A stretch of DNA of 64,000 nt from Candidatus Tepidiaquacella proteinivora (GCA_013348845.1 CP054675.1:124001-188000), one strand, 5' to 3'; shown: positions 1 to 64,000, counted from the stretch's first letter. Made by a program: numbers and translations. Notes: generated by a model not told the origin, from the sequence alone.

Positions 1-2515
1 TTACACTTTCGCAGATAACTTTATTCGCAAGTGAGTCGTCAAAAAATCTTGAGTGAGGAATTATATGGTCAACCTGATAATAATCACTAAATAATTTGCT
101 AAATTCAATTGTTTTCAATGTATATGGAGAAATTTTATTTTGTTCTTCCCAGAGTTTATATTTTTCAATATTTATTAATGTCTGGGGAATATTCTGCTCT
201 TCAAGTTTTTTTCTTATTTCATTGTTCCTTTTTTCATTATCCAAAACACTTTTATATATTTTTTTCCTTTCTTCAGCGTTATTTTTTAATTCACGCACTA
301 ATTCAATTCTTATTTCATCAGGTTTCGTTTTGTGATGTTTCCAGATACTTTTAACTAACTGTAATGTTTCATTCAATATCTGCTCTACAATTGGATTTCT
401 TAATGTATATTTTTCTGCATTTTCAGGGTCTTCTATTTTTCTTTGTTCATAGGTCTTTATATCATGGTAATCTTTTAAACCGTCAGAGATTTCTGCTGTG
501 TGTTGTCCATAATATAAAATCATTGAATATGAAGCCATTAACCCGCCGGTATCAAAACAATTTTGATTTTTTGAATAATATTCGCGTAAAAAATTATCAA
601 TATTTTCGTCTTCTTCTGCATTTTTTATTTTTTCGATTTTTTCTTTTACATCCGGTCTTATCTTGTTTATATCGAAATATTTACCTGCTCTCATTAGGTT
701 CAGGATATTACTGATTGCTTTAGCTGATAATGAACCGTATCTTCTTGTAAATCTTATTTTTCCAATTTTGATTAAAATTTCATCATTTATTATATTTTTA
801 TTTTCATTATCAAGAATCGATTCCAAATACTCTTTTATTTTTTTTATTCTATCACTGTTCAGGTCATACTCATTATCATTATTAGGATTATACATATTAT
901 ATTTTTCGGGATTTTTCTCATAATTTTTAGTATCAATAATTAAATCGTCATCTTTTAACCAATTGTATAATATCCTCCATAATAAAGTTAGATTTGCTGT
1001 ATCTTCTAATTTTAGCTTAATGAATAAATCATCACCAAGTAATTTTTTTAAACTTAACAAGGTTTCATTTCCTTTTAATTTGGATTTTACATGCATACCA
1101 TTCAAATAATCTTTTTCCTTTCTTAGATTTAACAATTTAAATACTGAGCTATGATTTATTTCTTTTTGATTATTTAATTTATTATATAGTAGTTCTTTTT
1201 CTTCTGTTGATAAAGGTCTGTCATAATAATATTTTTTCCCATTGACGGTGGTAATTGTATTTATACTTAAATTATTGATTTCTTGCCAAATTCTATATTC
1301 CTGATATAGTGGGTGACTTTGTGGTATAACTTTTAAATTCTTCTCAAATCTGCAATTACCTATTATAGCTATTTGTGGTTTGAGAGGTCGTTGGTAATAA
1401 ATTATCATTTCCTTTATCAGATATTTTAGTCCTTCTTTTAGTATAATTTCTCTATATTCACTTTGGCTCTTCGATTTACCCGGGAATAAATATTCTGCAA
1501 TTTCCTGAAGAATACTCTTATCGGTATTGTTTAAAAAATCGTAATATTTTGACTGATTATCCCAAATAGCATCAAACTCTCTTTTATATCTATCTCTTAA
1601 AATTACATGATTGCGAATTCGATACCATGGATTTTCTTTTAATTTTTCGTAAAATAATTCTGCTATGTGTGGATTACCTTTTGATTTAAACTCATTTTCT
1701 AATTGTTCTAATTCAATTTTCCAATTACTTTTTTTGTGTTCAACAAAATTTATTGTTTTTATATCACCTGTTTTTTTATCTCGTTTTATTTTAATTTCTA
1801 ATTCAATTTCATTTCCTTCTTTTAGGTTTTGAATGATAGTGGTACCTGTATATTCTTTCCCATATATATTTTCAACAGTAATCTCATATTTGGATATTTC
1901 TTTATCTTGACTTTTTTTTCTTGGTTTAATTTTATCAATTTCTTTTATTGCTTTAATTATTACTTTTTCTATCAGTAGCTCATCATTTTTAATACTTATT
2001 TCTGTTTCTTCATTTTCAGTAATATTTTCTTCTTCCGGATTTCCCCCTGCATACCCTCTTAGTTGATTATATAAATATAAAATCCTTCCAAAATCTTTTA
2101 TATCAATTTTATCATAAAGTGATTTTTTTCTTAATTCAATTATTTCAAGTGCATTTAATTGTTTTGTACCTTTTGGTATGGGCTTTATTTTTAGAGTTTG
2201 TATTTTTTCAGGAGGAGGTATTCCATCTTCAATATGAATGAAATCTGGAAGCATATCTAATTTATGTAATACATAAATTAATTTGTTTCTCCTTTGTTTA
2301 AACCTTTTATTCCTTCTCCTTGACATACGGTACATTCTTCTCTTTGCATTCCTTGTTATTTGTGCCCCTTGTTCAAAGTTACTTTTATCTTCGCCCATTG
2401 GAATAATTCTACAACCTAAATCAATAATTCTACCTTTGTTTTCTTCCTCATTTTTTTCAATTAAAGCCCAGCCGATTGAATTTGTCCCTATATCAAGGCC
2501 TAAAATTTTTTTCAT
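1..2515 (-). CDS. cas9: CRISPR-associated endonuclease Cas9, large type II (II-C-like), N-terminal 838 codons only
   Basis: RNA-guided DNA endonuclease, truncated by the left window edge, not by a stop. I translated the minus strand from the ATG at 2515 and found 838 uninterrupted codons. RuvC-I is LGLDIGTNSIGWAL (residues 5-18) with catalytic D8. The arginine-rich bridge helix spans about 54-76 (TRNAKRRMYRMSRRRNKRF and onward). NQLRGYAGG is at about 150-158. A lysine/glutamate-rich insert follows at about 160-270. RuvC-II is DEIRIELVRELKNN with E738, and the HNH core VDHIIPHSRFFDD has H817. The HNH position suggests a full length near 1350-1450 aa, typical of large Bacteroidota/Ignavibacteria Cas9 proteins. 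RuvC-III and the PAM-interacting domain lie outside the window. A divergent tracrRNA gene sits just upstream. cas1, cas2 and the array are not in the window and would be expected to the left. Family and completeness of the visible part are certain. Subtype II-C is inferred from tracrRNA style and architecture. Confidence 0.97.
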   Translation of the reverse strand, partial: MKKILGLDIGTNSIGWALIEKNEEENKGRIIDLGCRIIPMGEDKSNFEQGAQITRNAKRRMYRMSRRRNKRFKQRRNKLIYVLHKLDMLPDFIHIEDGIPPPEKIQTLKIKPIPKGTKQLNALEIIELRKKSLYDKIDIKDFGRILYLYNQLRGYAGGNPEEENITENEETEISIKNDELLIEKVIIKAIKEIDKIKPRKKSQDKEISKYEITVENIYGKEYTGTTIIQNLKEGNEIELEIKIKRDKKTGDIKTINFVEHKKSNWKIELEQLENEFKSKGNPHIAELFYEKLKENPWYRIRNHVILRDRYKREFDAIWDNQSKYYDFLNNTDKSILQEIAEYLFPGKSKSQSEYREIILKEGLKYLIKEMIIYYQRPLKPQIAIIGNCRFEKNLKVIPQSHPLYQEYRIWQEINNLSINTITTVNGKKYYYDRPLSTEEKELLYNKLNNQKEINHSSVFKLLNLRKEKDYLNGMHVKSKLKGNETLLSLKKLLGDDLFIKLKLEDTANLTLLWRILYNWLKDDDLIIDTKNYEKNPEKYNMYNPNNDNEYDLNSDRIKKIKEYLESILDNENKNIINDEILIKIGKIRFTRRYGSLSAKAISNILNLMRAGKYFDINKIRPDVKEKIEKIKNAEEDENIDNFLREYYSKNQNCFDTGGLMASYSMILYYGQHTAEISDGLKDYHDIKTYEQRKIEDPENAEKYTLRNPIVEQILNETLQLVKSIWKHHKTKPDEIRIELVRELKNNAEERKKIYKSVLDNEKRNNEIRKKLEEQNIPQTLINIEKYKLWEEQNKISPYTLKTIEFSKLFSDYYQVDHIIPHSRFFDDSLANKVICESV

Positions 2516-2549
2516 AATTTTTTATTTGATTTTTAAATTTAATTTTTTT

Positions 2550-2635
2550 AGATTTTTACAAATTTGAAAGCAAGAACCACAATAAGGATTATTCCGTTGT
2601 GGAAAAGCCCCAATTTTTAAATTGGGGCTTTCATT
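2550..2635 (+). ncRNA. tracrRNA gene, divergent from cas9
   Basis: Trans-activating CRISPR RNA that would pair with crRNA repeats and load Cas9. The anti-repeat is ACAAATTTGAAAGCAAG at 2558-2574. It is followed by a nexus hairpin, CCACAA (2577-2582) and TTGTGG (2597-2602), enclosing AAGGATTATTCC, and then by a strong terminator hairpin. From memory, the AAGGATTATTCCGTTGTG core and the TTGCTTTCAAATTTGT complement recur in Bacteroidota II-C tracrRNA and repeats. The 5' end is an estimate because I see no clear promoter. The gene lies in the 5' leader region of cas9 on the opposite strand. Confidence 0.88.
2604..2631 (+). terminator. Intrinsic terminator and 3' hairpin of tracrRNA
   Basis: A perfect 13-bp inverted repeat, AAAGCCCCAATTT (2604-2616) and AAATTGGGGCTTT (2619-2631), with a T-rich 3' arm and a following TCATTATTT. 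It forms the last stem of the tracrRNA and is the natural end of transcription rightward. Confidence 0.88.
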
Positions 2636-2870
2636 ATTTATATATAATTTTTTTTCCAATTTAATACTGTTATTTTCCCTTACTTTAAAAATAAAATTAT
2701 AGAATAAAAAAATAAATATAATAAGTTTTTGATAAATGAAAACTTATATAAGTATAATAACAATAAATTTTTTATTTACTATTTTTTTGAAGTAATGATT
2801 TTTGATAATTTTTTAGAATTTATTTTTTATATTATTTGTTAAATATTGAAGAAATTAAATTTTTATTTTT
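2636..2870. other. AT-rich intergenic spacer, no gene seen
   Basis: Spacer of 235 nt between the tracrRNA terminator and the DUF3298-like gene. It is almost pure A/T with short poly-T and poly-A runs. It contains no ORF with coding character, no repeat array and no recognisable RNA. It presumably carries the promoter of the next gene, but I cannot assign boxes with confidence. Confidence 0.5.
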
Positions 2871-3536
2871 ATGAAGAAAATAATATTTATCTTTTTAATT
2901 TTCGTTACTGCTAAGGTTTTTGCACAGTATAAAATCGATACGGTTGCATATTTTGTGGAAAAAACCGATAAATATTCTATTGAGGTTTATATCCCGAAAA
3001 TGTATGATGCTGTTAATCAGGAATATGCCAAAGATTTTAATTTGCAGATGGAAGAAATGGCTAAGGAAAGAAAAAAATACTATCAGCGTATGGTTAAAGA
3101 GATTACTGATGATGATATTATGCCGTATCAATTTCATTATTCTTTCGAAATTGTATATAGTGAAAGAGATTTCATAAGTATTTTGTTTTATTCTTATGAA
3201 TATTTGGGGGGAGCACACGGAATAACGCCTCTGTATTCATATAATTATGATTTTTATTTAAGGAAGATTATTACTCTTGATGATTTATTCTATGGTAATT
3301 ATCTGAAAGAAATTTCCCGTATTTGTATTGATGAACTTAAAAATATGAATATCTCTGATGATGATTGGATTTCAGAAGGCGCATCTCCTAAACCTGAAAA
3401 TTATTCAGTTTATAATTTTCTTAAAGATGGAGTAGTGATAACTTTTTCTCAGTATCAGGTTGGTCCTTATGCAATAGGAACTCCGCAGGTATATATAGAA
3501 TTTGACCAATTAAAAAAGTATTTAAAGAAATTTTAG
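2871..3536 (+). CDS. Exported DUF3298/DUF4163-like protein
   Basis: Exported protein of 221 aa and unknown precise role. A signal peptide MKKIIFIFLIFVTAKVFA ends before Q19. The C-terminal half fits the DUF3298 family (found in RsiV and in deacetylase accessory domains). It has the GGAHGITPLYSYNYDF block, then ITLDDLF, then a late DGVVITFSQYQVGPYAIG block before a final LKKYL segment. In RsiV this fold binds lysozyme, but nothing here shows a ligand. No lipobox cysteine is present, so it is probably periplasmic. It is followed 48 nt later by the cysteine desulfurase, possibly on the same transcript. Family placement is from motif memory. Confidence 0.8.
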   Translation: MKKIIFIFLIFVTAKVFAQYKIDTVAYFVEKTDKYSIEVYIPKMYDAVNQEYAKDFNLQMEEMAKERKKYYQRMVKEITDDDIMPYQFHYSFEIVYSERDFISILFYSYEYLGGAHGITPLYSYNYDFYLRKIITLDDLFYGNYLKEISRICIDELKNMNISDDDWISEGASPKPENYSVYNFLKDGVVITFSQYQVGPYAIGTPQVYIEFDQLKKYLKKF

Positions 3537-3584
3537 ATATATTCCCGTTAGTCTTTAAAATGCAATTTTAATATTCAGGTTTCT

Positions 3585-4739
3585 ATGGATGAAATCTTTC
3601 TTGATAATGCTTCAACAACGCCTGTTGAAAGTGAAGTAATAGATTATATGCTTCCTTATTTAAAGGATTATTTCGGCAATCCGTCTTCTGTGCATAGTTT
3701 CGGAAAAAAAGCAAAGGTATTAGTTGAAGATACTCGTGATGTAGTAGCGGATTTTTTAAAATGTAAATCAGAAGAAATTTTTTTTACCTGTGGTGGTACT
3801 GAATCAAATAACACTGTCATAAAAGGGCTTGCATTCAGGCATTTAAATACTGGTAAAAATCACATAATTACAAGTAATGTTGAACATCCTTCTGTTCTTG
3901 AAACAGTTCTATACTTAAAGGAAAAGTTCGGGTTTAATGTTACGATTTTAAAAGCAAATAAAGAAGGAAGGGTTTTACCACATTCTGTTGATGAAGCAAT
4001 AACAGAAAATACTTTTCTGATTACCATAATGCATTCGAACAATGAATTGGGAACAATTAATGATATTAAATCAATATCAGAGATAGCAAATGCCAGAGGG
4101 ATTCATTTCCATTCAGATACTGTTCAAAGTATCGGGAAAATTTTATTTGATTTTGAGGATATAAAACTTGATTCTGCTTCACTTTCTGCACATAAAATTT
4201 ATGGTCCTAAAGGGATTGGGGTTCTGTATTTAAAAAATCCATTAAAAGTAGAGAAATTTATTCACGGCGGTGGCCAGGAAAAAGGGTTCAGAGCAGGAAC
4301 AGAAAGTGTCCCTTTAATTGCAGGTTTGAAAAGAACTATAGAAATTCTGAAAACAAAAGTAGAAAAAGATATTGAACATTATTCAAAACTGAATAAATAC
4401 CTGAAAGATCAACTTTCGTTAAATTTTCCAGAAGGAATTTCGTATAATTCGCCGGAGAAAAATGTTTTACAAAATATTGTGAATATTAAAATAGATTATC
4501 GTAAATTTAAGATAGATCCAGAGATGCTGATTGTAATGCTTGATTTGAAAGGAATTGCTGTTTCGGGTGGTTCTTCTTGTCATTCCGGAGCGATGAAACC
4601 TTCAAAAGTGTTGCTTGAATTAGGTCTTTCTTTATCTGATGCTTTGAGTTCATTAAGGATTTCATTCGGCAGGTATAATACTTTCAGTGACATTGATAAT
4701 TTTTTAGATTCTTTGAAAAAAATTTTATTAAATCAGTAA
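3585..4739 (+). CDS. Cysteine desulfurase, NifS/IscS family
   Basis: PLP-dependent enzyme of 384 aa that takes sulfur from cysteine for Fe-S cluster or tRNA thiolation pathways. It starts with the family signature FLDNASTTP. It has the GGTESNN cofactor-binding segment, the PLP lysine K204 in SLSAHKIYGPKG, and the active-site cysteine C332 in SGGSSCHSG. Length matches class I IscS/NifS enzymes. No iscU, iscA or mnmA is adjacent, so I leave the symbol blank: it could serve either Fe-S assembly or tRNA modification. It ends 4 nt before the Ycf48-like gene. Confidence 0.95.
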   Translation: MDEIFLDNASTTPVESEVIDYMLPYLKDYFGNPSSVHSFGKKAKVLVEDTRDVVADFLKCKSEEIFFTCGGTESNNTVIKGLAFRHLNTGKNHIITSNVEHPSVLETVLYLKEKFGFNVTILKANKEGRVLPHSVDEAITENTFLITIMHSNNELGTINDIKSISEIANARGIHFHSDTVQSIGKILFDFEDIKLDSASLSAHKIYGPKGIGVLYLKNPLKVEKFIHGGGQEKGFRAGTESVPLIAGLKRTIEILKTKVEKDIEHYSKLNKYLKDQLSLNFPEGISYNSPEKNVLQNIVNIKIDYRKFKIDPEMLIVMLDLKGIAVSGGSSCHSGAMKPSKVLLELGLSLSDALSSLRISFGRYNTFSDIDNFLDSLKKILLNQ

Positions 4740-4743
4740 AGCA

Positions 4744-6057
4744 ATGAGAAAGTATATATTAATATTTTTAATTTTGTTTTGTTTAATAGATTTAGCATTT
4801 TCACAACCTGCTTCTGTTTGGATAAAGCAGACCAATAGTCCTACAACATACAATTTAAAAAAGGTTTTTTTCGTTGATTCTCTTTATGGTTGGATTATTG
4901 CAGATTCCGGACTTGTTTTCAGAACTTCTGATGGTGGGCAAAATTGGATACAGCAGTATAGTAATTCATCTTTAAATTTTCAGGATATTTTTTTCCTAAA
5001 CAGATATAAAGGGTGGGCGCTCGCCTGGCATTATGATTACAATATTTACGGTTCATATATTTTTTCTACTACAAACGGTGGTTTGAACTGGTCTTCTTAT
5101 CTTTACCCTGATACTATGGTATATGCTAATGTAATTACTTTTACAAGTGAAACTAATGGTTATCTTGGATTGGTATTTCCAAGACCAAGGGTATTGCTTT
5201 ACACTACAAATGGTGGCTTAAATTGGTTACCGTCTGAAATTGCTCAGGGTTTGGTATCAAATTTTCCTATTACAGGAATAAGTTTTATTAATCAGAATAC
5301 AGGTATTGCTGTTGGTGGGTATATAGATATTACAGGGGTTGTGTGGCAAACCACTAATGCTGGTTTATATTGGGTATCGCAACCCGTCGGCGCGGAACCT
5401 TTGTGGGATATTTGTATTTTAGATTCTAATAATCTGTTCGCTTCAGGAGGTGATTTTGAATACGGAATCAGTATATCGCATTCTACTGATTTTGGTAGCA
5501 ACTGGACTTATTCATGGCTTGAAATATTTGGTATGGGACTTTCTATTGATTTTCGTACTCCGAATGAAGGTTGGATTGCATCTGGTTTTTCAGAGAAATT
5601 AGTTTACACTACTGATGCGGGAGCAAGATGGCAGGATATTGAATCACCGGATAGTACAATGATAACAAGTTTGGTTTTCCCGAATTCATATACTGGCTGG
5701 GCTGTTGGTGAGCAGGGGACTATTTTAAAGTATAGTGTAAGTTCTTCTGGTATAAATAATAAATATTCTGAAATTGGAGATTATTCCACTGTTTATAATT
5801 ATCCAAATCCTTTTAACTCATCTACTACCATAAGGTATCAGGTTTTATATCCTTCTTTTGTGAAAATTGAGTTATTTGATATTAATGGTAAGCATATAAA
5901 AACCCTGAGAGAAGAATATCAGAATACAGGTACTTATAATTTTAAATTTTACGCTGATGATTTACCATCAGGTACTTATTTTTACAGACTGAATATAAAA
6001 CAAAATTATGATGGTAAAGAATTTCTTAAGTCAGGGAAAATGGTATTGGTAAAATAA
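4744..6057 (+). CDS. T9SS-exported Ycf48/BNR-repeat beta-propeller-like protein
   Basis: Secreted protein of 437 aa with a signal peptide ending near FS-Q (residues 1-21). Residues about 25-335 contain repeated blades of the form 'TTNGGLNW', 'TSDGGQNW', 'TTDAGARW' alternating with 'GWAVG'/'GWIA' strands. This is the pattern of Ycf48/Hcf136-type and BNR sialidase-like propellers. The last 85 residues are a type A T9SS sorting domain, starting YNYPNPFNSSTTIRY and ending SGKMVLVK. The protein is therefore probably released to, or anchored at, the cell surface. Substrate unknown. It follows the desulfurase closely, but no functional link is evident. Confidence 0.88.
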   Translation: MRKYILIFLILFCLIDLAFSQPASVWIKQTNSPTTYNLKKVFFVDSLYGWIIADSGLVFRTSDGGQNWIQQYSNSSLNFQDIFFLNRYKGWALAWHYDYNIYGSYIFSTTNGGLNWSSYLYPDTMVYANVITFTSETNGYLGLVFPRPRVLLYTTNGGLNWLPSEIAQGLVSNFPITGISFINQNTGIAVGGYIDITGVVWQTTNAGLYWVSQPVGAEPLWDICILDSNNLFASGGDFEYGISISHSTDFGSNWTYSWLEIFGMGLSIDFRTPNEGWIASGFSEKLVYTTDAGARWQDIESPDSTMITSLVFPNSYTGWAVGEQGTILKYSVSSSGINNKYSEIGDYSTVYNYPNPFNSSTTIRYQVLYPSFVKIELFDINGKHIKTLREEYQNTGTYNFKFYADDLPSGTYFYRLNIKQNYDGKEFLKSGKMVLVK

Positions 6058-6079
6058 AGTAAATTTTGATTATAGAATA

Positions 6080-7567
6080 ATGAGAACATTTTTTATAATA
6101 ACTATTCTTCTATTATCATTAATAACTTTTGAAATAGTAAAGTGTGCTGCTGTTAATGATTATTATCAGAATTTCAGATATGTTAAGAATAAATTTTTTG
6201 TTAAAACTAAATATGATTTAAAAGTATCTGAAGCGACAGGGGAAATTTCTCTTATTACTGGAATAAAATCATTAGATTTAAAAATACAAAAATATAAAAT
6301 TACAAGAATCCGAAAATTATTCCATTTAAATAATGGAAATTCTGATGTATATAATAAGCTCGGAATGGGTCGGGTTTATGTTTTTTATATAGATACAAAT
6401 TATAATAAGGATATTTTACAGGTTGTAATGGATTATGATAAAGATATTAATGTTGAATTTTCAGAACCAATATTTATCGGGTATGCTGGTGGTAAAAGGG
6501 ATATTAATAATTCCTGTTATGAAAGAAATTTTTTCCCGAATGATGAGAAGTTTTATCTGCAATGGTATTTGCATAATGAAGGCAAAATAAAGCCATCTTC
6601 AGGAAGCGGAATGGCTAAAATTGGCGCAGATATAAATATGGTTAATGCATGGGATATTGAAACCGGAAGTAATGATGTAATTGTTGGTGTTATGGATTCC
6701 GGAGTAAAACTAAATCACCCTGAACTTTCAGGAAGAATATGGATAAATAAAAATGAAATTCCAAATAATGGAATTGATGATGATAGAAACGGATATGTTG
6801 ATGATGTTTATGGTTGGGATTTTGCTTATGATGATAATATACCCGAAGATGGTTTTGGACATGGTACCAATGTTACAGGGATAATTGGTGCTAATTCAAA
6901 TAATGAAATCGGTTTTGCAGGGATAAATTTCAAGTGTAAATTAATGATTTGTAAAAATTTATCAGATGATAATGCCGGTGAGTATGAATGGTGGGCATTA
7001 TCAGTAAAATATGCTGTGGATAATGGCGCAAGAATTATTAATATGAGTGAAGGTGGAATGGATAATTCAAGAGTTTTAAAACTCGCAATTGACTATGCAA
7101 TTGCTAATGATGCACTCGTCGTTGCTGCTATGATGAACAGGGGAGATAATAAAAATTACTATCCCGCTGCTTTTCCCGGTGTGTTTGCTGTTGGTGCTAC
7201 TGATACAGATGACAGCAGATGTAGAGTCTTTACCTGGGGTGGTGGCAGTTGCTGGGGGAAGCATATTTCTGTTGTTGCTCCCGGAAATAAAATTTATGGT
7301 CTGGATTATTTAGATGATTACAGATTTGATGTTTCCTGGAGTGGTACTTCACAATCTACAGCAATTGTTAGCGGTATTGCATCATTACTTTTATCTCAAA
7401 ATATTGATTGCACAAGCAATGATTTAAAAAAAGCTATAATTAATACTGCAAAAGATAGAGTTGGAGATCCCAAAGAAGATAAAATAGGCTGGGATCAATA
7501 TTATGGACACGGGAGAGTTGATTCGTATCTTGCGTTAAGTTATTATTTACCGGATGGAGCAAAATAA
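6080..7567 (+). CDS. Exported subtilisin-like serine peptidase (S8 family)
   Basis: Secreted endopeptidase of 495 aa. A signal peptide at about 1-24 is followed by an N-terminal propeptide-like region to about 190. The catalytic triad is visible: D206 in VGVMDSGVKLNHPEL, H261 in FGHGTNVTG and S424 in WSGTSQSTAIVSG. An acidic NGIDDDRNGYVDD stretch between Asp and His resembles calcium-binding insertions of bacterial subtilases. It ends shortly after the catalytic domain with no T9SS tail, so it is probably periplasmic or released by another route. The last codons overlap the birA start by 14 nt. Confidence 0.93.
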   Translation: MRTFFIITILLLSLITFEIVKCAAVNDYYQNFRYVKNKFFVKTKYDLKVSEATGEISLITGIKSLDLKIQKYKITRIRKLFHLNNGNSDVYNKLGMGRVYVFYIDTNYNKDILQVVMDYDKDINVEFSEPIFIGYAGGKRDINNSCYERNFFPNDEKFYLQWYLHNEGKIKPSSGSGMAKIGADINMVNAWDIETGSNDVIVGVMDSGVKLNHPELSGRIWINKNEIPNNGIDDDRNGYVDDVYGWDFAYDDNIPEDGFGHGTNVTGIIGANSNNEIGFAGINFKCKLMICKNLSDDNAGEYEWWALSVKYAVDNGARIINMSEGGMDNSRVLKLAIDYAIANDALVVAAMMNRGDNKNYYPAAFPGVFAVGATDTDDSRCRVFTWGGGSCWGKHISVVAPGNKIYGLDYLDDYRFDVSWSGTSQSTAIVSGIASLLLSQNIDCTSNDLKKAIINTAKDRVGDPKEDKIGWDQYYGHGRVDSYLALSYYLPDGAK

Positions 7568-8366
7568 ATTACAGAAATATTTCAAAGAGAGTTGTTTAAA
7601 ATTAAATTTATTTTACCTTCACGAAATTAATTCTACAAATGATTTTGCAAAGGATAATCCTGTAAATCCACCTGCTTTAATTATAACAGATAAACAGGAA
7701 AAAGGAAGGGGAAGATTCAGTAATTTCTGGTTTTCTGCAGAAGGAAAGAATATTACAATAACATTAGTTCAGGAATTAAATATTGAAGAAAGAAAAGTTT
7801 GTGTAGTAAATTTTTATACAGGTATTGTAATATATAATATTTTAAAAAAACTTTTTCCTGAATTGCATATTTCCCTTAAATGGCCTAATGATATAATTAT
7901 AAATGGGAAAAAAGCAGGCGGGATTTTAACTGAATTAATAAAAAGAAAAATACCGGAAACTGATGATTCATCAGTGAAAGCAAGTCTTGTTATAATCGGT
8001 ATAGGTATAAATGTAAATCAGGATGAATTCCCCGAAGAACTCACCAATAACAAATATCTGTCAAAAAATGCAACATCACTTTTTATAGAAAGTGGTAGGG
8101 TTAGTGAACTGGAAGAATTGATATTTAAAATCACAAAAGAATTTTTTATTTATTATGATGCTATATTTTGCCCTGACAGGATTGTTTATTTGTGGAAAAA
8201 ATACTCCGGAATGATTGGAAAGGATGTGGAATTTTATAAAGACAGTGATTCAGAAATCATTAGTGGGAAAATATTTGATATTGAAAGTGATGGTGCAATT
8301 ATTATATTACTCAAAAGTGGTGAAAAAATAAAGATGTATTCCGGAGAAGTGCATTTAATTTATTAA
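7554..8366 (+). CDS. birA: Biotin--[acetyl-CoA-carboxylase] ligase, monofunctional
   Basis: Attaches biotin to the biotin carboxyl carrier protein (270 aa, cytoplasmic). Motifs are INSTND near the N terminus, the biotinyl-AMP loop GRGR at 51-54, the KWPND motif around W110 followed by NGKKAGGILTE, and IGIGINV. The C-terminal SH3-like BirA_C segment (IFDIESDGAII) is present. There is no N-terminal helix-turn-helix, so it is the short type that does not act as the biotin repressor. The start overlaps the end of the subtilase gene, which suggests coupled translation. The gap to nuoA is 39 nt. Confidence 0.93.
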   Translation: MEQNKLQKYFKESCLKLNLFYLHEINSTNDFAKDNPVNPPALIITDKQEKGRGRFSNFWFSAEGKNITITLVQELNIEERKVCVVNFYTGIVIYNILKKLFPELHISLKWPNDIIINGKKAGGILTELIKRKIPETDDSSVKASLVIIGIGINVNQDEFPEELTNNKYLSKNATSLFIESGRVSELEELIFKITKEFFIYYDAIFCPDRIVYLWKKYSGMIGKDVEFYKDSDSEIISGKIFDIESDGAIIILLKSGEKIKMYSGEVHLIY

Positions 8367-8405
8367 TTTTTTTTTATAAGTTGTTAACCAAGAAAAACAT
8401 ATTAT

Positions 8406-8813
8406 ATGATTGCTGACTACGCTCAGATTCTTGTATTTATGATAGTGGCTGTTGGTTTCGTCGCTATCGCATTTATCGCCGCTCTCCTAATTGCTCCTAA
8501 AAAGCCCTCCACTTTTAAGAAAACTACTTACGAATGTGGTGAAGATACTCAGGGTGAAACCTGGGTCAGATTTAATGTCAGGTTTTATGTTGTTGCTTTG
8601 ATTTTCATAATTTTTGATGTGGAAATTGTATTCCTTTTTCCGTGGGCTGTGGTTTTTAAGGAATTAGGATTGTTTGCTTTTCTTGAAATGGCTGTCTTTC
8701 TTATTATTCTGATTTTCGGTTTTATTTATGTCTTGGCAAAAGGTGATTTACGATGGGATAAACCTGAACCTGTTATTCCAAAACTTGAAAGACAGACTTT
8801 TGAAGCCAAATAA
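8406..8813 (+). CDS. nuoA: NADH-quinone oxidoreductase subunit A
   Basis: Membrane subunit of complex I (135 aa, three predicted transmembrane helices at about 8-30, 62-84 and 92-114). The diagnostic segment YECGEDTQGETWVRFNVRFY is followed by FDVEIVFLFPWA, as in NuoA/ND3. First gene of an 11-gene nuo cluster in the order A-B-C-D-H-I-J-K-L-M-N. Only 26 nt separate it from nuoB. Confidence 0.97.
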   Translation: MIADYAQILVFMIVAVGFVAIAFIAALLIAPKKPSTFKKTTYECGEDTQGETWVRFNVRFYVVALIFIIFDVEIVFLFPWAVVFKELGLFAFLEMAVFLIILIFGFIYVLAKGDLRWDKPEPVIPKLERQTFEAK

Positions 8814-8839
8814 TTTATTATTTCAAATTCTAATTTTTT

Positions 8840-9349
8840 ATGGGAATATTAGATAGATTAGATACCCGAATTGAGCAGTTTGAATCAGGGGCAGTAGTTG
8901 TAACTTCATTGGACAAACTGCTGAATTATGCAAGGCTATCGTCTATGTGGCAAATGTTCTTCGGACTTGCCTGCTGCGCTATAGAAATGATGGCTACTTC
9001 AGCATCACATTATGATCTTGATAGGTTTGGAATAATACCGAGACCATCACCAAGACATTGTGATATAATTTTGATTTCTGGTACAGTTACATTAAAAATG
9101 GCAACAAGAGTGAAAAGATTATATGACCAGATGCCGGAACCCAAGTATATTCTTTCTATGGGTAGTTGTGCCAATTGTGGCGGTCCGTATTGGGACCACG
9201 GCTATCATGTATTAAAAGGAATTGATAGAATCATTCCTGTTGATGTTTATGTGCCTGGTTGTCCGCCAAGACCTGAAGCACTTCTTGAAGGGCTTTTGAA
9301 ATTACAGGATAGAATAAGAAATCAGTCTTTAGTTAAGAAAAAAAAGTAA
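8840..9349 (+). CDS. nuoB: NADH-quinone oxidoreductase subunit B
   Basis: Peripheral subunit of 169 aa carrying the N2 [4Fe-4S] cluster next to the quinone site. The cluster cysteines are in [20 protein letters not shown] and [25 protein letters not shown] matches NuoB. Full length, between nuoA and nuoC. Confidence 0.98.
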
Positions 9350-9355
9350 GTTTTT

Positions 9356-9835
9356 ATGGAAATAACCGAAATTTATAATCTGCTTAAATCAGTATTTGAT
9401 GAAGGTATTGGAGAATTAAAAACTGATATTCCCGTTGAACCTTTTATAATAGTAAATGCAGATAAGATTAACGCAGTTTCATTTTTTCTTCGTGATGAGA
9501 AAAGATTGCAGTTTGATTTTTTAAATTGTTTAAGTGGGGTTGACCTGGATAATGACAATTTAGCAGTTGTATATCATTTATTTTCTTTCGTGCATAAGCA
9601 TAAGTTAAAATTAAAAGTTATTGTTCCAAAATCAAATCCTGTTGTTAAATCTGTCTATGATGTGTGGGCAACTGCTGAATGGCATGAAAGAGAAGCGTAT
9701 GATTTATTCGGAATAATTTTCGAAGGTAATCCTGATTTAAGAAGGATTTTACTTCCGGAAGACTGGGAAGGTTATCCACTCAGAAAGGATTATAAAGTAC
9801 CTGAATTTTATAAAGGAATGAGAGTACCATATTAA
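9356..9835 (+). CDS. nuoC: NADH-quinone oxidoreductase subunit C
   Basis: Peripheral arm subunit of 159 aa. The family signature WHEREAYDLFGIIFEGNPDL, then RRILLPEDWEGYPLRKDY, is intact. It is encoded separately from nuoD, not as the nuoCD fusion of enterobacteria. The start is 6 nt after the nuoB stop. Confidence 0.97.
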   Translation: MEITEIYNLLKSVFDEGIGELKTDIPVEPFIIVNADKINAVSFFLRDEKRLQFDFLNCLSGVDLDNDNLAVVYHLFSFVHKHKLKLKVIVPKSNPVVKSVYDVWATAEWHEREAYDLFGIIFEGNPDLRRILLPEDWEGYPLRKDYKVPEFYKGMRVPY

Positions 9836-9853
9836 CAAAAATAAAAATCAGCT

Positions 9854-10990
9854 TTGAAAAAAGAATTTGAAAATATAGAATTAAAAACAGAAGAGATTGT
9901 AATAAATATGGGACCCCAGCATCCGTCAACGCACGGGGTCTTGAGACTGGTAGTAACTTTAAATGGTGAAGTTGTTGTTAATGTTAAGCCTTATATCGGG
10001 TATCTGCATAGATGTTTCGAAAAGCATGCTGAAGCAATGACTTATCCGCAGGTTATTCCCTATGTAGATAGATTGGACTATTTAAATGCGATGAATAATG
10101 AACTCGCTTATGTGCTTGCAGTTGAGAAATTACTCGGATTGGAAATACCCGAAAGAGTTGAGTACATTCGGGTTATAATGTGTGAATTACAAAGGATTGC
10201 TTCGCACCTTGTTGCTGTTGGAACTTATGGAAATGATATAGGCGCAATGACACCATTTCTCTATTGCTTTATTGATAGAGAAATGATTTTAGACCTATTC
10301 GAAATGACTTGCGGAGCTCGTTTATTATATAATTATATATGGATTGGTGGTTTATCACACGATATTCCAAAGGAATTTCAGCCAAAGGTGAAAAAGTTTA
10401 TTAAATATTTTCGCCCAAGAATAAAAATGCTGAATGATTTGCTTTCCTATAATAAAATTTTTATTGAGAGAACTGCAAATGTTGGTGTATTACCTGCTGA
10501 TGTTGCTATAAATGCAGGTGCAAGTGGACCTACTTTGAGAGGCTCAGGAGTAAAATGGGATTTAAGAAAAAATGACCCATATTCTATATATCATAAATTT
10601 GATTTTGATATTCCAGTCGGAAAGGGAGAAGTTGGTACGGTAGGCGATTGCTGGGACAGATATATGGTACGAATTAGAGAAATGGAAGAATCTTTAAAAA
10701 TAATAGAACAGGCAATTGATAACATTCCGGAAGGCGATGTTCAATCAGCAATCCCCAAAAAGATAAAACCACCTGTAGGAGAAGTGTATTTCCGTTCTGA
10801 AGTTCCGAAAGGAGAACTTGGATTTTATATTGTAAGTGATGGAACCCCGAACCCATACAGAGTTAAAGCAAGGTCTCCATCCTTTGTTCATGTTAGTTTA
10901 ATGAATCAGATTTCTCAAGGTGCAATGATAGCAGATTTGATTGCTATTTTAGGGAGTTTTGATATTGTATTAGGTGAAATTGACAGATGA
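9854..10990 (+). CDS. nuoD: NADH-quinone oxidoreductase subunit D (TTG start)
   Basis: Quinone-site 49-kDa-type subunit of 378 aa, related to the [NiFe] hydrogenase large subunit. [14 protein letters not shown] near the N terminus, [14 protein letters not shown], and the terminal [12 protein letters not shown] are all canonical. The start is TTG at 9854. The next ATG in frame, at 9908, lies in the [10 protein letters not shown] motif itself and would remove the short lead peptide [18 protein letters not shown] prefer TTG, though the start is less certain than the gene. Confidence 0.96.
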
Positions 10991-11041
10991 TTTGTAAATA
11001 AAAATCTGGAATTAGTTTATTATAAGAATTTTGATATAAAT

Positions 11042-12097
11042 ATGGATAATTACATTACTCAGTTTTTAGGCGAAAATGTTATTTCTTATTTTATCGTACC
11101 TATTCCAATTTTAATTTTCGTCGCTCTGTTTGCTCTTTATGCTGTATGGGCAGAAAGAAAAATATCCGCCTGGATTCAGGATAGGGTTGGTCCGAACAGG
11201 GTTGGTAAATTCGGGCTTCTGCAAACTATTATTGATACGATTAAGTTAATTCAAAAAGAGTTTATTACTCCGGATAGAGCCGATAAAATTTTATTTAATA
11301 CAGCTCCTTTTATTGTTTTTACGGCTGCTTTTATGGGATATGCTGTTATTCCTTTCAGCAGTATCTTTATTGGGATTGATTTAAACCTTGGTCTGTTTTA
11401 TTTCTTCGCGATTACTTCTTTAGGGGTAATCGGGTTAATGATTGCTGGCTGGTCTTCCAATAATAAATACTCGCTTTATGGCGCAATGCGTTCAGTTTCA
11501 CAGATTGTCAGTTATGAAATTCCAACTGCTTTATCTGCTCTAACTGTTGTTATGCTTGCAGGCAGTCTTCAAATGCAAACAATAATTGAGAAACAGGCTG
11601 GCGGAATCCATAATTGGTATATATTTGGCGGACCTGGTGGTCCGGTTAAAATTATACTTATTCCATTTATGGTAATTTCATTTGTGATTTTATTTTTATC
11701 AACACTTGCTGAAACCAATCGTAATCCTTTTGATATTGTTGAAGCGGATAGCGAAATTGTAGCAGGAGTTCATCTTGAATATTCAGGTATGAAGTTTGCA
11801 ATGTTCTTCTTTGCTGAGTATGCTGAAATGTTCGCTGTTTCTGCAATTATTTCTACTTTATTTTTTGGCGGCTGGCAATCTCCTTTTGGCGATTTAATTC
11901 CTTTTCTGAATTCTCCTATAATGCAGTTTTTCTGGGCGATTGCTAAAGGATTATTCTTTGTCTTCGTCCAGATATGGATTAGATGGACACTTCCAAGACT
12001 GCGTGTTGACCAACTTATGACTATATGCTGGAAGTATATGATTCCTTTTGCGTTCCTTTGTCTTTTTGTCGTTGGTTTATATGTTGTTTTAGTTTAA
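11042..12097 (+). CDS. nuoH: NADH-quinone oxidoreductase subunit H
   Basis: Membrane subunit of 351 aa joining the peripheral arm to the proton pumps and forming much of the quinone chamber. WAERKISAWIQDRVGPNRVG, SYEIPTALSAL and AETNRNPFDIVEADSEIVAG are diagnostic of NuoH/ND1. About eight transmembrane helices. It follows nuoD directly, because nuoE, nuoF and nuoG are absent at this locus. Confidence 0.98.
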   Translation: MDNYITQFLGENVISYFIVPIPILIFVALFALYAVWAERKISAWIQDRVGPNRVGKFGLLQTIIDTIKLIQKEFITPDRADKILFNTAPFIVFTAAFMGYAVIPFSSIFIGIDLNLGLFYFFAITSLGVIGLMIAGWSSNNKYSLYGAMRSVSQIVSYEIPTALSALTVVMLAGSLQMQTIIEKQAGGIHNWYIFGGPGGPVKIILIPFMVISFVILFLSTLAETNRNPFDIVEADSEIVAGVHLEYSGMKFAMFFFAEYAEMFAVSAIISTLFFGGWQSPFGDLIPFLNSPIMQFFWAIAKGLFFVFVQIWIRWTLPRLRVDQLMTICWKYMIPFAFLCLFVVGLYVVLV

Positions 12098-12111
12098 ATT
12101 AATTTTTTTTG

Positions 12112-12726
12112 ATGAAAAGATATTTTAAAAATATTTACCAGGCTTTTTCTACTATATTTACTGGTATGTCTATTACATTCAGACATTTTTTTAAGAAAAG
12201 TGTTACAATTCAATATCCTGAGCAGAGACTACAATTACCTGAAAGGGAAAGAAATAGAATTACGGTAAATATTGATGATTGTATTGGTTGTGACCAATGC
12301 GCAAAAGCATGCCCTGTTAGTTGTATTGAGATTGAAACTATTAAAGCAGTCCCCGGTGATGTAGTAGGGAAGACTGGTGTAACTTCGCAAGGAAAGAAAA
12401 AAGTACTCCACATTTCAAAGTTTACTATCGATTTTGCAAAGTGTTGTTTCTGTCAATTATGTGTTTTCCCTTGTCCGACTAATTGTATATATATGACAAA
12501 TGTGTTTGAATATTCAGAATATAAAAGAGAAAATTTGATTTATAATTTTGCTGCTATGACACCACAGGAAGCAGAGGCAAAGAGGCAGAAACTCGCAGAA
12601 TATCAAGCTGAACAGGCAAGGAAAAAGGAAGAAGCTGCAAAAACTACTGCAACTACTAAAGCCCAGACTGAATCAAGTCAGCAATATAATACTAATGTAA
12701 ATAAACAAAATAATCAAACAAGTTGA
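12112..12726 (+). CDS. nuoI: NADH-quinone oxidoreductase subunit I (2x[4Fe-4S] ferredoxin)
   Basis: Peripheral subunit of 204 aa holding clusters N6a and N6b. Two cluster motifs are visible: CIGCDQCAKACPVSCI and CCFCQLCVFPCPTNCI. I chose the ATG at 12112. A TTG one codon earlier is possible but less likely. The last 50 residues form a low-complexity tail rich in A, K, E, Q and T (AKRQKLAEYQAEQARKKEEA and onward), which is longer than in most NuoI proteins. Its role is unknown. Confidence 0.96.
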   Translation: MKRYFKNIYQAFSTIFTGMSITFRHFFKKSVTIQYPEQRLQLPERERNRITVNIDDCIGCDQCAKACPVSCIEIETIKAVPGDVVGKTGVTSQGKKKVLHISKFTIDFAKCCFCQLCVFPCPTNCIYMTNVFEYSEYKRENLIYNFAAMTPQEAEAKRQKLAEYQAEQARKKEEAAKTTATTKAQTESSQQYNTNVNKQNNQTS

Positions 12727-12730
12727 ATAT

Positions 12731-13225
12731 ATGCCTGATTTAATAACAATATTATTTTATGTATTTTCATTTCTGATTGTATCATTTGCATTTATAGTTG
12801 TATTTGCAAAAAATGTAATATATTCTGCCGTTGCATTATTTATTTCATTATTTTTTACTGCGGCTTTGTATCTTTTATTGAAAGCGGACTTTATTGCATT
12901 AACTCAACTATTAATATACATTGGTGGAATACTTGTGCTTTTGATTTTCGGTATTATGTTGACTACAAGGATAACTGATGCTGAAATAAGAACAAAAAAT
13001 TTAAGTGCTATACCGGCTGCTATTGTTGCATCAGGAATCTTTGTTATTTTAATGATTATTATCCTGACTACAAAATGGAGAGTTTATCAGGAAATTCCTT
13101 CGGAAGAAACCGTTTCACATATTGGTAAACTTTTACTTTCTGCTTATCTTTTACCATTTGAGATTGCTTCCGTAGTTCTTTTGATTGCACTTATTGGTGC
13201 TGCTATGTATGCAAGAAAAAAGTAA
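12731..13225 (+). CDS. nuoJ: NADH-quinone oxidoreductase subunit J
   Basis: Membrane subunit of 164 aa with five hydrophobic helices, matching NuoJ/ND6. The conserved LLKADFIALTQLLIYIGGI helix, with its pi-bulge region, is present, and the protein ends in a typical LIGAAMYARKK. It is packed 4 nt after nuoI and 10 nt before nuoK. Confidence 0.96.
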   Translation: MPDLITILFYVFSFLIVSFAFIVVFAKNVIYSAVALFISLFFTAALYLLLKADFIALTQLLIYIGGILVLLIFGIMLTTRITDAEIRTKNLSAIPAAIVASGIFVILMIIILTTKWRVYQEIPSEETVSHIGKLLLSAYLLPFEIASVVLLIALIGAAMYARKK

Positions 13226-13235
13226 ATAACGTATT

Positions 13236-13544
13236 ATGCAAATAACTATATATCATTATCTCGCTGTATCAACGATTTTATTCGTGCTGGGTATTTATGC
13301 TTTGATATCAAGAAAAAATGCTATTCTGATACTTATGGGTATTGAATTAATACTTAATGCCTGTAATATCAATCTTATTGCATTTTCCAAATATGGTGGA
13401 TTGGGAATTGATGGGCAGGTAATTGCAATTTTTGTTATTATTCTTGCTGTTGCTGAAGCTGCAATAGGTCTGGCTATTATTATTAATATTTATAATAATT
13501 TTTCCACCGTTAATGTTGATGAAGTTAACTCTTTGAAAGAATAA
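13236..13544 (+). CDS. nuoK: NADH-quinone oxidoreductase subunit K
   Basis: Small membrane subunit of 102 aa with three helices. GIELILNACNINLIAFSKY and VAEAAIGLAIIINIY carry the conserved buried glutamates of NuoK/ND4L. It is followed 7 nt later by nuoL. Confidence 0.97.
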   Translation: MQITIYHYLAVSTILFVLGIYALISRKNAILILMGIELILNACNINLIAFSKYGGLGIDGQVIAIFVIILAVAEAAIGLAIIINIYNNFSTVNVDEVNSLKE

Positions 13545-13551
13545 AATTTTT

Positions 13552-15582
13552 ATGATGGAATTTATACTATATAAGCTTCCTGTAATTGTCTTAATAATAC
13601 CTCTTGTTTCTTTTCTGATTTTAATCTTTTTTGGAAAAAGATTACCGAGAAGAGGTGATTGGCTCGCTAATATTTTATTATTCACTGCACTTGGTTTTTC
13701 AATACTGATTTTGATTTCATATTTAATGCATGGTGAAAAGGTATCGGTAACTTTTGATTGGATTAATTTAGGTGAGGGGCAACCTAAAATTACAGCAGGT
13801 TTCGTAATTGATTCTTTATCTGCTATAATGCTGGTTGTCGTGAATATTATCAGTGCTCTGGTGCATCTGTATTCTGTTAAATATATGGAAGGTGATCCGA
13901 AATATGGTAAATATTTTGCATATCTTGGTCTATTTACGTTTTCAATGCTTGGTATCGTTCTTACAAATAGTTTATTGTTAATGTATGTTTTTTGGGAACT
14001 CGTAGGGTTAAGTTCATATCTTTTAATAGGTTTCTGGTATGAAAGAAGGGCACCACAGGAAGCGGCGAAAAAAGCTTTTATCGTCAATAGAATTGGTGAT
14101 GTTGGTTTTTTAACCGGTATAATGATTGTTTTCCTTTTCATTGGTGATTTTAGTTTTTCAGGGATATTTAATGGGGTAGCACAAGGTAAATTAGCAGGCG
14201 GATGGCTTACTGCTGCAGGTATTCTTATATTTTGCGGGGCTGTCGGAAAATCAGCTCAATTTCCTTTACATGTATGGCTTTCTGACGCTATGGAAGGTCC
14301 AACTCCCGTTTCAGCTTTAATTCACGCTGCTACAATGGTTGCTGCCGGTGTATATCTTGTTGCAAGAGTTTTTGTTATGTTATCAGCTGATGCTTTAACT
14401 GTTATTGCATATATTGGTGCTATCACTGCCTTTATTTCAGCTACTATTGCAATTACTCAAAATGACATAAAACGAGTGCTCGCTTATTCTACAGTTAGTC
14501 AATTAGGTTATATGATTATGGCTTTAGGGGTTGGTGCTTATTCTTATGCTGTGTTCCATCTTGTTACTCATGCATTTTTCAAAGCATGTTTATTCCTTGG
14601 ATCAGGTTCTGTTATTGTTGGTATGCATCATATTCAGGATATCAGTCAAATGGGCGGTTTGAAGAAAAAGATGCCTGTTACTTATTGGACATTTTTGATT
14701 TCGACACTTTCAATTTCGGGCATTCCATTTACTTCAGGTTTTTTAAGCAAAGATTCTATTCTGTCCGCTACTTTAGCATTTGCACAAATTAATGGAGGAA
14801 TAAATTATATTATTCCTGTAATTGCTTTTCTTGTAGCGGGACTTACTGCATTTTATATGTTCAGACTTGTCATTAAAACTTTTCATGGTGAACCAAAATT
14901 AAAAGAAAATTATGAACATTGCAAAGAGTCACCAATACAAATGACTTTACCCCTGATTATATTAAGTATATTATCAATTTTTATATTTTTCTCATTTAAT
15001 CCTATTTCAGCTGATAGTGGTTGGATTCTGAAAGTACTAAAATCTCCTGAATCACTTAATGTTGGAATGCAAGGTAAAATATATCATATTTTACCATTGG
15101 AAGAATTTTCAGAATATTTACACCATGCGCATTATCCGGCAATGGTACTGTCAATTATTATGGCAGGTTTGGGGATTTTAATTGCTTTTCTGTTTTTCTA
15201 CTGGAACAAAGTTAATACTGAAAAGTTAAAGGTTAAGTATAAATTTTTCTATAAGTTTTCTCTTAATAAATGGTATTTTGATGAAATATATCATTTAACA
15301 GCAGTTTCATTAACGATGGGATTATCAGCTCTTTCAAACTTAATCGATAAGTATATTATTGATGGTATTGTAAATGGAGCTGCTTATTTGGTGAAAAATA
15401 TTTCTTCTCTTGGTGGCTGGTTTGATAAATATGTTGTAGATGGGCTTGTTAATTTTGTAGCTGCTTTTATCAAATTTTTCGGGTTAGTATTCAGGAAATT
15501 TCAGACTGGAAAAATTCAGACTTATATAGCACTTTTGATTTTTAGTATTATCATTTTATATATTATATTTAGAGCATTTTAA
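13552..15582 (+). CDS. nuoL: NADH-quinone oxidoreductase subunit L
   Basis: Antiporter-like proton-pumping subunit of 676 aa. Core motifs include WELVGLSSYLLIGFWYERR, FPLHVWLSDAMEGPTPVSAL, IHAATMVAAGVYLVAR and NDIKRVLAYSTVSQLGYM. The C-terminal region carries the long lateral helix and a last transmembrane helix near 655-675. The reading starts ATGATG, so initiation could be at 13552 or 13555. A tRNA gene, not nuoM, follows immediately. Confidence 0.98.
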   Translation: MMEFILYKLPVIVLIIPLVSFLILIFFGKRLPRRGDWLANILLFTALGFSILILISYLMHGEKVSVTFDWINLGEGQPKITAGFVIDSLSAIMLVVVNIISALVHLYSVKYMEGDPKYGKYFAYLGLFTFSMLGIVLTNSLLLMYVFWELVGLSSYLLIGFWYERRAPQEAAKKAFIVNRIGDVGFLTGIMIVFLFIGDFSFSGIFNGVAQGKLAGGWLTAAGILIFCGAVGKSAQFPLHVWLSDAMEGPTPVSALIHAATMVAAGVYLVARVFVMLSADALTVIAYIGAITAFISATIAITQNDIKRVLAYSTVSQLGYMIMALGVGAYSYAVFHLVTHAFFKACLFLGSGSVIVGMHHIQDISQMGGLKKKMPVTYWTFLISTLSISGIPFTSGFLSKDSILSATLAFAQINGGINYIIPVIAFLVAGLTAFYMFRLVIKTFHGEPKLKENYEHCKESPIQMTLPLIILSILSIFIFFSFNPISADSGWILKVLKSPESLNVGMQGKIYHILPLEEFSEYLHHAHYPAMVLSIIMAGLGILIAFLFFYWNKVNTEKLKVKYKFFYKFSLNKWYFDEIYHLTAVSLTMGLSALSNLIDKYIIDGIVNGAAYLVKNISSLGGWFDKYVVDGLVNFVAAFIKFFGLVFRKFQTGKIQTYIALLIFSIIILYIIFRAF

Positions 15583-15608
15583 ACTTCGTTCTTTTAAATA
15601 TTAATGTA

Positions 15609-15697
15609 GCCGGAATGGCGGAACTGGCAGACGCGCTGGACTCAAAATCCAGTGGGAGTAAAATCCCGTAAGGGTTCGACCCCCTTTTCCGGCACCA
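15609..15697 (+). tRNA. tRNA-Leu (anticodon CAA)
   Basis: Acceptor GCCGGAA (15609-15615) pairs with TTCCGGC (15687-15693). The anticodon stem CTGGA/TCCAG encloses loop CTCAAAA, giving anticodon CAA. A long variable arm (class II, GGGAGTAAAATCCCG) and a T arm with GGTTCGACCCC are present. Discriminator A and the 3' CCA are encoded (15694-15697). It lies between nuoL and nuoM on the same strand, 26 nt after one and 24 nt before the other. Confidence 0.98.
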
Positions 15698-15721
15698 AAT
15701 AATAAATAAAATTATTATATA

Positions 15722-17299
15722 ATGAGTCAATTAAATATACTTGGTATTGGGATTCTCAGCTGGATTATTTTCCTTCCAATATTAGGAATGATAATCGTTC
15801 TTTTAATACCGAAATCTCAGACAAGAATCATTAAATATGTTGCTGTCTTTTTTTCTTTGATTCTTGTAATTCTTGCTGCTTTGATGATTACACGGTATGA
15901 TGCTTCCAAAGCAGGTGTAAATAATTTCGAGAGTCTCCAGTTTGTTGAAAGAGTAAACTGGATTAGCCTTGATTTACCAGTTGCAAGTGTTGGGAAAGTA
16001 AATATAGAATATTTTCTCGGTACTGATGGTATTTCATTCCCTATGATTCTCTTAACTGCTATAATTGCTTTCGTAGGAGCAGTTGCAAGTTTCAGCGTTA
16101 AGAATAATGAAAAGGGATACTATGCAATGTATCTTTTACTTGTAACTGGAATGATGGGTACTTTCTGTGCTTTGGATTTCTTCCTGTTTTTTGTATTCTG
16201 GGAAATAATGTTGTTCCCGATGTACTTTTTAATTGGTATCTGGGGTGGTGAAAGAAGAGAATATGCTGCTATTAAGTTCTTCTTATATACATTATTCGGT
16301 AGTGTATTTATTTTAATTACAATGATTGCTTTATTCTTTAGTTCTAAAGACCCACAGACCGGATATCATACATTTAACATGATAACTTTAATGGACCCGC
16401 GAACTTTAGAAGCAGGTTCGTTTTTAGGTGGGATTGGAACTTCACTCAGATACCTTGCTTTTGTGGCATTATATATAGGTTTTGCGATTAAAGTTCCGGT
16501 ATTCCCGTTCCATACATGGTTACCTGATGCTCACGTTGAAGCACCTACAGCAATTTCTGTAATTCTTGCCGGTGTTCTTTTAAAGATGGGAACCTATGGA
16601 ATTATGAGAATTTCATATCCGATCTTTCCGGATGCTGCAAGATTCTTTATGTACCCACTGGCGATTTTTGCAGCAATTAATATTATATATGGCGCTCTTT
16701 GCGCTATGGCACAGAAAGACTTTAAAAAACTTATCGCTTATTCTTCTATTTCACATATGGGTTATGTGTTGCTCGGTATGGCTTCTATGACTTCAATCGG
16801 AATGAATGGTGCAATATTTCAAATGTTCAATCACGGTACTATCACTGCTGTAATGTTCCTTATGGTGGGCGTCATTTACGACAGAGCCCACACAAGAGGA
16901 CTAAATGATTTCGGCGGTTTGGCAAACAAAATGCCAAAATATTTTGCCGTTACGATGGTTGCATTTTTTGCATCAATCGGTTTACCAGGGTTGAGTGCTT
17001 TTATCAGTGAATCCTTTATTTTCCTTGGTGGATTTAGAAGTGATGTTATAAGAATTATTGCAATAATATCTACACTTGGAATAATTTTGAACGCGGGTTA
17101 TATATTATGGACTATACAAAGAGTATTTCTTGGAACGTTACCAAATAAATGGGAAGGTTTAAATGATATTAGCCCAAGAGAGTTAGTAAGTTCTGTTCCT
17201 CTGGTAATAATAATAATTTTACTTGGTATTTTACCGTCATTATTCCTTAATTTCATAACAACATCTGCAAATTATTTAGTCAATTTAATTATAAAATAA
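15722..17299 (+). CDS. nuoM: NADH-quinone oxidoreductase subunit M
   Basis: Antiporter-like proton-pumping subunit of 525 aa with about 14 helices. GMMGTFCALDFFLFFVFWE, PVFPFHTWLPDAHVEAPTAI and KKLIAYSSISHMGYVLLGM are NuoM/ND4 signatures, including the key helix-5 Glu and helix-7 Lys regions. It resumes the nuo operon after the embedded tRNA-Leu gene. Confidence 0.98.
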   Translation: MSQLNILGIGILSWIIFLPILGMIIVLLIPKSQTRIIKYVAVFFSLILVILAALMITRYDASKAGVNNFESLQFVERVNWISLDLPVASVGKVNIEYFLGTDGISFPMILLTAIIAFVGAVASFSVKNNEKGYYAMYLLLVTGMMGTFCALDFFLFFVFWEIMLFPMYFLIGIWGGERREYAAIKFFLYTLFGSVFILITMIALFFSSKDPQTGYHTFNMITLMDPRTLEAGSFLGGIGTSLRYLAFVALYIGFAIKVPVFPFHTWLPDAHVEAPTAISVILAGVLLKMGTYGIMRISYPIFPDAARFFMYPLAIFAAINIIYGALCAMAQKDFKKLIAYSSISHMGYVLLGMASMTSIGMNGAIFQMFNHGTITAVMFLMVGVIYDRAHTRGLNDFGGLANKMPKYFAVTMVAFFASIGLPGLSAFISESFIFLGGFRSDVIRIIAIISTLGIILNAGYILWTIQRVFLGTLPNKWEGLNDISPRELVSSVPLVIIIILLGILPSLFLNFITTSANYLVNLIIK

Positions 17300-17310
17300 A
17301 ATATAAATAG

Positions 17311-18813
17311 GTGCAACAGCAATTTGTAGAAATAATTAATAATATTGAAAAATTCCTGCCGGAAATTACTATTATAATAACAATTTTAGTTTGTCTGGTT
17401 CTTGATTTGATTATTAAGAAAAAAAGTCCGATTGTTTCTCTGGTAGGAATTATAGGTCTTATTGTTAGCGCATATTTTGTTTATAAATATTCAAATAACT
17501 ATGAAATCCTTTTTACAAGGATGATAGTTATTGACCCCTATGCAGTATTTTTTAAATTCCTTTTTATCCTCTCATCAATATTAGTTATTTTATTTTTCAA
17601 TCTATCTGAGGAAATAAGTACTGCAACTCATAAGAACGAATTTATCTTACTAATTTTATCACTTGCTCTCGGTGCTTTTCTAATGGCTTCGTCGGTGAAT
17701 TTGCTTATGATGTATCTTTCTCTTGAACTTGCAAGTATAACTTCTTATATACTCGCCGGATATACAAAAAAGCTAAATCGCTCTTCTGAAGCTGCAATGA
17801 AGTATCTTATTTACGGCGCTGCCTCATCGGGAATAATGCTTTTTGGAATGACATTACTTTATGGTTTTACCGGCAGTATGAATATTTATGATATTAGCCG
17901 CTATCTTGCAATAGCAAAATTCAGCAATCCGTTTATTATTTTGGTAATGATAATGATTTCTGCTGGATTTGGTTATAAAATTTCTTCTGTGCCTTTTCAC
18001 TTCTGGACACCTGATGTTTATGAAGGGTCGCCAACTCCGGTTTCTGCTTTCCTGGCGGTTACTTCTTCTGCTGCGGGATTTGCCGTTATGGTAAGATTTT
18101 TTATAACAACTTTTATCTCTGATAATACAACGATTGACGGTTATTATAAAATTATTCAGAATGTTAATTGGCAGGAGATTATAATCTTCCTTTCAGTTGC
18201 TTCTATGTTTATTGGTAATTTTATTGCTATATGGCAAAAGAGTATGAGACGACTACTCGGTTATTCTTCTATCGCTCAGGCAGGTTATATACTTACAGGT
18301 TTAGTAATTGCTAATCAATTAGGTATTACTGCTCTTCTTATTTATCTTGCAGCGTATTTATTTATGAATCTTGGTGCATTTTTTGCTACTATAATGATTG
18401 TTAATAAAATCGGAACTGACAATATCGAAGATATGAAAGGATTAGCCTATAGAAGCCCTGTTGTCTGTTCTGCAATGGCATTATTTATGCTTGCATTGGC
18501 AGGAATTCCCGGAACTGTTGGTTTTATTGGTAAATTCTATCTTGTTGCTGCTCTTTTAAAACCGGGAACTCAATATTTGTGGCTTGCTATTGTGTTAATG
18601 TTGAATAGTGTAATATCGCTCTTTTTCTATTTCAAAGTAGTAAAGAAGATGTTCCTTGAAAAATCAGATGAAGAACAGGTAGAAGTTAAATATTCATTTA
18701 GTTATTACCTCGTTTTAATTATTCTTGCTATACCGACAATATTTTTTGGATTATATTTTACTCCAATTGTTAAATTGGCAGAGAATTCTGCAAAATTTTT
18801 CGGGATTAATTAA
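17311..18813 (+). CDS. nuoN: NADH-quinone oxidoreductase subunit N (GTG start)
   Basis: Third antiporter-like pump subunit, 500 aa. LLMMYLSLELASITSYILAG, VPFHFWTPDVYEGSPTPVSA and RRLLGYSSIAQAGYIL identify NuoN/ND2. The start is GTG at 17311, 11 nt after the nuoM stop. It is the last nuo gene and is followed within 12 nt by an intrinsic terminator. Confidence 0.97.
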   Translation: MQQQFVEIINNIEKFLPEITIIITILVCLVLDLIIKKKSPIVSLVGIIGLIVSAYFVYKYSNNYEILFTRMIVIDPYAVFFKFLFILSSILVILFFNLSEEISTATHKNEFILLILSLALGAFLMASSVNLLMMYLSLELASITSYILAGYTKKLNRSSEAAMKYLIYGAASSGIMLFGMTLLYGFTGSMNIYDISRYLAIAKFSNPFIILVMIMISAGFGYKISSVPFHFWTPDVYEGSPTPVSAFLAVTSSAAGFAVMVRFFITTFISDNTTIDGYYKIIQNVNWQEIIIFLSVASMFIGNFIAIWQKSMRRLLGYSSIAQAGYILTGLVIANQLGITALLIYLAAYLFMNLGAFFATIMIVNKIGTDNIEDMKGLAYRSPVVCSAMALFMLALAGIPGTVGFIGKFYLVAALLKPGTQYLWLAIVLMLNSVISLFFYFKVVKKMFLEKSDEEQVEVKYSFSYYLVLIILAIPTIFFGLYFTPIVKLAENSAKFFGIN

Positions 18814-18824
18814 AAATTTTTTTG

Positions 18825-18858
18825 AAAAAACCGAGATTTTAAGGAATTTCGGTTTTTT
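18825..18858 (+). terminator. Intrinsic terminator of the nuo operon
   Basis: Hairpin AAAAAACCGAGATT (18825-18838) with AATTTCGGTTTTTT (18845-18858), one central mismatch and a 6-nt loop, ending in a run of T. It lies between nuoN and glmS and separates the two transcription units. Confidence 0.88.
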
Positions 18859-18922
18859 TATTTTTGTTTAATATAATTAAATAATTGTTTATTTTATTTG
18901 CAATTATTTAAGGAGGCTTTAA

Positions 18923-20761
18923 ATGTGCGGAATTGTTGGATATATCGGAAGACGGAATGCATTACCCGTTATTATTGATGGTTTGAAAAGACTTGAATAT
19001 AGAGGATATGATTCTGCTGGTTTTACTATTCTTAACAATGATGAAAAATATTTAACTTATAAAAAAGCCGGAAAAGTAAAAGACCTTGAAGATAGCATCG
19101 ATTATAATGTTTACACAGGGAATATTGGTATCGGACATACAAGATGGGCAACCCATGGTGAACCTACAGATATTAATGCTCATCCTCATTTTTGTATGGA
19201 GGGAAAAATTATTCTCGTACACAATGGAATAATAGAAAATTACAAATCCATTAAAACAAAATTAGAAAGTGAAGGTTACATCTTTAAAACTGAAACTGAT
19301 ACAGAAATTCTTGCAAATTTTATTAATTATAATTATAAAAATACAAAAGATTTTGTTAAAGCAGTTCAGGTTTCGCTTGCCGGAGTTGAAGGAACTTATG
19401 GTATTGCATGTCTTTGTAGAGATGAGAAAGATAAAATTATTGCTGCAAGGAAAGGTAGTCCTCTTTTGCTTGCTGTTGGTGATGGAGAATTTATTATCGC
19501 CTCTGATGCTTCAGCAGTCTTGAATTATACAAGAAATGTGATTTACCTTAATGATGGTGAAATGGCAATTATTACAAAGAATAGTCATATTTTGAAAACT
19601 ATTGAAAATAAAGAAATCAACAGAGAAATTGAAGTGCTCGATATGGTTTTGGACCAGATAGAAAAGGGTGGATATGAACATTTTATGTTAAAAGAAATTT
19701 GCGAACAGCCAGAGTCAATTCAAAACACTTTCAGAGGTAGAATAAATTTTACAACAGGCGTTGCAAAACTTGGTGGTTTAGAAAAGGTTTTACCAAGATT
19801 GCTGGAAGCTAAAAGATTTATTATTACTGCTTGCGGTACTGCCTGGCATGCGGGGTTAATTGGTGAATACCTGATAGAACAATTTTGTAGGATACCAGTC
19901 GAAGTTGAATATGCTTCTGAATTTAGATACAGAAGACCAATCATTAATAAAGATGATATTGTAATTGCAATTAGTCAAAGTGGGGAAACAGCGGATACAT
20001 TAGCAGCATTAAGGGAAGCAAAGAAATTCGGCGCTACAACTGTTGGAATTGTTAATGTAATAGGCAGTTCAATTGCGAGGGAAGTAGATGCGGGAACATA
20101 TATCCATGCAGGGCCTGAAATTGGAGTAGCATCAACTAAAGCATTTACTTCACAACTTATGTCGCTTGCATTGATAACTATGATGCTTGCAAGGGAAAAG
20201 GAGACATTGTTTAGTAAAACTTTAATAGAGATGGCTCAGGAATTAAAACAGATACCTGATAAAATTCAAAGAATGATAGATAGGAAGGAAGAATACAAAC
20301 ATATAGCAGAGAGATTTAAAAACGCAAATAATTTTTACTACTTAGGTAGAGGTGTTAATTTTCCGGTAGCGCTTGAAGGTGCTTTAAAACTAAAGGAAAT
20401 ATCATATATACACGCTGAGGGTTATCCCGCAGCTGAGATGAAACATGGTCCAATCGCTCTTATTGATGAAAATATGCCCGTTATTTTCATTGCTCCTAAA
20501 GATAGAACTTATGATAAAATAATTTCTAATATAGAAGAGGTAAAATCAAGAAAGGGGATAATAATCGCTTTAGCAAATGAAGAAGATGATAATATCAAAA
20601 ACTACGCAGATTATATTTTAAGAGTACCAAGAACATTAGGTATATTTGCCCCCATCCTTAATATAATCCCACTCCAGTTTTTATCCTATTATATTGCAGT
20701 GTTTCGCGGTAATGATGTTGATAAACCGAGGAATTTAGCGAAAAGTGTAACTGTAGAATAA
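18923..20761 (+). CDS. glmS: Glutamine--fructose-6-phosphate aminotransferase (isomerizing)
   Basis: Makes glucosamine-6-phosphate for peptidoglycan and lipopolysaccharide precursors (612 aa). The N-terminal glutaminase domain starts MCGIVGYIG with nucleophile Cys2 and contains RLEYRGYDSAG and HTRWATHG. Two SIS domains follow, with ACGTAWHAG, ISQSGETADT, STKAFTSQ and EGALKLKEISYIHAEGY. The terminal PRNLAKSVTVE closes the active site. A strong Shine-Dalgarno AGGAGG lies at 18911-18916, 6 nt before the ATG, unusual in this window. The 110-nt upstream region shows no glmS ribozyme. Confidence 0.98.
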   Translation: MCGIVGYIGRRNALPVIIDGLKRLEYRGYDSAGFTILNNDEKYLTYKKAGKVKDLEDSIDYNVYTGNIGIGHTRWATHGEPTDINAHPHFCMEGKIILVHNGIIENYKSIKTKLESEGYIFKTETDTEILANFINYNYKNTKDFVKAVQVSLAGVEGTYGIACLCRDEKDKIIAARKGSPLLLAVGDGEFIIASDASAVLNYTRNVIYLNDGEMAIITKNSHILKTIENKEINREIEVLDMVLDQIEKGGYEHFMLKEICEQPESIQNTFRGRINFTTGVAKLGGLEKVLPRLLEAKRFIITACGTAWHAGLIGEYLIEQFCRIPVEVEYASEFRYRRPIINKDDIVIAISQSGETADTLAALREAKKFGATTVGIVNVIGSSIAREVDAGTYIHAGPEIGVASTKAFTSQLMSLALITMMLAREKETLFSKTLIEMAQELKQIPDKIQRMIDRKEEYKHIAERFKNANNFYYLGRGVNFPVALEGALKLKEISYIHAEGYPAAEMKHGPIALIDENMPVIFIAPKDRTYDKIISNIEEVKSRKGIIIALANEEDDNIKNYADYILRVPRTLGIFAPILNIIPLQFLSYYIAVFRGNDVDKPRNLAKSVTVE

Positions 20762-20771
20762 TTGTTAATTT

Positions 20772-22979
20772 TTATTGATTATTTATTTCATAGGGTAAGT
20801 TGATTTTGAAAGTTGTTCCTTCATTAATTTTGCTTTCAAAATCTATTTTACCTTTATGTAATTCTACAAATTGTTTTACAATAATTAGACCAAGTCCTGT
20901 ACCATTTATCCCTGTTGTGTTTGATGCTCGGAAAAAAGAATTAAATATAAATTTTTGTTCTTCTTCAGGAATCCCAATACCTTTATCCCTTACAGTTATT
21001 TCATAGTAATCATCATAGAAATTTAACTCTACTTTTGGATTGTCATTTGTTAAGGTATATTTTTCTGCATTTGACAATAAATTATTTATAATATGATAAA
21101 ATAAATTTTCATCTAATGTTGCTAATTTAGGATTTCCATTACAGGAAAACGAGAAGTACAATTTCCTGTCGGGTCTACTTTTCTCAAATTCATCTATTAT
21201 TCTTTCAAGTGATGCTTTTACATCAATCTTATTTGGGGTGAAATCGAATTTCCCCGTTTCGTATTTTCCAAGTAAAAGTACATCAACAATCATTTCTAAA
21301 AGTTTTTGTATCTCTTTTTTTATCCTCATTATAAATTTCTTATTCTGTTCAAACAGATTATTATTCTGCAATGATAGTTTGATTAACTCCAAACTTGAAT
21401 CTATACCTGCAAGTGGTGTTCTGAATTCGTGTGAGACAATAGATACAAAATGACTTTTCATTTTATTAAGATACTTTTCCTGCTCAAGAGCATTTTTCAG
21501 TTTTTCCTCAACTTTCTTTCTCTCTATAATCTCTTGTTCAAGTTCTTTAGTTCGTTCTTTAATAATAGAATCAAGAGATTTATTAATCCTTTCTAACTCC
21601 TTATTAACTTTTCTCTTCTGAATATAACCTATTAAGATAATTATAACAGAAAGCAAGGATATTATTATTATGACTATATATAATATTTGCTTATCTTTTT
21701 GTGATTTCAGGGCTAAGGTCTTTATCTCACTATTTTTTCTTTCAATATCATATTTTATCTGATATTGTGAAACAAGATTTATTGTCTCTTGACTTCTAAT
21801 GCTATCTTTGTACATATCATATAGTATGTAATATTGTAATGCTTCCTTATCCCTATTTTCCATAGATTCCAATTCGTACAATTTTTGATATGCTGTTTTA
21901 ATTAAATCCATTTTTTTATACTTTGATAAAGTGTCCAGACCTGCAAGTATATATCCTCTTGCTTTTTCAAATTCTTTTTTATACATCAATGCATTACCAA
22001 TATTAATTAATGAACTTGCGATTAATGTTGGATTTCCCAATTCAATTCTTAATTTCAAAGCTTCCTCATTATATTTTAAATCATTGTCATAATCTTTTTC
22101 TAACATGTATATGTGAGAAAGTTTTGTGTATATTGTAGATGAAGAAGTCCTGTAATTAAATGTCATATATATTTCGACAGCTTTTCTAAAATAATTTATA
22201 GCAGTATTTAAATCTTTTAAAATATCAAGATAATAATTCCCTAAAAACATATAAGTCTGAGCTAAATTTAAATAATTTTTAGTTTGACTGCTTATTTCCA
22301 TTGAGTTAAAGAGGTATTCTTCTGCTTTATCTATATCACCTTTTCTGATATAAGTTAAACCAATGTAATTCATTATCAGTGCTTTCTTATCAATTAAAGA
22401 TTTATTTTCAGCTAAACTCAATGCTTTATTAAGATATTCTAAAGCTGTGTCATATTCTTGTATATTATCAAATAAATTTCTTAATAAAATGTAATTTTTT
22501 ATTTGATTATTTGGGTCATCTATTTTATTGTATATACTATCTGCAGTTAAATAAGATTTCAAAGCAAGTAAATAATCATATTGAAAGAATGCAATTTCAC
22601 CTAAACATCTGTGAGAAAATGCTAATTCTTTTAAGTAGTTTTCCTTTGTTGCTGATTCTATAGCCTCATTTAATAGTTGAAAAGATTTGTCGTAATTTCC
22701 TGATAATAATTTGATATATGCTTCGCAATCTTTAATTAGGATGTCACCGCGTTTGTATTCAATTCTTTTATTTAAATCTTTTGCTTGTTCAATAAAAACT
22801 TTTGTTTGTTCTACGGATATACTAAGATGAATTATTGATAGCTCGGTTAATATCTCTATTTTCAGTGTATCAGGCGCAAACTGCAACATTTCAATTAAAC
22901 TATCGGTTGGTGTTCTGAATTGTGAAGTAGCCGACGAAATTGAAATAAGAATAAAAAAAATAGTAAAAAATTTTCTCAT
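20772..22979 (-). CDS. TPR-containing membrane sensor histidine kinase
   Basis: Sensor kinase of 735 aa. A signal peptide (1-20) leads into TPR repeats over about 30-400, for example LAQTYMFLGNYYLDILKDLN and related 34-residue units, probably periplasmic. A single transmembrane helix lies at about 440-462 (ILYIVIIIISLLSVIIILIG). A coiled coil follows, then HisKA with H517 in VSHEFRTPLAGI. The HATPase domain has NLLSNAEKYT, RDKGIGIPEEE and GTGLGLIIVKQFVELHKG. No receiver domain and no adjacent response regulator gene is seen. It converges on glmS with a gap of only 10 nt. Confidence 0.94.
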   Translation of the reverse strand: MRKFFTIFFILISISSATSQFRTPTDSLIEMLQFAPDTLKIEILTELSIIHLSISVEQTKVFIEQAKDLNKRIEYKRGDILIKDCEAYIKLLSGNYDKSFQLLNEAIESATKENYLKELAFSHRCLGEIAFFQYDYLLALKSYLTADSIYNKIDDPNNQIKNYILLRNLFDNIQEYDTALEYLNKALSLAENKSLIDKKALIMNYIGLTYIRKGDIDKAEEYLFNSMEISSQTKNYLNLAQTYMFLGNYYLDILKDLNTAINYFRKAVEIYMTFNYRTSSSTIYTKLSHIYMLEKDYDNDLKYNEEALKLRIELGNPTLIASSLINIGNALMYKKEFEKARGYILAGLDTLSKYKKMDLIKTAYQKLYELESMENRDKEALQYYILYDMYKDSIRSQETINLVSQYQIKYDIERKNSEIKTLALKSQKDKQILYIVIIIISLLSVIIILIGYIQKRKVNKELERINKSLDSIIKERTKELEQEIIERKKVEEKLKNALEQEKYLNKMKSHFVSIVSHEFRTPLAGIDSSLELIKLSLQNNNLFEQNKKFIMRIKKEIQKLLEMIVDVLLLGKYETGKFDFTPNKIDVKASLERIIDEFEKSRPDRKLYFSFSCNGNPKLATLDENLFYHIINNLLSNAEKYTLTNDNPKVELNFYDDYYEITVRDKGIGIPEEEQKFIFNSFFRASNTTGINGTGLGLIIVKQFVELHKGKIDFESKINEGTTFKINLPYEINNQ

Positions 22980-22984
22980 AATTA

Positions 22985-24535
22985 TTAATATAAAATTTTA
23001 TAAACTTTTAATGTATCATCTCCGCAGATAGTATTCTCTTGAACAGGGAATATTTTTATAAGTTCAACTTTGTCCGAATATTTCTCAATCATTCCGGGAT
23101 ACCAATTATCAAAAATTATCATATAATTAATTCCTCTGTTTATACATAAATTAAATAAAGAATCATTTCTTTGCTCTGTATTATATTTTCTGAATCTAAG
23201 GACTTCAGGTGATATCAATCCTTCTAAATCAAAAATTCTATGCCCAGAGAAATATGCAATTGCACCTACGTCATTCGTAGCAACTTGTATTTCAGATTTT
23301 AAATTATCTCTGACCCATATACCGGCTTTACATTGCATTGAATTTATATTGTCTATGTTTTTTGAAAGATGTTTAGAAAAAACGATATAATATGGAATTG
23401 AAGTTACCACAATAAGTATTGAAAATACTAATATAATTTTTTTAAAAGATTTTTTAATCTCAAATTTCTGAAAATATATTATAAAAGCAAAATATGAATT
23501 TATACTTATTAAAATAATAATTGGAATCATATATCTGCCGTGATTTCTCCATATAGGGAAAAATAAAATAAAAGCTAAAGGAAGTATTAAGGTTATAATA
23601 TTAAGCATTCTTAAAAAAGAGAAGCCGGCAAAATATTTTTTAATGTTTTTGAAAAATAAAATAATATTTATTATAAATATAATTGACAGGAGAGGAATAT
23701 CTCTAAACAGGTAGGTTAGAAATATTACCAGAAATCTTAAATTTTGCGCTTCAGTGTGTCTGATATTAATTGCTTTATATGAAGTCGGGAAAATTGACCC
23801 TGTAGTCAGAAAAGAAAATAAGGGATAAGGTAAAATTATTGCTATGAAAAGAAGAAATTCCGCTGAAAAAAATTTGTATTTATTTCTATTGTTGAGTTTT
23901 GTTAAATACAAAAATTTGTCAAGAAAATACACCCCGCTAATTAAATATCCTTCTGGTCGTGTGAGTGAAGCGAATGCGAAAATGATTCCGGGAATTAATA
24001 ACTGCCTTTTACTTATTATTTCTTTAGAATGGAAATAAATTCCTGTTAGTATCAGAAAAACAAATAGGGTGGTTTCCATTCCGCTTTGAGAGACCCAACT
24101 ATATCTCCCAATTAAAATTACTACGAGTGGCGGAATTAGTTCTAAATATTTATAATTTGAGAGTGCTGGATATTGTTTGATTAGTTCATCAAAGTATAAT
24201 TTTGATGTAAAAAGCGTAATAATAACTGAAGCTAAATGGAAAAGTGAAGATAAAACTACGGAGATAATTAAATGATTTTCAAAAATATAAAAAAGTATTC
24301 CTAATATAGTCACATATACAGCGGAGGTGGTGCCAGGAGTATATTCTCCTATATTGTATTGGAATAAATATCCTTTTGCTAAATTTTTCGCATATTGTAA
24401 ATGAATATATGTATCATCTAAAGGTAATCCAAATGATATATTATAAATCTTTGAACGAATAAGTTGATATAAAATATATGAAATCAAACATAGAAAGATT
24501 AGAATAAAAACCTGTCTTTTTGAGTTTAATTCCAC
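22985..24535 (-). CDS. Polytopic membrane protein, probable GT-C-fold glycosyltransferase (GTG start)
   Basis: Protein of 516 aa with about ten hydrophobic helices. The first periplasmic loop carries an acidic pair in GLPLDDTYIHLQYAKN (D40, D41), then GEYTPGTTSAVY, an arrangement typical of GT-C membrane glycosyltransferases that use polyprenol-linked sugars. A C-terminal soluble part has VATNDVGAIAYFSGHRIFDL, a motif I recall from the same group of lipoprotein-like or mannosyltransferase-related membrane proteins. Donor and acceptor cannot be told. It starts with GTG at 24535 and lies 5 nt upstream of the TPR kinase stop-to-start junction, so the two are probably co-transcribed. Confidence 0.75.
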   Translation of the reverse strand: MELNSKRQVFILIFLCLISYILYQLIRSKIYNISFGLPLDDTYIHLQYAKNLAKGYLFQYNIGEYTPGTTSAVYVTILGILFYIFENHLIISVVLSSLFHLASVIITLFTSKLYFDELIKQYPALSNYKYLELIPPLVVILIGRYSWVSQSGMETTLFVFLILTGIYFHSKEIISKRQLLIPGIIFAFASLTRPEGYLISGVYFLDKFLYLTKLNNRNKYKFFSAEFLLFIAIILPYPLFSFLTTGSIFPTSYKAINIRHTEAQNLRFLVIFLTYLFRDIPLLSIIFIINIILFFKNIKKYFAGFSFLRMLNIITLILPLAFILFFPIWRNHGRYMIPIIILISINSYFAFIIYFQKFEIKKSFKKIILVFSILIVVTSIPYYIVFSKHLSKNIDNINSMQCKAGIWVRDNLKSEIQVATNDVGAIAYFSGHRIFDLEGLISPEVLRFRKYNTEQRNDSLFNLCINRGINYMIIFDNWYPGMIEKYSDKVELIKIFPVQENTICGDDTLKVYKILY

Positions 24536-24610
24536 TTTTGGAGTTATTAAATGTTTTTTCTGTCCAAAGGGATGAAAGATTTTTTACTTTATTAGTATAT
24601 TAAAACCTTA

Positions 24611-26368
24611 CTATTTAACAAGAATCATTCTTCTGGTCTCTGAATAGTTATCGGTAGATAGTCTATAGAAATAAATACCTGTTGTTAAGTTATGATTTGA
24701 TGAGTTGAAATAAATTTCATATAAACCTTCTTTTTGCTTCTGGTCGATTAATCTTGATATTAATTTCCCTGATAAATCGAATACTTCAAGTCGAACATTA
24801 GTTTCTTTATTAAGTTGATATTTGATTGTTGTAGAAGGGTTAAATGGATTTGGAAAATTCTGATAGAGTGTAAATAATTCCGGGGAATTCTTTTCCTTTG
24901 AAATTCCAGTCTGAACAGGAGAAAGAAGAACATTTAGAATCGTTGTTGAATCATTTTTTATATAAATATTGGGGAAAATTTTAGTAATATAATTTGGCGC
25001 TGAGAATTGAAATGTATATGTTCCGGTATATATCATTCTAACATAATGTCCTGTTGCAGAATCAGAATATATTTCGGAATTATCCATATCATGTCCAACA
25101 GTTGTAACAAGTGCTTTGACAGGTAAGCCTGTTATTGAATCTTTAACAATGCCTTTTAAGCCATATAGAGATTTTTGAATATAATTTAAAAAAGATTTAA
25201 AGTTATATGTCCAATAAGTTGGTAATAATGATGGTGGTAAAAGTTTTGTCGCTGATATCTCTATTGTGCATTCTCTGCATCTTTGATAATAATTAAAATA
25301 GTCCTGTCTTCCGCCGTGAATGATATACCATGCTGCACCATTTGTTATACCATTATTTAAATCAGTCATATATCCATTATAATTTGAGTACTTATGTGCT
25401 GTATCTGCATACTGCCTTGAAACATATATCCACCAATTATCATCTGCAGTTAGTGCATATTTACAATCCCAGGGATAATTTACCACTTGCGCACCACCGT
25501 GAAAATTTGCAGACATAACAAATCTATTTGCTGTTGCGAGATTCATCATTATATATGTTTCAGGTTGTATTGGTGTTTCTGGTGGATTTACATATATTGG
25601 TCCGGGATAGTTCCGGTTTAAATCTTTATTGTTTGCATTATATCTCCTTGCATTATTTACAGTGTGGTTACCACCGTAATATGTACCATCGGGATTCGCG
25701 AGAGGATTTATCCATATCTCTACATTTTTTACTAAATTTGTTATTTGTGGATTGACTCCGTAACCAGATAAAAGAGTGTCAATTAGTCTTAACATTAAAA
25801 CATAACCGGTGGTTTCATCCCCATGTATAGTTGATGAATACATAAATTGTGGTTTTGGTTTTTTAAAATTTACACTGTCAGAAATTACTGCAAACAATAT
25901 TTTCCTATTCTGGACGGTATTTCCGGCATCTATTATCTTACATAAATTTGGATAATTTGTTTGAAATTGATACATCATATTAACATATGCATCGTAAGTG
26001 GGATATGTGTCCCACCCTCTGATTTCATTTAAATTATCACTCATTCTAACACTGAATAAATCTGAAGGATGAGTCAAAACCTCAAATGGTATATTATAAG
26101 AAAGAAAATTTTCAAATTCTTCATCGTTTGCGTAAGCGAAAACTTCAAATCCTATGGTATAAGGAATAACATTATCAATACTTATAACTAAACTAAGTTG
26201 ATTTATTAAATCTTTGGAATTTGATATAAATCTGAAATATATTTCACCTTTTCTGTTTAATTCGAATTTTATTATTTCCTTTTGTGAATTATAATCCTTT
26301 AATTGTTGGGGAAATGAATTTGATACTCCCAATAAAATAATAAATAATATGAATATTCTTCTAATCAT
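24611..26368 (-). CDS. T9SS-exported M14 zinc carboxypeptidase
   Basis: Secreted metallocarboxypeptidase of 585 aa. A signal peptide ends at about residue 20 (NSFPQ). Zinc ligands are H182 and E185 in TIHGDETTGY and the later histidine in SANFHGGAQVVNYPWD. The substrate-binding segment YNANNKDLNRNYPGP is present, and the catalytic glutamate is in ECTIEIS. A carboxypeptidase-regulatory-like beta domain (about 400-490) follows, then a C-terminal type A sorting domain from YQNFPNPFNPSTTIKY to ETRRMILVK. All catalytic residues appear intact. Related in plan to the 810-aa protein at 45991-48423. Confidence 0.94.
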   Translation of the reverse strand: MIRRIFILFIILLGVSNSFPQQLKDYNSQKEIIKFELNRKGEIYFRFISNSKDLINQLSLVISIDNVIPYTIGFEVFAYANDEEFENFLSYNIPFEVLTHPSDLFSVRMSDNLNEIRGWDTYPTYDAYVNMMYQFQTNYPNLCKIIDAGNTVQNRKILFAVISDSVNFKKPKPQFMYSSTIHGDETTGYVLMLRLIDTLLSGYGVNPQITNLVKNVEIWINPLANPDGTYYGGNHTVNNARRYNANNKDLNRNYPGPIYVNPPETPIQPETYIMMNLATANRFVMSANFHGGAQVVNYPWDCKYALTADDNWWIYVSRQYADTAHKYSNYNGYMTDLNNGITNGAAWYIIHGGRQDYFNYYQRCRECTIEISATKLLPPSLLPTYWTYNFKSFLNYIQKSLYGLKGIVKDSITGLPVKALVTTVGHDMDNSEIYSDSATGHYVRMIYTGTYTFQFSAPNYITKIFPNIYIKNDSTTILNVLLSPVQTGISKEKNSPELFTLYQNFPNPFNPSTTIKYQLNKETNVRLEVFDLSGKLISRLIDQKQKEGLYEIYFNSSNHNLTTGIYFYRLSTDNYSETRRMILVK

Positions 26369-26530
26369 TTTAATAATATTTATTTTTCATTATAAAATAC
26401 AAATAAATTAAGTGAAATTTTATTCAATAATTAATTTTAATAGTTTTAATTTCATTATTACTAATTACTTTAAAATGAAAATAGTTTTAGGTATTTTTAG
26501 AATTAAATTATTTACAAACATTATTACTAA
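26369..26530. other. Divergent promoter region, M14 peptidase / atpD
   Basis: AT-rich 162-nt spacer between two divergent genes, so it must contain both promoters. I could not pick out convincing -35/-10 or TAnnTTTG boxes. Confidence 0.4.
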
Positions 26531-27961
<1,431 letters not shown>

Positions 27962-27971
27962 TTTATTATAA

Positions 27972-28367
27972 TTGGATAAATTAATATATCTTGAAATCAT
28001 TGGACCCGGAAAAGTCTTTTTTAAGGGTAATGTTAAATATGTTACTATTCCCGGTGAATTGGGTGAGTTTCAAGTTCTTTATAATCATGCATCTTTAATT
28101 TCTACATTAGGATTTGGGAGAATTAGGATAGAAAAAGAAAATGATGATATAGAAGTTTTTTTTGCAAATAAAGGTGTTGTTGAAGTAAAAAATAATAAAG
28201 TGATTATTTTGGCAGAAGAAATTGTAAATGCCAAAGATATAGATAAAAAAGATATTGAAATTGAGTTGAAAACATTAGAAAAGAAATTGTCTGAAAAAGG
28301 AGTAGATAAGAACGCGGTTCTGAATGAAATGGAAGTTTTAAGGACGAAGTTAAGATTATCTCAATAA
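27972..28367 (+). CDS. atpC: F-type ATP synthase subunit epsilon (TTG start)
   Basis: Central-stalk subunit of 131 aa. The N-terminal beta-sandwich with FKGNVKYVTIPGELGEFQVL and HASLISTL is typical. The C-terminal helical hairpin is KKLSEKGVDKNAVLNEMEVL. It starts at TTG 27972, 10 nt after atpD, and no ATG in frame precedes the conserved region. Co-transcribed with atpD and perhaps with the tRNA-Lys gene 44 nt downstream. Confidence 0.95.
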   Translation: MDKLIYLEIIGPGKVFFKGNVKYVTIPGELGEFQVLYNHASLISTLGFGRIRIEKENDDIEVFFANKGVVEVKNNKVIILAEEIVNAKDIDKKDIEIELKTLEKKLSEKGVDKNAVLNEMEVLRTKLRLSQ

Positions 28368-28411
28368 TTAACTTGAATAAACGAATATTTTTATGTAACT
28401 TGCAACAATTT

Positions 28412-28483
28412 GGGGATGTAGCTCAGGGGTAGAGCACCTGCCTTTTAAGCAGGGAGTCGAAGGTTCGATTCCTTCCATCCTCA
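28412..28483 (+). tRNA. tRNA-Lys (anticodon TTT)
   Basis: Acceptor GGGGATG (28412-28418) pairs with CATCCTC (28476-28482), including one G-T pair. The D arm is GCTCAGGGGTAGAGC. The anticodon stem CCTGC/GCAGG has loop CTTTTAA, and the T arm is GAAGGTTCGATTCCTTC. Discriminator A is at 28483. The 3' CCA is not encoded. Confidence 0.97.
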
Positions 28484-28503
28484 CAAGAAATATCGAAGGG
28501 GTA

Positions 28504-28794
28504 TTAAACCATCCTTCTCAGAATAATGTATATTATTCTTATTAAAATGTAGAAAATAATTATAAATAAGATGTAGTTAAAAATTATTTTCTTAATATTA
28601 TCTGATAGTTTATAAATAAACAAGTATCCTGTCCATTTACATTTACTACAATGATACTCCTTAAATCCGATCAGGCGGGAATATTTTTGGATAAAGGTTT
28701 TTGGCATAACTCTATCAAGACTGAATTGCGTTTTACAATTCGGACAATTTATAAAATATATGTTTCTTTTCTTTAAAAATTTTAGGTCTAACAA
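28504..28794 (-). CDS. Small zinc-ribbon membrane protein, unknown function
   Basis: Protein of 96 aa with two CxxC pairs, INCPNCKTQF and YHCSKCKWTG, that probably bind one zinc. A C-terminal hydrophobic helix (about 68-92, rich in I/Y/L) ends in positively charged RRMV. I do not recognise the family. The only in-frame initiator before the ribbon is TTG at 28794, so the start is uncertain. It is 34 nt downstream of the polytopic protein gene on the same strand and may belong to its transcript. Confidence 0.65.
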   Translation of the reverse strand: MLDLKFLKKRNIYFINCPNCKTQFSLDRVMPKTFIQKYSRLIGFKEYHCSKCKWTGYLFIYKLSDNIKKIIFNYILFIIIFYILIRIIYIILRRMV

Positions 28795-28828
28795 TTGAAT
28801 ATTTTTATAAAAATAATAAATATATAAA

Positions 28829-30580
28829 TTAAAAAAACTGTTTATACATTTCCCTTAATGTTTTTGTAAAATGATTATCTGGCTCTTCCGATTCTTTTCT
28901 TATGATTTCTCTTTTAATTGTTTCTTCGTCTTCCTTAAATGCTTTTTCTACTATATTTAATTTATAGTTTAATATATAAGGGTTTAGATATTTATATTCA
29001 AATTTTGAAATTATATCTGAAAATTTCTCTTCATTTTTTACGAAAAGTAATGATTGTAAATCAAAATATATTAATTTCCAACCGTTTGGATTTTCTGAAA
29101 GGTAACTTGTAATTATTTCTTTCATTTCTTTTACCCCTTCCGGAGTACTCATATTGGGTCTGAAGATAATGAAATAATCGAAATTATATTTATTCAGTAA
29201 TCTTAAGAATCCCGGTTTTTTATTAACAATTTCCTTGAAGTTATAATATATGGTGTCATTTAAATTTCGTGAATCAATGAAATTTTTTCTCCCTATAAAG
29301 TTGTGTAAAAAGAAACCACCATATTCCAATGTATTAAATGGTCTTTCTCCGATTTCTGCAATATTATTATCTTTCATAAACTTAAACATTTTGACAGGAA
29401 AAGTTGGTTCATAAATCCCCATACCAAAATCTGAATTAAAACCTATAATTCTGAATGTAGTATTATTTGGTGTTAGAAATATGAATAATAACAATATGCA
29501 GGTTATTAAGATATTTGTGAGTTTTGATTTATTCTCAAAAAAAGAATTTATTCTGTCTCTTTTTAATGTATCTAAAGAAATACTTAAGAAGATAAATGTT
29601 ACAAGCATAAAATCAACTATGAATCTTACTGCTCTAAAGGAATAAATTACGAAGGTAAGATAAACTAAAATTGGGAAATAGTCTTTTCTTTTAAATGAAT
29701 ATCGGATTACGAAAATCCCACTTATGACAAAGAATAAATATATTAAATTAAATAATTTACCCATAAAGACTTCATTAAAAGGAGAATACCACTCATATAT
29801 CTCTTTTAACATTTTCATTTGTGTATGTTCATAAGAGTATAAAAAAGTGTTATATCCATGAGGATTAATAAAGATTGCTAAAATTGACAGAATAAATATT
29901 ACGAATAAGGTTAGTAAATATTTCTTTTCCTGACTAATAATTTTCTTATAATTTAAGAATTCTGATAGTAAAAAAATGAAAAACAAAAGAATACCGGCGA
30001 GAACCCCCATATGCAGATTTGCCCAAAAGATAAATATTAAAGGAATAAAATATAAATGTTTTTTCGAAGCATTAAAATATTTTACATTAACAATTATATA
30101 AATCAATAAAACGAGAAATAAATATGTGAACATATGTGGTTTAATACCAAGCCTGTATTTTATCCCTAAGGCAAGAATAGTTAATAGTAAAACAGATAAT
30201 GATATTGAAAAATGATATTTCCGTAGCAGTAAAAAAAGTAAAGTAAAAATAATGAAGATAATGATTGCATTAAAAATATATAATGCAGGAAATCCCAAAT
30301 AAGTATAAATGAAAAAAATTAAAACATCCCATCCCCATTCAAAAGGAATCCATTTTTCACCAAAGGTTGCAAAACTGAAAACATCTGTAGATGGGATATA
30401 TTTATTTTCAATTATATACCTGCCGGTTTCAATGTGCCAGAATAAATCATCTTCACCATTTAATTTGGTTATGGACAGCATAATAGCAAAAACAAAAAAT
30501 AGTAATAAAATAAGATAATTTATTAAATAATTATCTTTTTTTATGGATTTGCTTTTTACACTAATTGAAGATTTAGCCAT
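28829..30580 (-). CDS. Polytopic membrane protein, possible GT-C-type glycosyltransferase
   Basis: Protein of 583 aa with about eleven hydrophobic helices. The first external loop contains NGEDDLFWHIETGRYI (D44, D45) and then EWGWDVLIFF, an acidic-pair layout similar to GT-C enzymes. The C-terminal 150 residues are soluble-like and include EYGGFFLHNFIGRKNFIDSR, which recurs in this family of uncharacterised bacterial membrane proteins. I chose ATG 30580 (MAKSSIS) over a TTG at 30598. Enzymatic activity is not demonstrable from sequence. Confidence 0.72.
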   Translation of the reverse strand: MAKSSISVKSKSIKKDNYLINYLILLLFFVFAIMLSITKLNGEDDLFWHIETGRYIIENKYIPSTDVFSFATFGEKWIPFEWGWDVLIFFIYTYLGFPALYIFNAIIIFIIFTLLFLLLRKYHFSISLSVLLLTILALGIKYRLGIKPHMFTYLFLVLLIYIIVNVKYFNASKKHLYFIPLIFIFWANLHMGVLAGILLFFIFLLSEFLNYKKIISQEKKYLLTLFVIFILSILAIFINPHGYNTFLYSYEHTQMKMLKEIYEWYSPFNEVFMGKLFNLIYLFFVISGIFVIRYSFKRKDYFPILVYLTFVIYSFRAVRFIVDFMLVTFIFLSISLDTLKRDRINSFFENKSKLTNILITCILLLFIFLTPNNTTFRIIGFNSDFGMGIYEPTFPVKMFKFMKDNNIAEIGERPFNTLEYGGFFLHNFIGRKNFIDSRNLNDTIYYNFKEIVNKKPGFLRLLNKYNFDYFIIFRPNMSTPEGVKEMKEIITSYLSENPNGWKLIYFDLQSLLFVKNEEKFSDIISKFEYKYLNPYILNYKLNIVEKAFKEDEETIKREIIRKESEEPDNHFTKTLREMYKQFF

Positions 30581-30839
30581 AAAAATAATTTCTATCAATT
30601 TTTGAATTATATTTTTTTAATGCAAGGTAAATTTTTTCATTTATATTTTACAATACGTTTTATCAGAGATTTATTTAGAGCCAATACGAAATTAATTTTA
30701 TTAAAATTTATTCATAAAAAAATATAGCAGTAAAATTGTTATTTTAAATATTTATTTTTTTGGATTTTATTTTTTAAAAATTATATTTATAATATACTTA
30801 AATTTAAAGAAGGATTTCAAATTTTGGGATCTTAAAGAA

Positions 30840-32627
30840 ATGCTATTGAATAAAAATCAATATAATGGTGGTATTTTTGGTATTTTAGGATTAATTTGCC
30901 TTGTCGTTGTATGTATATTAATAATTTTTGTTGGTATTACTTTAATTTTTGATATTTTCCCTGATATCCTTAATAATAATATTGTTCCGTTAGGAATTAT
31001 TATATTTATATTGCTTTTGTTATCATTGATATTATTATTAGTTGAATCAAAAAAGATTTCTAAGTTAACAAAAGAGTATCAGATAAATTTAGAAAAGTCT
31101 TTTGATAGCGTTAAAACCCTTACACAACGATTAGAAGAATTAATTATTTATGAAGTCAGTAATAATAGTATTTTTTTCTCAAAAGAAGCTATATTTGGTT
31201 ATGAATCGTCAGCATTTAAATCCTATCCGGGAGTTTTAGAAAATATTATCTATAGCGAAGATATAAATGATTATAGAACAAAGCTGGATGATTGGATGAA
31301 GAGTTCTAAAGAAGAAATCTTTAAGTGTGAATATAGAATTAAATCAAAAGATGGCGATTTAATTTGGGTTGAAGAACACATAAATTTTTGGGTTGATGGT
31401 GCTGGGAATGAAAGATATACGGGTATGATTTTAAATATAAACACAAGGAAGCAGATAGAGATAAAATTACTCGAAGCAAAAGAGAATGCGGAAGAAATTA
31501 GTAGATTGAAATCGAAATTGATGCAGAATTTAAATTTTGAGTTACGTACTCCGCTTGCTAATATTCTTGGATTAACCGAAATTTTAAAGGACGAAGTTAA
31601 AGATGAAAATCAACTTGATAAAATAAATCAAATTACCAGGGAAGGGAATAGATTAATTCATACTATCAACTCGATTATTAATTTATCATTACTTGACACA
31701 AATAAATATAAAGTTAAAATTGTTTATGTCCCAATAAATTCTTTAATTCAGGATATAATAAACGAATATAAAACACCGGCAGAGCAAAGAGGACTGTATT
31801 TAAAATTTATATCAGACAAAGAAGTCTTTGCATTAGTTGATATTAAATTGTTCAGGAATATTATAAATAATTTGATTGATAATTCAATTAAGTTTACCCT
31901 TGAAGGGGGAATTACAATTTATGCAGAAAATAAAACCGAAGGTGATAAGCAGATTTGTGAAATTAGAATTCAGGATACAGGTATAGGAATTTCAAAAGAG
32001 AATAGTAACAAGATATTTAATGAATTTACAAAAGTTCATAATGAATACAATGGTGAGTATTATGGCTCTGGTTTAGGATTAGCAGTTGCTAAAAGAATGG
32101 TGGAGATTTTAAAAGGGGAAATTTGTGTCGATAGTACCCTGAGTATTGGTTCAGTATTTACTATAAAACTTCCTGCATATAAAGAAGATAAAGTCAAAAA
32201 AGATGAATTTGTAGAAAGTCCGGATGTTGAATCAAGAAAAATGGGAAGTAAAAAAATAACTCCGAAAGTATTGCTCGTTGAAGATAATATAACGAATAAG
32301 GTTATAACTTTTCTTTTTTTAAAGGACTTTTGTGTAATAGACCATGCTCCGAATGGAAGCGTTGCAATAGAATTAGCAAAAGAAAATAAATATGATTTAG
32401 TACTAATGGATATAAACCTTGGAGCTGGAATTAATGGTATTGAAACTACTAATAAGATTCGGGAGTTAAATAATTATAAAAATGTGCCCTTTATTGCTGT
32501 GACTGGTTATGCTATGCCTGGAGATGAGGAAAAATTATTAAATTTAGGATTTGATTATTATTTAGCAAAACCGTTTAAAAGAGAACAGTTATTAAATATT
32601 GTTAAATCAGCATTAAATATTAAGTAA
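30840..32627 (+). CDS. Hybrid histidine kinase-like protein lacking the phosphoacceptor His
   Basis: Protein of 595 aa. Two transmembrane helices (about 14-38 and 46-68) are followed by a PAS/PAC domain (about 95-210, with CEYRIKSKDGDLIWVEEH), a HisKA-like dimerisation region, HATPase and a C-terminal receiver. The H-box reads NLNFELRTPLANI: the position normally His (S-H-E-L-R-T-P-L) is F233, codon TTT at 31536-31538. The HATPase looks intact (NNLIDNSIKFT, DTGIGIS, GSGLGLAVAKRMVE). The receiver also looks intact, with LLVEDN, phosphoacceptor Asp in LVLMDINLG, VTGYA and KPF. The TAA stop abuts the ATG of the next kinase. Confidence 0.93.
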   Translation: MLLNKNQYNGGIFGILGLICLVVVCILIIFVGITLIFDIFPDILNNNIVPLGIIIFILLLLSLILLLVESKKISKLTKEYQINLEKSFDSVKTLTQRLEELIIYEVSNNSIFFSKEAIFGYESSAFKSYPGVLENIIYSEDINDYRTKLDDWMKSSKEEIFKCEYRIKSKDGDLIWVEEHINFWVDGAGNERYTGMILNINTRKQIEIKLLEAKENAEEISRLKSKLMQNLNFELRTPLANILGLTEILKDEVKDENQLDKINQITREGNRLIHTINSIINLSLLDTNKYKVKIVYVPINSLIQDIINEYKTPAEQRGLYLKFISDKEVFALVDIKLFRNIINNLIDNSIKFTLEGGITIYAENKTEGDKQICEIRIQDTGIGISKENSNKIFNEFTKVHNEYNGEYYGSGLGLAVAKRMVEILKGEICVDSTLSIGSVFTIKLPAYKEDKVKKDEFVESPDVESRKMGSKKITPKVLLVEDNITNKVITFLFLKDFCVIDHAPNGSVAIELAKENKYDLVLMDINLGAGINGIETTNKIRELNNYKNVPFIAVTGYAMPGDEEKLLNLGFDYYLAKPFKREQLLNIVKSALNIK

Positions 32628-34505
32628 ATGGCAGCTAAACAAATTAGATTGAATGTTATTGATTATGAAAATTTAGTTGCTATAATTAACAGTTTGAACC
32701 ATGCAATAGTTTATGTCAATAGTGATTTTAAAGTTGCTTTGGTGAATGATAAAGCGAAAAAGTTGATTAAAAAAGTTAAGAACGAGGAACCAATAGAAAT
32801 AAACACTGATTTCTTTGATTATTTTAAGAAAGATGAAATAAAGAAAATTAAATCAATTCTCTTAAAAGTATCAAGAAGGGAGCAGCATTCTGAAATTGTT
32901 AATTTTAATAACAATTCCGAAGATAAAAGGATTGTTTACTCTCCTGTAGTTAATGATTTGCAGCAGGTTATAGGATTTACATATCAGATTTTTGATGTTA
33001 ACAATGCAAAAGAAGAAGAAAAATATAAATTAGTCTCAAAGATTGGTAGATTAGGTTATTGGTATTATAAACCTAATACTGATGAATTTTATATTGATGA
33101 TAGTCTGGTAAAAATTTTGAATTTGAAAGAAAATGAGTTACCCAAAAAATTAAATGATTGGTTAAATTTTCTTGAAAATGGTAGTAAACTAATATTCCTT
33201 GAATTTGTATCCGGAGTTCTGAAAAATCCTAATAAAGTTTATGAGATTGATGTAACTTTGAATTTTATTTCAAACGGTACAGAAAATCTATGTATCCGTG
33301 GCTATTTCCCCGTAAATAGTAGTAAGAATGGATTAATAATTGAGGGTACAATGCTTGATATTTCAGCAAGAAAGTTGAACATAAATACATTAAATTCTGC
33401 TTTAGATAGGTACAGAAATATTTTCGATAATACCTCTGAATTGTATATTATTATTAGCAGTGATAAAAAAATAAAATCATTTAATAAATTAGCTACATAT
33501 CATACTAATAAATATGTTGGTAAAGATTTAGTGGTAGATACAGATATTAGTGAATATTTTCTTGAATCGGATAAAAAGGATTTTATGGATGCTATTGATA
33601 CCGCCTTTACCGGTAAAACAACGATATTAGAAAGAAAATATTCAAATGGAGAACAGGGTTTGTGGTATGAATTCAGGTTCATTCCTCTTAAAAACAAGAG
33701 TGAAAAATATAAAGAAGTTTTTATTGAAGCTTACGATATAACAAAGAGGAAAATGGATGAGGAAAAATTAAGGGAAAGTGAAGCAAGATTAAATAATTAT
33801 TCTATTGAACTTGAACAAATTAATAAAAGGAAAGATAAATTCTTCTCTCTTGTTGCGCATGATTTAAGAAGCCCATTTACCGGTTTACTTGGATTAGCAG
33901 AAGTCCTGAATTCTACTATTGATACGATGTCAGTTGAGGATATCAGAGAGGTCGCAAAACAAATCCATATGAGTGCAAAACAAATTTATAATTTACTTGA
34001 AAATTTGCTTGAATGGTCGCGACTCCAGAGAGGTATTACTAAATACTTTAGGGTTGATATTCCGGTAAAAAATCTCGTTGATAAAATTGTTAATTTATAT
34101 AGTAATAACGCAGCACAGAAAAATATTGTTGTCGAATCTAAAGTACCTCCGGAAACAATTATAAAAGCTGATATAAATATGTTCGAATTGGTCATAAGGA
34201 ATTTGATTTCTAATGCAGTTAAATTCACTAAACACGGAGGTTCTGTGGTGATTGAGTATGAGAAGACAAAAGATTATGACAATATAATTGTAAAAGATAC
34301 AGGGGTAGGTCTAAGCCAGGAAAAAGTTAAGAAACTTTTCGAAATAGACAGAGATTATGTAACAAAAGGTACAGGTGGTGAGACCGGTACAGGATTAGGA
34401 TTAATTTTGTGCAAAGAACATCTTGATAAAAATGATGGAAAGATTTCTGTTACGAGTAAAAAAGGAGAAGGTTCAACTTTTGTAGTTTCTTTTCCAAGAA
34501 CATAA
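32628..34505 (+). CDS. Cytoplasmic multi-PAS sensor histidine kinase
   Basis: Protein of 625 aa with no transmembrane helix. Three PAS-like domains lie at about 8-120, 130-245 and 260-375. A short coiled coil leads to HisKA with H411 in LVAHDLRSPFTGLLG. The HATPase has RNLISNAVKFT, DTGVGLSQEKV and TGTGLGLILCKEHL. It has no receiver. The ATG starts on the base after the stop of the previous gene, so the pair is very likely translated together. It ends 22 nt from the convergent M15 gene. Confidence 0.94.
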   Translation: MAAKQIRLNVIDYENLVAIINSLNHAIVYVNSDFKVALVNDKAKKLIKKVKNEEPIEINTDFFDYFKKDEIKKIKSILLKVSRREQHSEIVNFNNNSEDKRIVYSPVVNDLQQVIGFTYQIFDVNNAKEEEKYKLVSKIGRLGYWYYKPNTDEFYIDDSLVKILNLKENELPKKLNDWLNFLENGSKLIFLEFVSGVLKNPNKVYEIDVTLNFISNGTENLCIRGYFPVNSSKNGLIIEGTMLDISARKLNINTLNSALDRYRNIFDNTSELYIIISSDKKIKSFNKLATYHTNKYVGKDLVVDTDISEYFLESDKKDFMDAIDTAFTGKTTILERKYSNGEQGLWYEFRFIPLKNKSEKYKEVFIEAYDITKRKMDEEKLRESEARLNNYSIELEQINKRKDKFFSLVAHDLRSPFTGLLGLAEVLNSTIDTMSVEDIREVAKQIHMSAKQIYNLLENLLEWSRLQRGITKYFRVDIPVKNLVDKIVNLYSNNAAQKNIVVESKVPPETIIKADINMFELVIRNLISNAVKFTKHGGSVVIEYEKTKDYDNIIVKDTGVGLSQEKVKKLFEIDRDYVTKGTGGETGTGLGLILCKEHLDKNDGKISVTSKKGEGSTFVVSFPRT

Positions 34506-34527
34506 TATTTTTCAATTATAAATATTA

Positions 34528-35406
34528 TCAGTCCGGGGACACCAATAGTTCAGGTCTGTATTCAAAATGCATTGTATCGTAGTGATACCATTTTCCTCCC
34601 CAAATAAAACCAAATCTTTCGAATATTTCAACAATTTCAAGCGGTATTCTGTTTTTATATGTTAAATTTTTATCCCAGAGCCAGTAATCAGCATATTCAG
34701 TATTGATATCAATTGCAATGCCAAAGCTATGTGCACTTAATCGGTTAGTCCCGGCAATATTACGCCAATAAAATGTACCTGCAGTTTTGGTAACATATTT
34801 TTTTTGATTTTGAGGAATATTATCTAATTCATCTGACACCGCTTTTAATTGATTATCTACGCCATTAATAGAAGTGATTGTTACTGTTGCATTAGTTGAT
34901 TTAGGCATCCATTTTATTGTGACAAGGTATTTTTTAACTTCTGATGCTGAACTTCCATAAATTTTTTTAAAAAATGGTTCATATCTTATCCTGCCGGGAT
35001 CAAAATTAACTTCGGGTATTTTGTATTCCTTCCCCATAGGATATTCCTGTGACATCATATCTTCAAGGTCAGGGTCATCTAACATTTCTTCGAAACTTTT
35101 TTTTCTCCCGTCATCATAAATCATTTTTGTTCCGTCTTTAAAATATAAGTTGTTATTATCGACGGAGTCAATAAAATCCGGATATGCTTTTTTTAATTTT
35201 TTTAAACCATCAGGGATATTGGGGTTATCTGAATTAGATTTCCCTGATAAATCTTTTGAATAATCTATATATGTAGTTTTTTTAGGATCTCCGCCTGATT
35301 TAATATCATTGTTACTTTTTCCCTGAGTGTTGTTTTTACACTCAAAGGAAAACAGCAATGCAAAAATAATCAAATATAATAAGGAATGCTTCTTATTTAT
35401 AATCAT
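34528..35406 (-). CDS. Exported M15-family metallopeptidase (D-Ala-D-Ala carboxypeptidase-like)
   Basis: Protein of 292 aa, probably trimming peptidoglycan in the periplasm. The VanY-type zinc site is visible as SAHSFGIAIDIN (His and Asp ligands) and HYDTMHFEYRPEL (third His). RLSAHSFG and FIWGGKWYHYDTMH are typical of M15. The N-terminal leader ends LLFSFECKNN. The cysteine suggests a lipoprotein, but Glu at -1 departs from the normal lipobox, so either lipidation or simple export is possible. It is convergent with the kinase pair. Confidence 0.88.
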   Translation of the reverse strand: MIINKKHSLLYLIIFALLFSFECKNNTQGKSNNDIKSGGDPKKTTYIDYSKDLSGKSNSDNPNIPDGLKKLKKAYPDFIDSVDNNNLYFKDGTKMIYDDGRKKSFEEMLDDPDLEDMMSQEYPMGKEYKIPEVNFDPGRIRYEPFFKKIYGSSASEVKKYLVTIKWMPKSTNATVTITSINGVDNQLKAVSDELDNIPQNQKKYVTKTAGTFYWRNIAGTNRLSAHSFGIAIDINTEYADYWLWDKNLTYKNRIPLEIVEIFERFGFIWGGKWYHYDTMHFEYRPELLVSPD

Positions 35407-35494
35407 AGTAAATGTTGTTTAATTTCATTATAATTATAATGAAAATTAAATTCAAATCATAATGATTTTATAAAATAAGTAATTTTTGATTTAT

Positions 35495-36079
35495 ATGCTT
35501 TCAAAAAGAGTCGTAGTTATACTTATAATATTAATATCGTTTAAGTTTTCATATTCTCAAAACCGGGACAGGAATGCTTCAGGAGAAGTTATCAGTTGGA
35601 CTTTACTTCAATTAATTCCTTCGCCTGTTTTCTATGATGATAACAATAATGAAAATTCTCAAATGAAATTTGGTTTGAGATGGAACATTATTCCTGTAAA
35701 TTATTCCTTTTCAGCAAATAAGTATGTTTCACCTTTTCAATTTTTTAGAATAAATCCTGTAAGAAGATTTACTGGTTCAGTTGAGGTTTTCATGCAACCA
35801 GAATTAATCACCAGCAAATTTGAATATTCTAATTTAAAACAATTTGGATTAAGCACAGGTAGTAGAGTAATAATTCCTGTATTTAATAAAGGAGAAGATA
35901 TAGCAATATCATTAGGAGGAAAATATTCATTTAGGAAGACAAAAAATGATAATACTGAAAATTGTTATGGAATTGAAACCGGTATATATTTTTTAGGTGG
36001 AATTCTTGGATTTCAATATACAAAAAATTTTAATTCAGATTCACAATTTAATTTTGGGATTTTTTTTAAGTATTATTGA
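35495..36079 (+). CDS. Outer-membrane-type protein of unknown function
   Basis: Protein of 194 aa with signal peptide MLSKRVVVILIILISFKFSYS before Q. The mature part alternates aromatic and polar residues in short strands (GLRWNIIPVNYSF, GLSTGSRVIIPVF, ISLGGKYSF, GIFFKYY) and ends in an aromatic residue. This is typical of small outer-membrane beta-barrels. I do not recognise a named family. I chose ATG 35495 over the upstream TTG at 35486. Its stop overlaps the start of the next gene (TGATG). Confidence 0.7.
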   Translation: MLSKRVVVILIILISFKFSYSQNRDRNASGEVISWTLLQLIPSPVFYDDNNNENSQMKFGLRWNIIPVNYSFSANKYVSPFQFFRINPVRRFTGSVEVFMQPELITSKFEYSNLKQFGLSTGSRVIIPVFNKGEDIAISLGGKYSFRKTKNDNTENCYGIETGIYFLGGILGFQYTKNFNSDSQFNFGIFFKYY

Positions 36080-37047
36080 TGAAAAACATTATTAAAATAT
36101 TCCTTTTTTGTCTCATTATTCCAATCTTCTATTCTTGTGGTGCAGGTAGGATTATTACAAATAATTTATGGAGAACATTAACGGAATCACCTGAGGTTGT
36201 AATAAATAAAGTCGAAAATCCCGTCAAAGATAATGTCAGACTTTCTGCATTATGGGCAGGTCATTCAACGGTTTTATTACAAATTTACGATAAAGTTATA
36301 CTCTTTGATCCGTTTTTTGAAAATCATTTTGCTTTAATTTTTAGCAGAAAAGTTGAATCCGCTTTATTATATGAAAACCTGAAAAAACTTGATTTAATTG
36401 TAATTACACATTCTCACTTCGACCATCTGAGTTTTTATTCTCTTGGAAAGTTAGAAGAATTGTATCCTGAAACTGATTTGATTTTTCCAGCAGGCGTTGA
36501 AGAGTATATGCCGAATTTTAATTTCAGGATGTATAGAATTGATACTGCCGGAGTATTTTCCGGGAAATTTTATGGCAAGCCTTATTTTATAAACGGAATT
36601 AAAATAACACCAGTGATTGCTATACATACGGGAGGAAGGTATGGTATTGATTCATATCTCTGGAGAGTGCAGGGACATTCAGGATTTATCTTAGAATATA
36701 AGGATGTTTGTGTTTATTACGCTGGCGATACTGGTTATGATGAAAATGCTTTTAAAAAAATTGGAGAAAAGTTTGACATTGAACTTGCTTTTATTCCGAT
36801 TGGACCTTGTAGAAATTGTGAAGAAAGAGGCTTTTTTTATCATACTTCTGTTATGGAATCGGTTAAATTATTTGAAGATATTAAAGCAAAATATATGATT
36901 CCCATTCATTATGGTACTATTGAGTATATGAATGACCCCAGGGTACCAATGAGAGTATTAGAAAAAATAATTGAATCTGATACTTCTTCATTAGATCTGA
37001 AGCATAAAATTTATATATTGAAAGAAGGGGAGCAGATAATCTTTTAA
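36079..37047 (+). CDS. MBL-fold metal-dependent hydrolase lipoprotein (NAPE-PLD/UlaG-like)
   Basis: Protein of 322 aa. The signal peptide ends in a lipobox, IFYSC, so it is probably a lipoprotein. The N-terminal LWAGHSTVLLQI and ILFDPFFENH match the NAPE-PLD/UPF0173 branch of the metallo-beta-lactamase fold. The metal motif THSHFDH has H111, H113, D115 and H116. Further ligands are likely in YYAGDTGYDENAF (Asp) and IPIHYGTIEY (His). The substrate is unknown: NAPE-PLD relatives hydrolyse phosphodiesters. It overlaps the upstream gene by one base, suggesting coupling with the barrel-like protein. Confidence 0.9.
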   Translation: MKNIIKIFLFCLIIPIFYSCGAGRIITNNLWRTLTESPEVVINKVENPVKDNVRLSALWAGHSTVLLQIYDKVILFDPFFENHFALIFSRKVESALLYENLKKLDLIVITHSHFDHLSFYSLGKLEELYPETDLIFPAGVEEYMPNFNFRMYRIDTAGVFSGKFYGKPYFINGIKITPVIAIHTGGRYGIDSYLWRVQGHSGFILEYKDVCVYYAGDTGYDENAFKKIGEKFDIELAFIPIGPCRNCEERGFFYHTSVMESVKLFEDIKAKYMIPIHYGTIEYMNDPRVPMRVLEKIIESDTSSLDLKHKIYILKEGEQIIF

Positions 37048-37049
37048 AA

Positions 37050-37994
37050 TTATTTCAAAATACTTCTGAAATATTCCAGTGTTCTTTTTAATCCCTCCTG
37101 ACGGTTTATTTTTGGTTCCCAGTTAAGAATTCGTTTTGCTTTTGTTATATCTGGTTTTCTGATTTTTGGGTCATCTTCCGGTAGTGGTTTATACACTATT
37201 TTTGATTTTGAATTACATAATTTAATAATTTCCTCAGCAATTAGATTTAGAGTTATCATATCGGGAAAACCCAGATTGATTGGATAAATATAATTGGATA
37301 ACATTAGTTTATATATTCCTTCAACCAAATCATCTATATAGCAAAAAGACCTGAACTGATTACCATCGCCATAGACTGTAATATCCTCATTTTTTAAAGC
37401 CTGAACCATAAAATTTGGTATTGCCCTGCCATCATCTAACCTCATTCTTGGTCCAAATGTATTAAATATCCTCGCTATTCTTATATCTATGTTATGATAT
37501 CTATGGTATGCCATAGTCATAGATTCCATAAATCTTTTTGCTTCATCATAAACTCCTCTGGGACCGATTGGATTTACATTACCCCAATACTCTTCTGCTT
37601 GTGGATTTTCAAGCGGGTCACCGTATATTTCAGACGTTGAAGCAATTAAAAAAACAGACCTCTTTTCCTTTGCTAATCCCAATAGATTATGTGTTCCGAG
37701 TGAACCTACTTTTAATGTATGAATAGGTATCCTTAAATAATCATTTGGACTTGCAGGAGAGGCAAAATGTAATATAAAATCTAATTCCCCCGGTATATGA
37801 ACAAATTTAGTAACATCGTGATTATAAAATTCAAATTCTTTTAATGGAAATAAGTGTTCTATATTTTTTAATGAACCTGTAATCAAATTGTCCATTACAA
37901 TTATAGTATATCCTTCGTTAATTAATTTGTCTGCAAGATGTGAGCCTATGAATCCAGCACCACCTGTTATTAATACTCGTTTTTTTCTCTGCAT
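37050..37994 (-). CDS. UDP-glucuronate decarboxylase-like NAD-dependent epimerase/dehydratase
   Basis: Short-chain dehydrogenase of 314 aa acting on a nucleotide sugar. Rossmann motif GGAGFIG is at 11-17, preceded by a strongly basic start. The catalytic YDEAKRF (YxxxK, about 150) and [20 protein letters not shown] are characteristic of UDP-xylose synthases. It contains the [13 protein letters not shown] segment. Most likely it makes UDP-xylose for surface glycans. Related 4,6-dehydratases or epimerases cannot be fully excluded. It converges on the MBL lipoprotein gene with a 2-nt gap. Confidence 0.88.
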
Positions 37995-38085
37995 AAGTTA
38001 TATGTTTTATTATAAGATTAGAAATTTATATTTTTATTAAAAGGGAAAAATACAAATAAAATTCATCATTGATTTTCAAAAAGAA

Positions 38086-38120
38086 TTTTAATATACTTGC
38101 TAATAGCAAGTATATTAAAA
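38086..38120. promoter_or_regulatory. Perfect 16-bp palindrome before the FmdB-type gene
   Basis: TTTTAATATACTTGCT (38086-38101) and its exact reverse complement (38105-38120) are separated by AAT. The right arm abuts the Shine-Dalgarno AGGAGG at 38121. It could be a repressor operator or an mRNA hairpin that presents or limits the ribosome site. It is not followed by a T run in either direction, so it does not look like a terminator. Confidence 0.6.
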
Positions 38121-38131
38121 AGGAGGTTACT

Positions 38132-38380
38132 ATGCCGATATTTGAATATAAATGTAAAGACTGCAATCACATATATGAAATATTTCATAAAGTAAGGGAG
38201 AATAAGGATGAAATTTGTTGTCCAAAATGTAATTCAAAAAATTACATTAAATTGATTTCAAAGTTTTCCTCATTCTCCTCAGAAAATAGTAGCGATTTTG
38301 ATAATCCTTGTTCTTCAGGTTCCTGTGATTACCAGCAATATAAAGGTGGATGTCCCGGCGGGATGTGTGGCTTAAATTAA
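38132..38380 (+). CDS. FmdB-family zinc-ribbon protein
   Basis: Small cytoplasmic protein of 82 aa. The start MPIFEYKCKDC with a second pair CCPKCNSK is the FmdB putative regulatory zinc ribbon. FmdB was named from methylotroph amide/formamide regulation, and the general role is unproven. The C-terminal tail adds four more cysteines (NPCSSGSC, GCPGGMCG), as in many family members. I chose the ATG at 38132 because MPIFEYKC is the canonical start and AGGAGG lies at 38121-38126. Confidence 0.93.
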   Translation: MPIFEYKCKDCNHIYEIFHKVRENKDEICCPKCNSKNYIKLISKFSSFSSENSSDFDNPCSSGSCDYQQYKGGCPGGMCGLN

Positions 38381-38393
38381 ATTTTATATAACA

Positions 38394-38423
38394 AAAGAGG
38401 CTGTCTGTTTGGACAGCCTCTTT
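38394..38423. terminator. Bidirectional intrinsic terminator
   Basis: A perfect 12-bp stem, AAAGAGGCTGTC (38394-38405) and GACAGCCTCTTT (38412-38423), with loop TGTTTG and a following ATTTTTTT. It lies between the convergent FmdB-type and malic enzyme genes. The A-rich left flank would also give a U tract to minus-strand transcripts. Confidence 0.9.
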
Positions 38424-38441
38424 ATTTTTTTGTAATAATTT

Positions 38442-40706
38442 TTATTTAGTTGATTTTCTTCTTGCTTCGAAAACAGCCATAGCCGTAATTTTTACAATGT
38501 CATCAACATCTGATTCCTGTGCTAAAAGATATACAGGTTTCTTTATCCCCATTAAAACTGGTCCAAATGCATTTGCTTCTCCAAGAGAAATTAACAGCTT
38601 GTATGCTATATTTGCAGAAGTCAAATCCGGACAAATTAAAAGATTTGCTTCTTCTTTTAATTTACTGAATGGATACAAAGCGTTAATCAAATCAGGTCTA
38701 AATGCTGTATCTGCGAAGAGTTCACCATCAATAATCAGATCTGGTCTTTTAGATTTTACAATTTCTACTGCTTTTCTTACCTTTTCTGTCAATCTATGTT
38801 TTGTACTGCCAAAGTTGCTGAACGATAACATAGCAATTTTCGGTTCATCTTCAAAGTTTTTAACGGTATCTGCGGAAAGTATTGCAATTTCAGCAAGTGT
38901 CTCTGCATCTGGTTCAATATTTATAGTTGCATCAGCAATATAAATAGTTTTCTTTTTGAATACGAGCATATACAATCCTGCAATGCTGTGAACATTATCT
39001 TCTTTGCCAATTATTTGTAATGCAGGCCTTACTGTATGAGGGTATGGTTTTGTTAATCCGGAAATTAACCCGTCAGCATCGTTCATTCTTACCATTAGCA
39101 TTCCATAAATTAACGGGTCTTGAACACTTCTTCTTGAGTCTGGTAAAGACATACCTTTCCTTGCTCTTATTTTAAAAAGTTCGTCTGCGTATTCTTCACA
39201 TCTTGTGCAGGTAGATGGGTGTCTTATTTCTATTGAACTCAAATCAACATTCAAGCCAAGTTCGTTTATTTTATTTTCTATATTCTCTTTTATACCTATC
39301 AGAATTGGTTTTGCAATTTTTTCATCAAGTATTATTTGTGCTGCTCTTAAAATTTTTGTTTCTTCTCCTTCAGGGAAAACAATTCGTTTCGGTTCTGCTT
39401 GTGCTTTATGGACAAAGAATCGTACTACACGCCTTGACCTGCCAAGTCTTGCTTCCAGCTCGTCCCTGTATGCTTCAAAATCTTTTATCGGTTTTCTTGC
39501 TACTCCTGACTCCATAGCAGCTTTTGCAACTGCTGATGCTTCCCAGAGTAAAACTCTCGGGTCAAAAGGTTTCGGTATAATATATTCTCTTCCAAATTCT
39601 ATTCTCTTGTCTCCATAAGCACGAATTACTGAATCAGGGACATCCTCTTTTGCTAAATTTGCTAAAGCATAAGAAGCGGCTTTTTTCATTTCTTCGTTTA
39701 TTGTTGTTGCCATAACATCAAGAGCACCCCTGAAAATAAATGGGAAACCTAATACATTATTTACCTGATTGGGATAATCAGACCTACCAGTTGCCATTAT
39801 AACATCACTTCTTGCATCTAATGCATCAGGATAGGTGATTTCAGGATTGGGATTTGCCATCGCAAATATTATTGGATTGTCAGCCATCGTTCTTACCATT
39901 TCCTTCGTTAAAATGTTAGCAACTGAGACACCACAAAAAACATCTGCTCCTTTTATTGCATCAGCTAATGTTCTTTTATCTGTATCTGCAGCAAAATATT
40001 CTTTATATGGGTTCATCCCTTCTTTTCTTCCTTTATAGACAACCCCCTTTGTGTCTATCAAAATCATATTCTCTTTCTTCACACCTAATGTTTCGTACAT
40101 TTTTGCACAAGCAATTCCTGCAGCTCCTGCTCCGCTGAATACAACCTTTATCTCGCTAATTTTTTTATTTGTAATTTCAAGAGCATTTAAAAGAGCCGCA
40201 CCACTAATTATTGCAGTACCATGTTGGTCATCATGAAAAATTGGTATTTTCATCGTTCTCTTTAATTCTTCTTCTATATAGAAACACTCTGGTGCTTTTA
40301 TATCTTCTAAATTTATACCCCCAAATGTAGGTTCAAGTAATTGAACTACTCTTATTACTTCATCAGGATCTTCTGAATCTACCTCAATATCAAATACATC
40401 AATGTCAGCAAATCTTTTGAAAAGGACTCCCTTACCCTCCATAACTGGTTTACTTGCTAATGCACCAATGTTTCCTAAACCAAGAACAGCAGTCCCATTT
40501 GAAACAACTGCAACAAGATTACCTCTTGCTGTATATTTGAAAACATCATCCGGATTTTTTTCTATTTCGAGGCAGGGTTCTGCGACTCCTGGTGTATAAG
40601 CGAGAGATAATTCTCTCTGTGTAGTACAGGGCTTGGTAGAAATAACTTCTATTTTTCCAGGCCGACCTTTAGAATGGTAATCTAATGAATCTTGTTTGCG
40701 AATCAT
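38442..40706 (-). CDS. maeB: NADP-dependent malic enzyme with phosphotransacetylase-like domain
   Basis: Oxidative decarboxylase of malate to pyruvate, 754 aa. The N-terminal part (about 1-420) has malic enzyme motifs [43 protein letters not shown] and [10 protein letters not shown]. The C-terminal part (about 430-754) is a phosphate acetyl/butyryltransferase-like domain with [13 protein letters not shown] and the Thr/Arg-rich acetyl-CoA sensing region. In MaeB proteins this second domain is regulatory rather than catalytic. Full length for the fusion family. Confidence 0.96.
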
Positions 40707-40938
40707 TTTTCCTCCATCATTGTTTTTTGTTAAATATTTTTTAAATAAATATACATTTTTTTAAATTACATTTTCAGTCAGTTTTATTTGACTTTATAGT
40801 TTTTGCTAGTTCTATAGTAGTATTGAGTTTTTCTTATTTAGATTAAAAATTTAGTCTTTAATTTTAATATTTATTTCCCTTTAAATAAAAGTTTAATAAT
40901 AGTAAATTTATTAATTATTTTATTTATAATGTAAAAAT
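40707..40938. other. Divergent promoter region, maeB / gatE
   Basis: AT-rich spacer of 232 nt between divergent genes. No convincing operator, RNA structure or coding sequence was found. Confidence 0.4.
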
Positions 40939-42846
40939 ATGATAGATTTTATTTTTAAGCCATTCGAGGAAATGACGCCGGATGACTATGCAAAAGTTGG
41001 TTTTAAATCGGGGTTGGAAGTCCATCAACAGCTTGATACAGAAAAAAAATTATTTTGTCGTTGCCCTGCTGGTTATTATAGTAAGAATTATAATGCGGAG
41101 ATTCTTCGACATATGCGTCCTACTCTTTCCGAACTTGGTGAATATGATGGAACAGCGTTGATGGAATTCAAAACAAAAAAGAATATTATTTACAGAATTC
41201 ATCATGATACTGTATGCACTTATGAAATGGATGACACTCCACCCTTTATGATTAATGAAGAAGCTCTTGATAAAGCAATTGCAATTGGTATTTTAATGAA
41301 TTGCAATATCATAGATGAACTTCATATTGCCAGGAAACAATATCTTGACGGTAGTATTCCTACAGGATTTCAAAGGACTGCAATTTTTGGGGTAAACGGA
41401 TGGATAAAATATAAAGATAGGAAAATAAATATCATTCAAATATCAATTGAGGAAGATTCTTGCAGGGAAATTTCTGATATCGGACATTATCGTATTTATA
41501 ATACTGATAGATTGGGTATGCCACTAATAGAGACTGTAACAGCACCAGAAATGAGAACACCTTTTGAAGTAATGGAAGTGTGTGAAATTTTAAGCGCATT
41601 GGTCAGAAGTACTGGTTTAGTGCGTACAGGTGCTGGTGCTGCAAGAGAAGATGTTAATGTAAGTGTAGAAGGTGGAACCCGTATAGAGATAAAAGGTGTA
41701 CCGAGTATTAAAAGAATTCCCATACTTACTTATAATGAAGCGATGCGGCAATGGAATTTGTTAAGACTTCGTGAGGAATTACATAAAAGAGGTATTACAC
41801 CGGATACTTTTAAAGCAAAAGTCGATAATGTAACGAAATGCTTAAAGAAAACAAGGTATGAACCTATTAAAAATGCATTAAAAGAAGGAAAGTATATTAA
41901 TTGTGTTACGCTATTTGGCTTTAAAGATTTATTGAAATGGCAGACACAAACAAATACTTATTTTGCGAAAGAAATTTCAGATAGAGTTAGAGTAATTGCA
42001 TGTTTAACTACACTTCCAAATATTATTCATTCAGATAGTGCAAGTGAAACTATTTCTAATTCTGAATGGCAGGCTATTAAAAAAATGGTTGGGGCTTCTG
42101 ATAAGGACACCCTTGTTATTGTATGGGGAGATGAAAAAGATGTTGAGACTGGTGCTAATGAAATTATAATTAGAGCGAAAGAGGCAACAATAGGGATTCC
42201 TTCAGAAACAAGACAGGCTTTAAAAGATGGCACAAACGGCTTTGAGAGAATATTGCCTGGCCCAGATAGAATGTATCCGGATACAGATTTACCTCCGGAA
42301 AAGATTTCAATCGAAAGGGTAAACAAACTAAAGAAAATACTACCTGAACCTATATGGGAAAGAGAAGAATGGTATAAACAATTAAAATTACCCGCTGATG
42401 TTATCAGACCACTTTCAATTTCCAAATATGCGAATTTATTTAAGAAACTGGTAAAAGAATATAATATTAATCCGAAACTCGCAGCAATTGCTTTAATACA
42501 ATACCCAAAGAGAATAAGTAAGAAGTTGAAAAAATCCATTGCTTTTAATGAGGAAATTATTCTCAATATTTTCACTTTACTTAAAGACGGAATAATATCT
42601 CGTGAAGGTATATTATTGGAGATGATGAACTTTGCTACAACAGGAAAAATTAATGTGAATAATTCAGAGAAAAAAATTAACGAAAAGGAATTACAAAAAA
42701 TTATTGAGGAATCCCGTGCAGAGTTGTCAAAGATTAAACTTATAAATTCAGAAAAGAAACTTCAGGTTTTGATGGGCATTATTATGTCTAAAGTGAGAGG
42801 AAGAGTTGATGGAAAAAAAGTTTATAATCTAATAAAAGAAAATTAA
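40939..42846 (+). CDS. gatE: Glutamyl-tRNA(Gln) amidotransferase subunit E (archaeal type)
   Basis: tRNA-binding, kinase and amidotransferase subunit that converts Glu-tRNA(Gln) to Gln-tRNA(Gln), 635 aa. The GatB/E catalytic fold is seen in GFKSGLEVHQQLDTEKKLFC, RHMRPTLSELGEYDGTA, QYLDGSIPTGFQRT and EEDSCREI. The GatE-specific GAD (AspRS-like) insertion lies at about 300-430 and includes NGFERILPGPDRMYPDTDLP. The C-terminal YqeY-like tail ends in GIIMSKVRGRVDGKKV. Length and the GAD insertion distinguish it from bacterial GatB (about 480 aa). gatD follows 10 nt later. Classically GatDE is treated as archaeal, so transfer is likely. Confidence 0.96.
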   Translation: MIDFIFKPFEEMTPDDYAKVGFKSGLEVHQQLDTEKKLFCRCPAGYYSKNYNAEILRHMRPTLSELGEYDGTALMEFKTKKNIIYRIHHDTVCTYEMDDTPPFMINEEALDKAIAIGILMNCNIIDELHIARKQYLDGSIPTGFQRTAIFGVNGWIKYKDRKINIIQISIEEDSCREISDIGHYRIYNTDRLGMPLIETVTAPEMRTPFEVMEVCEILSALVRSTGLVRTGAGAAREDVNVSVEGGTRIEIKGVPSIKRIPILTYNEAMRQWNLLRLREELHKRGITPDTFKAKVDNVTKCLKKTRYEPIKNALKEGKYINCVTLFGFKDLLKWQTQTNTYFAKEISDRVRVIACLTTLPNIIHSDSASETISNSEWQAIKKMVGASDKDTLVIVWGDEKDVETGANEIIIRAKEATIGIPSETRQALKDGTNGFERILPGPDRMYPDTDLPPEKISIERVNKLKKILPEPIWEREEWYKQLKLPADVIRPLSISKYANLFKKLVKEYNINPKLAAIALIQYPKRISKKLKKSIAFNEEIILNIFTLLKDGIISREGILLEMMNFATTGKINVNNSEKKINEKELQKIIEESRAELSKIKLINSEKKLQVLMGIIMSKVRGRVDGKKVYNLIKEN

Positions 42847-42856
42847 TCCTATTTAG

Positions 42857-44239
42857 ATGAATGACTCTTATAAAGGATACAGAGGAGAATCTTTAGATGT
42901 TCTAAAAAATTTCTCAGCTCTTGTATGGAGTGATGTAGAAATAGAAACTGATAGTGGAGTTTTCAAAGGGATAATATTACCGCGTTCGGAAACTGCTGAT
43001 CCACATCATATTGTTTTAAAACTTCGTTCTGGTTATAATGTTGGTATTGCAGCAAAAAGAGTTAAAAATATAAAAGTTGAGGGTAGAAAGGAAGCTCATT
43101 ATAAAATTCCCGAAAAGGAATTTCCTTATGACCCTGTAAAGCCTAAAGTAAAATTGCTTGGTACAGGTGGTACAATTGCAAGTAGGTTAGATTATAGAAC
43201 AGGTGCAGTTATTCCGGCATTTACACCAGGTGAATTGTATGGTTCGGTTCCGGAATTGGCGGATATATGTAATCTTGAGACGGAAAAACTTTATGGTGTA
43301 TTCAGTGAAAATATGGGACCAGAGCAATGGATCGGAACAGCGCTTGCTATTGGAAGAGAAATAGAAAAAGGTGTGCAGGGTATTGTAGTCGGACACGGTA
43401 CAGATACAATGCATCATACAGCTGCTGCATTATCTTTTATGGTTCAGAATTCTCCTATTCCGATTGTTATGGTTGGTTCGCAACGGTCAAGTGATAGACC
43501 ATCTTCTGATGCTGCATTAAATTTAATGCATAGTGTTAAAACTGCTGCTGAGAGCGATATTGCGGAAGTTATGGTTTGTATGTTTGGACCTACTTCTGAT
43601 GAATACGGTTTATTGCATCAGGGTACAAGAGTCAGAAAGATGCATTCAAGCTATCGTTCTACATTCAGAACTATTGGAGATATTCCTATTGCAATGGTAA
43701 GCAGAGAAAAAATTACACCTTTGAGAACTGATTATAGAAAAAGAAGAAAAGATAAAAATGTAATTATTAATACTGCATTTGAAGAAATGGTTAGTATAGT
43801 ATATTACTATCCTAATATGAAGCCAGATATAATTGATTCATTAACTGATAATGGATATAAAGGTATTGTTATTGCGGGCACCGGCCTGGGACATGTTAAT
43901 AAGCCATTATATCCTGCTCTTAAACGGGCAAGTGATAAAGGTATTGCAATATATATGACGGTACAAACTTTATGGGGTTATGTTCAAATGTATGTTTATG
44001 ATACAGGTCGTGATATTATGGACTTGGGAGTTGTTCCAGCTGCTAATATGCTACCTGAAGTTGCTTATATTAAACTCGGTTGGGCACTTGGACAAACAAA
44101 TGATCTTGAAGAAGTGAAAAAAATTATGTTAACACCTATTGCAAGAGAAATAACCGAAAGAGAACCGAGTAATGGTTACCTGATATATCAGGGTGGCTTA
44201 CCTGAAGTTGAAGAATTTATTTCGAAATACTGGAAATAA
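42857..44239 (+). CDS. gatD: Glutamyl-tRNA(Gln) amidotransferase subunit D (archaeal type)
   Basis: Glutaminase partner of GatE, 460 aa. The N-terminal beta domain (about 1-90, with SALVWSDVEIETDSGVFKG and GIILPRSE) is specific to GatD. The L-asparaginase-like core has the nucleophile region LLGTGGTIAS (T103 and T106) and GHGTDTMHHT (T182, D183). Both AnsA-type catalytic blocks are intact. The N-terminal GatD domain rules out a plain asparaginase. It forms an operon with gatE and the downstream ammonia-lyase. Confidence 0.96.
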   Translation: MNDSYKGYRGESLDVLKNFSALVWSDVEIETDSGVFKGIILPRSETADPHHIVLKLRSGYNVGIAAKRVKNIKVEGRKEAHYKIPEKEFPYDPVKPKVKLLGTGGTIASRLDYRTGAVIPAFTPGELYGSVPELADICNLETEKLYGVFSENMGPEQWIGTALAIGREIEKGVQGIVVGHGTDTMHHTAAALSFMVQNSPIPIVMVGSQRSSDRPSSDAALNLMHSVKTAAESDIAEVMVCMFGPTSDEYGLLHQGTRVRKMHSSYRSTFRTIGDIPIAMVSREKITPLRTDYRKRRKDKNVIINTAFEEMVSIVYYYPNMKPDIIDSLTDNGYKGIVIAGTGLGHVNKPLYPALKRASDKGIAIYMTVQTLWGYVQMYVYDTGRDIMDLGVVPAANMLPEVAYIKLGWALGQTNDLEEVKKIMLTPIAREITEREPSNGYLIYQGGLPEVEEFISKYWK

Positions 44240-44274
44240 TAAATTAACTAAATTTATAATTAAATAAATAATTT

Positions 44275-45801
44275 ATGGCAGTCGTAATAACAGGAAAAAA
44301 TTTGACAATTGAAGATGTTTATAAAGTTGCGGTTTTGGGTGAGAAGGTTGAATTACACCCTGATGCAATTGAAAGAATAAAGAAATGCAGAGGATTTATT
44401 GAGAAAAGGATTCAAGCAAGAGAAATTATGTATGGTGTTAATACAGGGATAGGAGAATTTTCAGAAGTTGTTTTAACTGATGAACAGGTGAAAGATTTTC
44501 AGAAATATTTAATCTACAATCATTCTGCAGGAATAGGTAAACCAGCTCCAATTGAGCATGTTCGTGCTGCATTATTATCCCGCATTAATGTTCATGCTCT
44601 TGGCTACTCTGCTGTTAGATTAGAGATTACGCAAACTTTTGTTGATATGTTAAATAAAGGTGTAACACCTGTAGTTTGTGAGAAGGGTAGCGTAGGAGCC
44701 TGTGGTGATTTATCTCCTATGAGTCAAATGGCTTTACTTCTTATGGGAGAAGGAGAAGCATTTTATAAAGGAGAAAGGATGCCTGGCAAAGTTGCTTTTG
44801 AAAAAGCTGGCATTCCTGTTCCGGGATTAAAAGCCAGAGATGGATTAGGTGCTATTAATGGAAGTAATCTTATTACAGGAATTGCATGTTTGGAAATTTA
44901 TGAAGCGGAAAGACTTCTTAAACAAGCGGAAATTGCTTGTGCTATGACTCTTGAAGCGTTAATGGCAAATATGAAACCGTATGATGTAAGATTACATAGA
45001 TTAAGAGGATTTAATGGAGCTGTTACTTCAGCAGAAAATATAAAAAGAGTAATTGAAGGTTCTGACTTACTTGGTAAAGTCAAAGTAAAGGTTCAGGATG
45101 CATATAGTATGCGTTCAACTCCACAGGTTTTAGGTGCAGCAAGAGACCAGATGAGATGGACACGGGAGCAGGTAGAAATAGAACTTAATGGTGTTGCTGA
45201 TAATCCTGTTTTTCTTGCTGATGATGAAATTGTCCTGACCGGAGCTAATTTCCAGGGTTCTCCTGTTAGTATTCCTCTTGATATGTTTGGAGCAGCGATT
45301 ACAATGGTTTGTGTGATTTCAGAAAGAAGATTGAATAGACTACTTAATCCAGCTTTAAGTATCGGTTTACCTGCATTCCTGACTAAAGGTGCCGGAATGT
45401 TCTCCGGGCTTATGTTAAGTCAATATACTGCTGATATGCTTATCGTTGAGCAAAGAATTCTTTCTATGCCTGCTTCTATACAGTCAATACCGGCAGCAGC
45501 AGACCAGGAAGATTTTGTAAGTATGGGTATGAATACTGCTTTGAAAACAAGACAAATTCTTGACAATGCTTATGGAGTATTAGCAATTGAATTTATTGCA
45601 GCGGCGCAAGCACTTGACTTCAGAAATTATAATTTTGGAAAAGGAACAAGGGCTGCACATAAAGCAGTAAGAGAAATTGTTGAGCATCTTGATGTTGATA
45701 GACCCCTTTATCCAGACCACAATAATATGATGCAGGCAGTTAAAGATTTACATGTGTTAAAAGCAGTGGAAAAAGAAATCGGTGAATTAAAAACATACTA
45801 A
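44275..45801 (+). CDS. Aromatic amino acid ammonia-lyase (HAL/PAL family) with Ala-Cys-Gly in place of Ala-Ser-Gly
   Basis: MIO-type lyase of 508 aa. GVNTGIGEFSEV (Tyr/Asn/Thr active-site loop) and the QVLGAARDQ and FQGSPV segments are conserved. The self-cyclising tripeptide reads A142-C143-G144 in GSVGACGDLSPMSQMALLL: codon TGT at 44701-44703 replaces the usual Ser. Work on Pseudomonas histidine ammonia-lyase showed that a Ser143Cys variant can still form MIO, so activity is plausible. The selectivity pair reads Asn-His in YNHSAGIG, close to the Ser-His of histidine lyases, and QEDFVSMG resembles QEDHVSM of HutH with Phe for His. Histidine is the best guess for substrate. No hutU, hutI or hutG is nearby, so I leave the symbol blank. 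Confidence 0.9.
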   Translation: MAVVITGKNLTIEDVYKVAVLGEKVELHPDAIERIKKCRGFIEKRIQAREIMYGVNTGIGEFSEVVLTDEQVKDFQKYLIYNHSAGIGKPAPIEHVRAALLSRINVHALGYSAVRLEITQTFVDMLNKGVTPVVCEKGSVGACGDLSPMSQMALLLMGEGEAFYKGERMPGKVAFEKAGIPVPGLKARDGLGAINGSNLITGIACLEIYEAERLLKQAEIACAMTLEALMANMKPYDVRLHRLRGFNGAVTSAENIKRVIEGSDLLGKVKVKVQDAYSMRSTPQVLGAARDQMRWTREQVEIELNGVADNPVFLADDEIVLTGANFQGSPVSIPLDMFGAAITMVCVISERRLNRLLNPALSIGLPAFLTKGAGMFSGLMLSQYTADMLIVEQRILSMPASIQSIPAAADQEDFVSMGMNTALKTRQILDNAYGVLAIEFIAAAQALDFRNYNFGKGTRAAHKAVREIVEHLDVDRPLYPDHNNMMQAVKDLHVLKAVEKEIGELKTY

Positions 45802-45990
45802 CTTTAATTGAACTGTTTTATTTTCGCTTTTTAATATATCAATATTAGCAGTCATAGCCCTCTTTATAGCATTTTCTTATTGAAAAATTGTTATTCTGAA
45901 TGGATAATAAAGACTATTATCTTTACTATTTGATTATACTTTTAAGTGGAAAAAGCAGCTCTGAAAAAAACTATAGCCTGCAATATTTTT

Positions 45991-48423
45991 TTACTTCAAT
46001 AAAATCATTTTCCTGGTTTCAGTATAATTTCCACTCTGCATCCTGTAAAAATATACACCAGAGGGATATTCATATGCATTCAAATTTAACATATATGTTC
46101 CACTACTAAGGTGCTCGTCTATAATTTTTTTAATTTCTCTCCCTGTTAAATCAAATAAAGAAATTTTTACATCTGAATTCTTAGGTAAAGAGAATTTTAT
46201 TATGGTTGTTGGATTGAAAGGATTCGGATAGTTTTGAAATAATTGATAAGCTTTAGGAATTTCTGTAACTAATTTTGTAATATTAGATGGAGTGTCTATA
46301 TAATCAACAATTCTAAAATCATCTATATATATACCATCACCGGGGACACCAGAATCAGTGTAATAAGTAAATCTGAATTTCAGGTTTGATTGCCCGATAT
46401 AAGATGATAAATTTATCTGTTCATAACGCCAATACATTAATCCTATATAGGTAGGTTGTCCGGAAAATGTTTTTGTATATCTGCCGGAAAGGCTCGTCCA
46501 AGTTGATCCACCATTGGTACTTATTTGAATTCTAGCATAATCATAATCTGGTTCAGTGGCAAATTTAATTGCAAACTCAAGTTTTGGGTTGTTTTTACTT
46601 GAAAGATTAATAACCGGATTTAAAATGAATTGATTGTTTGTGCTATTTGATGAATTTCCCCATCTTGAATCAGCAAAACATTTATTACCTGTCCATGATG
46701 ATATATAGGTAGTATCCCATTGTTTTCCGGTACCAGATTTTGTCCAATTTGAAGTACCGTTTTCTGCGTTGTCTTGAAATATTATTTGAACAGCGCCCAC
46801 TGTAACATAGAATGTATCTTTTGATGCAGTTATTCCATTTTCTTTAATAGTTGCTACGAACTGAATATTATCACCGGTTGATGCTGAATTTGATATTTTA
46901 AATTTGAAGGGATTATTTGTAATTATCTTCGAACTTCTGGGTAATATACTATCATAATTTACTGAAGAAACAAGAGGGGTTGAATTAGAATAATTTGTAG
47001 TTAAATCAACTGTTACATTTTTTGCGGATTTTGTCAATCCTTTATTTCTTATTTCTAATAATAGGTTTAATGTGTCATTTTTTGTAACATAACCTTTTCC
47101 GGCAATCTGAAAATTTTTCATTTTAGGATAACTTCCTGCAACCCATGTTAAGTATTTCATTGATGGAAGAAAACCGCTGGATAGGGGAATTATGTATGAT
47201 TGATTTGACCAGAAGCTCGTTCCACCAATTTCCGGACCCCAGGCGAAAATACCGATTGAATGCATATAGTCCCGTGTTGTACCGCTTGAATAATAATTTA
47301 ACATTTCCTTTACGGTTCCGTAAATATAATCAGTGCCAGTCGTTCCTGTTGTTCTTGTTATCATTGGACAAAACTCAGAACTTAAGTCTTGATATAAATC
47401 ATATCGTATTGCGGTATCACAATATGAATATGGATTTAAAACTGAACCTGCTGTTGAATGAATTGAAAAAGCTACTTCTGGTTGCTTTTCTAAAAGGAAG
47501 TTTTTAATTGCCTGTGGTTCGGGTTCTGAAAACGCATAAGGTCCTCTATAATTTTCACTACTTGGGTCATTACTTGAACCATTGTCATATCCCCAACCAT
47601 AACTGTAATTTCTGTTTAAATCAACACCATAAACACCGGGGCTGTTTAATCTTCTGTTTTTTCTCCAATTGCCGCCACCATTTGGGTTTGTGGTTTGATT
47701 ATAAACATATCCATCAGGATTAGCAATAGGGACAAAGAATATCTCTCTGTTATTAACAAGATATTGTACTTCAGGATTTGTATTATAGTTTTCCAATAAA
47801 TACCACATATAATACAATTGCACTTCTAATGTTATCGGTTCTCGTGCATGATGTAATCCATCAAAATATACACCAGGTTCTGTTGCTGATTCATTTATCT
47901 CCGGATTATCAGAAATTTTCACTGCATATATTACTCTGTTTTCCCATGTTGTACCAATATTGATTTTTGAGGATATTAAGTTTGGATATAGATATTTCAT
48001 TGTATCAAGTTGTTGTATCATTTCATCATATTTATGGTATCCAGCCATAGTACCATAAGTATAACCAGTGATTCCATCTTTACTCATTAACTGTTTACTC
48101 TCGGATAATTCTGCTTCAGTTGGTTTTGGTAAATTATCAAAGTATTTTTTTATGTCATCTATTGTTATTTCATATCTATAACCAAGAGTTCTTAAAATTT
48201 CAATTTCTTTTTCTTTTAAGATTAGCTTTATACCTGTTTTTATATTTCCAAAATATTCTTCACAAAAAATACCTGCATTATTAATATTTATAATATCATT
48301 TTCCGAATTGACATAAATTATTACTTCACTGTATTTATCTTCTTGATTTAAATTCCCATCAGATATAAATGATAATGAAAAAAAAGATACAAATAGAGTA
48401 ATTAAAATTAATTTGTATTTCAT
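45991..48423 (-). CDS. T9SS-exported M14 zinc carboxypeptidase, multidomain
   Basis: Secreted carboxypeptidase T-like enzyme of 810 aa. A signal peptide (1-20) and propeptide precede the catalytic domain (about 115-430). Zinc ligands are H192 and E195 in DGLHHAREPITLE and the His in AFSIHSTAGS. GVDLNRNYSYGWG binds substrate, and the catalytic Glu lies in FAWGPEIGG. A CARDB-like beta domain (about 450-550) and a jelly-roll/MAM-like module (about 560-710, LEFAIKFATEPDYDYARIQI) follow. A type A T9SS sorting tail begins YQLFQNYPNPFNPTTIIKF. It is distinct in architecture from the M14 enzyme at 24611-26368. Divergent from the caspase operon. Confidence 0.94.
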   Translation of the reverse strand: MKYKLILITLFVSFFSLSFISDGNLNQEDKYSEVIIYVNSENDIININNAGIFCEEYFGNIKTGIKLILKEKEIEILRTLGYRYEITIDDIKKYFDNLPKPTEAELSESKQLMSKDGITGYTYGTMAGYHKYDEMIQQLDTMKYLYPNLISSKINIGTTWENRVIYAVKISDNPEINESATEPGVYFDGLHHAREPITLEVQLYYMWYLLENYNTNPEVQYLVNNREIFFVPIANPDGYVYNQTTNPNGGGNWRKNRRLNSPGVYGVDLNRNYSYGWGYDNGSSNDPSSENYRGPYAFSEPEPQAIKNFLLEKQPEVAFSIHSTAGSVLNPYSYCDTAIRYDLYQDLSSEFCPMITRTTGTTGTDYIYGTVKEMLNYYSSGTTRDYMHSIGIFAWGPEIGGTSFWSNQSYIIPLSSGFLPSMKYLTWVAGSYPKMKNFQIAGKGYVTKNDTLNLLLEIRNKGLTKSAKNVTVDLTTNYSNSTPLVSSVNYDSILPRSSKIITNNPFKFKISNSASTGDNIQFVATIKENGITASKDTFYVTVGAVQIIFQDNAENGTSNWTKSGTGKQWDTTYISSWTGNKCFADSRWGNSSNSTNNQFILNPVINLSSKNNPKLEFAIKFATEPDYDYARIQISTNGGSTWTSLSGRYTKTFSGQPTYIGLMYWRYEQINLSSYIGQSNLKFRFTYYTDSGVPGDGIYIDDFRIVDYIDTPSNITKLVTEIPKAYQLFQNYPNPFNPTTIIKFSLPKNSDVKISLFDLTGREIKKIIDEHLSSGTYMLNLNAYEYPSGVYFYRMQSGNYTETRKMILLK

Positions 48424-48665
48424 AGGATTGAGGTTTATAGTTTACAATACAATAATAGCAAAAAATTTAGTTTTGTTCAATTTATTATCTAATGATATGA
48501 TAGTTTTCATCCGGTATTTATAAATCAATTATAAATATATTAATTAATTTAGGAACAAAAATCCTGATTTTTGTATTTAAAGTATGTATGGTTTTTACTA
48601 ATATATTATATAATGATTTACAATTTTATTTAATTTAAAATAAATAATTTGGAGGTGATTTGGCT
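48424..48665. promoter_or_regulatory. Divergent regulatory region with strong Shine-Dalgarno for the caspase operon
   Basis: AT-rich spacer between the M14 peptidase and the operon at 48666. GGAGGTGAT at 48651-48659 is a near-full complement of the 16S 3' end, unusually strong for this window. It lies 6-7 nt before GTG 48666 and only 0-1 nt before TTG 48660, which favours the GTG. No clear promoter boxes were identified. Confidence 0.55.
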
Positions 48666-50636
48666 GTGATTAAAAAAATGATATGTATTTTATTGATTTT
48701 CATTCCAACCCTTATATATTCCCAAAAAAATTTAAATAAAGAATATGATATTTTATCTTTAACATTAGATATATATAGTCAGCTTAATAATCAAGACCCT
48801 TATGCTCCGATAAGTAGGGAAGAAATTGATAAAATCATAGCTGAAATTGGGAAAATATATGGTTTTCAAGACATTGAAAATATACCAAATGAGGAAGAGA
48901 GAGAGGAAATAAGAGATTCAATAGTAATGTTGATAAAAGAATGGAATCCCCCTATATGGAATTTAATAGGCGGGAAGGTTGATAAAATGATGCTTGAAAC
49001 AAGGAGTAGTATAATTGACAGAGTTTTCTTTAATATTATACCAGAATTAATTTCTCTAAAGTCATCAGAAAGTCTTCAATATTTTCTATATACTACTTTC
49101 ATTAAAAATTTACTATCTGAAGATGAATTAAAGGTTATGTTTCCCCTGACTTCAAGAACAATAGACAAAATGGATAAACTGAAGGTTACACTTTCCCCAA
49201 AAGCACTCTCAGAGTCATTCAAGACGGATTTAGCCGGGTTACCTAAAAATTTCCCCGCTATTTTTAAACTACCTAAATATAGAAGCTTAGTTGACAAAAA
49301 TCCTCATTTACTTCTGTTTTCCAGTGCTTCTGATTATTATAAATCAATAGTAAGTTTTGAAACTATTGATAATGCTAATTATAAATTATTTTACAATTTA
49401 TCGAAAGCGAGGAATAGTAATATTTATTCAAATTTGCATAGTTCCTTTTTATTATTTAATGAATTGTGCAGAGCATTGAAAGGTAAAACTTATTCAGAGA
49501 TTGAAGAAATAAAAAATAATTTGGAAAAAGGGGATAGATTTATCTTATTACTAATGGGTGTTTTCTGTGCTAAAAATAATGACGTGTTTTTTATTTCTAA
49601 TAAGGAGGTTACTTCAAGAGTGAGAGCCGGCAATGATGCGAGTTACAATATTAAAACAAAGAATGCATACAATGTTCCAATCATAGTAGGTGAACTTGTT
49701 CAGGAAGAAAGAATTTATGAGTTTAGAAATTATTTTAATAGATTTGCAGATATGTACTATGATTGTATAACTACGCTTGATACTATTAAATATTTTACCA
49801 ATTATGGCTACGGTGATCCGGTTGATAAAGAAGTATATTTTGATAAGGTTTTGGATTTTATTGAATTTGGTTTTGATCCAAGAAATTACAATTCAAATTT
49901 TGATTATTACGATTATGAAACGAAAAAATTTTTAGATTTATTAAAATATTACAGGGAAATAGATGATAATATCAAAAAAGATAAATACTTCGCTGCATTA
50001 ATGAATTCATTATATGCTTATGAAGATATTTGTTCAGTTTATTTGAGTGCTGATTCTTCTTTCGAAGTATCAAAAAACTTTTTCACAACTGTAAAAGTAA
50101 TAGGTGAATTGACCAGTGCTGATAATGATAACGATATAGCAAAAGTGTTAAATAACTACATCTTTTCATCAGTTGATTCATATTCAAAAAAAGAGTTACC
50201 ATTCTCAATAAATATAAATTCATATCTTGGTTATTATTACGGAAAGGAAGCGGAAAAAGTTACCAATCATTGGACACAAAACAGAGGGATAACTGTTCCA
50301 ATTGGATTAGAGTTTTCATTTGGGTTAAAAAACTGGGGTAGTTTAGGTTTGTATGTTCCGGTTTTAGATATAGGTGCTATAATGGATTTCAAATTAAATT
50401 ATGACAGCACTGAAACTGTTCCTGATATTAGATTTGAAAACATTATCTCTCCTGGTCTTTATGTTGTCTATGGCTTACCAAAAATTCCTTTTACAATCGG
50501 AGGCGGAGTTCAGTATTCACCACAACTTGGTAAAATAAGACTTGAAGGAAAAACTATTGAGCCTCGTAAACTGAGATGGAATGTTTTTATTGCATTTGAT
50601 TTACCACTTCTGAATTTATTTAAGAATGAGAATTAA
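48666..50636 (+). CDS. Exported protein of unknown function, first gene of the caspase operon
   Basis: Protein of 656 aa that I do not recognise. A signal peptide ends near LIYSQ. The middle (about 30-520) is mostly helical and acidic, with no transmembrane helix. The last 130 residues look like outer-membrane beta strands with alternating hydrophobics: INSYLGYYYG, TVPIGLEFSFGLKNWG, SLGLYVPVLDIGAI, ISPGLYVVYGLPKIPFTIGG, WNVFIAFDLPLL. It may therefore anchor in the outer membrane. The GTG start is chosen from the Shine-Dalgarno spacing. It overlaps the WD40-caspase gene by 11 nt, pointing to coupled translation and shared function. Confidence 0.75.
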   Translation: MIKKMICILLIFIPTLIYSQKNLNKEYDILSLTLDIYSQLNNQDPYAPISREEIDKIIAEIGKIYGFQDIENIPNEEEREEIRDSIVMLIKEWNPPIWNLIGGKVDKMMLETRSSIIDRVFFNIIPELISLKSSESLQYFLYTTFIKNLLSEDELKVMFPLTSRTIDKMDKLKVTLSPKALSESFKTDLAGLPKNFPAIFKLPKYRSLVDKNPHLLLFSSASDYYKSIVSFETIDNANYKLFYNLSKARNSNIYSNLHSSFLLFNELCRALKGKTYSEIEEIKNNLEKGDRFILLLMGVFCAKNNDVFFISNKEVTSRVRAGNDASYNIKTKNAYNVPIIVGELVQEERIYEFRNYFNRFADMYYDCITTLDTIKYFTNYGYGDPVDKEVYFDKVLDFIEFGFDPRNYNSNFDYYDYETKKFLDLLKYYREIDDNIKKDKYFAALMNSLYAYEDICSVYLSADSSFEVSKNFFTTVKVIGELTSADNDNDIAKVLNNYIFSSVDSYSKKELPFSININSYLGYYYGKEAEKVTNHWTQNRGITVPIGLEFSFGLKNWGSLGLYVPVLDIGAIMDFKLNYDSTETVPDIRFENIISPGLYVVYGLPKIPFTIGGGVQYSPQLGKIRLEGKTIEPRKLRWNVFIAFDLPLLNLFKNEN

Positions 50637-53600
50637 TAATTTAGTTTTAATTATTTTATTTTTATTATTTCGTTTGTGCTATTCACAAACTCCGGAATTG
50701 GTTATCCAGAATGGGCACAGTTCCGGAGCTTTGTTAATGGATGTGTCTTATGATGGCAGATATTTAATTTCAAGTGGTGCTGATATAAATTCTCTTATTG
50801 GTGAGGAATTTTCCGATTTACCTTATGATTTTTTTAAAAAGACTGATAAACAAAATGGTCTGATTATTTATGATTTATACTCCGGTAAAATTCTTAGATA
50901 TTGCCAGAATTCCAGAGGTGGTATTCATTCTATTGCTTCTTCTTTAATCGATTATTCTTTTGCAACAGGTGATTATTTCGGAAATATTTCAATTTTCGAT
51001 TTAAATGGTAATGTAATTAATTTTTTAAGTAAAACAACAGGAGATTTTACCCCTGTTTGTCTTGTAAATTATATAAGGTTTTTCAATAAGAAAAATTTTC
51101 TTGCTGCGGGTTACTCTGATTCTACTATATGTATTTGGGATTTAAGTGAAAAGAAAATTCAAAAAATATTTAAATTACCATCAAATGTAAAGTTGATGGA
51201 AATTTCTTATAAAGATAATTTTCTGATTTTTGGTTGTGAAAATGGCTATTCAGGGATTATAAGTTTAACAGGTGAGAATATTTCATTTTTTGATAAAAAT
51301 GATGGCGACATTATTGCTATTAGAATGACAAATGATGATAAATATGTTTATTCATTAAAAATAAATTCATTTCAGAATGAAATCCAGATATGGAATGTTA
51401 CAGGTTTAAAACTAGAGAATAAATTTTTAATTGATTCACCTATTTTCACGAGAGGCATATTTACAGCTGATTGTAAAAAATTATTTGCTTCGCCTTGGGT
51501 TGGTGGGTTAATTGAGATTAATTGTATAACAGGAAAAATAGAAAATGAAAATGTGTCTGAATCAAAAGAATTTACTTATGCATTATCAATTACTCCTGAT
51601 AGTAAAGTTTGTATTTTTTCTCTACCTTATGCAAAAAAAATTCAATTTTATGATTTAAGCAGCAAGAAAATAACAAAAACTATTTGGAATGAATTTGATT
51701 GGATTATTTCAGCAAATTTCCTATCAGACTCTAAGTCTTTTATTTCAGTTGCTGGAAAGAGTATTTATTGGTGGGATTTAGCTTATTGCAAAATTCAAAA
51801 CTCGCTAAAATTTGATGATGATATTTATTCTATTTCCTGCTCACAGGATAGTCGTTTATCTGCACTCGGAACCTCAAATGGGAATTTGGTTATTGTAGAT
51901 AATCAGAACAAATCATATAATCAATACAAATTTTCTGAATCACCAATATATGCAATTGAGTTTTCTGATATTAGTAAAAAGTTAGCTTTTGCTTCAGACA
52001 AAGTTTATATTTTCGATTTAGTAAATAATGAACTTATTAACTCTTTTAGGGCAGGTAATAAAACTATAAAAACAATAAAATTTATTTCTGAATCAGATTT
52101 TATTGTTGTTGGTGGATTTGACAAAGAAACAAAAATATTTAATTATAAGAATGGTGAGTTGGTGAAAATATTAGGTGAATTAAATGGTATAGTAATGTCT
52201 ATGGATATTGATGAAAAGGAATTAATTTCAATTTATTGTGCTGGTAAAGGCATTTATATCTATAATTATAAAAACTTTACTCTTGAAAAATTTATTAAAT
52301 ATGATAATTCTTTAATTACCTGTATAAAGTTAATTGAAGATAAAATGATTGCTTCAGATTGGAATGGAGAAATATATTTGATAGATTTAAAGACTGGTTC
52401 ATATAAAAAGTTATTTGCAGCTGGCGCTACTATTTTGAAAATAGATATATCACCTGATAAAAAATTCCTGATTACAGGTGGAACTGATGGTTGTGTGAAA
52501 TTATGGGATTTAAGGGAGAACATTGAATTGGCTAATTTTATTTCTGTTGGTAGTTTTGACTATTTAACTATTATACCTGAAAAATATTATACTGTATCTA
52601 AAAATGGTTATAGGGCTATTGCTTTCAGGATAGAGAATAGAGCGTATCCATTTGAGCAATTTGATTTGATATTTAACAGGCCGGATTTGGTATATAAAAA
52701 AATCGGTATCTTAACAGATGAAGAAATTGATATTTATAAAAAAGTATATGAAAAGAGATTAAAAAAAACAGGTTTTATTAATTTTAATCGTCCTGAGAAT
52801 TACTCAATTCCAGAAATTAGTATAATTAATAAAAACATAAAACATATCTCTGATAGTGATATTTTTAATCTTGAAGTTTCCGCAAATGATAACAAGTATT
52901 ATCTTAAAGAATTATTTATCTCAGTTAATAATGTTCCATATAAAAATATTATTTTAGATTCTAATAAATCTAAATTATATAAACTCGAAACTGAGATCCC
53001 TGTTGAATTATCTTATGGCAGAAATAAAATAACGGTATCCTGTTTTAATGAAAAAGGTATCGAATCATTAAATGAAGTTATAGAAATATTTTCATTAAAA
53101 GAGGTTAAACCTGATTTATATATTATTTCTTTTGGTGTATCAGAATATATTGATAGAAGCAGAAATCTAAATTATGCTTCTAAAGATGCAAAAGATTTTT
53201 CTAATTTGTTTCTTTCAGATGAGGTAAAATATAGGTTTAAGGAAGTAAAAGTAATTACATTAATTGATTCACAGGTTACAAAAGAAAATATTTTGGAAGT
53301 CAAAAAAATTCTGCTAAATACAAAAATTAATGATGTTGTAATCTTATTTTTTGCAGGCCATGGTTTACTTGATAAAGATGGGAATTATTATTTCGGGACT
53401 TATGATATTAATTTTGATAAGCCAACACAAAGAGGAATTAATTATGACGAGATAGAATCCTTACTTGATGGTATAAATGCAAGGATAAAAATTCTTTTTA
53501 TGGATTCCTGCCATTCTGGTGATTTAGATGAAGATGAGTATAAAAGTATAAAACAGATTAAAGATAAATTAGATACATCAGATTTCCGGTTGGTAATTAA

Positions 53601-53961
53601 CAGTGGAGTGAGGGGTGATGAAATTACCGAGGGAAGTGTTAATCAAGAGCGAAGCAAATCTTTATATGAATATATGAAAGAATTATTCAATGATATTTCA
53701 AGAACTACTGGTGCTATAGTTATTTCAGCTTCAAGTGGAATATCTTATGCTCTTGAATCGTCTGAGTTAAAAAACGGAGTTTTTACATATTCTATTATTA
53801 AGGGATTAAAGAATAAAGAGGCAGATTTAAATAAAGATGGGAAAATTTTTATAAGTGAATTAAAAGAATATATTATTGATAATGTTAGTAGATTAACTAA
53901 TAACGGGCAGAAACCAACGGTAAGAAAGGAAAATTTTGAATATGATTATCAAATTTGGTAA
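50626..53961 (+). CDS. Exported WD40-repeat protein with C-terminal caspase (C14) domain
   Basis: Protein of 1111 aa. A signal peptide (1-21) is followed by WD40-type blades over about 25-680, for example STICIWDLSEKK, SIYWWDLAYCK and DGCVKLWDLRENI, enough for two propellers. A linker with beta character (about 700-830) precedes a caspase-like peptidase fold from LYIISFGVSEYIDRSRNLNY. The catalytic dyad is H912 in FFAGHGLL and C962 in LFMDSCHSGD. Substrate-pocket residues follow in VISASSGISYALES. The C terminus, ADLNKDGKIFISELKEYI, looks like a calcium-binding dockerin/EF-type helix pair common after bacterial caspase domains. It overlaps both neighbouring genes. Confidence 0.92.
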   Translation: MRINNLVLIILFLLFRLCYSQTPELVIQNGHSSGALLMDVSYDGRYLISSGADINSLIGEEFSDLPYDFFKKTDKQNGLIIYDLYSGKILRYCQNSRGGIHSIASSLIDYSFATGDYFGNISIFDLNGNVINFLSKTTGDFTPVCLVNYIRFFNKKNFLAAGYSDSTICIWDLSEKKIQKIFKLPSNVKLMEISYKDNFLIFGCENGYSGIISLTGENISFFDKNDGDIIAIRMTNDDKYVYSLKINSFQNEIQIWNVTGLKLENKFLIDSPIFTRGIFTADCKKLFASPWVGGLIEINCITGKIENENVSESKEFTYALSITPDSKVCIFSLPYAKKIQFYDLSSKKITKTIWNEFDWIISANFLSDSKSFISVAGKSIYWWDLAYCKIQNSLKFDDDIYSISCSQDSRLSALGTSNGNLVIVDNQNKSYNQYKFSESPIYAIEFSDISKKLAFASDKVYIFDLVNNELINSFRAGNKTIKTIKFISESDFIVVGGFDKETKIFNYKNGELVKILGELNGIVMSMDIDEKELISIYCAGKGIYIYNYKNFTLEKFIKYDNSLITCIKLIEDKMIASDWNGEIYLIDLKTGSYKKLFAAGATILKIDISPDKKFLITGGTDGCVKLWDLRENIELANFISVGSFDYLTIIPEKYYTVSKNGYRAIAFRIENRAYPFEQFDLIFNRPDLVYKKIGILTDEEIDIYKKVYEKRLKKTGFINFNRPENYSIPEISIINKNIKHISDSDIFNLEVSANDNKYYLKELFISVNNVPYKNIILDSNKSKLYKLETEIPVELSYGRNKITVSCFNEKGIESLNEVIEIFSLKEVKPDLYIISFGVSEYIDRSRNLNYASKDAKDFSNLFLSDEVKYRFKEVKVITLIDSQVTKENILEVKKILLNTKINDVVILFFAGHGLLDKDGNYYFGTYDINFDKPTQRGINYDEIESLLDGINARIKILFMDSCHSGDLDEDEYKSIKQIKDKLDTSDFRLVINSGVRGDEITEGSVNQERSKSLYEYMKELFNDISRTTGAIVISASSGISYALESSELKNGVFTYSIIKGLKNKEADLNKDGKIFISELKEYIIDNVSRLTNNGQKPTVRKENFEYDYQIW

Positions 53962-55909
53962 AATATTTTCATTATTATTAATTTTTTTCATAATTGTTGG
54001 AAATAGTTTTCCTCAGGAAAAAAGAGGAATTATTATTGCTATTTCTAAATACAAAGATGAAAATTGGCGTGAAATACATTCACATAATGATGTTGATTTA
54101 ATAAAAAATATTTTATTATCACAGGGTTTTAAGGAAAATAATATTTTAATTTTAAAGGATTCTGCTGCTACAAAAAGAAATATTCTTAAATCATTTGATT
54201 ATTTACTTTCTGAATCAAAAGTTGGTGATATATTAGTGATTCACTTTTCAGGGCATGGACAAAGAATTTTTGATGATAATGATGATGAAAATGATTTTGC
54301 AGATGAAGCTTTAGTAACTTATGATGCTTATCAAAAATGGTCTGAATTTTATAAGGGTGAAAATCACTTAAGAGATGATGAAATTTCAGAATATTTAAAT
54401 AAATTTAGAAGTAAAATTGGGCAAAGTGGTAATGTTATTTTATTTATAGATGCTTGTTATAGCGGAAGTATTACAAGAAGTTCAGAATTCTATAGAGGTA
54501 TTGATGATATTTTCGGCCCACCTGATTTTAAAGAGAAAATTAATAGAATTATTTCAAATCCATCAGAACCAACCGGAATATTTAAAAGTTGTAAAACAGC
54601 TGAAGAAGAAGAGGGAAATTTATTAGCAAATCTTGTTGTATTTACATCTTCGAGAAATAATGAAAGGAGCAAAGAAATAACAGACGGAGAAAAATTTTAT
54701 GGCTCATTGAGCTATGGACTTTCCTTAGCTTTTTCAGAGATTAAAGGTGATGAAACATATAGAATGATTTATGACCGTGTGTATTCATTTATGAAATTTA
54801 AAGCAAGATTAGAACAGGTTCCATTAGTTGAAGGTGATGTTGACAATATTGTCTTTGCAAATAATTTATTACCAACCGAATCTTATTTTAAAATTATTGA
54901 AAGAAATATTTACGGAGAATTAGTAGTTAATGGTGGAAGAATAACAGGATTAAATGATAGTACAGTTTTGGGTATATATTCGGAATCATTCAGATATCCG
55001 GAACCAAACGAACAAATTACTACAGGTATAATATACAATGCAGGGAATTTCAAATCTTTGATAAAAATTGAAGCTTTAGATAAATTATCAATAAATGATT
55101 TAGGAAAATACCGTTTGTTTATTTTAAAGGAAGGGGTTGCTATAAAAAAATTGCTCGTTGCTTTTGATAATGTTGAAGAGAATTTTAAAAAGCAGATTTT
55201 AAATGAATTAAATAATTTAAAATATTTTGAGGAAAATAGTGTTACCCCTGATTATATCTTAACTAATTTTAATCATAATAAAATCGAAATAAATGACTCT
55301 GTTTTTCTTTTTAAAAATGGAAATAATCTTAAGTTTATAAAATCTTTCAGTGTTTCTTCTGCCGAAACACCCGAAAAAATTAAGTCAATATTAAAATACC
55401 TGTATAAGAGGGATATGTTAATTGGTTTTGAAATGCAAAGTGAATATTATAATGTTGAAATAAAAATACACAATTTATCTGCCGGTGAAATTAATTCTTC
55501 CTTATTTCAGGAAGGAAATCAATTTGATACAATTAAAATTATCATAAAAAATATAGGTGAACGTTCGGGGTATCTTACGCTAATAAATATTCAACCTGAT
55601 GATTCTATTAAGCAATATATTCCAAAACAAAATGAAAATATTAGCCAATATTTTCTTGAACCAGGTGCGGTAGTTGAAAAGAAGTTTAGAAACTCAAAAT
55701 TGGGTGAAGATATATACAAAGTATTTATAACTAAAGATTATATTGATTTTAATTTTATTATCGATTCAAAAGCAGGTAGGAGAGCGGCTGACTTAACAGA
55801 ACTTGAGGTCCTATTCGATGATATTGATAAAGGTTTTAAACCAAGAGCGAACTTAAATGTAGCGGGGACAACAAAACAAATTTTAATAAATGTTAAGGAA
55901 AAGAAATAA
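53942..55909 (+). CDS. Exported metacaspase-like (C14) peptidase with C-terminal beta domain
   Basis: Protein of 655 aa. A signal peptide ends near NSFPQ. The caspase p20 region starts RGIIIAISKYKDENW. The catalytic His is H105 in HFSGHGQR and the Cys is C172 in LFIDACYSGS, in the type I metacaspase arrangement. EALVTYDA between them matches the family. From about 330 onward there are beta-rich segments, the last (about 560-650, YLTLINIQPDDSIKQYIP and the PGAVVEKKF segment) resembling DUF4384, a common partner of bacterial caspases. I chose ATG 53942 over TTG 53936. The start lies inside the end of the WD40-caspase gene (20-nt overlap). Confidence 0.93.
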   Translation: MIIKFGKIFSLLLIFFIIVGNSFPQEKRGIIIAISKYKDENWREIHSHNDVDLIKNILLSQGFKENNILILKDSAATKRNILKSFDYLLSESKVGDILVIHFSGHGQRIFDDNDDENDFADEALVTYDAYQKWSEFYKGENHLRDDEISEYLNKFRSKIGQSGNVILFIDACYSGSITRSSEFYRGIDDIFGPPDFKEKINRIISNPSEPTGIFKSCKTAEEEEGNLLANLVVFTSSRNNERSKEITDGEKFYGSLSYGLSLAFSEIKGDETYRMIYDRVYSFMKFKARLEQVPLVEGDVDNIVFANNLLPTESYFKIIERNIYGELVVNGGRITGLNDSTVLGIYSESFRYPEPNEQITTGIIYNAGNFKSLIKIEALDKLSINDLGKYRLFILKEGVAIKKLLVAFDNVEENFKKQILNELNNLKYFEENSVTPDYILTNFNHNKIEINDSVFLFKNGNNLKFIKSFSVSSAETPEKIKSILKYLYKRDMLIGFEMQSEYYNVEIKIHNLSAGEINSSLFQEGNQFDTIKIIIKNIGERSGYLTLINIQPDDSIKQYIPKQNENISQYFLEPGAVVEKKFRNSKLGEDIYKVFITKDYIDFNFIIDSKAGRRAADLTELEVLFDDIDKGFKPRANLNVAGTTKQILINVKEKK

Positions 55910-55951
55910 TAAAAAATTTCATAAGGATTATCTTTTTCTTAATAAATATTA

Positions 55952-56839
55952 TTATCTCTTGCTTTTATGAACGATGAAAATCCCTGATAGTACAGCAATT
56001 CCCCCGATAATATCGAAAATATTGAATAATTCATTCAAAAAAATAAATGACACAAATGCCGTAACTACCGGTTGTCCTAATAATGTTGGAGCAACTATGG
56101 AAGCAGGAATATGTCCCTGTACATAATTTAAAATTAACCATCCGATTACCTGAACAATAATTCCTAAAGCAAGGAAATTTAACCAGGTCACAGTTGGATA
56201 ATCAAAAAAGGGAAATTTAAAAATTATAACAGCTATCGCTGGAGCGATAATTGAACCGATTGCAGAATAAACGAAGAAACTTAATGTGTTAAGGTATTCT
56301 CTGCCTTTTTGAGTCGCAAGATAATAAGCACCATAGAAAAAGCCTGCAAGTAAACCAAGTATAGTTCCGGTTCCAAATTCGCTTGCTCTGTTTAAATCCT
56401 GTCCTAATACAAGTATTGTTCCTCCAAGTGCGACAATTAAACCAAACCAGAATAAAATTTTTAGTCTTTCCTTAAAAATTATCATAGCTCCAAGTCCTAC
56501 CCAAATTGGAGCAGTATTAGCCATCAGAGTAGGATTTGTAATCCCTCCAATTTGTACCCCTGTTGACCAAAGGACTAAATCGGTACCAAAGAAAAAGCCC
56601 CCTAATAAAGCAGCAATAATTCCTTTGGCGTTTGATTTTTGTTTTTTCTTCTTAACATTAATTAAAAACGGAATGATGATAATTAAAATTGCAAATAGTA
56701 TTCTGTAAAATGCTGTTACACTACCTGGAGCATTTGCCCATTTAACGAATATTGCAGAAAACCCAAGAATTATTACTCCTATAATAAGGAATACATACAA
56801 GAATATTTTTGATGGTTTCTTATTAGTTAATTTTTTCAA
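55952..56839 (-). CDS. EamA/DMT-family transporter
   Basis: Inner-membrane protein of 295 aa with ten predicted helices in two EamA repeats. The first includes AIFVKWANAPGSVTAFYRIL, the second AGFFYGAYYLATQKGRE and later GHIPASIVAPTLLGQPVVTA. The drug/metabolite transporter fold is clear, but the substrate is not predictable. The start codon is TTG at 56839, overlapping the TGA of the upstream radical SAM gene (TTGA), so the two are coupled. Confidence 0.92.
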   Translation of the reverse strand: MKKLTNKKPSKIFLYVFLIIGVIILGFSAIFVKWANAPGSVTAFYRILFAILIIIIPFLINVKKKKQKSNAKGIIAALLGGFFFGTDLVLWSTGVQIGGITNPTLMANTAPIWVGLGAMIIFKERLKILFWFGLIVALGGTILVLGQDLNRASEFGTGTILGLLAGFFYGAYYLATQKGREYLNTLSFFVYSAIGSIIAPAIAVIIFKFPFFDYPTVTWLNFLALGIIVQVIGWLILNYVQGHIPASIVAPTLLGQPVVTAFVSFIFLNELFNIFDIIGGIAVLSGIFIVHKSKR

Positions 56840-57591
56840 AATACTTCAGATTTAATATTATATTTCACAAGTTCACTCTGAATTTCTGTTAGCTCTTTTT
56901 TATTTAAGGGTAAGATATCGTCAGAAGGATAACTTCTATCAAGAGAATAAATCTGAACAGATTTCGGTTTTATTTTCAATAACAAATTTATCCAGTCAGA
57001 TATATTTTTATTATTGTAGTTACCACATTTTCCTTTTGTAAAGAGTGATTGTATTACTATTTCTTTTAAATTCATCAAGCCTTCAATAATATCAGATATA
57101 TTAATCTCTACGACAGGTCTATTATAAATTTTAAATGTTTCTTGATTGCCTGCATCGAGTTTCATTATTCGTAAGTCAAGTTTTTTTAGTGCTTCTAAAA
57201 TATTCGCATTTTTTAAAGTTGTTGAGTTAGAAAGTATAGCTATTTTTGTTTCTGGTAAAAATTTATCTCTAATCATTATAACTTCATCTACTATCGAACT
57301 AAAATCAGGATGTAAAGTTGGTTCTCCATTTCCTGCAAAAGTTATATGTTCAATACTATGATAATTATTACTAAGTGCATTAATTAGTGCAACTTTAATA
57401 TCTTTAAATTCGGGAAAATCATAATTTTTGATACTTTCATTTATATTTACTTTAGTCCAACCACATTCACAATAAAGGCAATCAAAAGTACAAATTTTTT
57501 TTGAAACAGGTAATAGATTAATTCCTAATGATATCCCAAGCCTTCTTGATAACACTGGACCATAAACTATATTCTGTTTTATTCCTGCCAA
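56836..57591 (-). CDS. Radical SAM protein
   Basis: Protein of 251 aa. The CxxxCxxC cluster motif is CTFDCLYC (C34, C38, C41), preceded by VYGPVLSRRLGISLGINLLP. The latter is typical of a widespread group related to MoaA/NifB and TYW1-like proteins. FAGNGEPTLHPDF is the SAM-binding GGE-like segment. ILSNSTTL and LDAGNQETF continue the barrel. The specific reaction is unknown. The start is TTG at 57591. Co-transcribed with the transporter. Confidence 0.9.
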   Translation of the reverse strand: MAGIKQNIVYGPVLSRRLGISLGINLLPVSKKICTFDCLYCECGWTKVNINESIKNYDFPEFKDIKVALINALSNNYHSIEHITFAGNGEPTLHPDFSSIVDEVIMIRDKFLPETKIAILSNSTTLKNANILEALKKLDLRIMKLDAGNQETFKIYNRPVVEINISDIIEGLMNLKEIVIQSLFTKGKCGNYNNKNISDWINLLLKIKPKSVQIYSLDRSYPSDDILPLNKKELTEIQSELVKYNIKSEVF

Positions 57592-57693
57592 AATAATTTC
57601 TTTACTTAAACAAAAATATTTTTTTTACATTAATAATAAAGGGATTATTTTAAGTCTAAAGAAATTTAAACATTTTATATGAAGATTATTGCT

Positions 57694-57725
57694 TTTGGAA
57701 ATAATTAAATTAAATTTTATATTTG
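57694..57725 (+). promoter_or_regulatory. Bacteroidota-type promoter (TTTG / TATATTTG) before the alcohol dehydrogenase
   Basis: TTTG (57694-57697) and TATATTTG (57718-57725) are 20 nt apart, fitting the Bacteroides-type -33/-7 consensus TTTG-N19-21-TAnnTTTG. The predicted start of transcription falls only a few bases before the ATG at 57733, so the message would be nearly leaderless. In AT-rich DNA such a match can occur by chance. Confidence 0.45.
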
Positions 57726-57732
57726 TAATATT

Positions 57733-58758
57733 ATGAAGGCATTAGTATTAGAAAAGGTTAGTAATTTCGATATAAATCCTGAACCTTTAATTCTTAAAGA
57801 AATTCCTGAACCAACCCCTTCGGATAATGACTTGTTATTAAAAATTTCAGCTTGCGGGGTGTGTCATACAGAGATTGATGAAATTGAAGGAAGAACTCCA
57901 CCGCCAGTATTCCCTATGATTTTAGGACATCAGGCAGTTGGAAAAGTTATTGGTAAAGGTAAAAATGTATCGAAATTTGATTTAGGTGATAGAGTCGGCG
58001 TTGGGTGGTTTTTTTCTTCTTGTGGAAAATGTGAATTTTGTTTAAGAGGGGACGAGAACCTATGTGATGAATTTAAAGCAACTGGTAGAGATGTTTTTGG
58101 TGGATATGCGGAATATATGGTTGTACCGGAAACTTCTGCTTTCTTTATCCCTGATGTTTTTTCAGATGAAGAATCAGCTCCTTTATTTTGTGCTGGTGCT
58201 ATTGGATACCGCTCATTAAAATTATCTTCAATTAAAGATGGAGACAACTTAGGGTTAACAGGTTTCGGTGCATCGGGTCATCTTGTCTTGAAACTCGTAA
58301 AAAACAAATTCCCGAATACAAAAATATTTGTTTTTGCAAGAAGTGAAAAAGAAAGGGAATTTGCCGTACAACTTGGCGCTTATTGGAGTGGTGATACATT
58401 TGAAGAAAGCCCTGAAAAATTAAATGCAATAATTGATACTACACCTGTATGGACACCTGTTGTGAAAGCTCTAGAAAATTTAAAGCAAGGAGGAAGACTT
58501 GTAATTAATGCGATTAGAAAAGAGGATATAGATAAGAATTTTCTGATGAATATTGATTATTCAAAACATTTATGGCTTGAGAAAGAAATTAAATCTGTCG
58601 CTAATGTTTCACCTTCAGATATTAAAGATTTTCTGAAAATTGCGGGAGTTATACCCATAAAACCAGAGTATCAGACTTATAAATTGGAAGATGCAAATCT
58701 TGCATTAAGGGAATTAAAAGAAAGAAAAATTAGGGGTGCGAAAGTTTTAATTATTTAG
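57733..58758 (+). CDS. Zinc-dependent alcohol dehydrogenase
   Basis: Medium-chain dehydrogenase of 341 aa. Catalytic zinc ligands are C44 in CGVCHTEID and H66 in ILGHQAVGK, with Gln in place of the usual Glu after His. The structural zinc lobe is SSCGKCEFCLRGDENLC. Rossmann motif GFGASGHLVLKL lies near 175. LLGHQ-type members are the YjgB/AdhP-like alcohol dehydrogenases with broad primary alcohol and aldehyde activity. Single gene between a radical SAM unit and tRNA-Ser. Confidence 0.93.
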   Translation: MKALVLEKVSNFDINPEPLILKEIPEPTPSDNDLLLKISACGVCHTEIDEIEGRTPPPVFPMILGHQAVGKVIGKGKNVSKFDLGDRVGVGWFFSSCGKCEFCLRGDENLCDEFKATGRDVFGGYAEYMVVPETSAFFIPDVFSDEESAPLFCAGAIGYRSLKLSSIKDGDNLGLTGFGASGHLVLKLVKNKFPNTKIFVFARSEKEREFAVQLGAYWSGDTFEESPEKLNAIIDTTPVWTPVVKALENLKQGGRLVINAIRKEDIDKNFLMNIDYSKHLWLEKEIKSVANVSPSDIKDFLKIAGVIPIKPEYQTYKLEDANLALRELKERKIRGAKVLII

Positions 58759-58872
58759 GAAAAGATTTCAAAAAAACGATCCTATTCAGGAGGATAATAT
58801 TGCTTTATTCTGAAATAATATATTGAAATTTATCGCAATTAACTAAAATTATTAAATTCCTTTGTACCTTTG

Positions 58873-58959
58873 CAGAGAGAGAGGGATTCGAACCCCCGGT
58901 ACCCGAATGGGTACAACGGTTTTCAAGACCGCCGCTTTCAACCACTCAGCCATCTCTCT
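58873..58959 (-). tRNA. tRNA-Ser (anticodon TGA)
   Basis: On the minus strand, acceptor AGAGAGA (58959-58953) pairs with TCTCTCT (58880-58874). The anticodon stem GCGGT/ACCGT has loop CTTGAAA, giving TGA. A class II variable arm (TGTACCCATTCGGGTACC) and T arm GGGGGTTCGAATCCCTC are present. Discriminator G is at 58873. CCA is not encoded. Confidence 0.97.
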
Positions 58960-59416
58960 GTATATAATATATGATTATTCAATTTTAAACCTTATTTATA
59001 TAATATCTTACACTTTTCTATATAAATAATATCAAAGAACTAAAGAAAATAACCTTAAAAAATTTAACATTAAAAATAGTTTTTAATAAACATAATTTCA
59101 ATGATAATAGCTATTAGTAATATTAAATAATTATAAAATCTAATTCTTTGTACATTTATAATAAAACCCAAAAAAGTTCGGCTTTCAAATTATAACTATC
59201 TCATACATAGGATATCATAAAAAACGGAGCTACATCCGGTTTTACCCTTCAATAGCTCCGTAGGAGGGGGGAAATGAAACTTTTCTAATACTATAAACAC
59301 AAAATAAATTTATTTAGTTCATTTTAATTTATTTTTTATTTGCTTAGAGTGTTTTGACTAATTTAAATTTCTAATAATTTAATATTTAGGTAATAAAAAT
59401 TTTACAATTTTTTATA
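58960..59416. other. Long non-coding region with one structured element
   Basis: About 460 nt between tRNA-Ser and the nlpC-type promoter, very AT-rich and without a credible ORF. The only ordered sequence is the GC-richer block at 59218-59276, listed separately. The tRNA-Ser promoter must lie here on the minus strand. Confidence 0.6.
59218..59276. promoter_or_regulatory. Structured intergenic element: 9-bp stem with purine-rich flank
   Basis: ACGGAGCTA (59224-59232) and TAGCTCCGT (59253-59261) form a perfect stem around a 20-nt loop. On the minus strand it is followed by six T (complement of 59218-59223), so it reads as an intrinsic terminator for an unknown leftward transcript. On the plus strand the loop CCCTTC (59245-59250) can pair with GGAGGG (59263-59268), making an H-type pseudoknot that would mask an AGGAGGGGGG before a four-codon ORF (ATG 59274, MKLF). 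I cannot tell which strand matters. It matches no riboswitch class I know. Confidence 0.5.
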
Positions 59417-59445
59417 TTGACATGAATTTTTAATATTAGTATATT
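59417..59445 (+). promoter_or_regulatory. Near-consensus sigma-70-like promoter of the NlpC/P60 gene
   Basis: TTGACA (59417-59422), a 17-nt spacer, then TATATT (59440-59445). Transcription would start near 59452, giving a leader of about 45 nt before the ATG at 59497. It lies downstream of the structured element, so that element is not in this mRNA. Confidence 0.7.
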
Positions 59446-59496
59446 AAACAATCAAATTTGTTCTTTGAGATAGGTCTAATTAAAAAAGGAGAGATA

Positions 59497-60150
59497 ATGC
59501 GAAGAACAAAATCATTACGGTTATTTCTCCTACCACTGTTAATAATAGTGATAGGGTTAATAACCGGATGTTCCAGTTCTTATGAACTCTCCGAAGAAGG
59601 GACCAAAGAAAACCTGAAAAAAGTTAGCTCCAAAGATGTTAATGCTTACACGAATTCATCAGAATTAGTAGCCACTAACACCTTTCCAACAGAAACAGAG
59701 CTAATACAAGGTAATCTCGAGTCTCTTACGAGTTCATTAGCTGGGACATTAGCTTCATCAGAATTAAATTACGATGGTCTTTGTGACGAATTAATGAAGG
59801 CAATTATTGAATTCATCAACACGCCATATTTATATGGCGGTTCTTCAAAATCGGGTATTGATTGTTCTGCTTTTGTACAAACTGTTATGTATCAGGCATT
59901 TGGTTTAGTACTACCGAGAACTTCACTTGAACAATCTATGGTTGGTGAAGATGTAAATGTTGAAGATTTAAGGTTTGGTGATTTAGTATTTTTCGATACT
60001 ATGAATAAAAACCGTGTTTCTCATGTCGGTATTTACCTTGGAGATGGATATTTTGCTCATTCTGGTTCCAGAACAGGTGTTGCAATTGCAAATTTAAATT
60101 CTGATTACTATTCAAGAACATTTGTTAAAGCTAAAAGAGTTCTTTTCTAA
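59497..60150 (+). CDS. NlpC/P60-family peptidoglycan endopeptidase lipoprotein
   Basis: Cell-wall cysteine peptidase of 217 aa cutting peptide stems. The signal peptide MRRTKSLRLFLLPLLIIVIG is followed by lipobox LITGC. A linker of about 80 residues leads to the NlpC/P60 domain. The catalytic Cys C123 lies in GIDCSAFVQ, His H176 in SHVGIYLG and the third polar residue H188 in FAHSGSR. I chose ATG 59497 because it gives a proper lipoprotein leader and has GGAG at 59488-59491. A TTG at 59458 would add an unlikely N-terminal extension. Monocistronic: its own promoter and terminator flank it. Confidence 0.95.
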   Translation: MRRTKSLRLFLLPLLIIVIGLITGCSSSYELSEEGTKENLKKVSSKDVNAYTNSSELVATNTFPTETELIQGNLESLTSSLAGTLASSELNYDGLCDELMKAIIEFINTPYLYGGSSKSGIDCSAFVQTVMYQAFGLVLPRTSLEQSMVGEDVNVEDLRFGDLVFFDTMNKNRVSHVGIYLGDGYFAHSGSRTGVAIANLNSDYYSRTFVKAKRVLF

Positions 60151-60165
60151 ACCTGTTTTTGAAGG

Positions 60166-60208
60166 AAAAAAGTCTCGGAACAGTGTATAGTTTCGAGACT
60201 TTTTTTTT
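60166..60208 (+). terminator. Intrinsic terminator of the NlpC/P60 gene
   Basis: Stem AAAAAAGTCTCG (60166-60177) with CGAGACTTTTTT (60194-60205), extended inside by GAAC/GTTT, and a continuous T run to 60208. Confidence 0.92.
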
Positions 60209-60238
60209 GATAAAAAACCAATATATTATATAAATAAT

Positions 60239-61381
60239 ATGTTAGGTGAACATATAAAATATATTTATTTTTTAACTTCAATTGAGAATCTTGGCAACAT
60301 CAGGATTAGTAACTTACTGAAAAAGTTTAAAACCCCAAAAGAGATTTTCAATGGTGATTTAAGGGAACTTACATCTGTTAGCGGGATTAGCAGCAGTACT
60401 GCTTCGGCTATATTGAAAACGGCTAATAAAATTAATGAGTTAGAAAAATCTTTTGATAAACTTATTGAAATTTGTGTTAAGAAAGGGATAAATATTATAT
60501 CAATTTTGGACAAAGAGTATCCTGAAAACCTGAAATACATTTATGATCCTCCTGTTTTATTATATTATAAAGGGAGTTTAACCCGGGATGATGAGTTTTC
60601 AGTTGGTGTTGTTGGGACAAGATTTCCGACTGAATATGGGAAAAATATATGTTATAAGATTACTTCAGATTTAGCAGAAATGGGAATACCGATTGTTAGT
60701 GGAATGGCAAGGGGTATTGATACGGTAGCCCATAAAACCGCATTAGAAAAAAATTGCCAGACTTATGCCATTTTTGGTTCGGGTGTTGATGTGATATATC
60801 CAATGGAAAATAAAAAATTATATGAGAAAATTGTTGAATCAGGAGCTGTTATTTCAGAGTTTCTCCCTGGTACGAAGCCTGATAAAATGAATTTCCCTGT
60901 GAGAAATCGCCTTATTACTGGTATCAGTTTAGGTACTCTTATTGTTGAAACAGGTACAAAAGGTGGTTCTTTAATTACTGCACGATGCGCAAGTGACCAG
61001 AACCGTGAGATTTTTGCAATTCCAGGTCCTGTTTATTCTAAAAAATCAGAAGGTACGAACGATTTGATTAAAAAAGGTTTTGCAAAATTGGTAACTTCTT
61101 CAAACGATATCGTGGAAGAACTTGAACCCAAATTAAAATATTTTAAGAAATTTAAAGAAAAAGCAGGAAAAACTAATTCTACTAAAGCACTAAATAAAGA
61201 AATTGTGTTAAATATTTTTGAAAAGAAAATTTTTGATGTTATAAATACGGAACCAATACATATTGATAAGATAAGCGAATTGACATCTTTAAGTATATCT
61301 GATTGTCTTGTTAATTTGTTATCTTTGGAATTCAAAGGTTTAATTAGGCAGATTCCAGGTAAAAATTTTATAAAAATATAA
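60239..61381 (+). CDS. dprA: DNA-processing protein DprA
   Basis: Binds incoming single-stranded DNA and loads RecA in natural transformation (380 aa). The N-terminal helix-hairpin-helix has ELTSVSGISSSTASAIL. The Rossmann-like core shows VVGTRFPTEYG, GMARGIDTVAHKTAL, YAIFGSGVDVIYP, FPVRNRLITGIS and VETGTKGGSLITA, which is the family's diagnostic series. A C-terminal winged helix (about 315-378) ends FKGLIRQIPGKNF. It is followed 14 nt later by the DUF3109 gene. Confidence 0.96.
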   Translation: MLGEHIKYIYFLTSIENLGNIRISNLLKKFKTPKEIFNGDLRELTSVSGISSSTASAILKTANKINELEKSFDKLIEICVKKGINIISILDKEYPENLKYIYDPPVLLYYKGSLTRDDEFSVGVVGTRFPTEYGKNICYKITSDLAEMGIPIVSGMARGIDTVAHKTALEKNCQTYAIFGSGVDVIYPMENKKLYEKIVESGAVISEFLPGTKPDKMNFPVRNRLITGISLGTLIVETGTKGGSLITARCASDQNREIFAIPGPVYSKKSEGTNDLIKKGFAKLVTSSNDIVEELEPKLKYFKKFKEKAGKTNSTKALNKEIVLNIFEKKIFDVINTEPIHIDKISELTSLSISDCLVNLLSLEFKGLIRQIPGKNFIKI

Positions 61382-61395
61382 TTTCTTTCTCATTT

Positions 61396-61980
61396 ATGGC
61401 AATTGGAGAGGAGAATATTGATTTTGAACAAATAGATAATTTTTACATTGATAAAAACATATTCAATACTTATTTCGCCTGTGACTTATCAAAATGTAAA
61501 GGTGAATGTTGTGTTGTAAAAGGAACCTTAGGGGCACCAGTTTCTTTTGAAGAAATTAAAATAATAGAAAAAATTATTCCTGAAATACGAAATTATTTTG
61601 ACGAATTAAAACTGAATTATTTATATTGCAATGGCTTTTATGAGAAAGTAGGGGAAAATTATCATCTTAAAACTTTAAATGGTGATGATTGCCTGTTTTC
61701 TTATTTTGAGTCAGATATTGCAAAATGTGTGTTTCAAAAAGCATATCTTGATAAAAAGATTGATTTCAAGAAACCTATTTCCTGTGATTTATTTCCTATC
61801 AGGATGTATCGTTCATATAAAATTTTTTTAAAATATGAAAAAATAAGTATATGTAATTCTGCTGTTTTAAATGGTGAACAAAATAAGGTTCATTTAATTG
61901 ATTTTGTTAGCGATGCATTAAACAGAATTTTTGGAATAGAATTTGTTGATAAAATTAAAAAGAATTTTATTATATTATAA
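61396..61980 (+). CDS. DUF3109 family cysteine-rich protein
   Basis: Cytoplasmic protein of 194 aa and unknown function, related to YkgJ-type metal-binding proteins. CDLSKCKGECCVVKGTLGAP (C29, C34, C38, C39) opens the DUF3109 domain. Further conserved cysteines appear in DDCLFSY, AKCVFQ and PISCDLFPIR. The set of cysteines suggests a zinc or Fe-S site. It sits between dprA and rpoN in a closely spaced gene run (14 nt and 5 nt gaps). Confidence 0.88.
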   Translation: MAIGEENIDFEQIDNFYIDKNIFNTYFACDLSKCKGECCVVKGTLGAPVSFEEIKIIEKIIPEIRNYFDELKLNYLYCNGFYEKVGENYHLKTLNGDDCLFSYFESDIAKCVFQKAYLDKKIDFKKPISCDLFPIRMYRSYKIFLKYEKISICNSAVLNGEQNKVHLIDFVSDALNRIFGIEFVDKIKKNFIIL

Positions 61981-61985
61981 TAACT

Positions 61986-63461
61986 ATGCTGAAAACCGGT
62001 CAGATACAAAAACAAACTCAGAAATTGGTCCCTGTTATTGTTCAGAAGCAGAACCTGTTAATGCTCCCGAATCTTGCTCTCGAACAAAAAATTAAGCAGG
62101 AAATTGAACTTAATCCCTTTTTAGAAGAAGTTGAAGAGATAGAAGAATCAGAATATTCAGAAGAGCCAAAGAAAGAAGATACAGAGGATTCATCTATTGA
62201 AAAAGAAGATACTGATGTTACTGAAGCGGATAAGGATGATGAGTTTGAGTTGGAAGATTGGTATGATGATGATTATGAGGGGTATAAAACTCAAAGTGAA
62301 GATACTGTAAATAAGAGACTTGCCATAGAAAATTTATATAAAACTGAAGCAACACTTAAAGATAATCTTTTAATACAATTATATTTACAACCTTTTTCTG
62401 ATAAAGAATATTTCATAGGGGAAGAGCTTATTGAGTATATCGATACCGATGGATATATTAGAGAGGGATTATCAGAATTAACAGAGTCTCTGAATAAACT
62501 CAGAGAAGAGGAGAGAAAAGAAATATCAGAAATTACTGAGGATGAAGTAAAAAAAGTTCTTGATATAATTAAAACTTTTGACCCACCCGGAATAGCATCA
62601 AATAATCTTCAGGAGTGTTTGATAACTCAGGTTAAAGTATCTGACCAACCGGAAGATTTTAAAGATTTATGTATAAAGGTTTTAACTGATTACTTAGAAG
62701 ATTTGAGACTTAAGCGATATGAAAAGTTAATTAAGGAGTTAAACCTTGATTCTGAATCAGTTAATAAAATATTTGATTTCATATCAAAACTGGATCCTAC
62801 CCCCGGATTAACTTCTGAATCAATTCCGAATACAATTATATATCCTGACTTCATTGTTTATGAAGATAATGGTGAATTTAAGGTTGATTTAACGGATTGG
62901 TATATGCCATCAGTAAGAATTAATTCTGATTATCTTAAGTACATAAAGAAAACCAGTAAAGTAAAAAAGGAAACTAAAAAATATATAAAAGAAAATTATG
63001 AAAGAGCAAAATGGTTTATTGATGCAATAAATTCAAGGCGTGAAACTATGTTAAAAGTGATGAATTCAATTTTAAAAAGACAGTATAAGTTTTTTGAAAC
63101 TTCTGGTAAAACTCTTATGCCATTATACGAAAAGGATATTGCAGAAGATGTCGGAGTTGATATTTCAACTGTAAGCAGAGCAATTAAAGGGAAATATGTA
63201 CAAACTGATTTTGGAATTTTTGAATTAAAACATTTTTTCAGCAATTCTCTTAAATCCGAAAACGGTAATGATGTTTCTACAAGAGAAATAAAAAACAAAA
63301 TAAAAGAATTGATTGAAAATGAAAACAAAAGTTCACCATATACAGACGATGAACTTGTGGTTGCTTTAGAAAAGTTTGGTTATAAACTTTCAAGAAGAAC
63401 AGTAGCAAAATATAGAGACTTAATGAAAATTCCGAAAGCAAGATTAAGAAGAAAAATTTAA
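61986..63461 (+). CDS. rpoN: RNA polymerase sigma-54 factor
   Basis: Alternative sigma factor of 491 aa requiring AAA+ activators. Region I starts [16 protein letters not shown] and includes the Gln/Leu-rich activator-contact segment. An acidic region II (about 48-95) follows. The core-binding domain has [15 protein letters not shown]. The DNA-binding part has [19 protein letters not shown], and the RpoN box is [20 protein letters not shown] near the C terminus. No enhancer-binding activator gene is visible in the window. Confidence 0.97.
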
Positions 63462-63466
63462 AAAAT

Positions 63467-64000
63467 ATGAAATTTAATTCAACAACTGTAATTGGATTAA
63501 TCCGAAACGGAAAAGCAGTGATTGCAAGCGATGGACAGGTATCTTTAGGGAATACTGTAATGAAGCACAAAGCAAGCAAAATCAGGAAAATCTATAACAA
63601 TAAGGTGTTGGTTGGTTTTGCGGGAGCTACTTCCGATGCTTTTACACTATTTGAAAGATTTGAATCAAAACTTGAGCAATATAAGGGTAATCTTTTGCGG
63701 GCAGCAACGGAATTAGCAAAGGATTGGAGAACAGATAAATATTTAAGAAGACTTGAAGCTTTGCTTGCTGTAATTAATAAGGAAAAGACATTAATAATAT
63801 CAGGAAATGGTGATGTAATTGAACCTGATGATGGAATTGTTGCTATTGGTTCCGGTGGTCCTTATGCTCTCAGTGCTGCAAGGGTTTTAGTAAAATATAC
63901 GAAATTAAGTGCGCGTGAAATAGTTGAAGAAGCTTTAAAGCAAGCAGCTGAAATTTGTATTTATACAAATTCTCATATAAATATTGAAGAACTTGAATAG
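63467..64000 (+). CDS. hslV: ATP-dependent protease subunit HslV
   Basis: Threonine peptidase of the HslUV complex, 177 aa, complete: the stop TAG is the last codon of the window. The propeptide MKFNS precedes the nucleophile T6 in [46 protein letters not shown] and [14 protein letters not shown] are canonical. It starts 5 nt after rpoN. hslU would be expected just beyond the window. Confidence 0.97.

Follow-up and report, generated by a model that had tools for sequence, protein, structure and literature searches.

What might two caspase-type peptidases do outside the cytoplasm of a bacterium, and what might the large protein encoded directly ahead of them contribute? The question is raised by a three-gene operon in a window of 64,000 nucleotides (GCA_013348845.1 CP054675.1:124001-188000), the whole stretch of DNA analysed here, from the genome of Candidatus Tepidiaquacella proteinivora, which consists of one contig of 2.40 Mb. 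The genes P1, P2 and P3 (Table 1) are co-directional and overlap by 11 nt (P1/P2) and 20 nt (P2/P3); the coordinates and overlaps given in an earlier, sequence-only reading of the locus are confirmed, and the co-expression that it proposed is supported. The genes on either flank, metabolic in character, run on the opposite strand, and P1-P2-P3 is therefore an isolated three-gene unit. Scans for promoters and terminators found hardly more candidates, if any, than in shuffled sequence.

Table 1. Features of the P1-P2-P3 operon, in positions of the window
Feature	Position	Strand	Description or basis
P1 ribosome-binding site GGAGGT	48651..48656	+	sequence; 9 nt ahead of GTG at 48666
P1	48666-50636	+	656 aa; GTG start
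P1 signal peptide, residues 1-19	48666..48722	+	hydrophobic leader; predicted cleavage before nearly invariant Q20
P1 all-helical region, about residues 29-510	48750..50195	+	AlphaFold model me5914aa8ca8a
P1 C-terminal 8-stranded barrel-like domain, residues 514-653	50205..50624	+	AlphaFold; weak matches to small OM barrels
P2	50626-53961	+	predicted exported WD40-propeller/caspase fusion, 1111 aa
P2 caspase (C14) domain, residues 836-1068	53131..53829	+	Pfam; dyad H912/C962
P3	53942-55909	+	predicted exported metacaspase-like protein, 655 aa, long C-terminal region
P3 caspase (C14) domain, residues 30-297	54029..54832	+	Pfam; dyad H105/C172

Judging from domain score and catalytic dyad, P2 and P3 are predicted members of the caspase family (PF00656, MEROPS C14). 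Peptidase_C14 is recognised in P2 with an E-value of 2.4e-15 (57.3 bits) and in P3 with 6e-15 (56.0 bits), well above the Pfam cut-off of 21.4, and the His/Cys dyads are intact exactly as had been claimed, in aligned motifs. P2 also has WD40 propeller repeats (Pfam), and P3 contains a weak DUF4384-like stretch at residues 539-577. As single proteins both are known kinds of prokaryotic metacaspases: the available text of a survey published in 2012 describes WD40-bearing bacterial caspases, with WD40 as the commonest extra domain, and notes probable signal peptides on prokaryotic metacaspases (PMC3501461). A conserved barrel-like partner is not described in the available text of that survey, and in this respect the operon differs from it.

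All three proteins begin with a hydrophobic leader that ends before a glutamine (LIYS/QK in P1, RLCYS/QT in P2 and NSFP/QE in P3), which is the leader type usual for the phylum. Signal peptides were assessed from hydrophobicity and family conservation; a leader is present in 93 of 94 P1 homologues, and the glutamine that follows it varies little or not at all within the P1 family. The leaders thus support the proposal that all three proteins are exported and probably reside in the envelope. None of the three C-termini carries the T9SS Por secretion tail in a Pfam scan. An M14 carboxypeptidase encoded near the operon does bear a T9SS sorting tail, and the organism thus makes T9SS-tagged proteins.

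P1 matches no family, with no Pfam hit above threshold, no NCBIfam match and no PADLOC match. An AlphaFold model built from 89 sequences (mean pLDDT 78.9), which supersedes an unusable earlier model from five sequences (pLDDT 52), places about 480 helical residues ahead of eight C-terminal strands, most of which show alternating hydrophobic residues. The top structural matches are mainly small outer-membrane barrels at Z 5-6 only; the best natural matches by VIA-align are OmpA, OprF, OmpW, OmpX and Ail, and these are weak (Z 5.4-5.6). Foldseek with the same model returned no match at E <= 0.001, neither program found a pore-forming fold, and a search by sequence for solved relatives yielded just coiled-coil-like chance matches to the helical part. 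The nearest solved folds are hence the 8-stranded barrels of the OmpX/OmpA/OmpW type, which P1 resembles in the number and placement of its strands but from which it differs in the long helical part that precedes the barrel and in the lack of any sequence relation found. With the structural matches as weak as they are, the model nevertheless agrees with the 'outer-membrane-like C terminus' suggested earlier, and the C-terminus of P1 is likely an outer-membrane barrel.

P1 relatives are patchily distributed. A first contig scan with P1 alone as the query gave no match, and a single-sequence search found P1 in 5 of 99 related genomes, the window genome counted in. A five-sequence profile recovered it from 13 of 391 genomes of the class and 16 of 395 of the phylum (about 4%), and relatives are present in two congeners and absent from a third. 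The profile of one subgroup retrieved a further set of 79 named loci (L067-L145), mostly from Bacteroidota, with one locus each in KSB1 and Aminicenantes. Conservation spans the whole length of the family and is strongest over the C-terminal 150 residues; D188, K508, G522, G547 and D645 are invariant. The P1 of the window matches the profile over its full length and, like its relatives, has peptidases as neighbours, here the caspases.

The caspases themselves are not what the family has in common. The sequence-only reading had taken the three proteins as one conserved set, and a co-occurrence search for P1 with both caspases in relatives gave the outcome that this reading had itself named as refuting it: P1 occurs widely without caspases, and among 94 related loci and the window a caspase adjoins P1 only in the window and in one congener. 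In that congener (G001, locus L009) a metacaspase homologous to P3 lies 3 nt downstream of the P1 relative, the pair showing 34-37% identity to its counterparts in the window, and P2 is missing. Four genomes from the same family encode WD40-caspases with the layout of P2, away from P1, which was not found in those genomes; in two of the four the P2 relative has genes for a CHASE2-type membrane sensor and for a small exported protein beside it. A third caspase of the window genome (C1:1720684-1721271) is also WD40-fused and has no P1 near it. Because its relatives occur apart from P1, P2 seems to be a mobile addition to the P1-P3 pair, or one made later. The conserved three-protein caspase set is accordingly rejected, P2 being absent from the congener and found elsewhere without P1. 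The mere presence of two proteases that share a fold is no demonstration of the 'envelope proteolytic cascade' suggested earlier.

What the P1 family does keep is a peptidase neighbour of changing fold. Among 94 non-redundant loci the gene at position -1 of the P1 homologue encodes a subtilase in 55 and a trypsin-like protease in 18 (73/94 together, a proportion that overstates the rate for the whole family since L067-L145 were fetched with the profile of an S8/trypsin-associated subgroup). An S8 or trypsin-like gene stands at position -2 in eight of the 94 loci. At the remaining positions, -2 excluded, such genes account for just 2 of 874, giving a Fisher p of about 1e-87 against position -1 in a control that is drawn from the same loci and so corrects for genome content. 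The class and phylum samples, which are less biased, tell the same story, with a peptidase of type S8, S1, C14 or M48 as the immediate same-strand neighbour in 14 of 23 loci. The spacing between the upstream gene and P1 is usually a 4-nt overlap or a gap of at most 15 nt; Pfam S8 is found in 52 of 79 such tightly spaced genes, and the S8 triad is intact in 45 of 50 aligned subtilases. The trypsin-like neighbours are often fused to membrane segments. Some P1 loci also contain papain, CHAP, GH25, amidase, patatin or nuclease genes.

When 95 P1 proteins, 16 of them without a recognised peptidase neighbour, are placed on a tree, the type of the neighbouring peptidase needs 22 changes against a shuffled mean of 36 and a minimum of 4, a count inflated by the 'none' class, which takes in truncated contigs. 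Well supported P1 branches cannot be reconciled with fewer than 12 changes for S8 and seven for the trypsin-like type, and the two loci with caspases group together in a single clade at 100% support. The peptidase class beside P1 has been swapped repeatedly, and P1 is therefore kept while the fold of its neighbour changes; the link is consequently to proteases in general. On the strength of these comparisons, P1 is the founder of an apparently undescribed family of putative envelope proteins that partner proteases, and since a protease of some kind is its usual neighbour, the caspases appear to be a local form of a widespread, uncharacterised protease-partner module.

Could the three genes be unrelated exported proteins that happen to overlap? 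That P2 is not kept beside P1 would fit such an accident, but the adjacency of P1 and P3 has been retained in the congener at about 35% identity and the peptidase neighbours of P1 homologues go far beyond chance, which makes coincidence very improbable. Another explanation, which we regard as quite unlikely, holds that the proteases mature exported proteins in house-keeping secretion or surface-protein processing, with P1 helping to anchor or assemble them. In its favour, bacteria are known to have exported members of the caspase family (PMC3501461, in the text available), and the organism makes T9SS-tagged proteins. P1 to P3 lack the sorting tail, however, P1 is absent from most relatives including one congener, and swapping among unrelated protease folds would be unusual for a dedicated processing enzyme.

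Many cassettes contain a further component. The gene two places upstream of P1 often encodes a protein with three apparent membrane segments, for which no Pfam family was found among the members scanned, fused trypsin domains aside. Judging by the charges that flank the segments, its C-terminus would face the cytoplasm, together with the trypsin domain that some members carry as a fusion. This inner-membrane protein accompanies 35 S8 loci, in 34 of which the subtilase is leaderless, and it is absent from all loci with an exported protease (caspase, M48 and three trypsin loci with a leader). Leaderless subtilases without the gene occur at 19 loci. This pattern is consistent with a need for a transmitter only where the protease sits inside; the 19 exceptions would then mean either a looser rule or a transmitter that goes unrecognised at those loci. 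The protein is found in 29 of 395 phylum genomes, seven of them with P1 (co-occurrence p 4e-5), and it is missing from the window genome (G000), from congener G001 and from many other P1 members. Although frequent, it is thus rejected as a strict or defining part of the module, with only seven of its 29 genomes having P1.

The inner-membrane protein touches on a further explanation, in which the module is a companion of extracellular contractile injection systems or a lysis cassette made up of an inner-membrane protein, a leaderless lytic enzyme and an outer-membrane protein. Relatives of the inner-membrane protein lie beside sheath and Pvc16 genes (L182), Pvc16 follows the P1 locus L054, another P1 locus is 27 kb from a Pvc16, and the SH3-like, GH25, CHAP and amidase partners fit wall-acting effectors. 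Neither the window genome nor congener G001 encodes Pvc16 (PF14065), however, its co-occurrence with P1 across the phylum is weak (6/16 vs 70/379, p 0.10), and the caspases of the window are predicted to be exported rather than leaderless. The injection-system companion is rejected for the window and weak for the P1 family, and the explanation as a whole is highly improbable.

The reading that we favour, held tentatively and at somewhat short of even confidence, makes P1 a constant partner, anchored in the outer membrane, for proteases that can be exchanged, whether it serves as sensor, scaffold or gated substrate; the window would contain the caspase version. Gene order, domains, dyads, the association of P1 with proteases and the repeated swapping are observed, and for localisation, barrel insertion, physical interaction, gating and trigger we infer the following. 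P1 would be exported, with its C-terminal barrel inserted in the outer membrane; its long helical part would extend into the periplasm, where P1 may hold or gate the partner protease until an envelope event (a surface ligand, contact with a phage or competitor, or damage to the envelope) releases it. In most relatives the protease, an SH3-like protein/subtilase or a trypsin fused to membrane segments, would apparently lie on the cytoplasmic side and often be linked to P1 via the three-segment inner-membrane protein. In the genus of the window this link is missing and the caspases are probably exported, so that P1 and the caspases would share the periplasm; P3 may be the core enzyme and P2 a later addition whose WD40 propeller could bind a substrate or partner. 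The subtilases beside most P1 homologues have no signal peptides, which makes direct contact with an outer-membrane P1 less than obvious there, and the caspase version occurs at two loci only. A wider formulation, which we regard as somewhat doubtful, would see in the module an undescribed and widespread protease system that spans the envelope in Bacteroidota and their relatives. An outer-membrane barrel would sense surface events and control a swappable protease (subtilase, trypsin-like or caspase), reaching a cytoplasmic protease by way of an inner-membrane transmitter and a periplasmic one, as in the window, directly.

The main rival turns the relationship around: P1 itself would be the gated substrate, an envelope pore or lytic protein opened by proteolysis, and the protease a replaceable activator, by analogy with the gated nucleases in Hachiman, AVAST and Canu. 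A constant member beside swappable proteases is the pattern expected of a shared substrate, caspases and P1 would meet in the same periplasm, and there is published precedent: in Canu and other gated nuclease-protease pairs, trypsin-like and caspase proteases are swapped around one conserved pro-nuclease (PMC12799240). The constant partner there is a cytoplasmic MBL-fold nuclease, whereas P1 is predicted to be exported and barrel-like, and no enzymatic domain is recognised in it. Neither a cleavage site nor an autoinhibitory segment could be identified in P1, the structural searches brought up no pore, and in most relatives a leaderless subtilase stands beside an exported P1. We judge the substrate role rather unlikely.

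An anti-phage or suicide system, in which P1 senses an attack on the envelope and the protease kills the cell, is in our estimate unlikely. The patchy distribution of P1 in class, phylum and genus, the exchange of catalytic partners and the patatin, CHAP, GH25 and nuclease genes near some P1 copies would all suit such a role, and related cytoplasmic systems with interchangeable peptidases have been proposed as conflict systems (PMC7159879). Against it stand the metabolic surroundings of the operon, in which PADLOC recognises a generic caspase only, and a tblastn search that returned no relatives of a P1 homologue on phages or plasmids. A defence island was considered and rejected, PADLOC models matching just 3 of 105 flanking genes (E <= 1e-15). 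A defence role is possible, but the evidence for it from islands and mobile elements is weak.

How new is the arrangement favoured here, with P1 as the constant partner? Kaur et al. 2020 (PMC7159879) described operons in which interchangeable peptidases accompany a component that stays constant. Their System 4 (an EACC1 membrane component with a caspase) and System 3 (trypsin/subtilisin with NucA) are, as here, small operons in which a constant component is combined with a peptidase of the caspase, trypsin or subtilisin type, and the membrane association of EACC1 recalls the presumed envelope location of P1 (PMC7159879). The constant component of those systems, however, is single-TM or cytoplasmic and not an exported helical/barrel protein like P1 (PMC7159879). 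Directly before the caspase, where System 4 has the single-TM gene for EACC1, the window has P1, which matches neither EACC1 nor any other NCBIfam model; no EACC1, EAD or NTPase was found at the operon, and the P2 caspase scores 74.7 bits on the NCBIfam model for EACC1-associated caspases (cut-off 140), with P3 below the cut-off as well. A text search of PMC7159879 and its 2021 sequel found no outer-membrane component. In the open-access literature no outer-membrane protease-partner system was found; most subscription papers lie outside that scope, so an earlier description is possible.

A constant protein with exchangeable proteases is known from cytoplasmic bacterial immunity, and the P1 family would put the constant partner in the envelope. 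The module gives an annotation for many genes that are now called hypothetical, and since the genera with P1 include cultivable ones such as Flavobacterium, Chitinophaga and Mucilaginibacter, the family is genetically testable. For Candidatus Tepidiaquacella proteinivora the window suggests that a caspase can fill the place of the protease outside the cytoplasm, which bears on the roles of bacterial caspases beyond cytoplasmic cell death. If the proposed mechanism is true, bacteria would have, in the caspase version, a caspase pathway that works outside the cytoplasm.

The M14 carboxypeptidase encoded divergently from the caspase operon combines a MAM-like domain with a type A sorting tail for the T9SS. 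Also in the window, two genes that lie side by side in this bacterial genome match GatE and GatD, subunits of the archaeal-type Glu-tRNA(Gln) amidotransferase, with scores of 549 and 522 bits, respectively, each exceeding its curated cut-off.

At L182 injection-system sheath and Pvc16 genes, the latter a marker of extracellular contractile injection systems, directly adjoin a relative of the inner-membrane partner. At L054 a patatin-like gene comes after a homologue of the barrel-like protein P1, with Pvc16 behind it. The cassette at L058 carries an additional GH25 lysozyme-domain gene between those for the inner-membrane protein and the subtilase.

Coordinates of the features
Locus	Position	Strand	Feature
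Window	40939-42846	+	GatE
Window	42857-44239	+	GatD
Window	45991-48423	-	M14 carboxypeptidase
L001 (window genome)	C1:1720684-1721271	-	Third caspase
L054	8564-13817		P1 homologue, patatin-like gene, Pvc16
L058	4489-5376		GH25 lysozyme-domain gene
L161	3791-5831	-	P2 homologue
L163	8518-10624	-	P2 homologue
L165 (genome G004)	2735-6461	-	Exported caspase beside DegP-like protease
L182	1640-6435		Sheath, Pvc16, inner-membrane partner relative

The third caspase of the window genome is fused to repetitive, near-identical WD40 units and adjoined by a short WD40 fragment gene. In genome G004 a caspase that is exported and bears a DUF4384-like tail adjoins an exported trypsin-PDZ protease. In two related genomes the homologue of the WD40-caspase P2 has as neighbours a membrane protein of the CHASE2 type and a second protein that is small and exported, and this arrangement suggests a further conserved WD40-caspase module.
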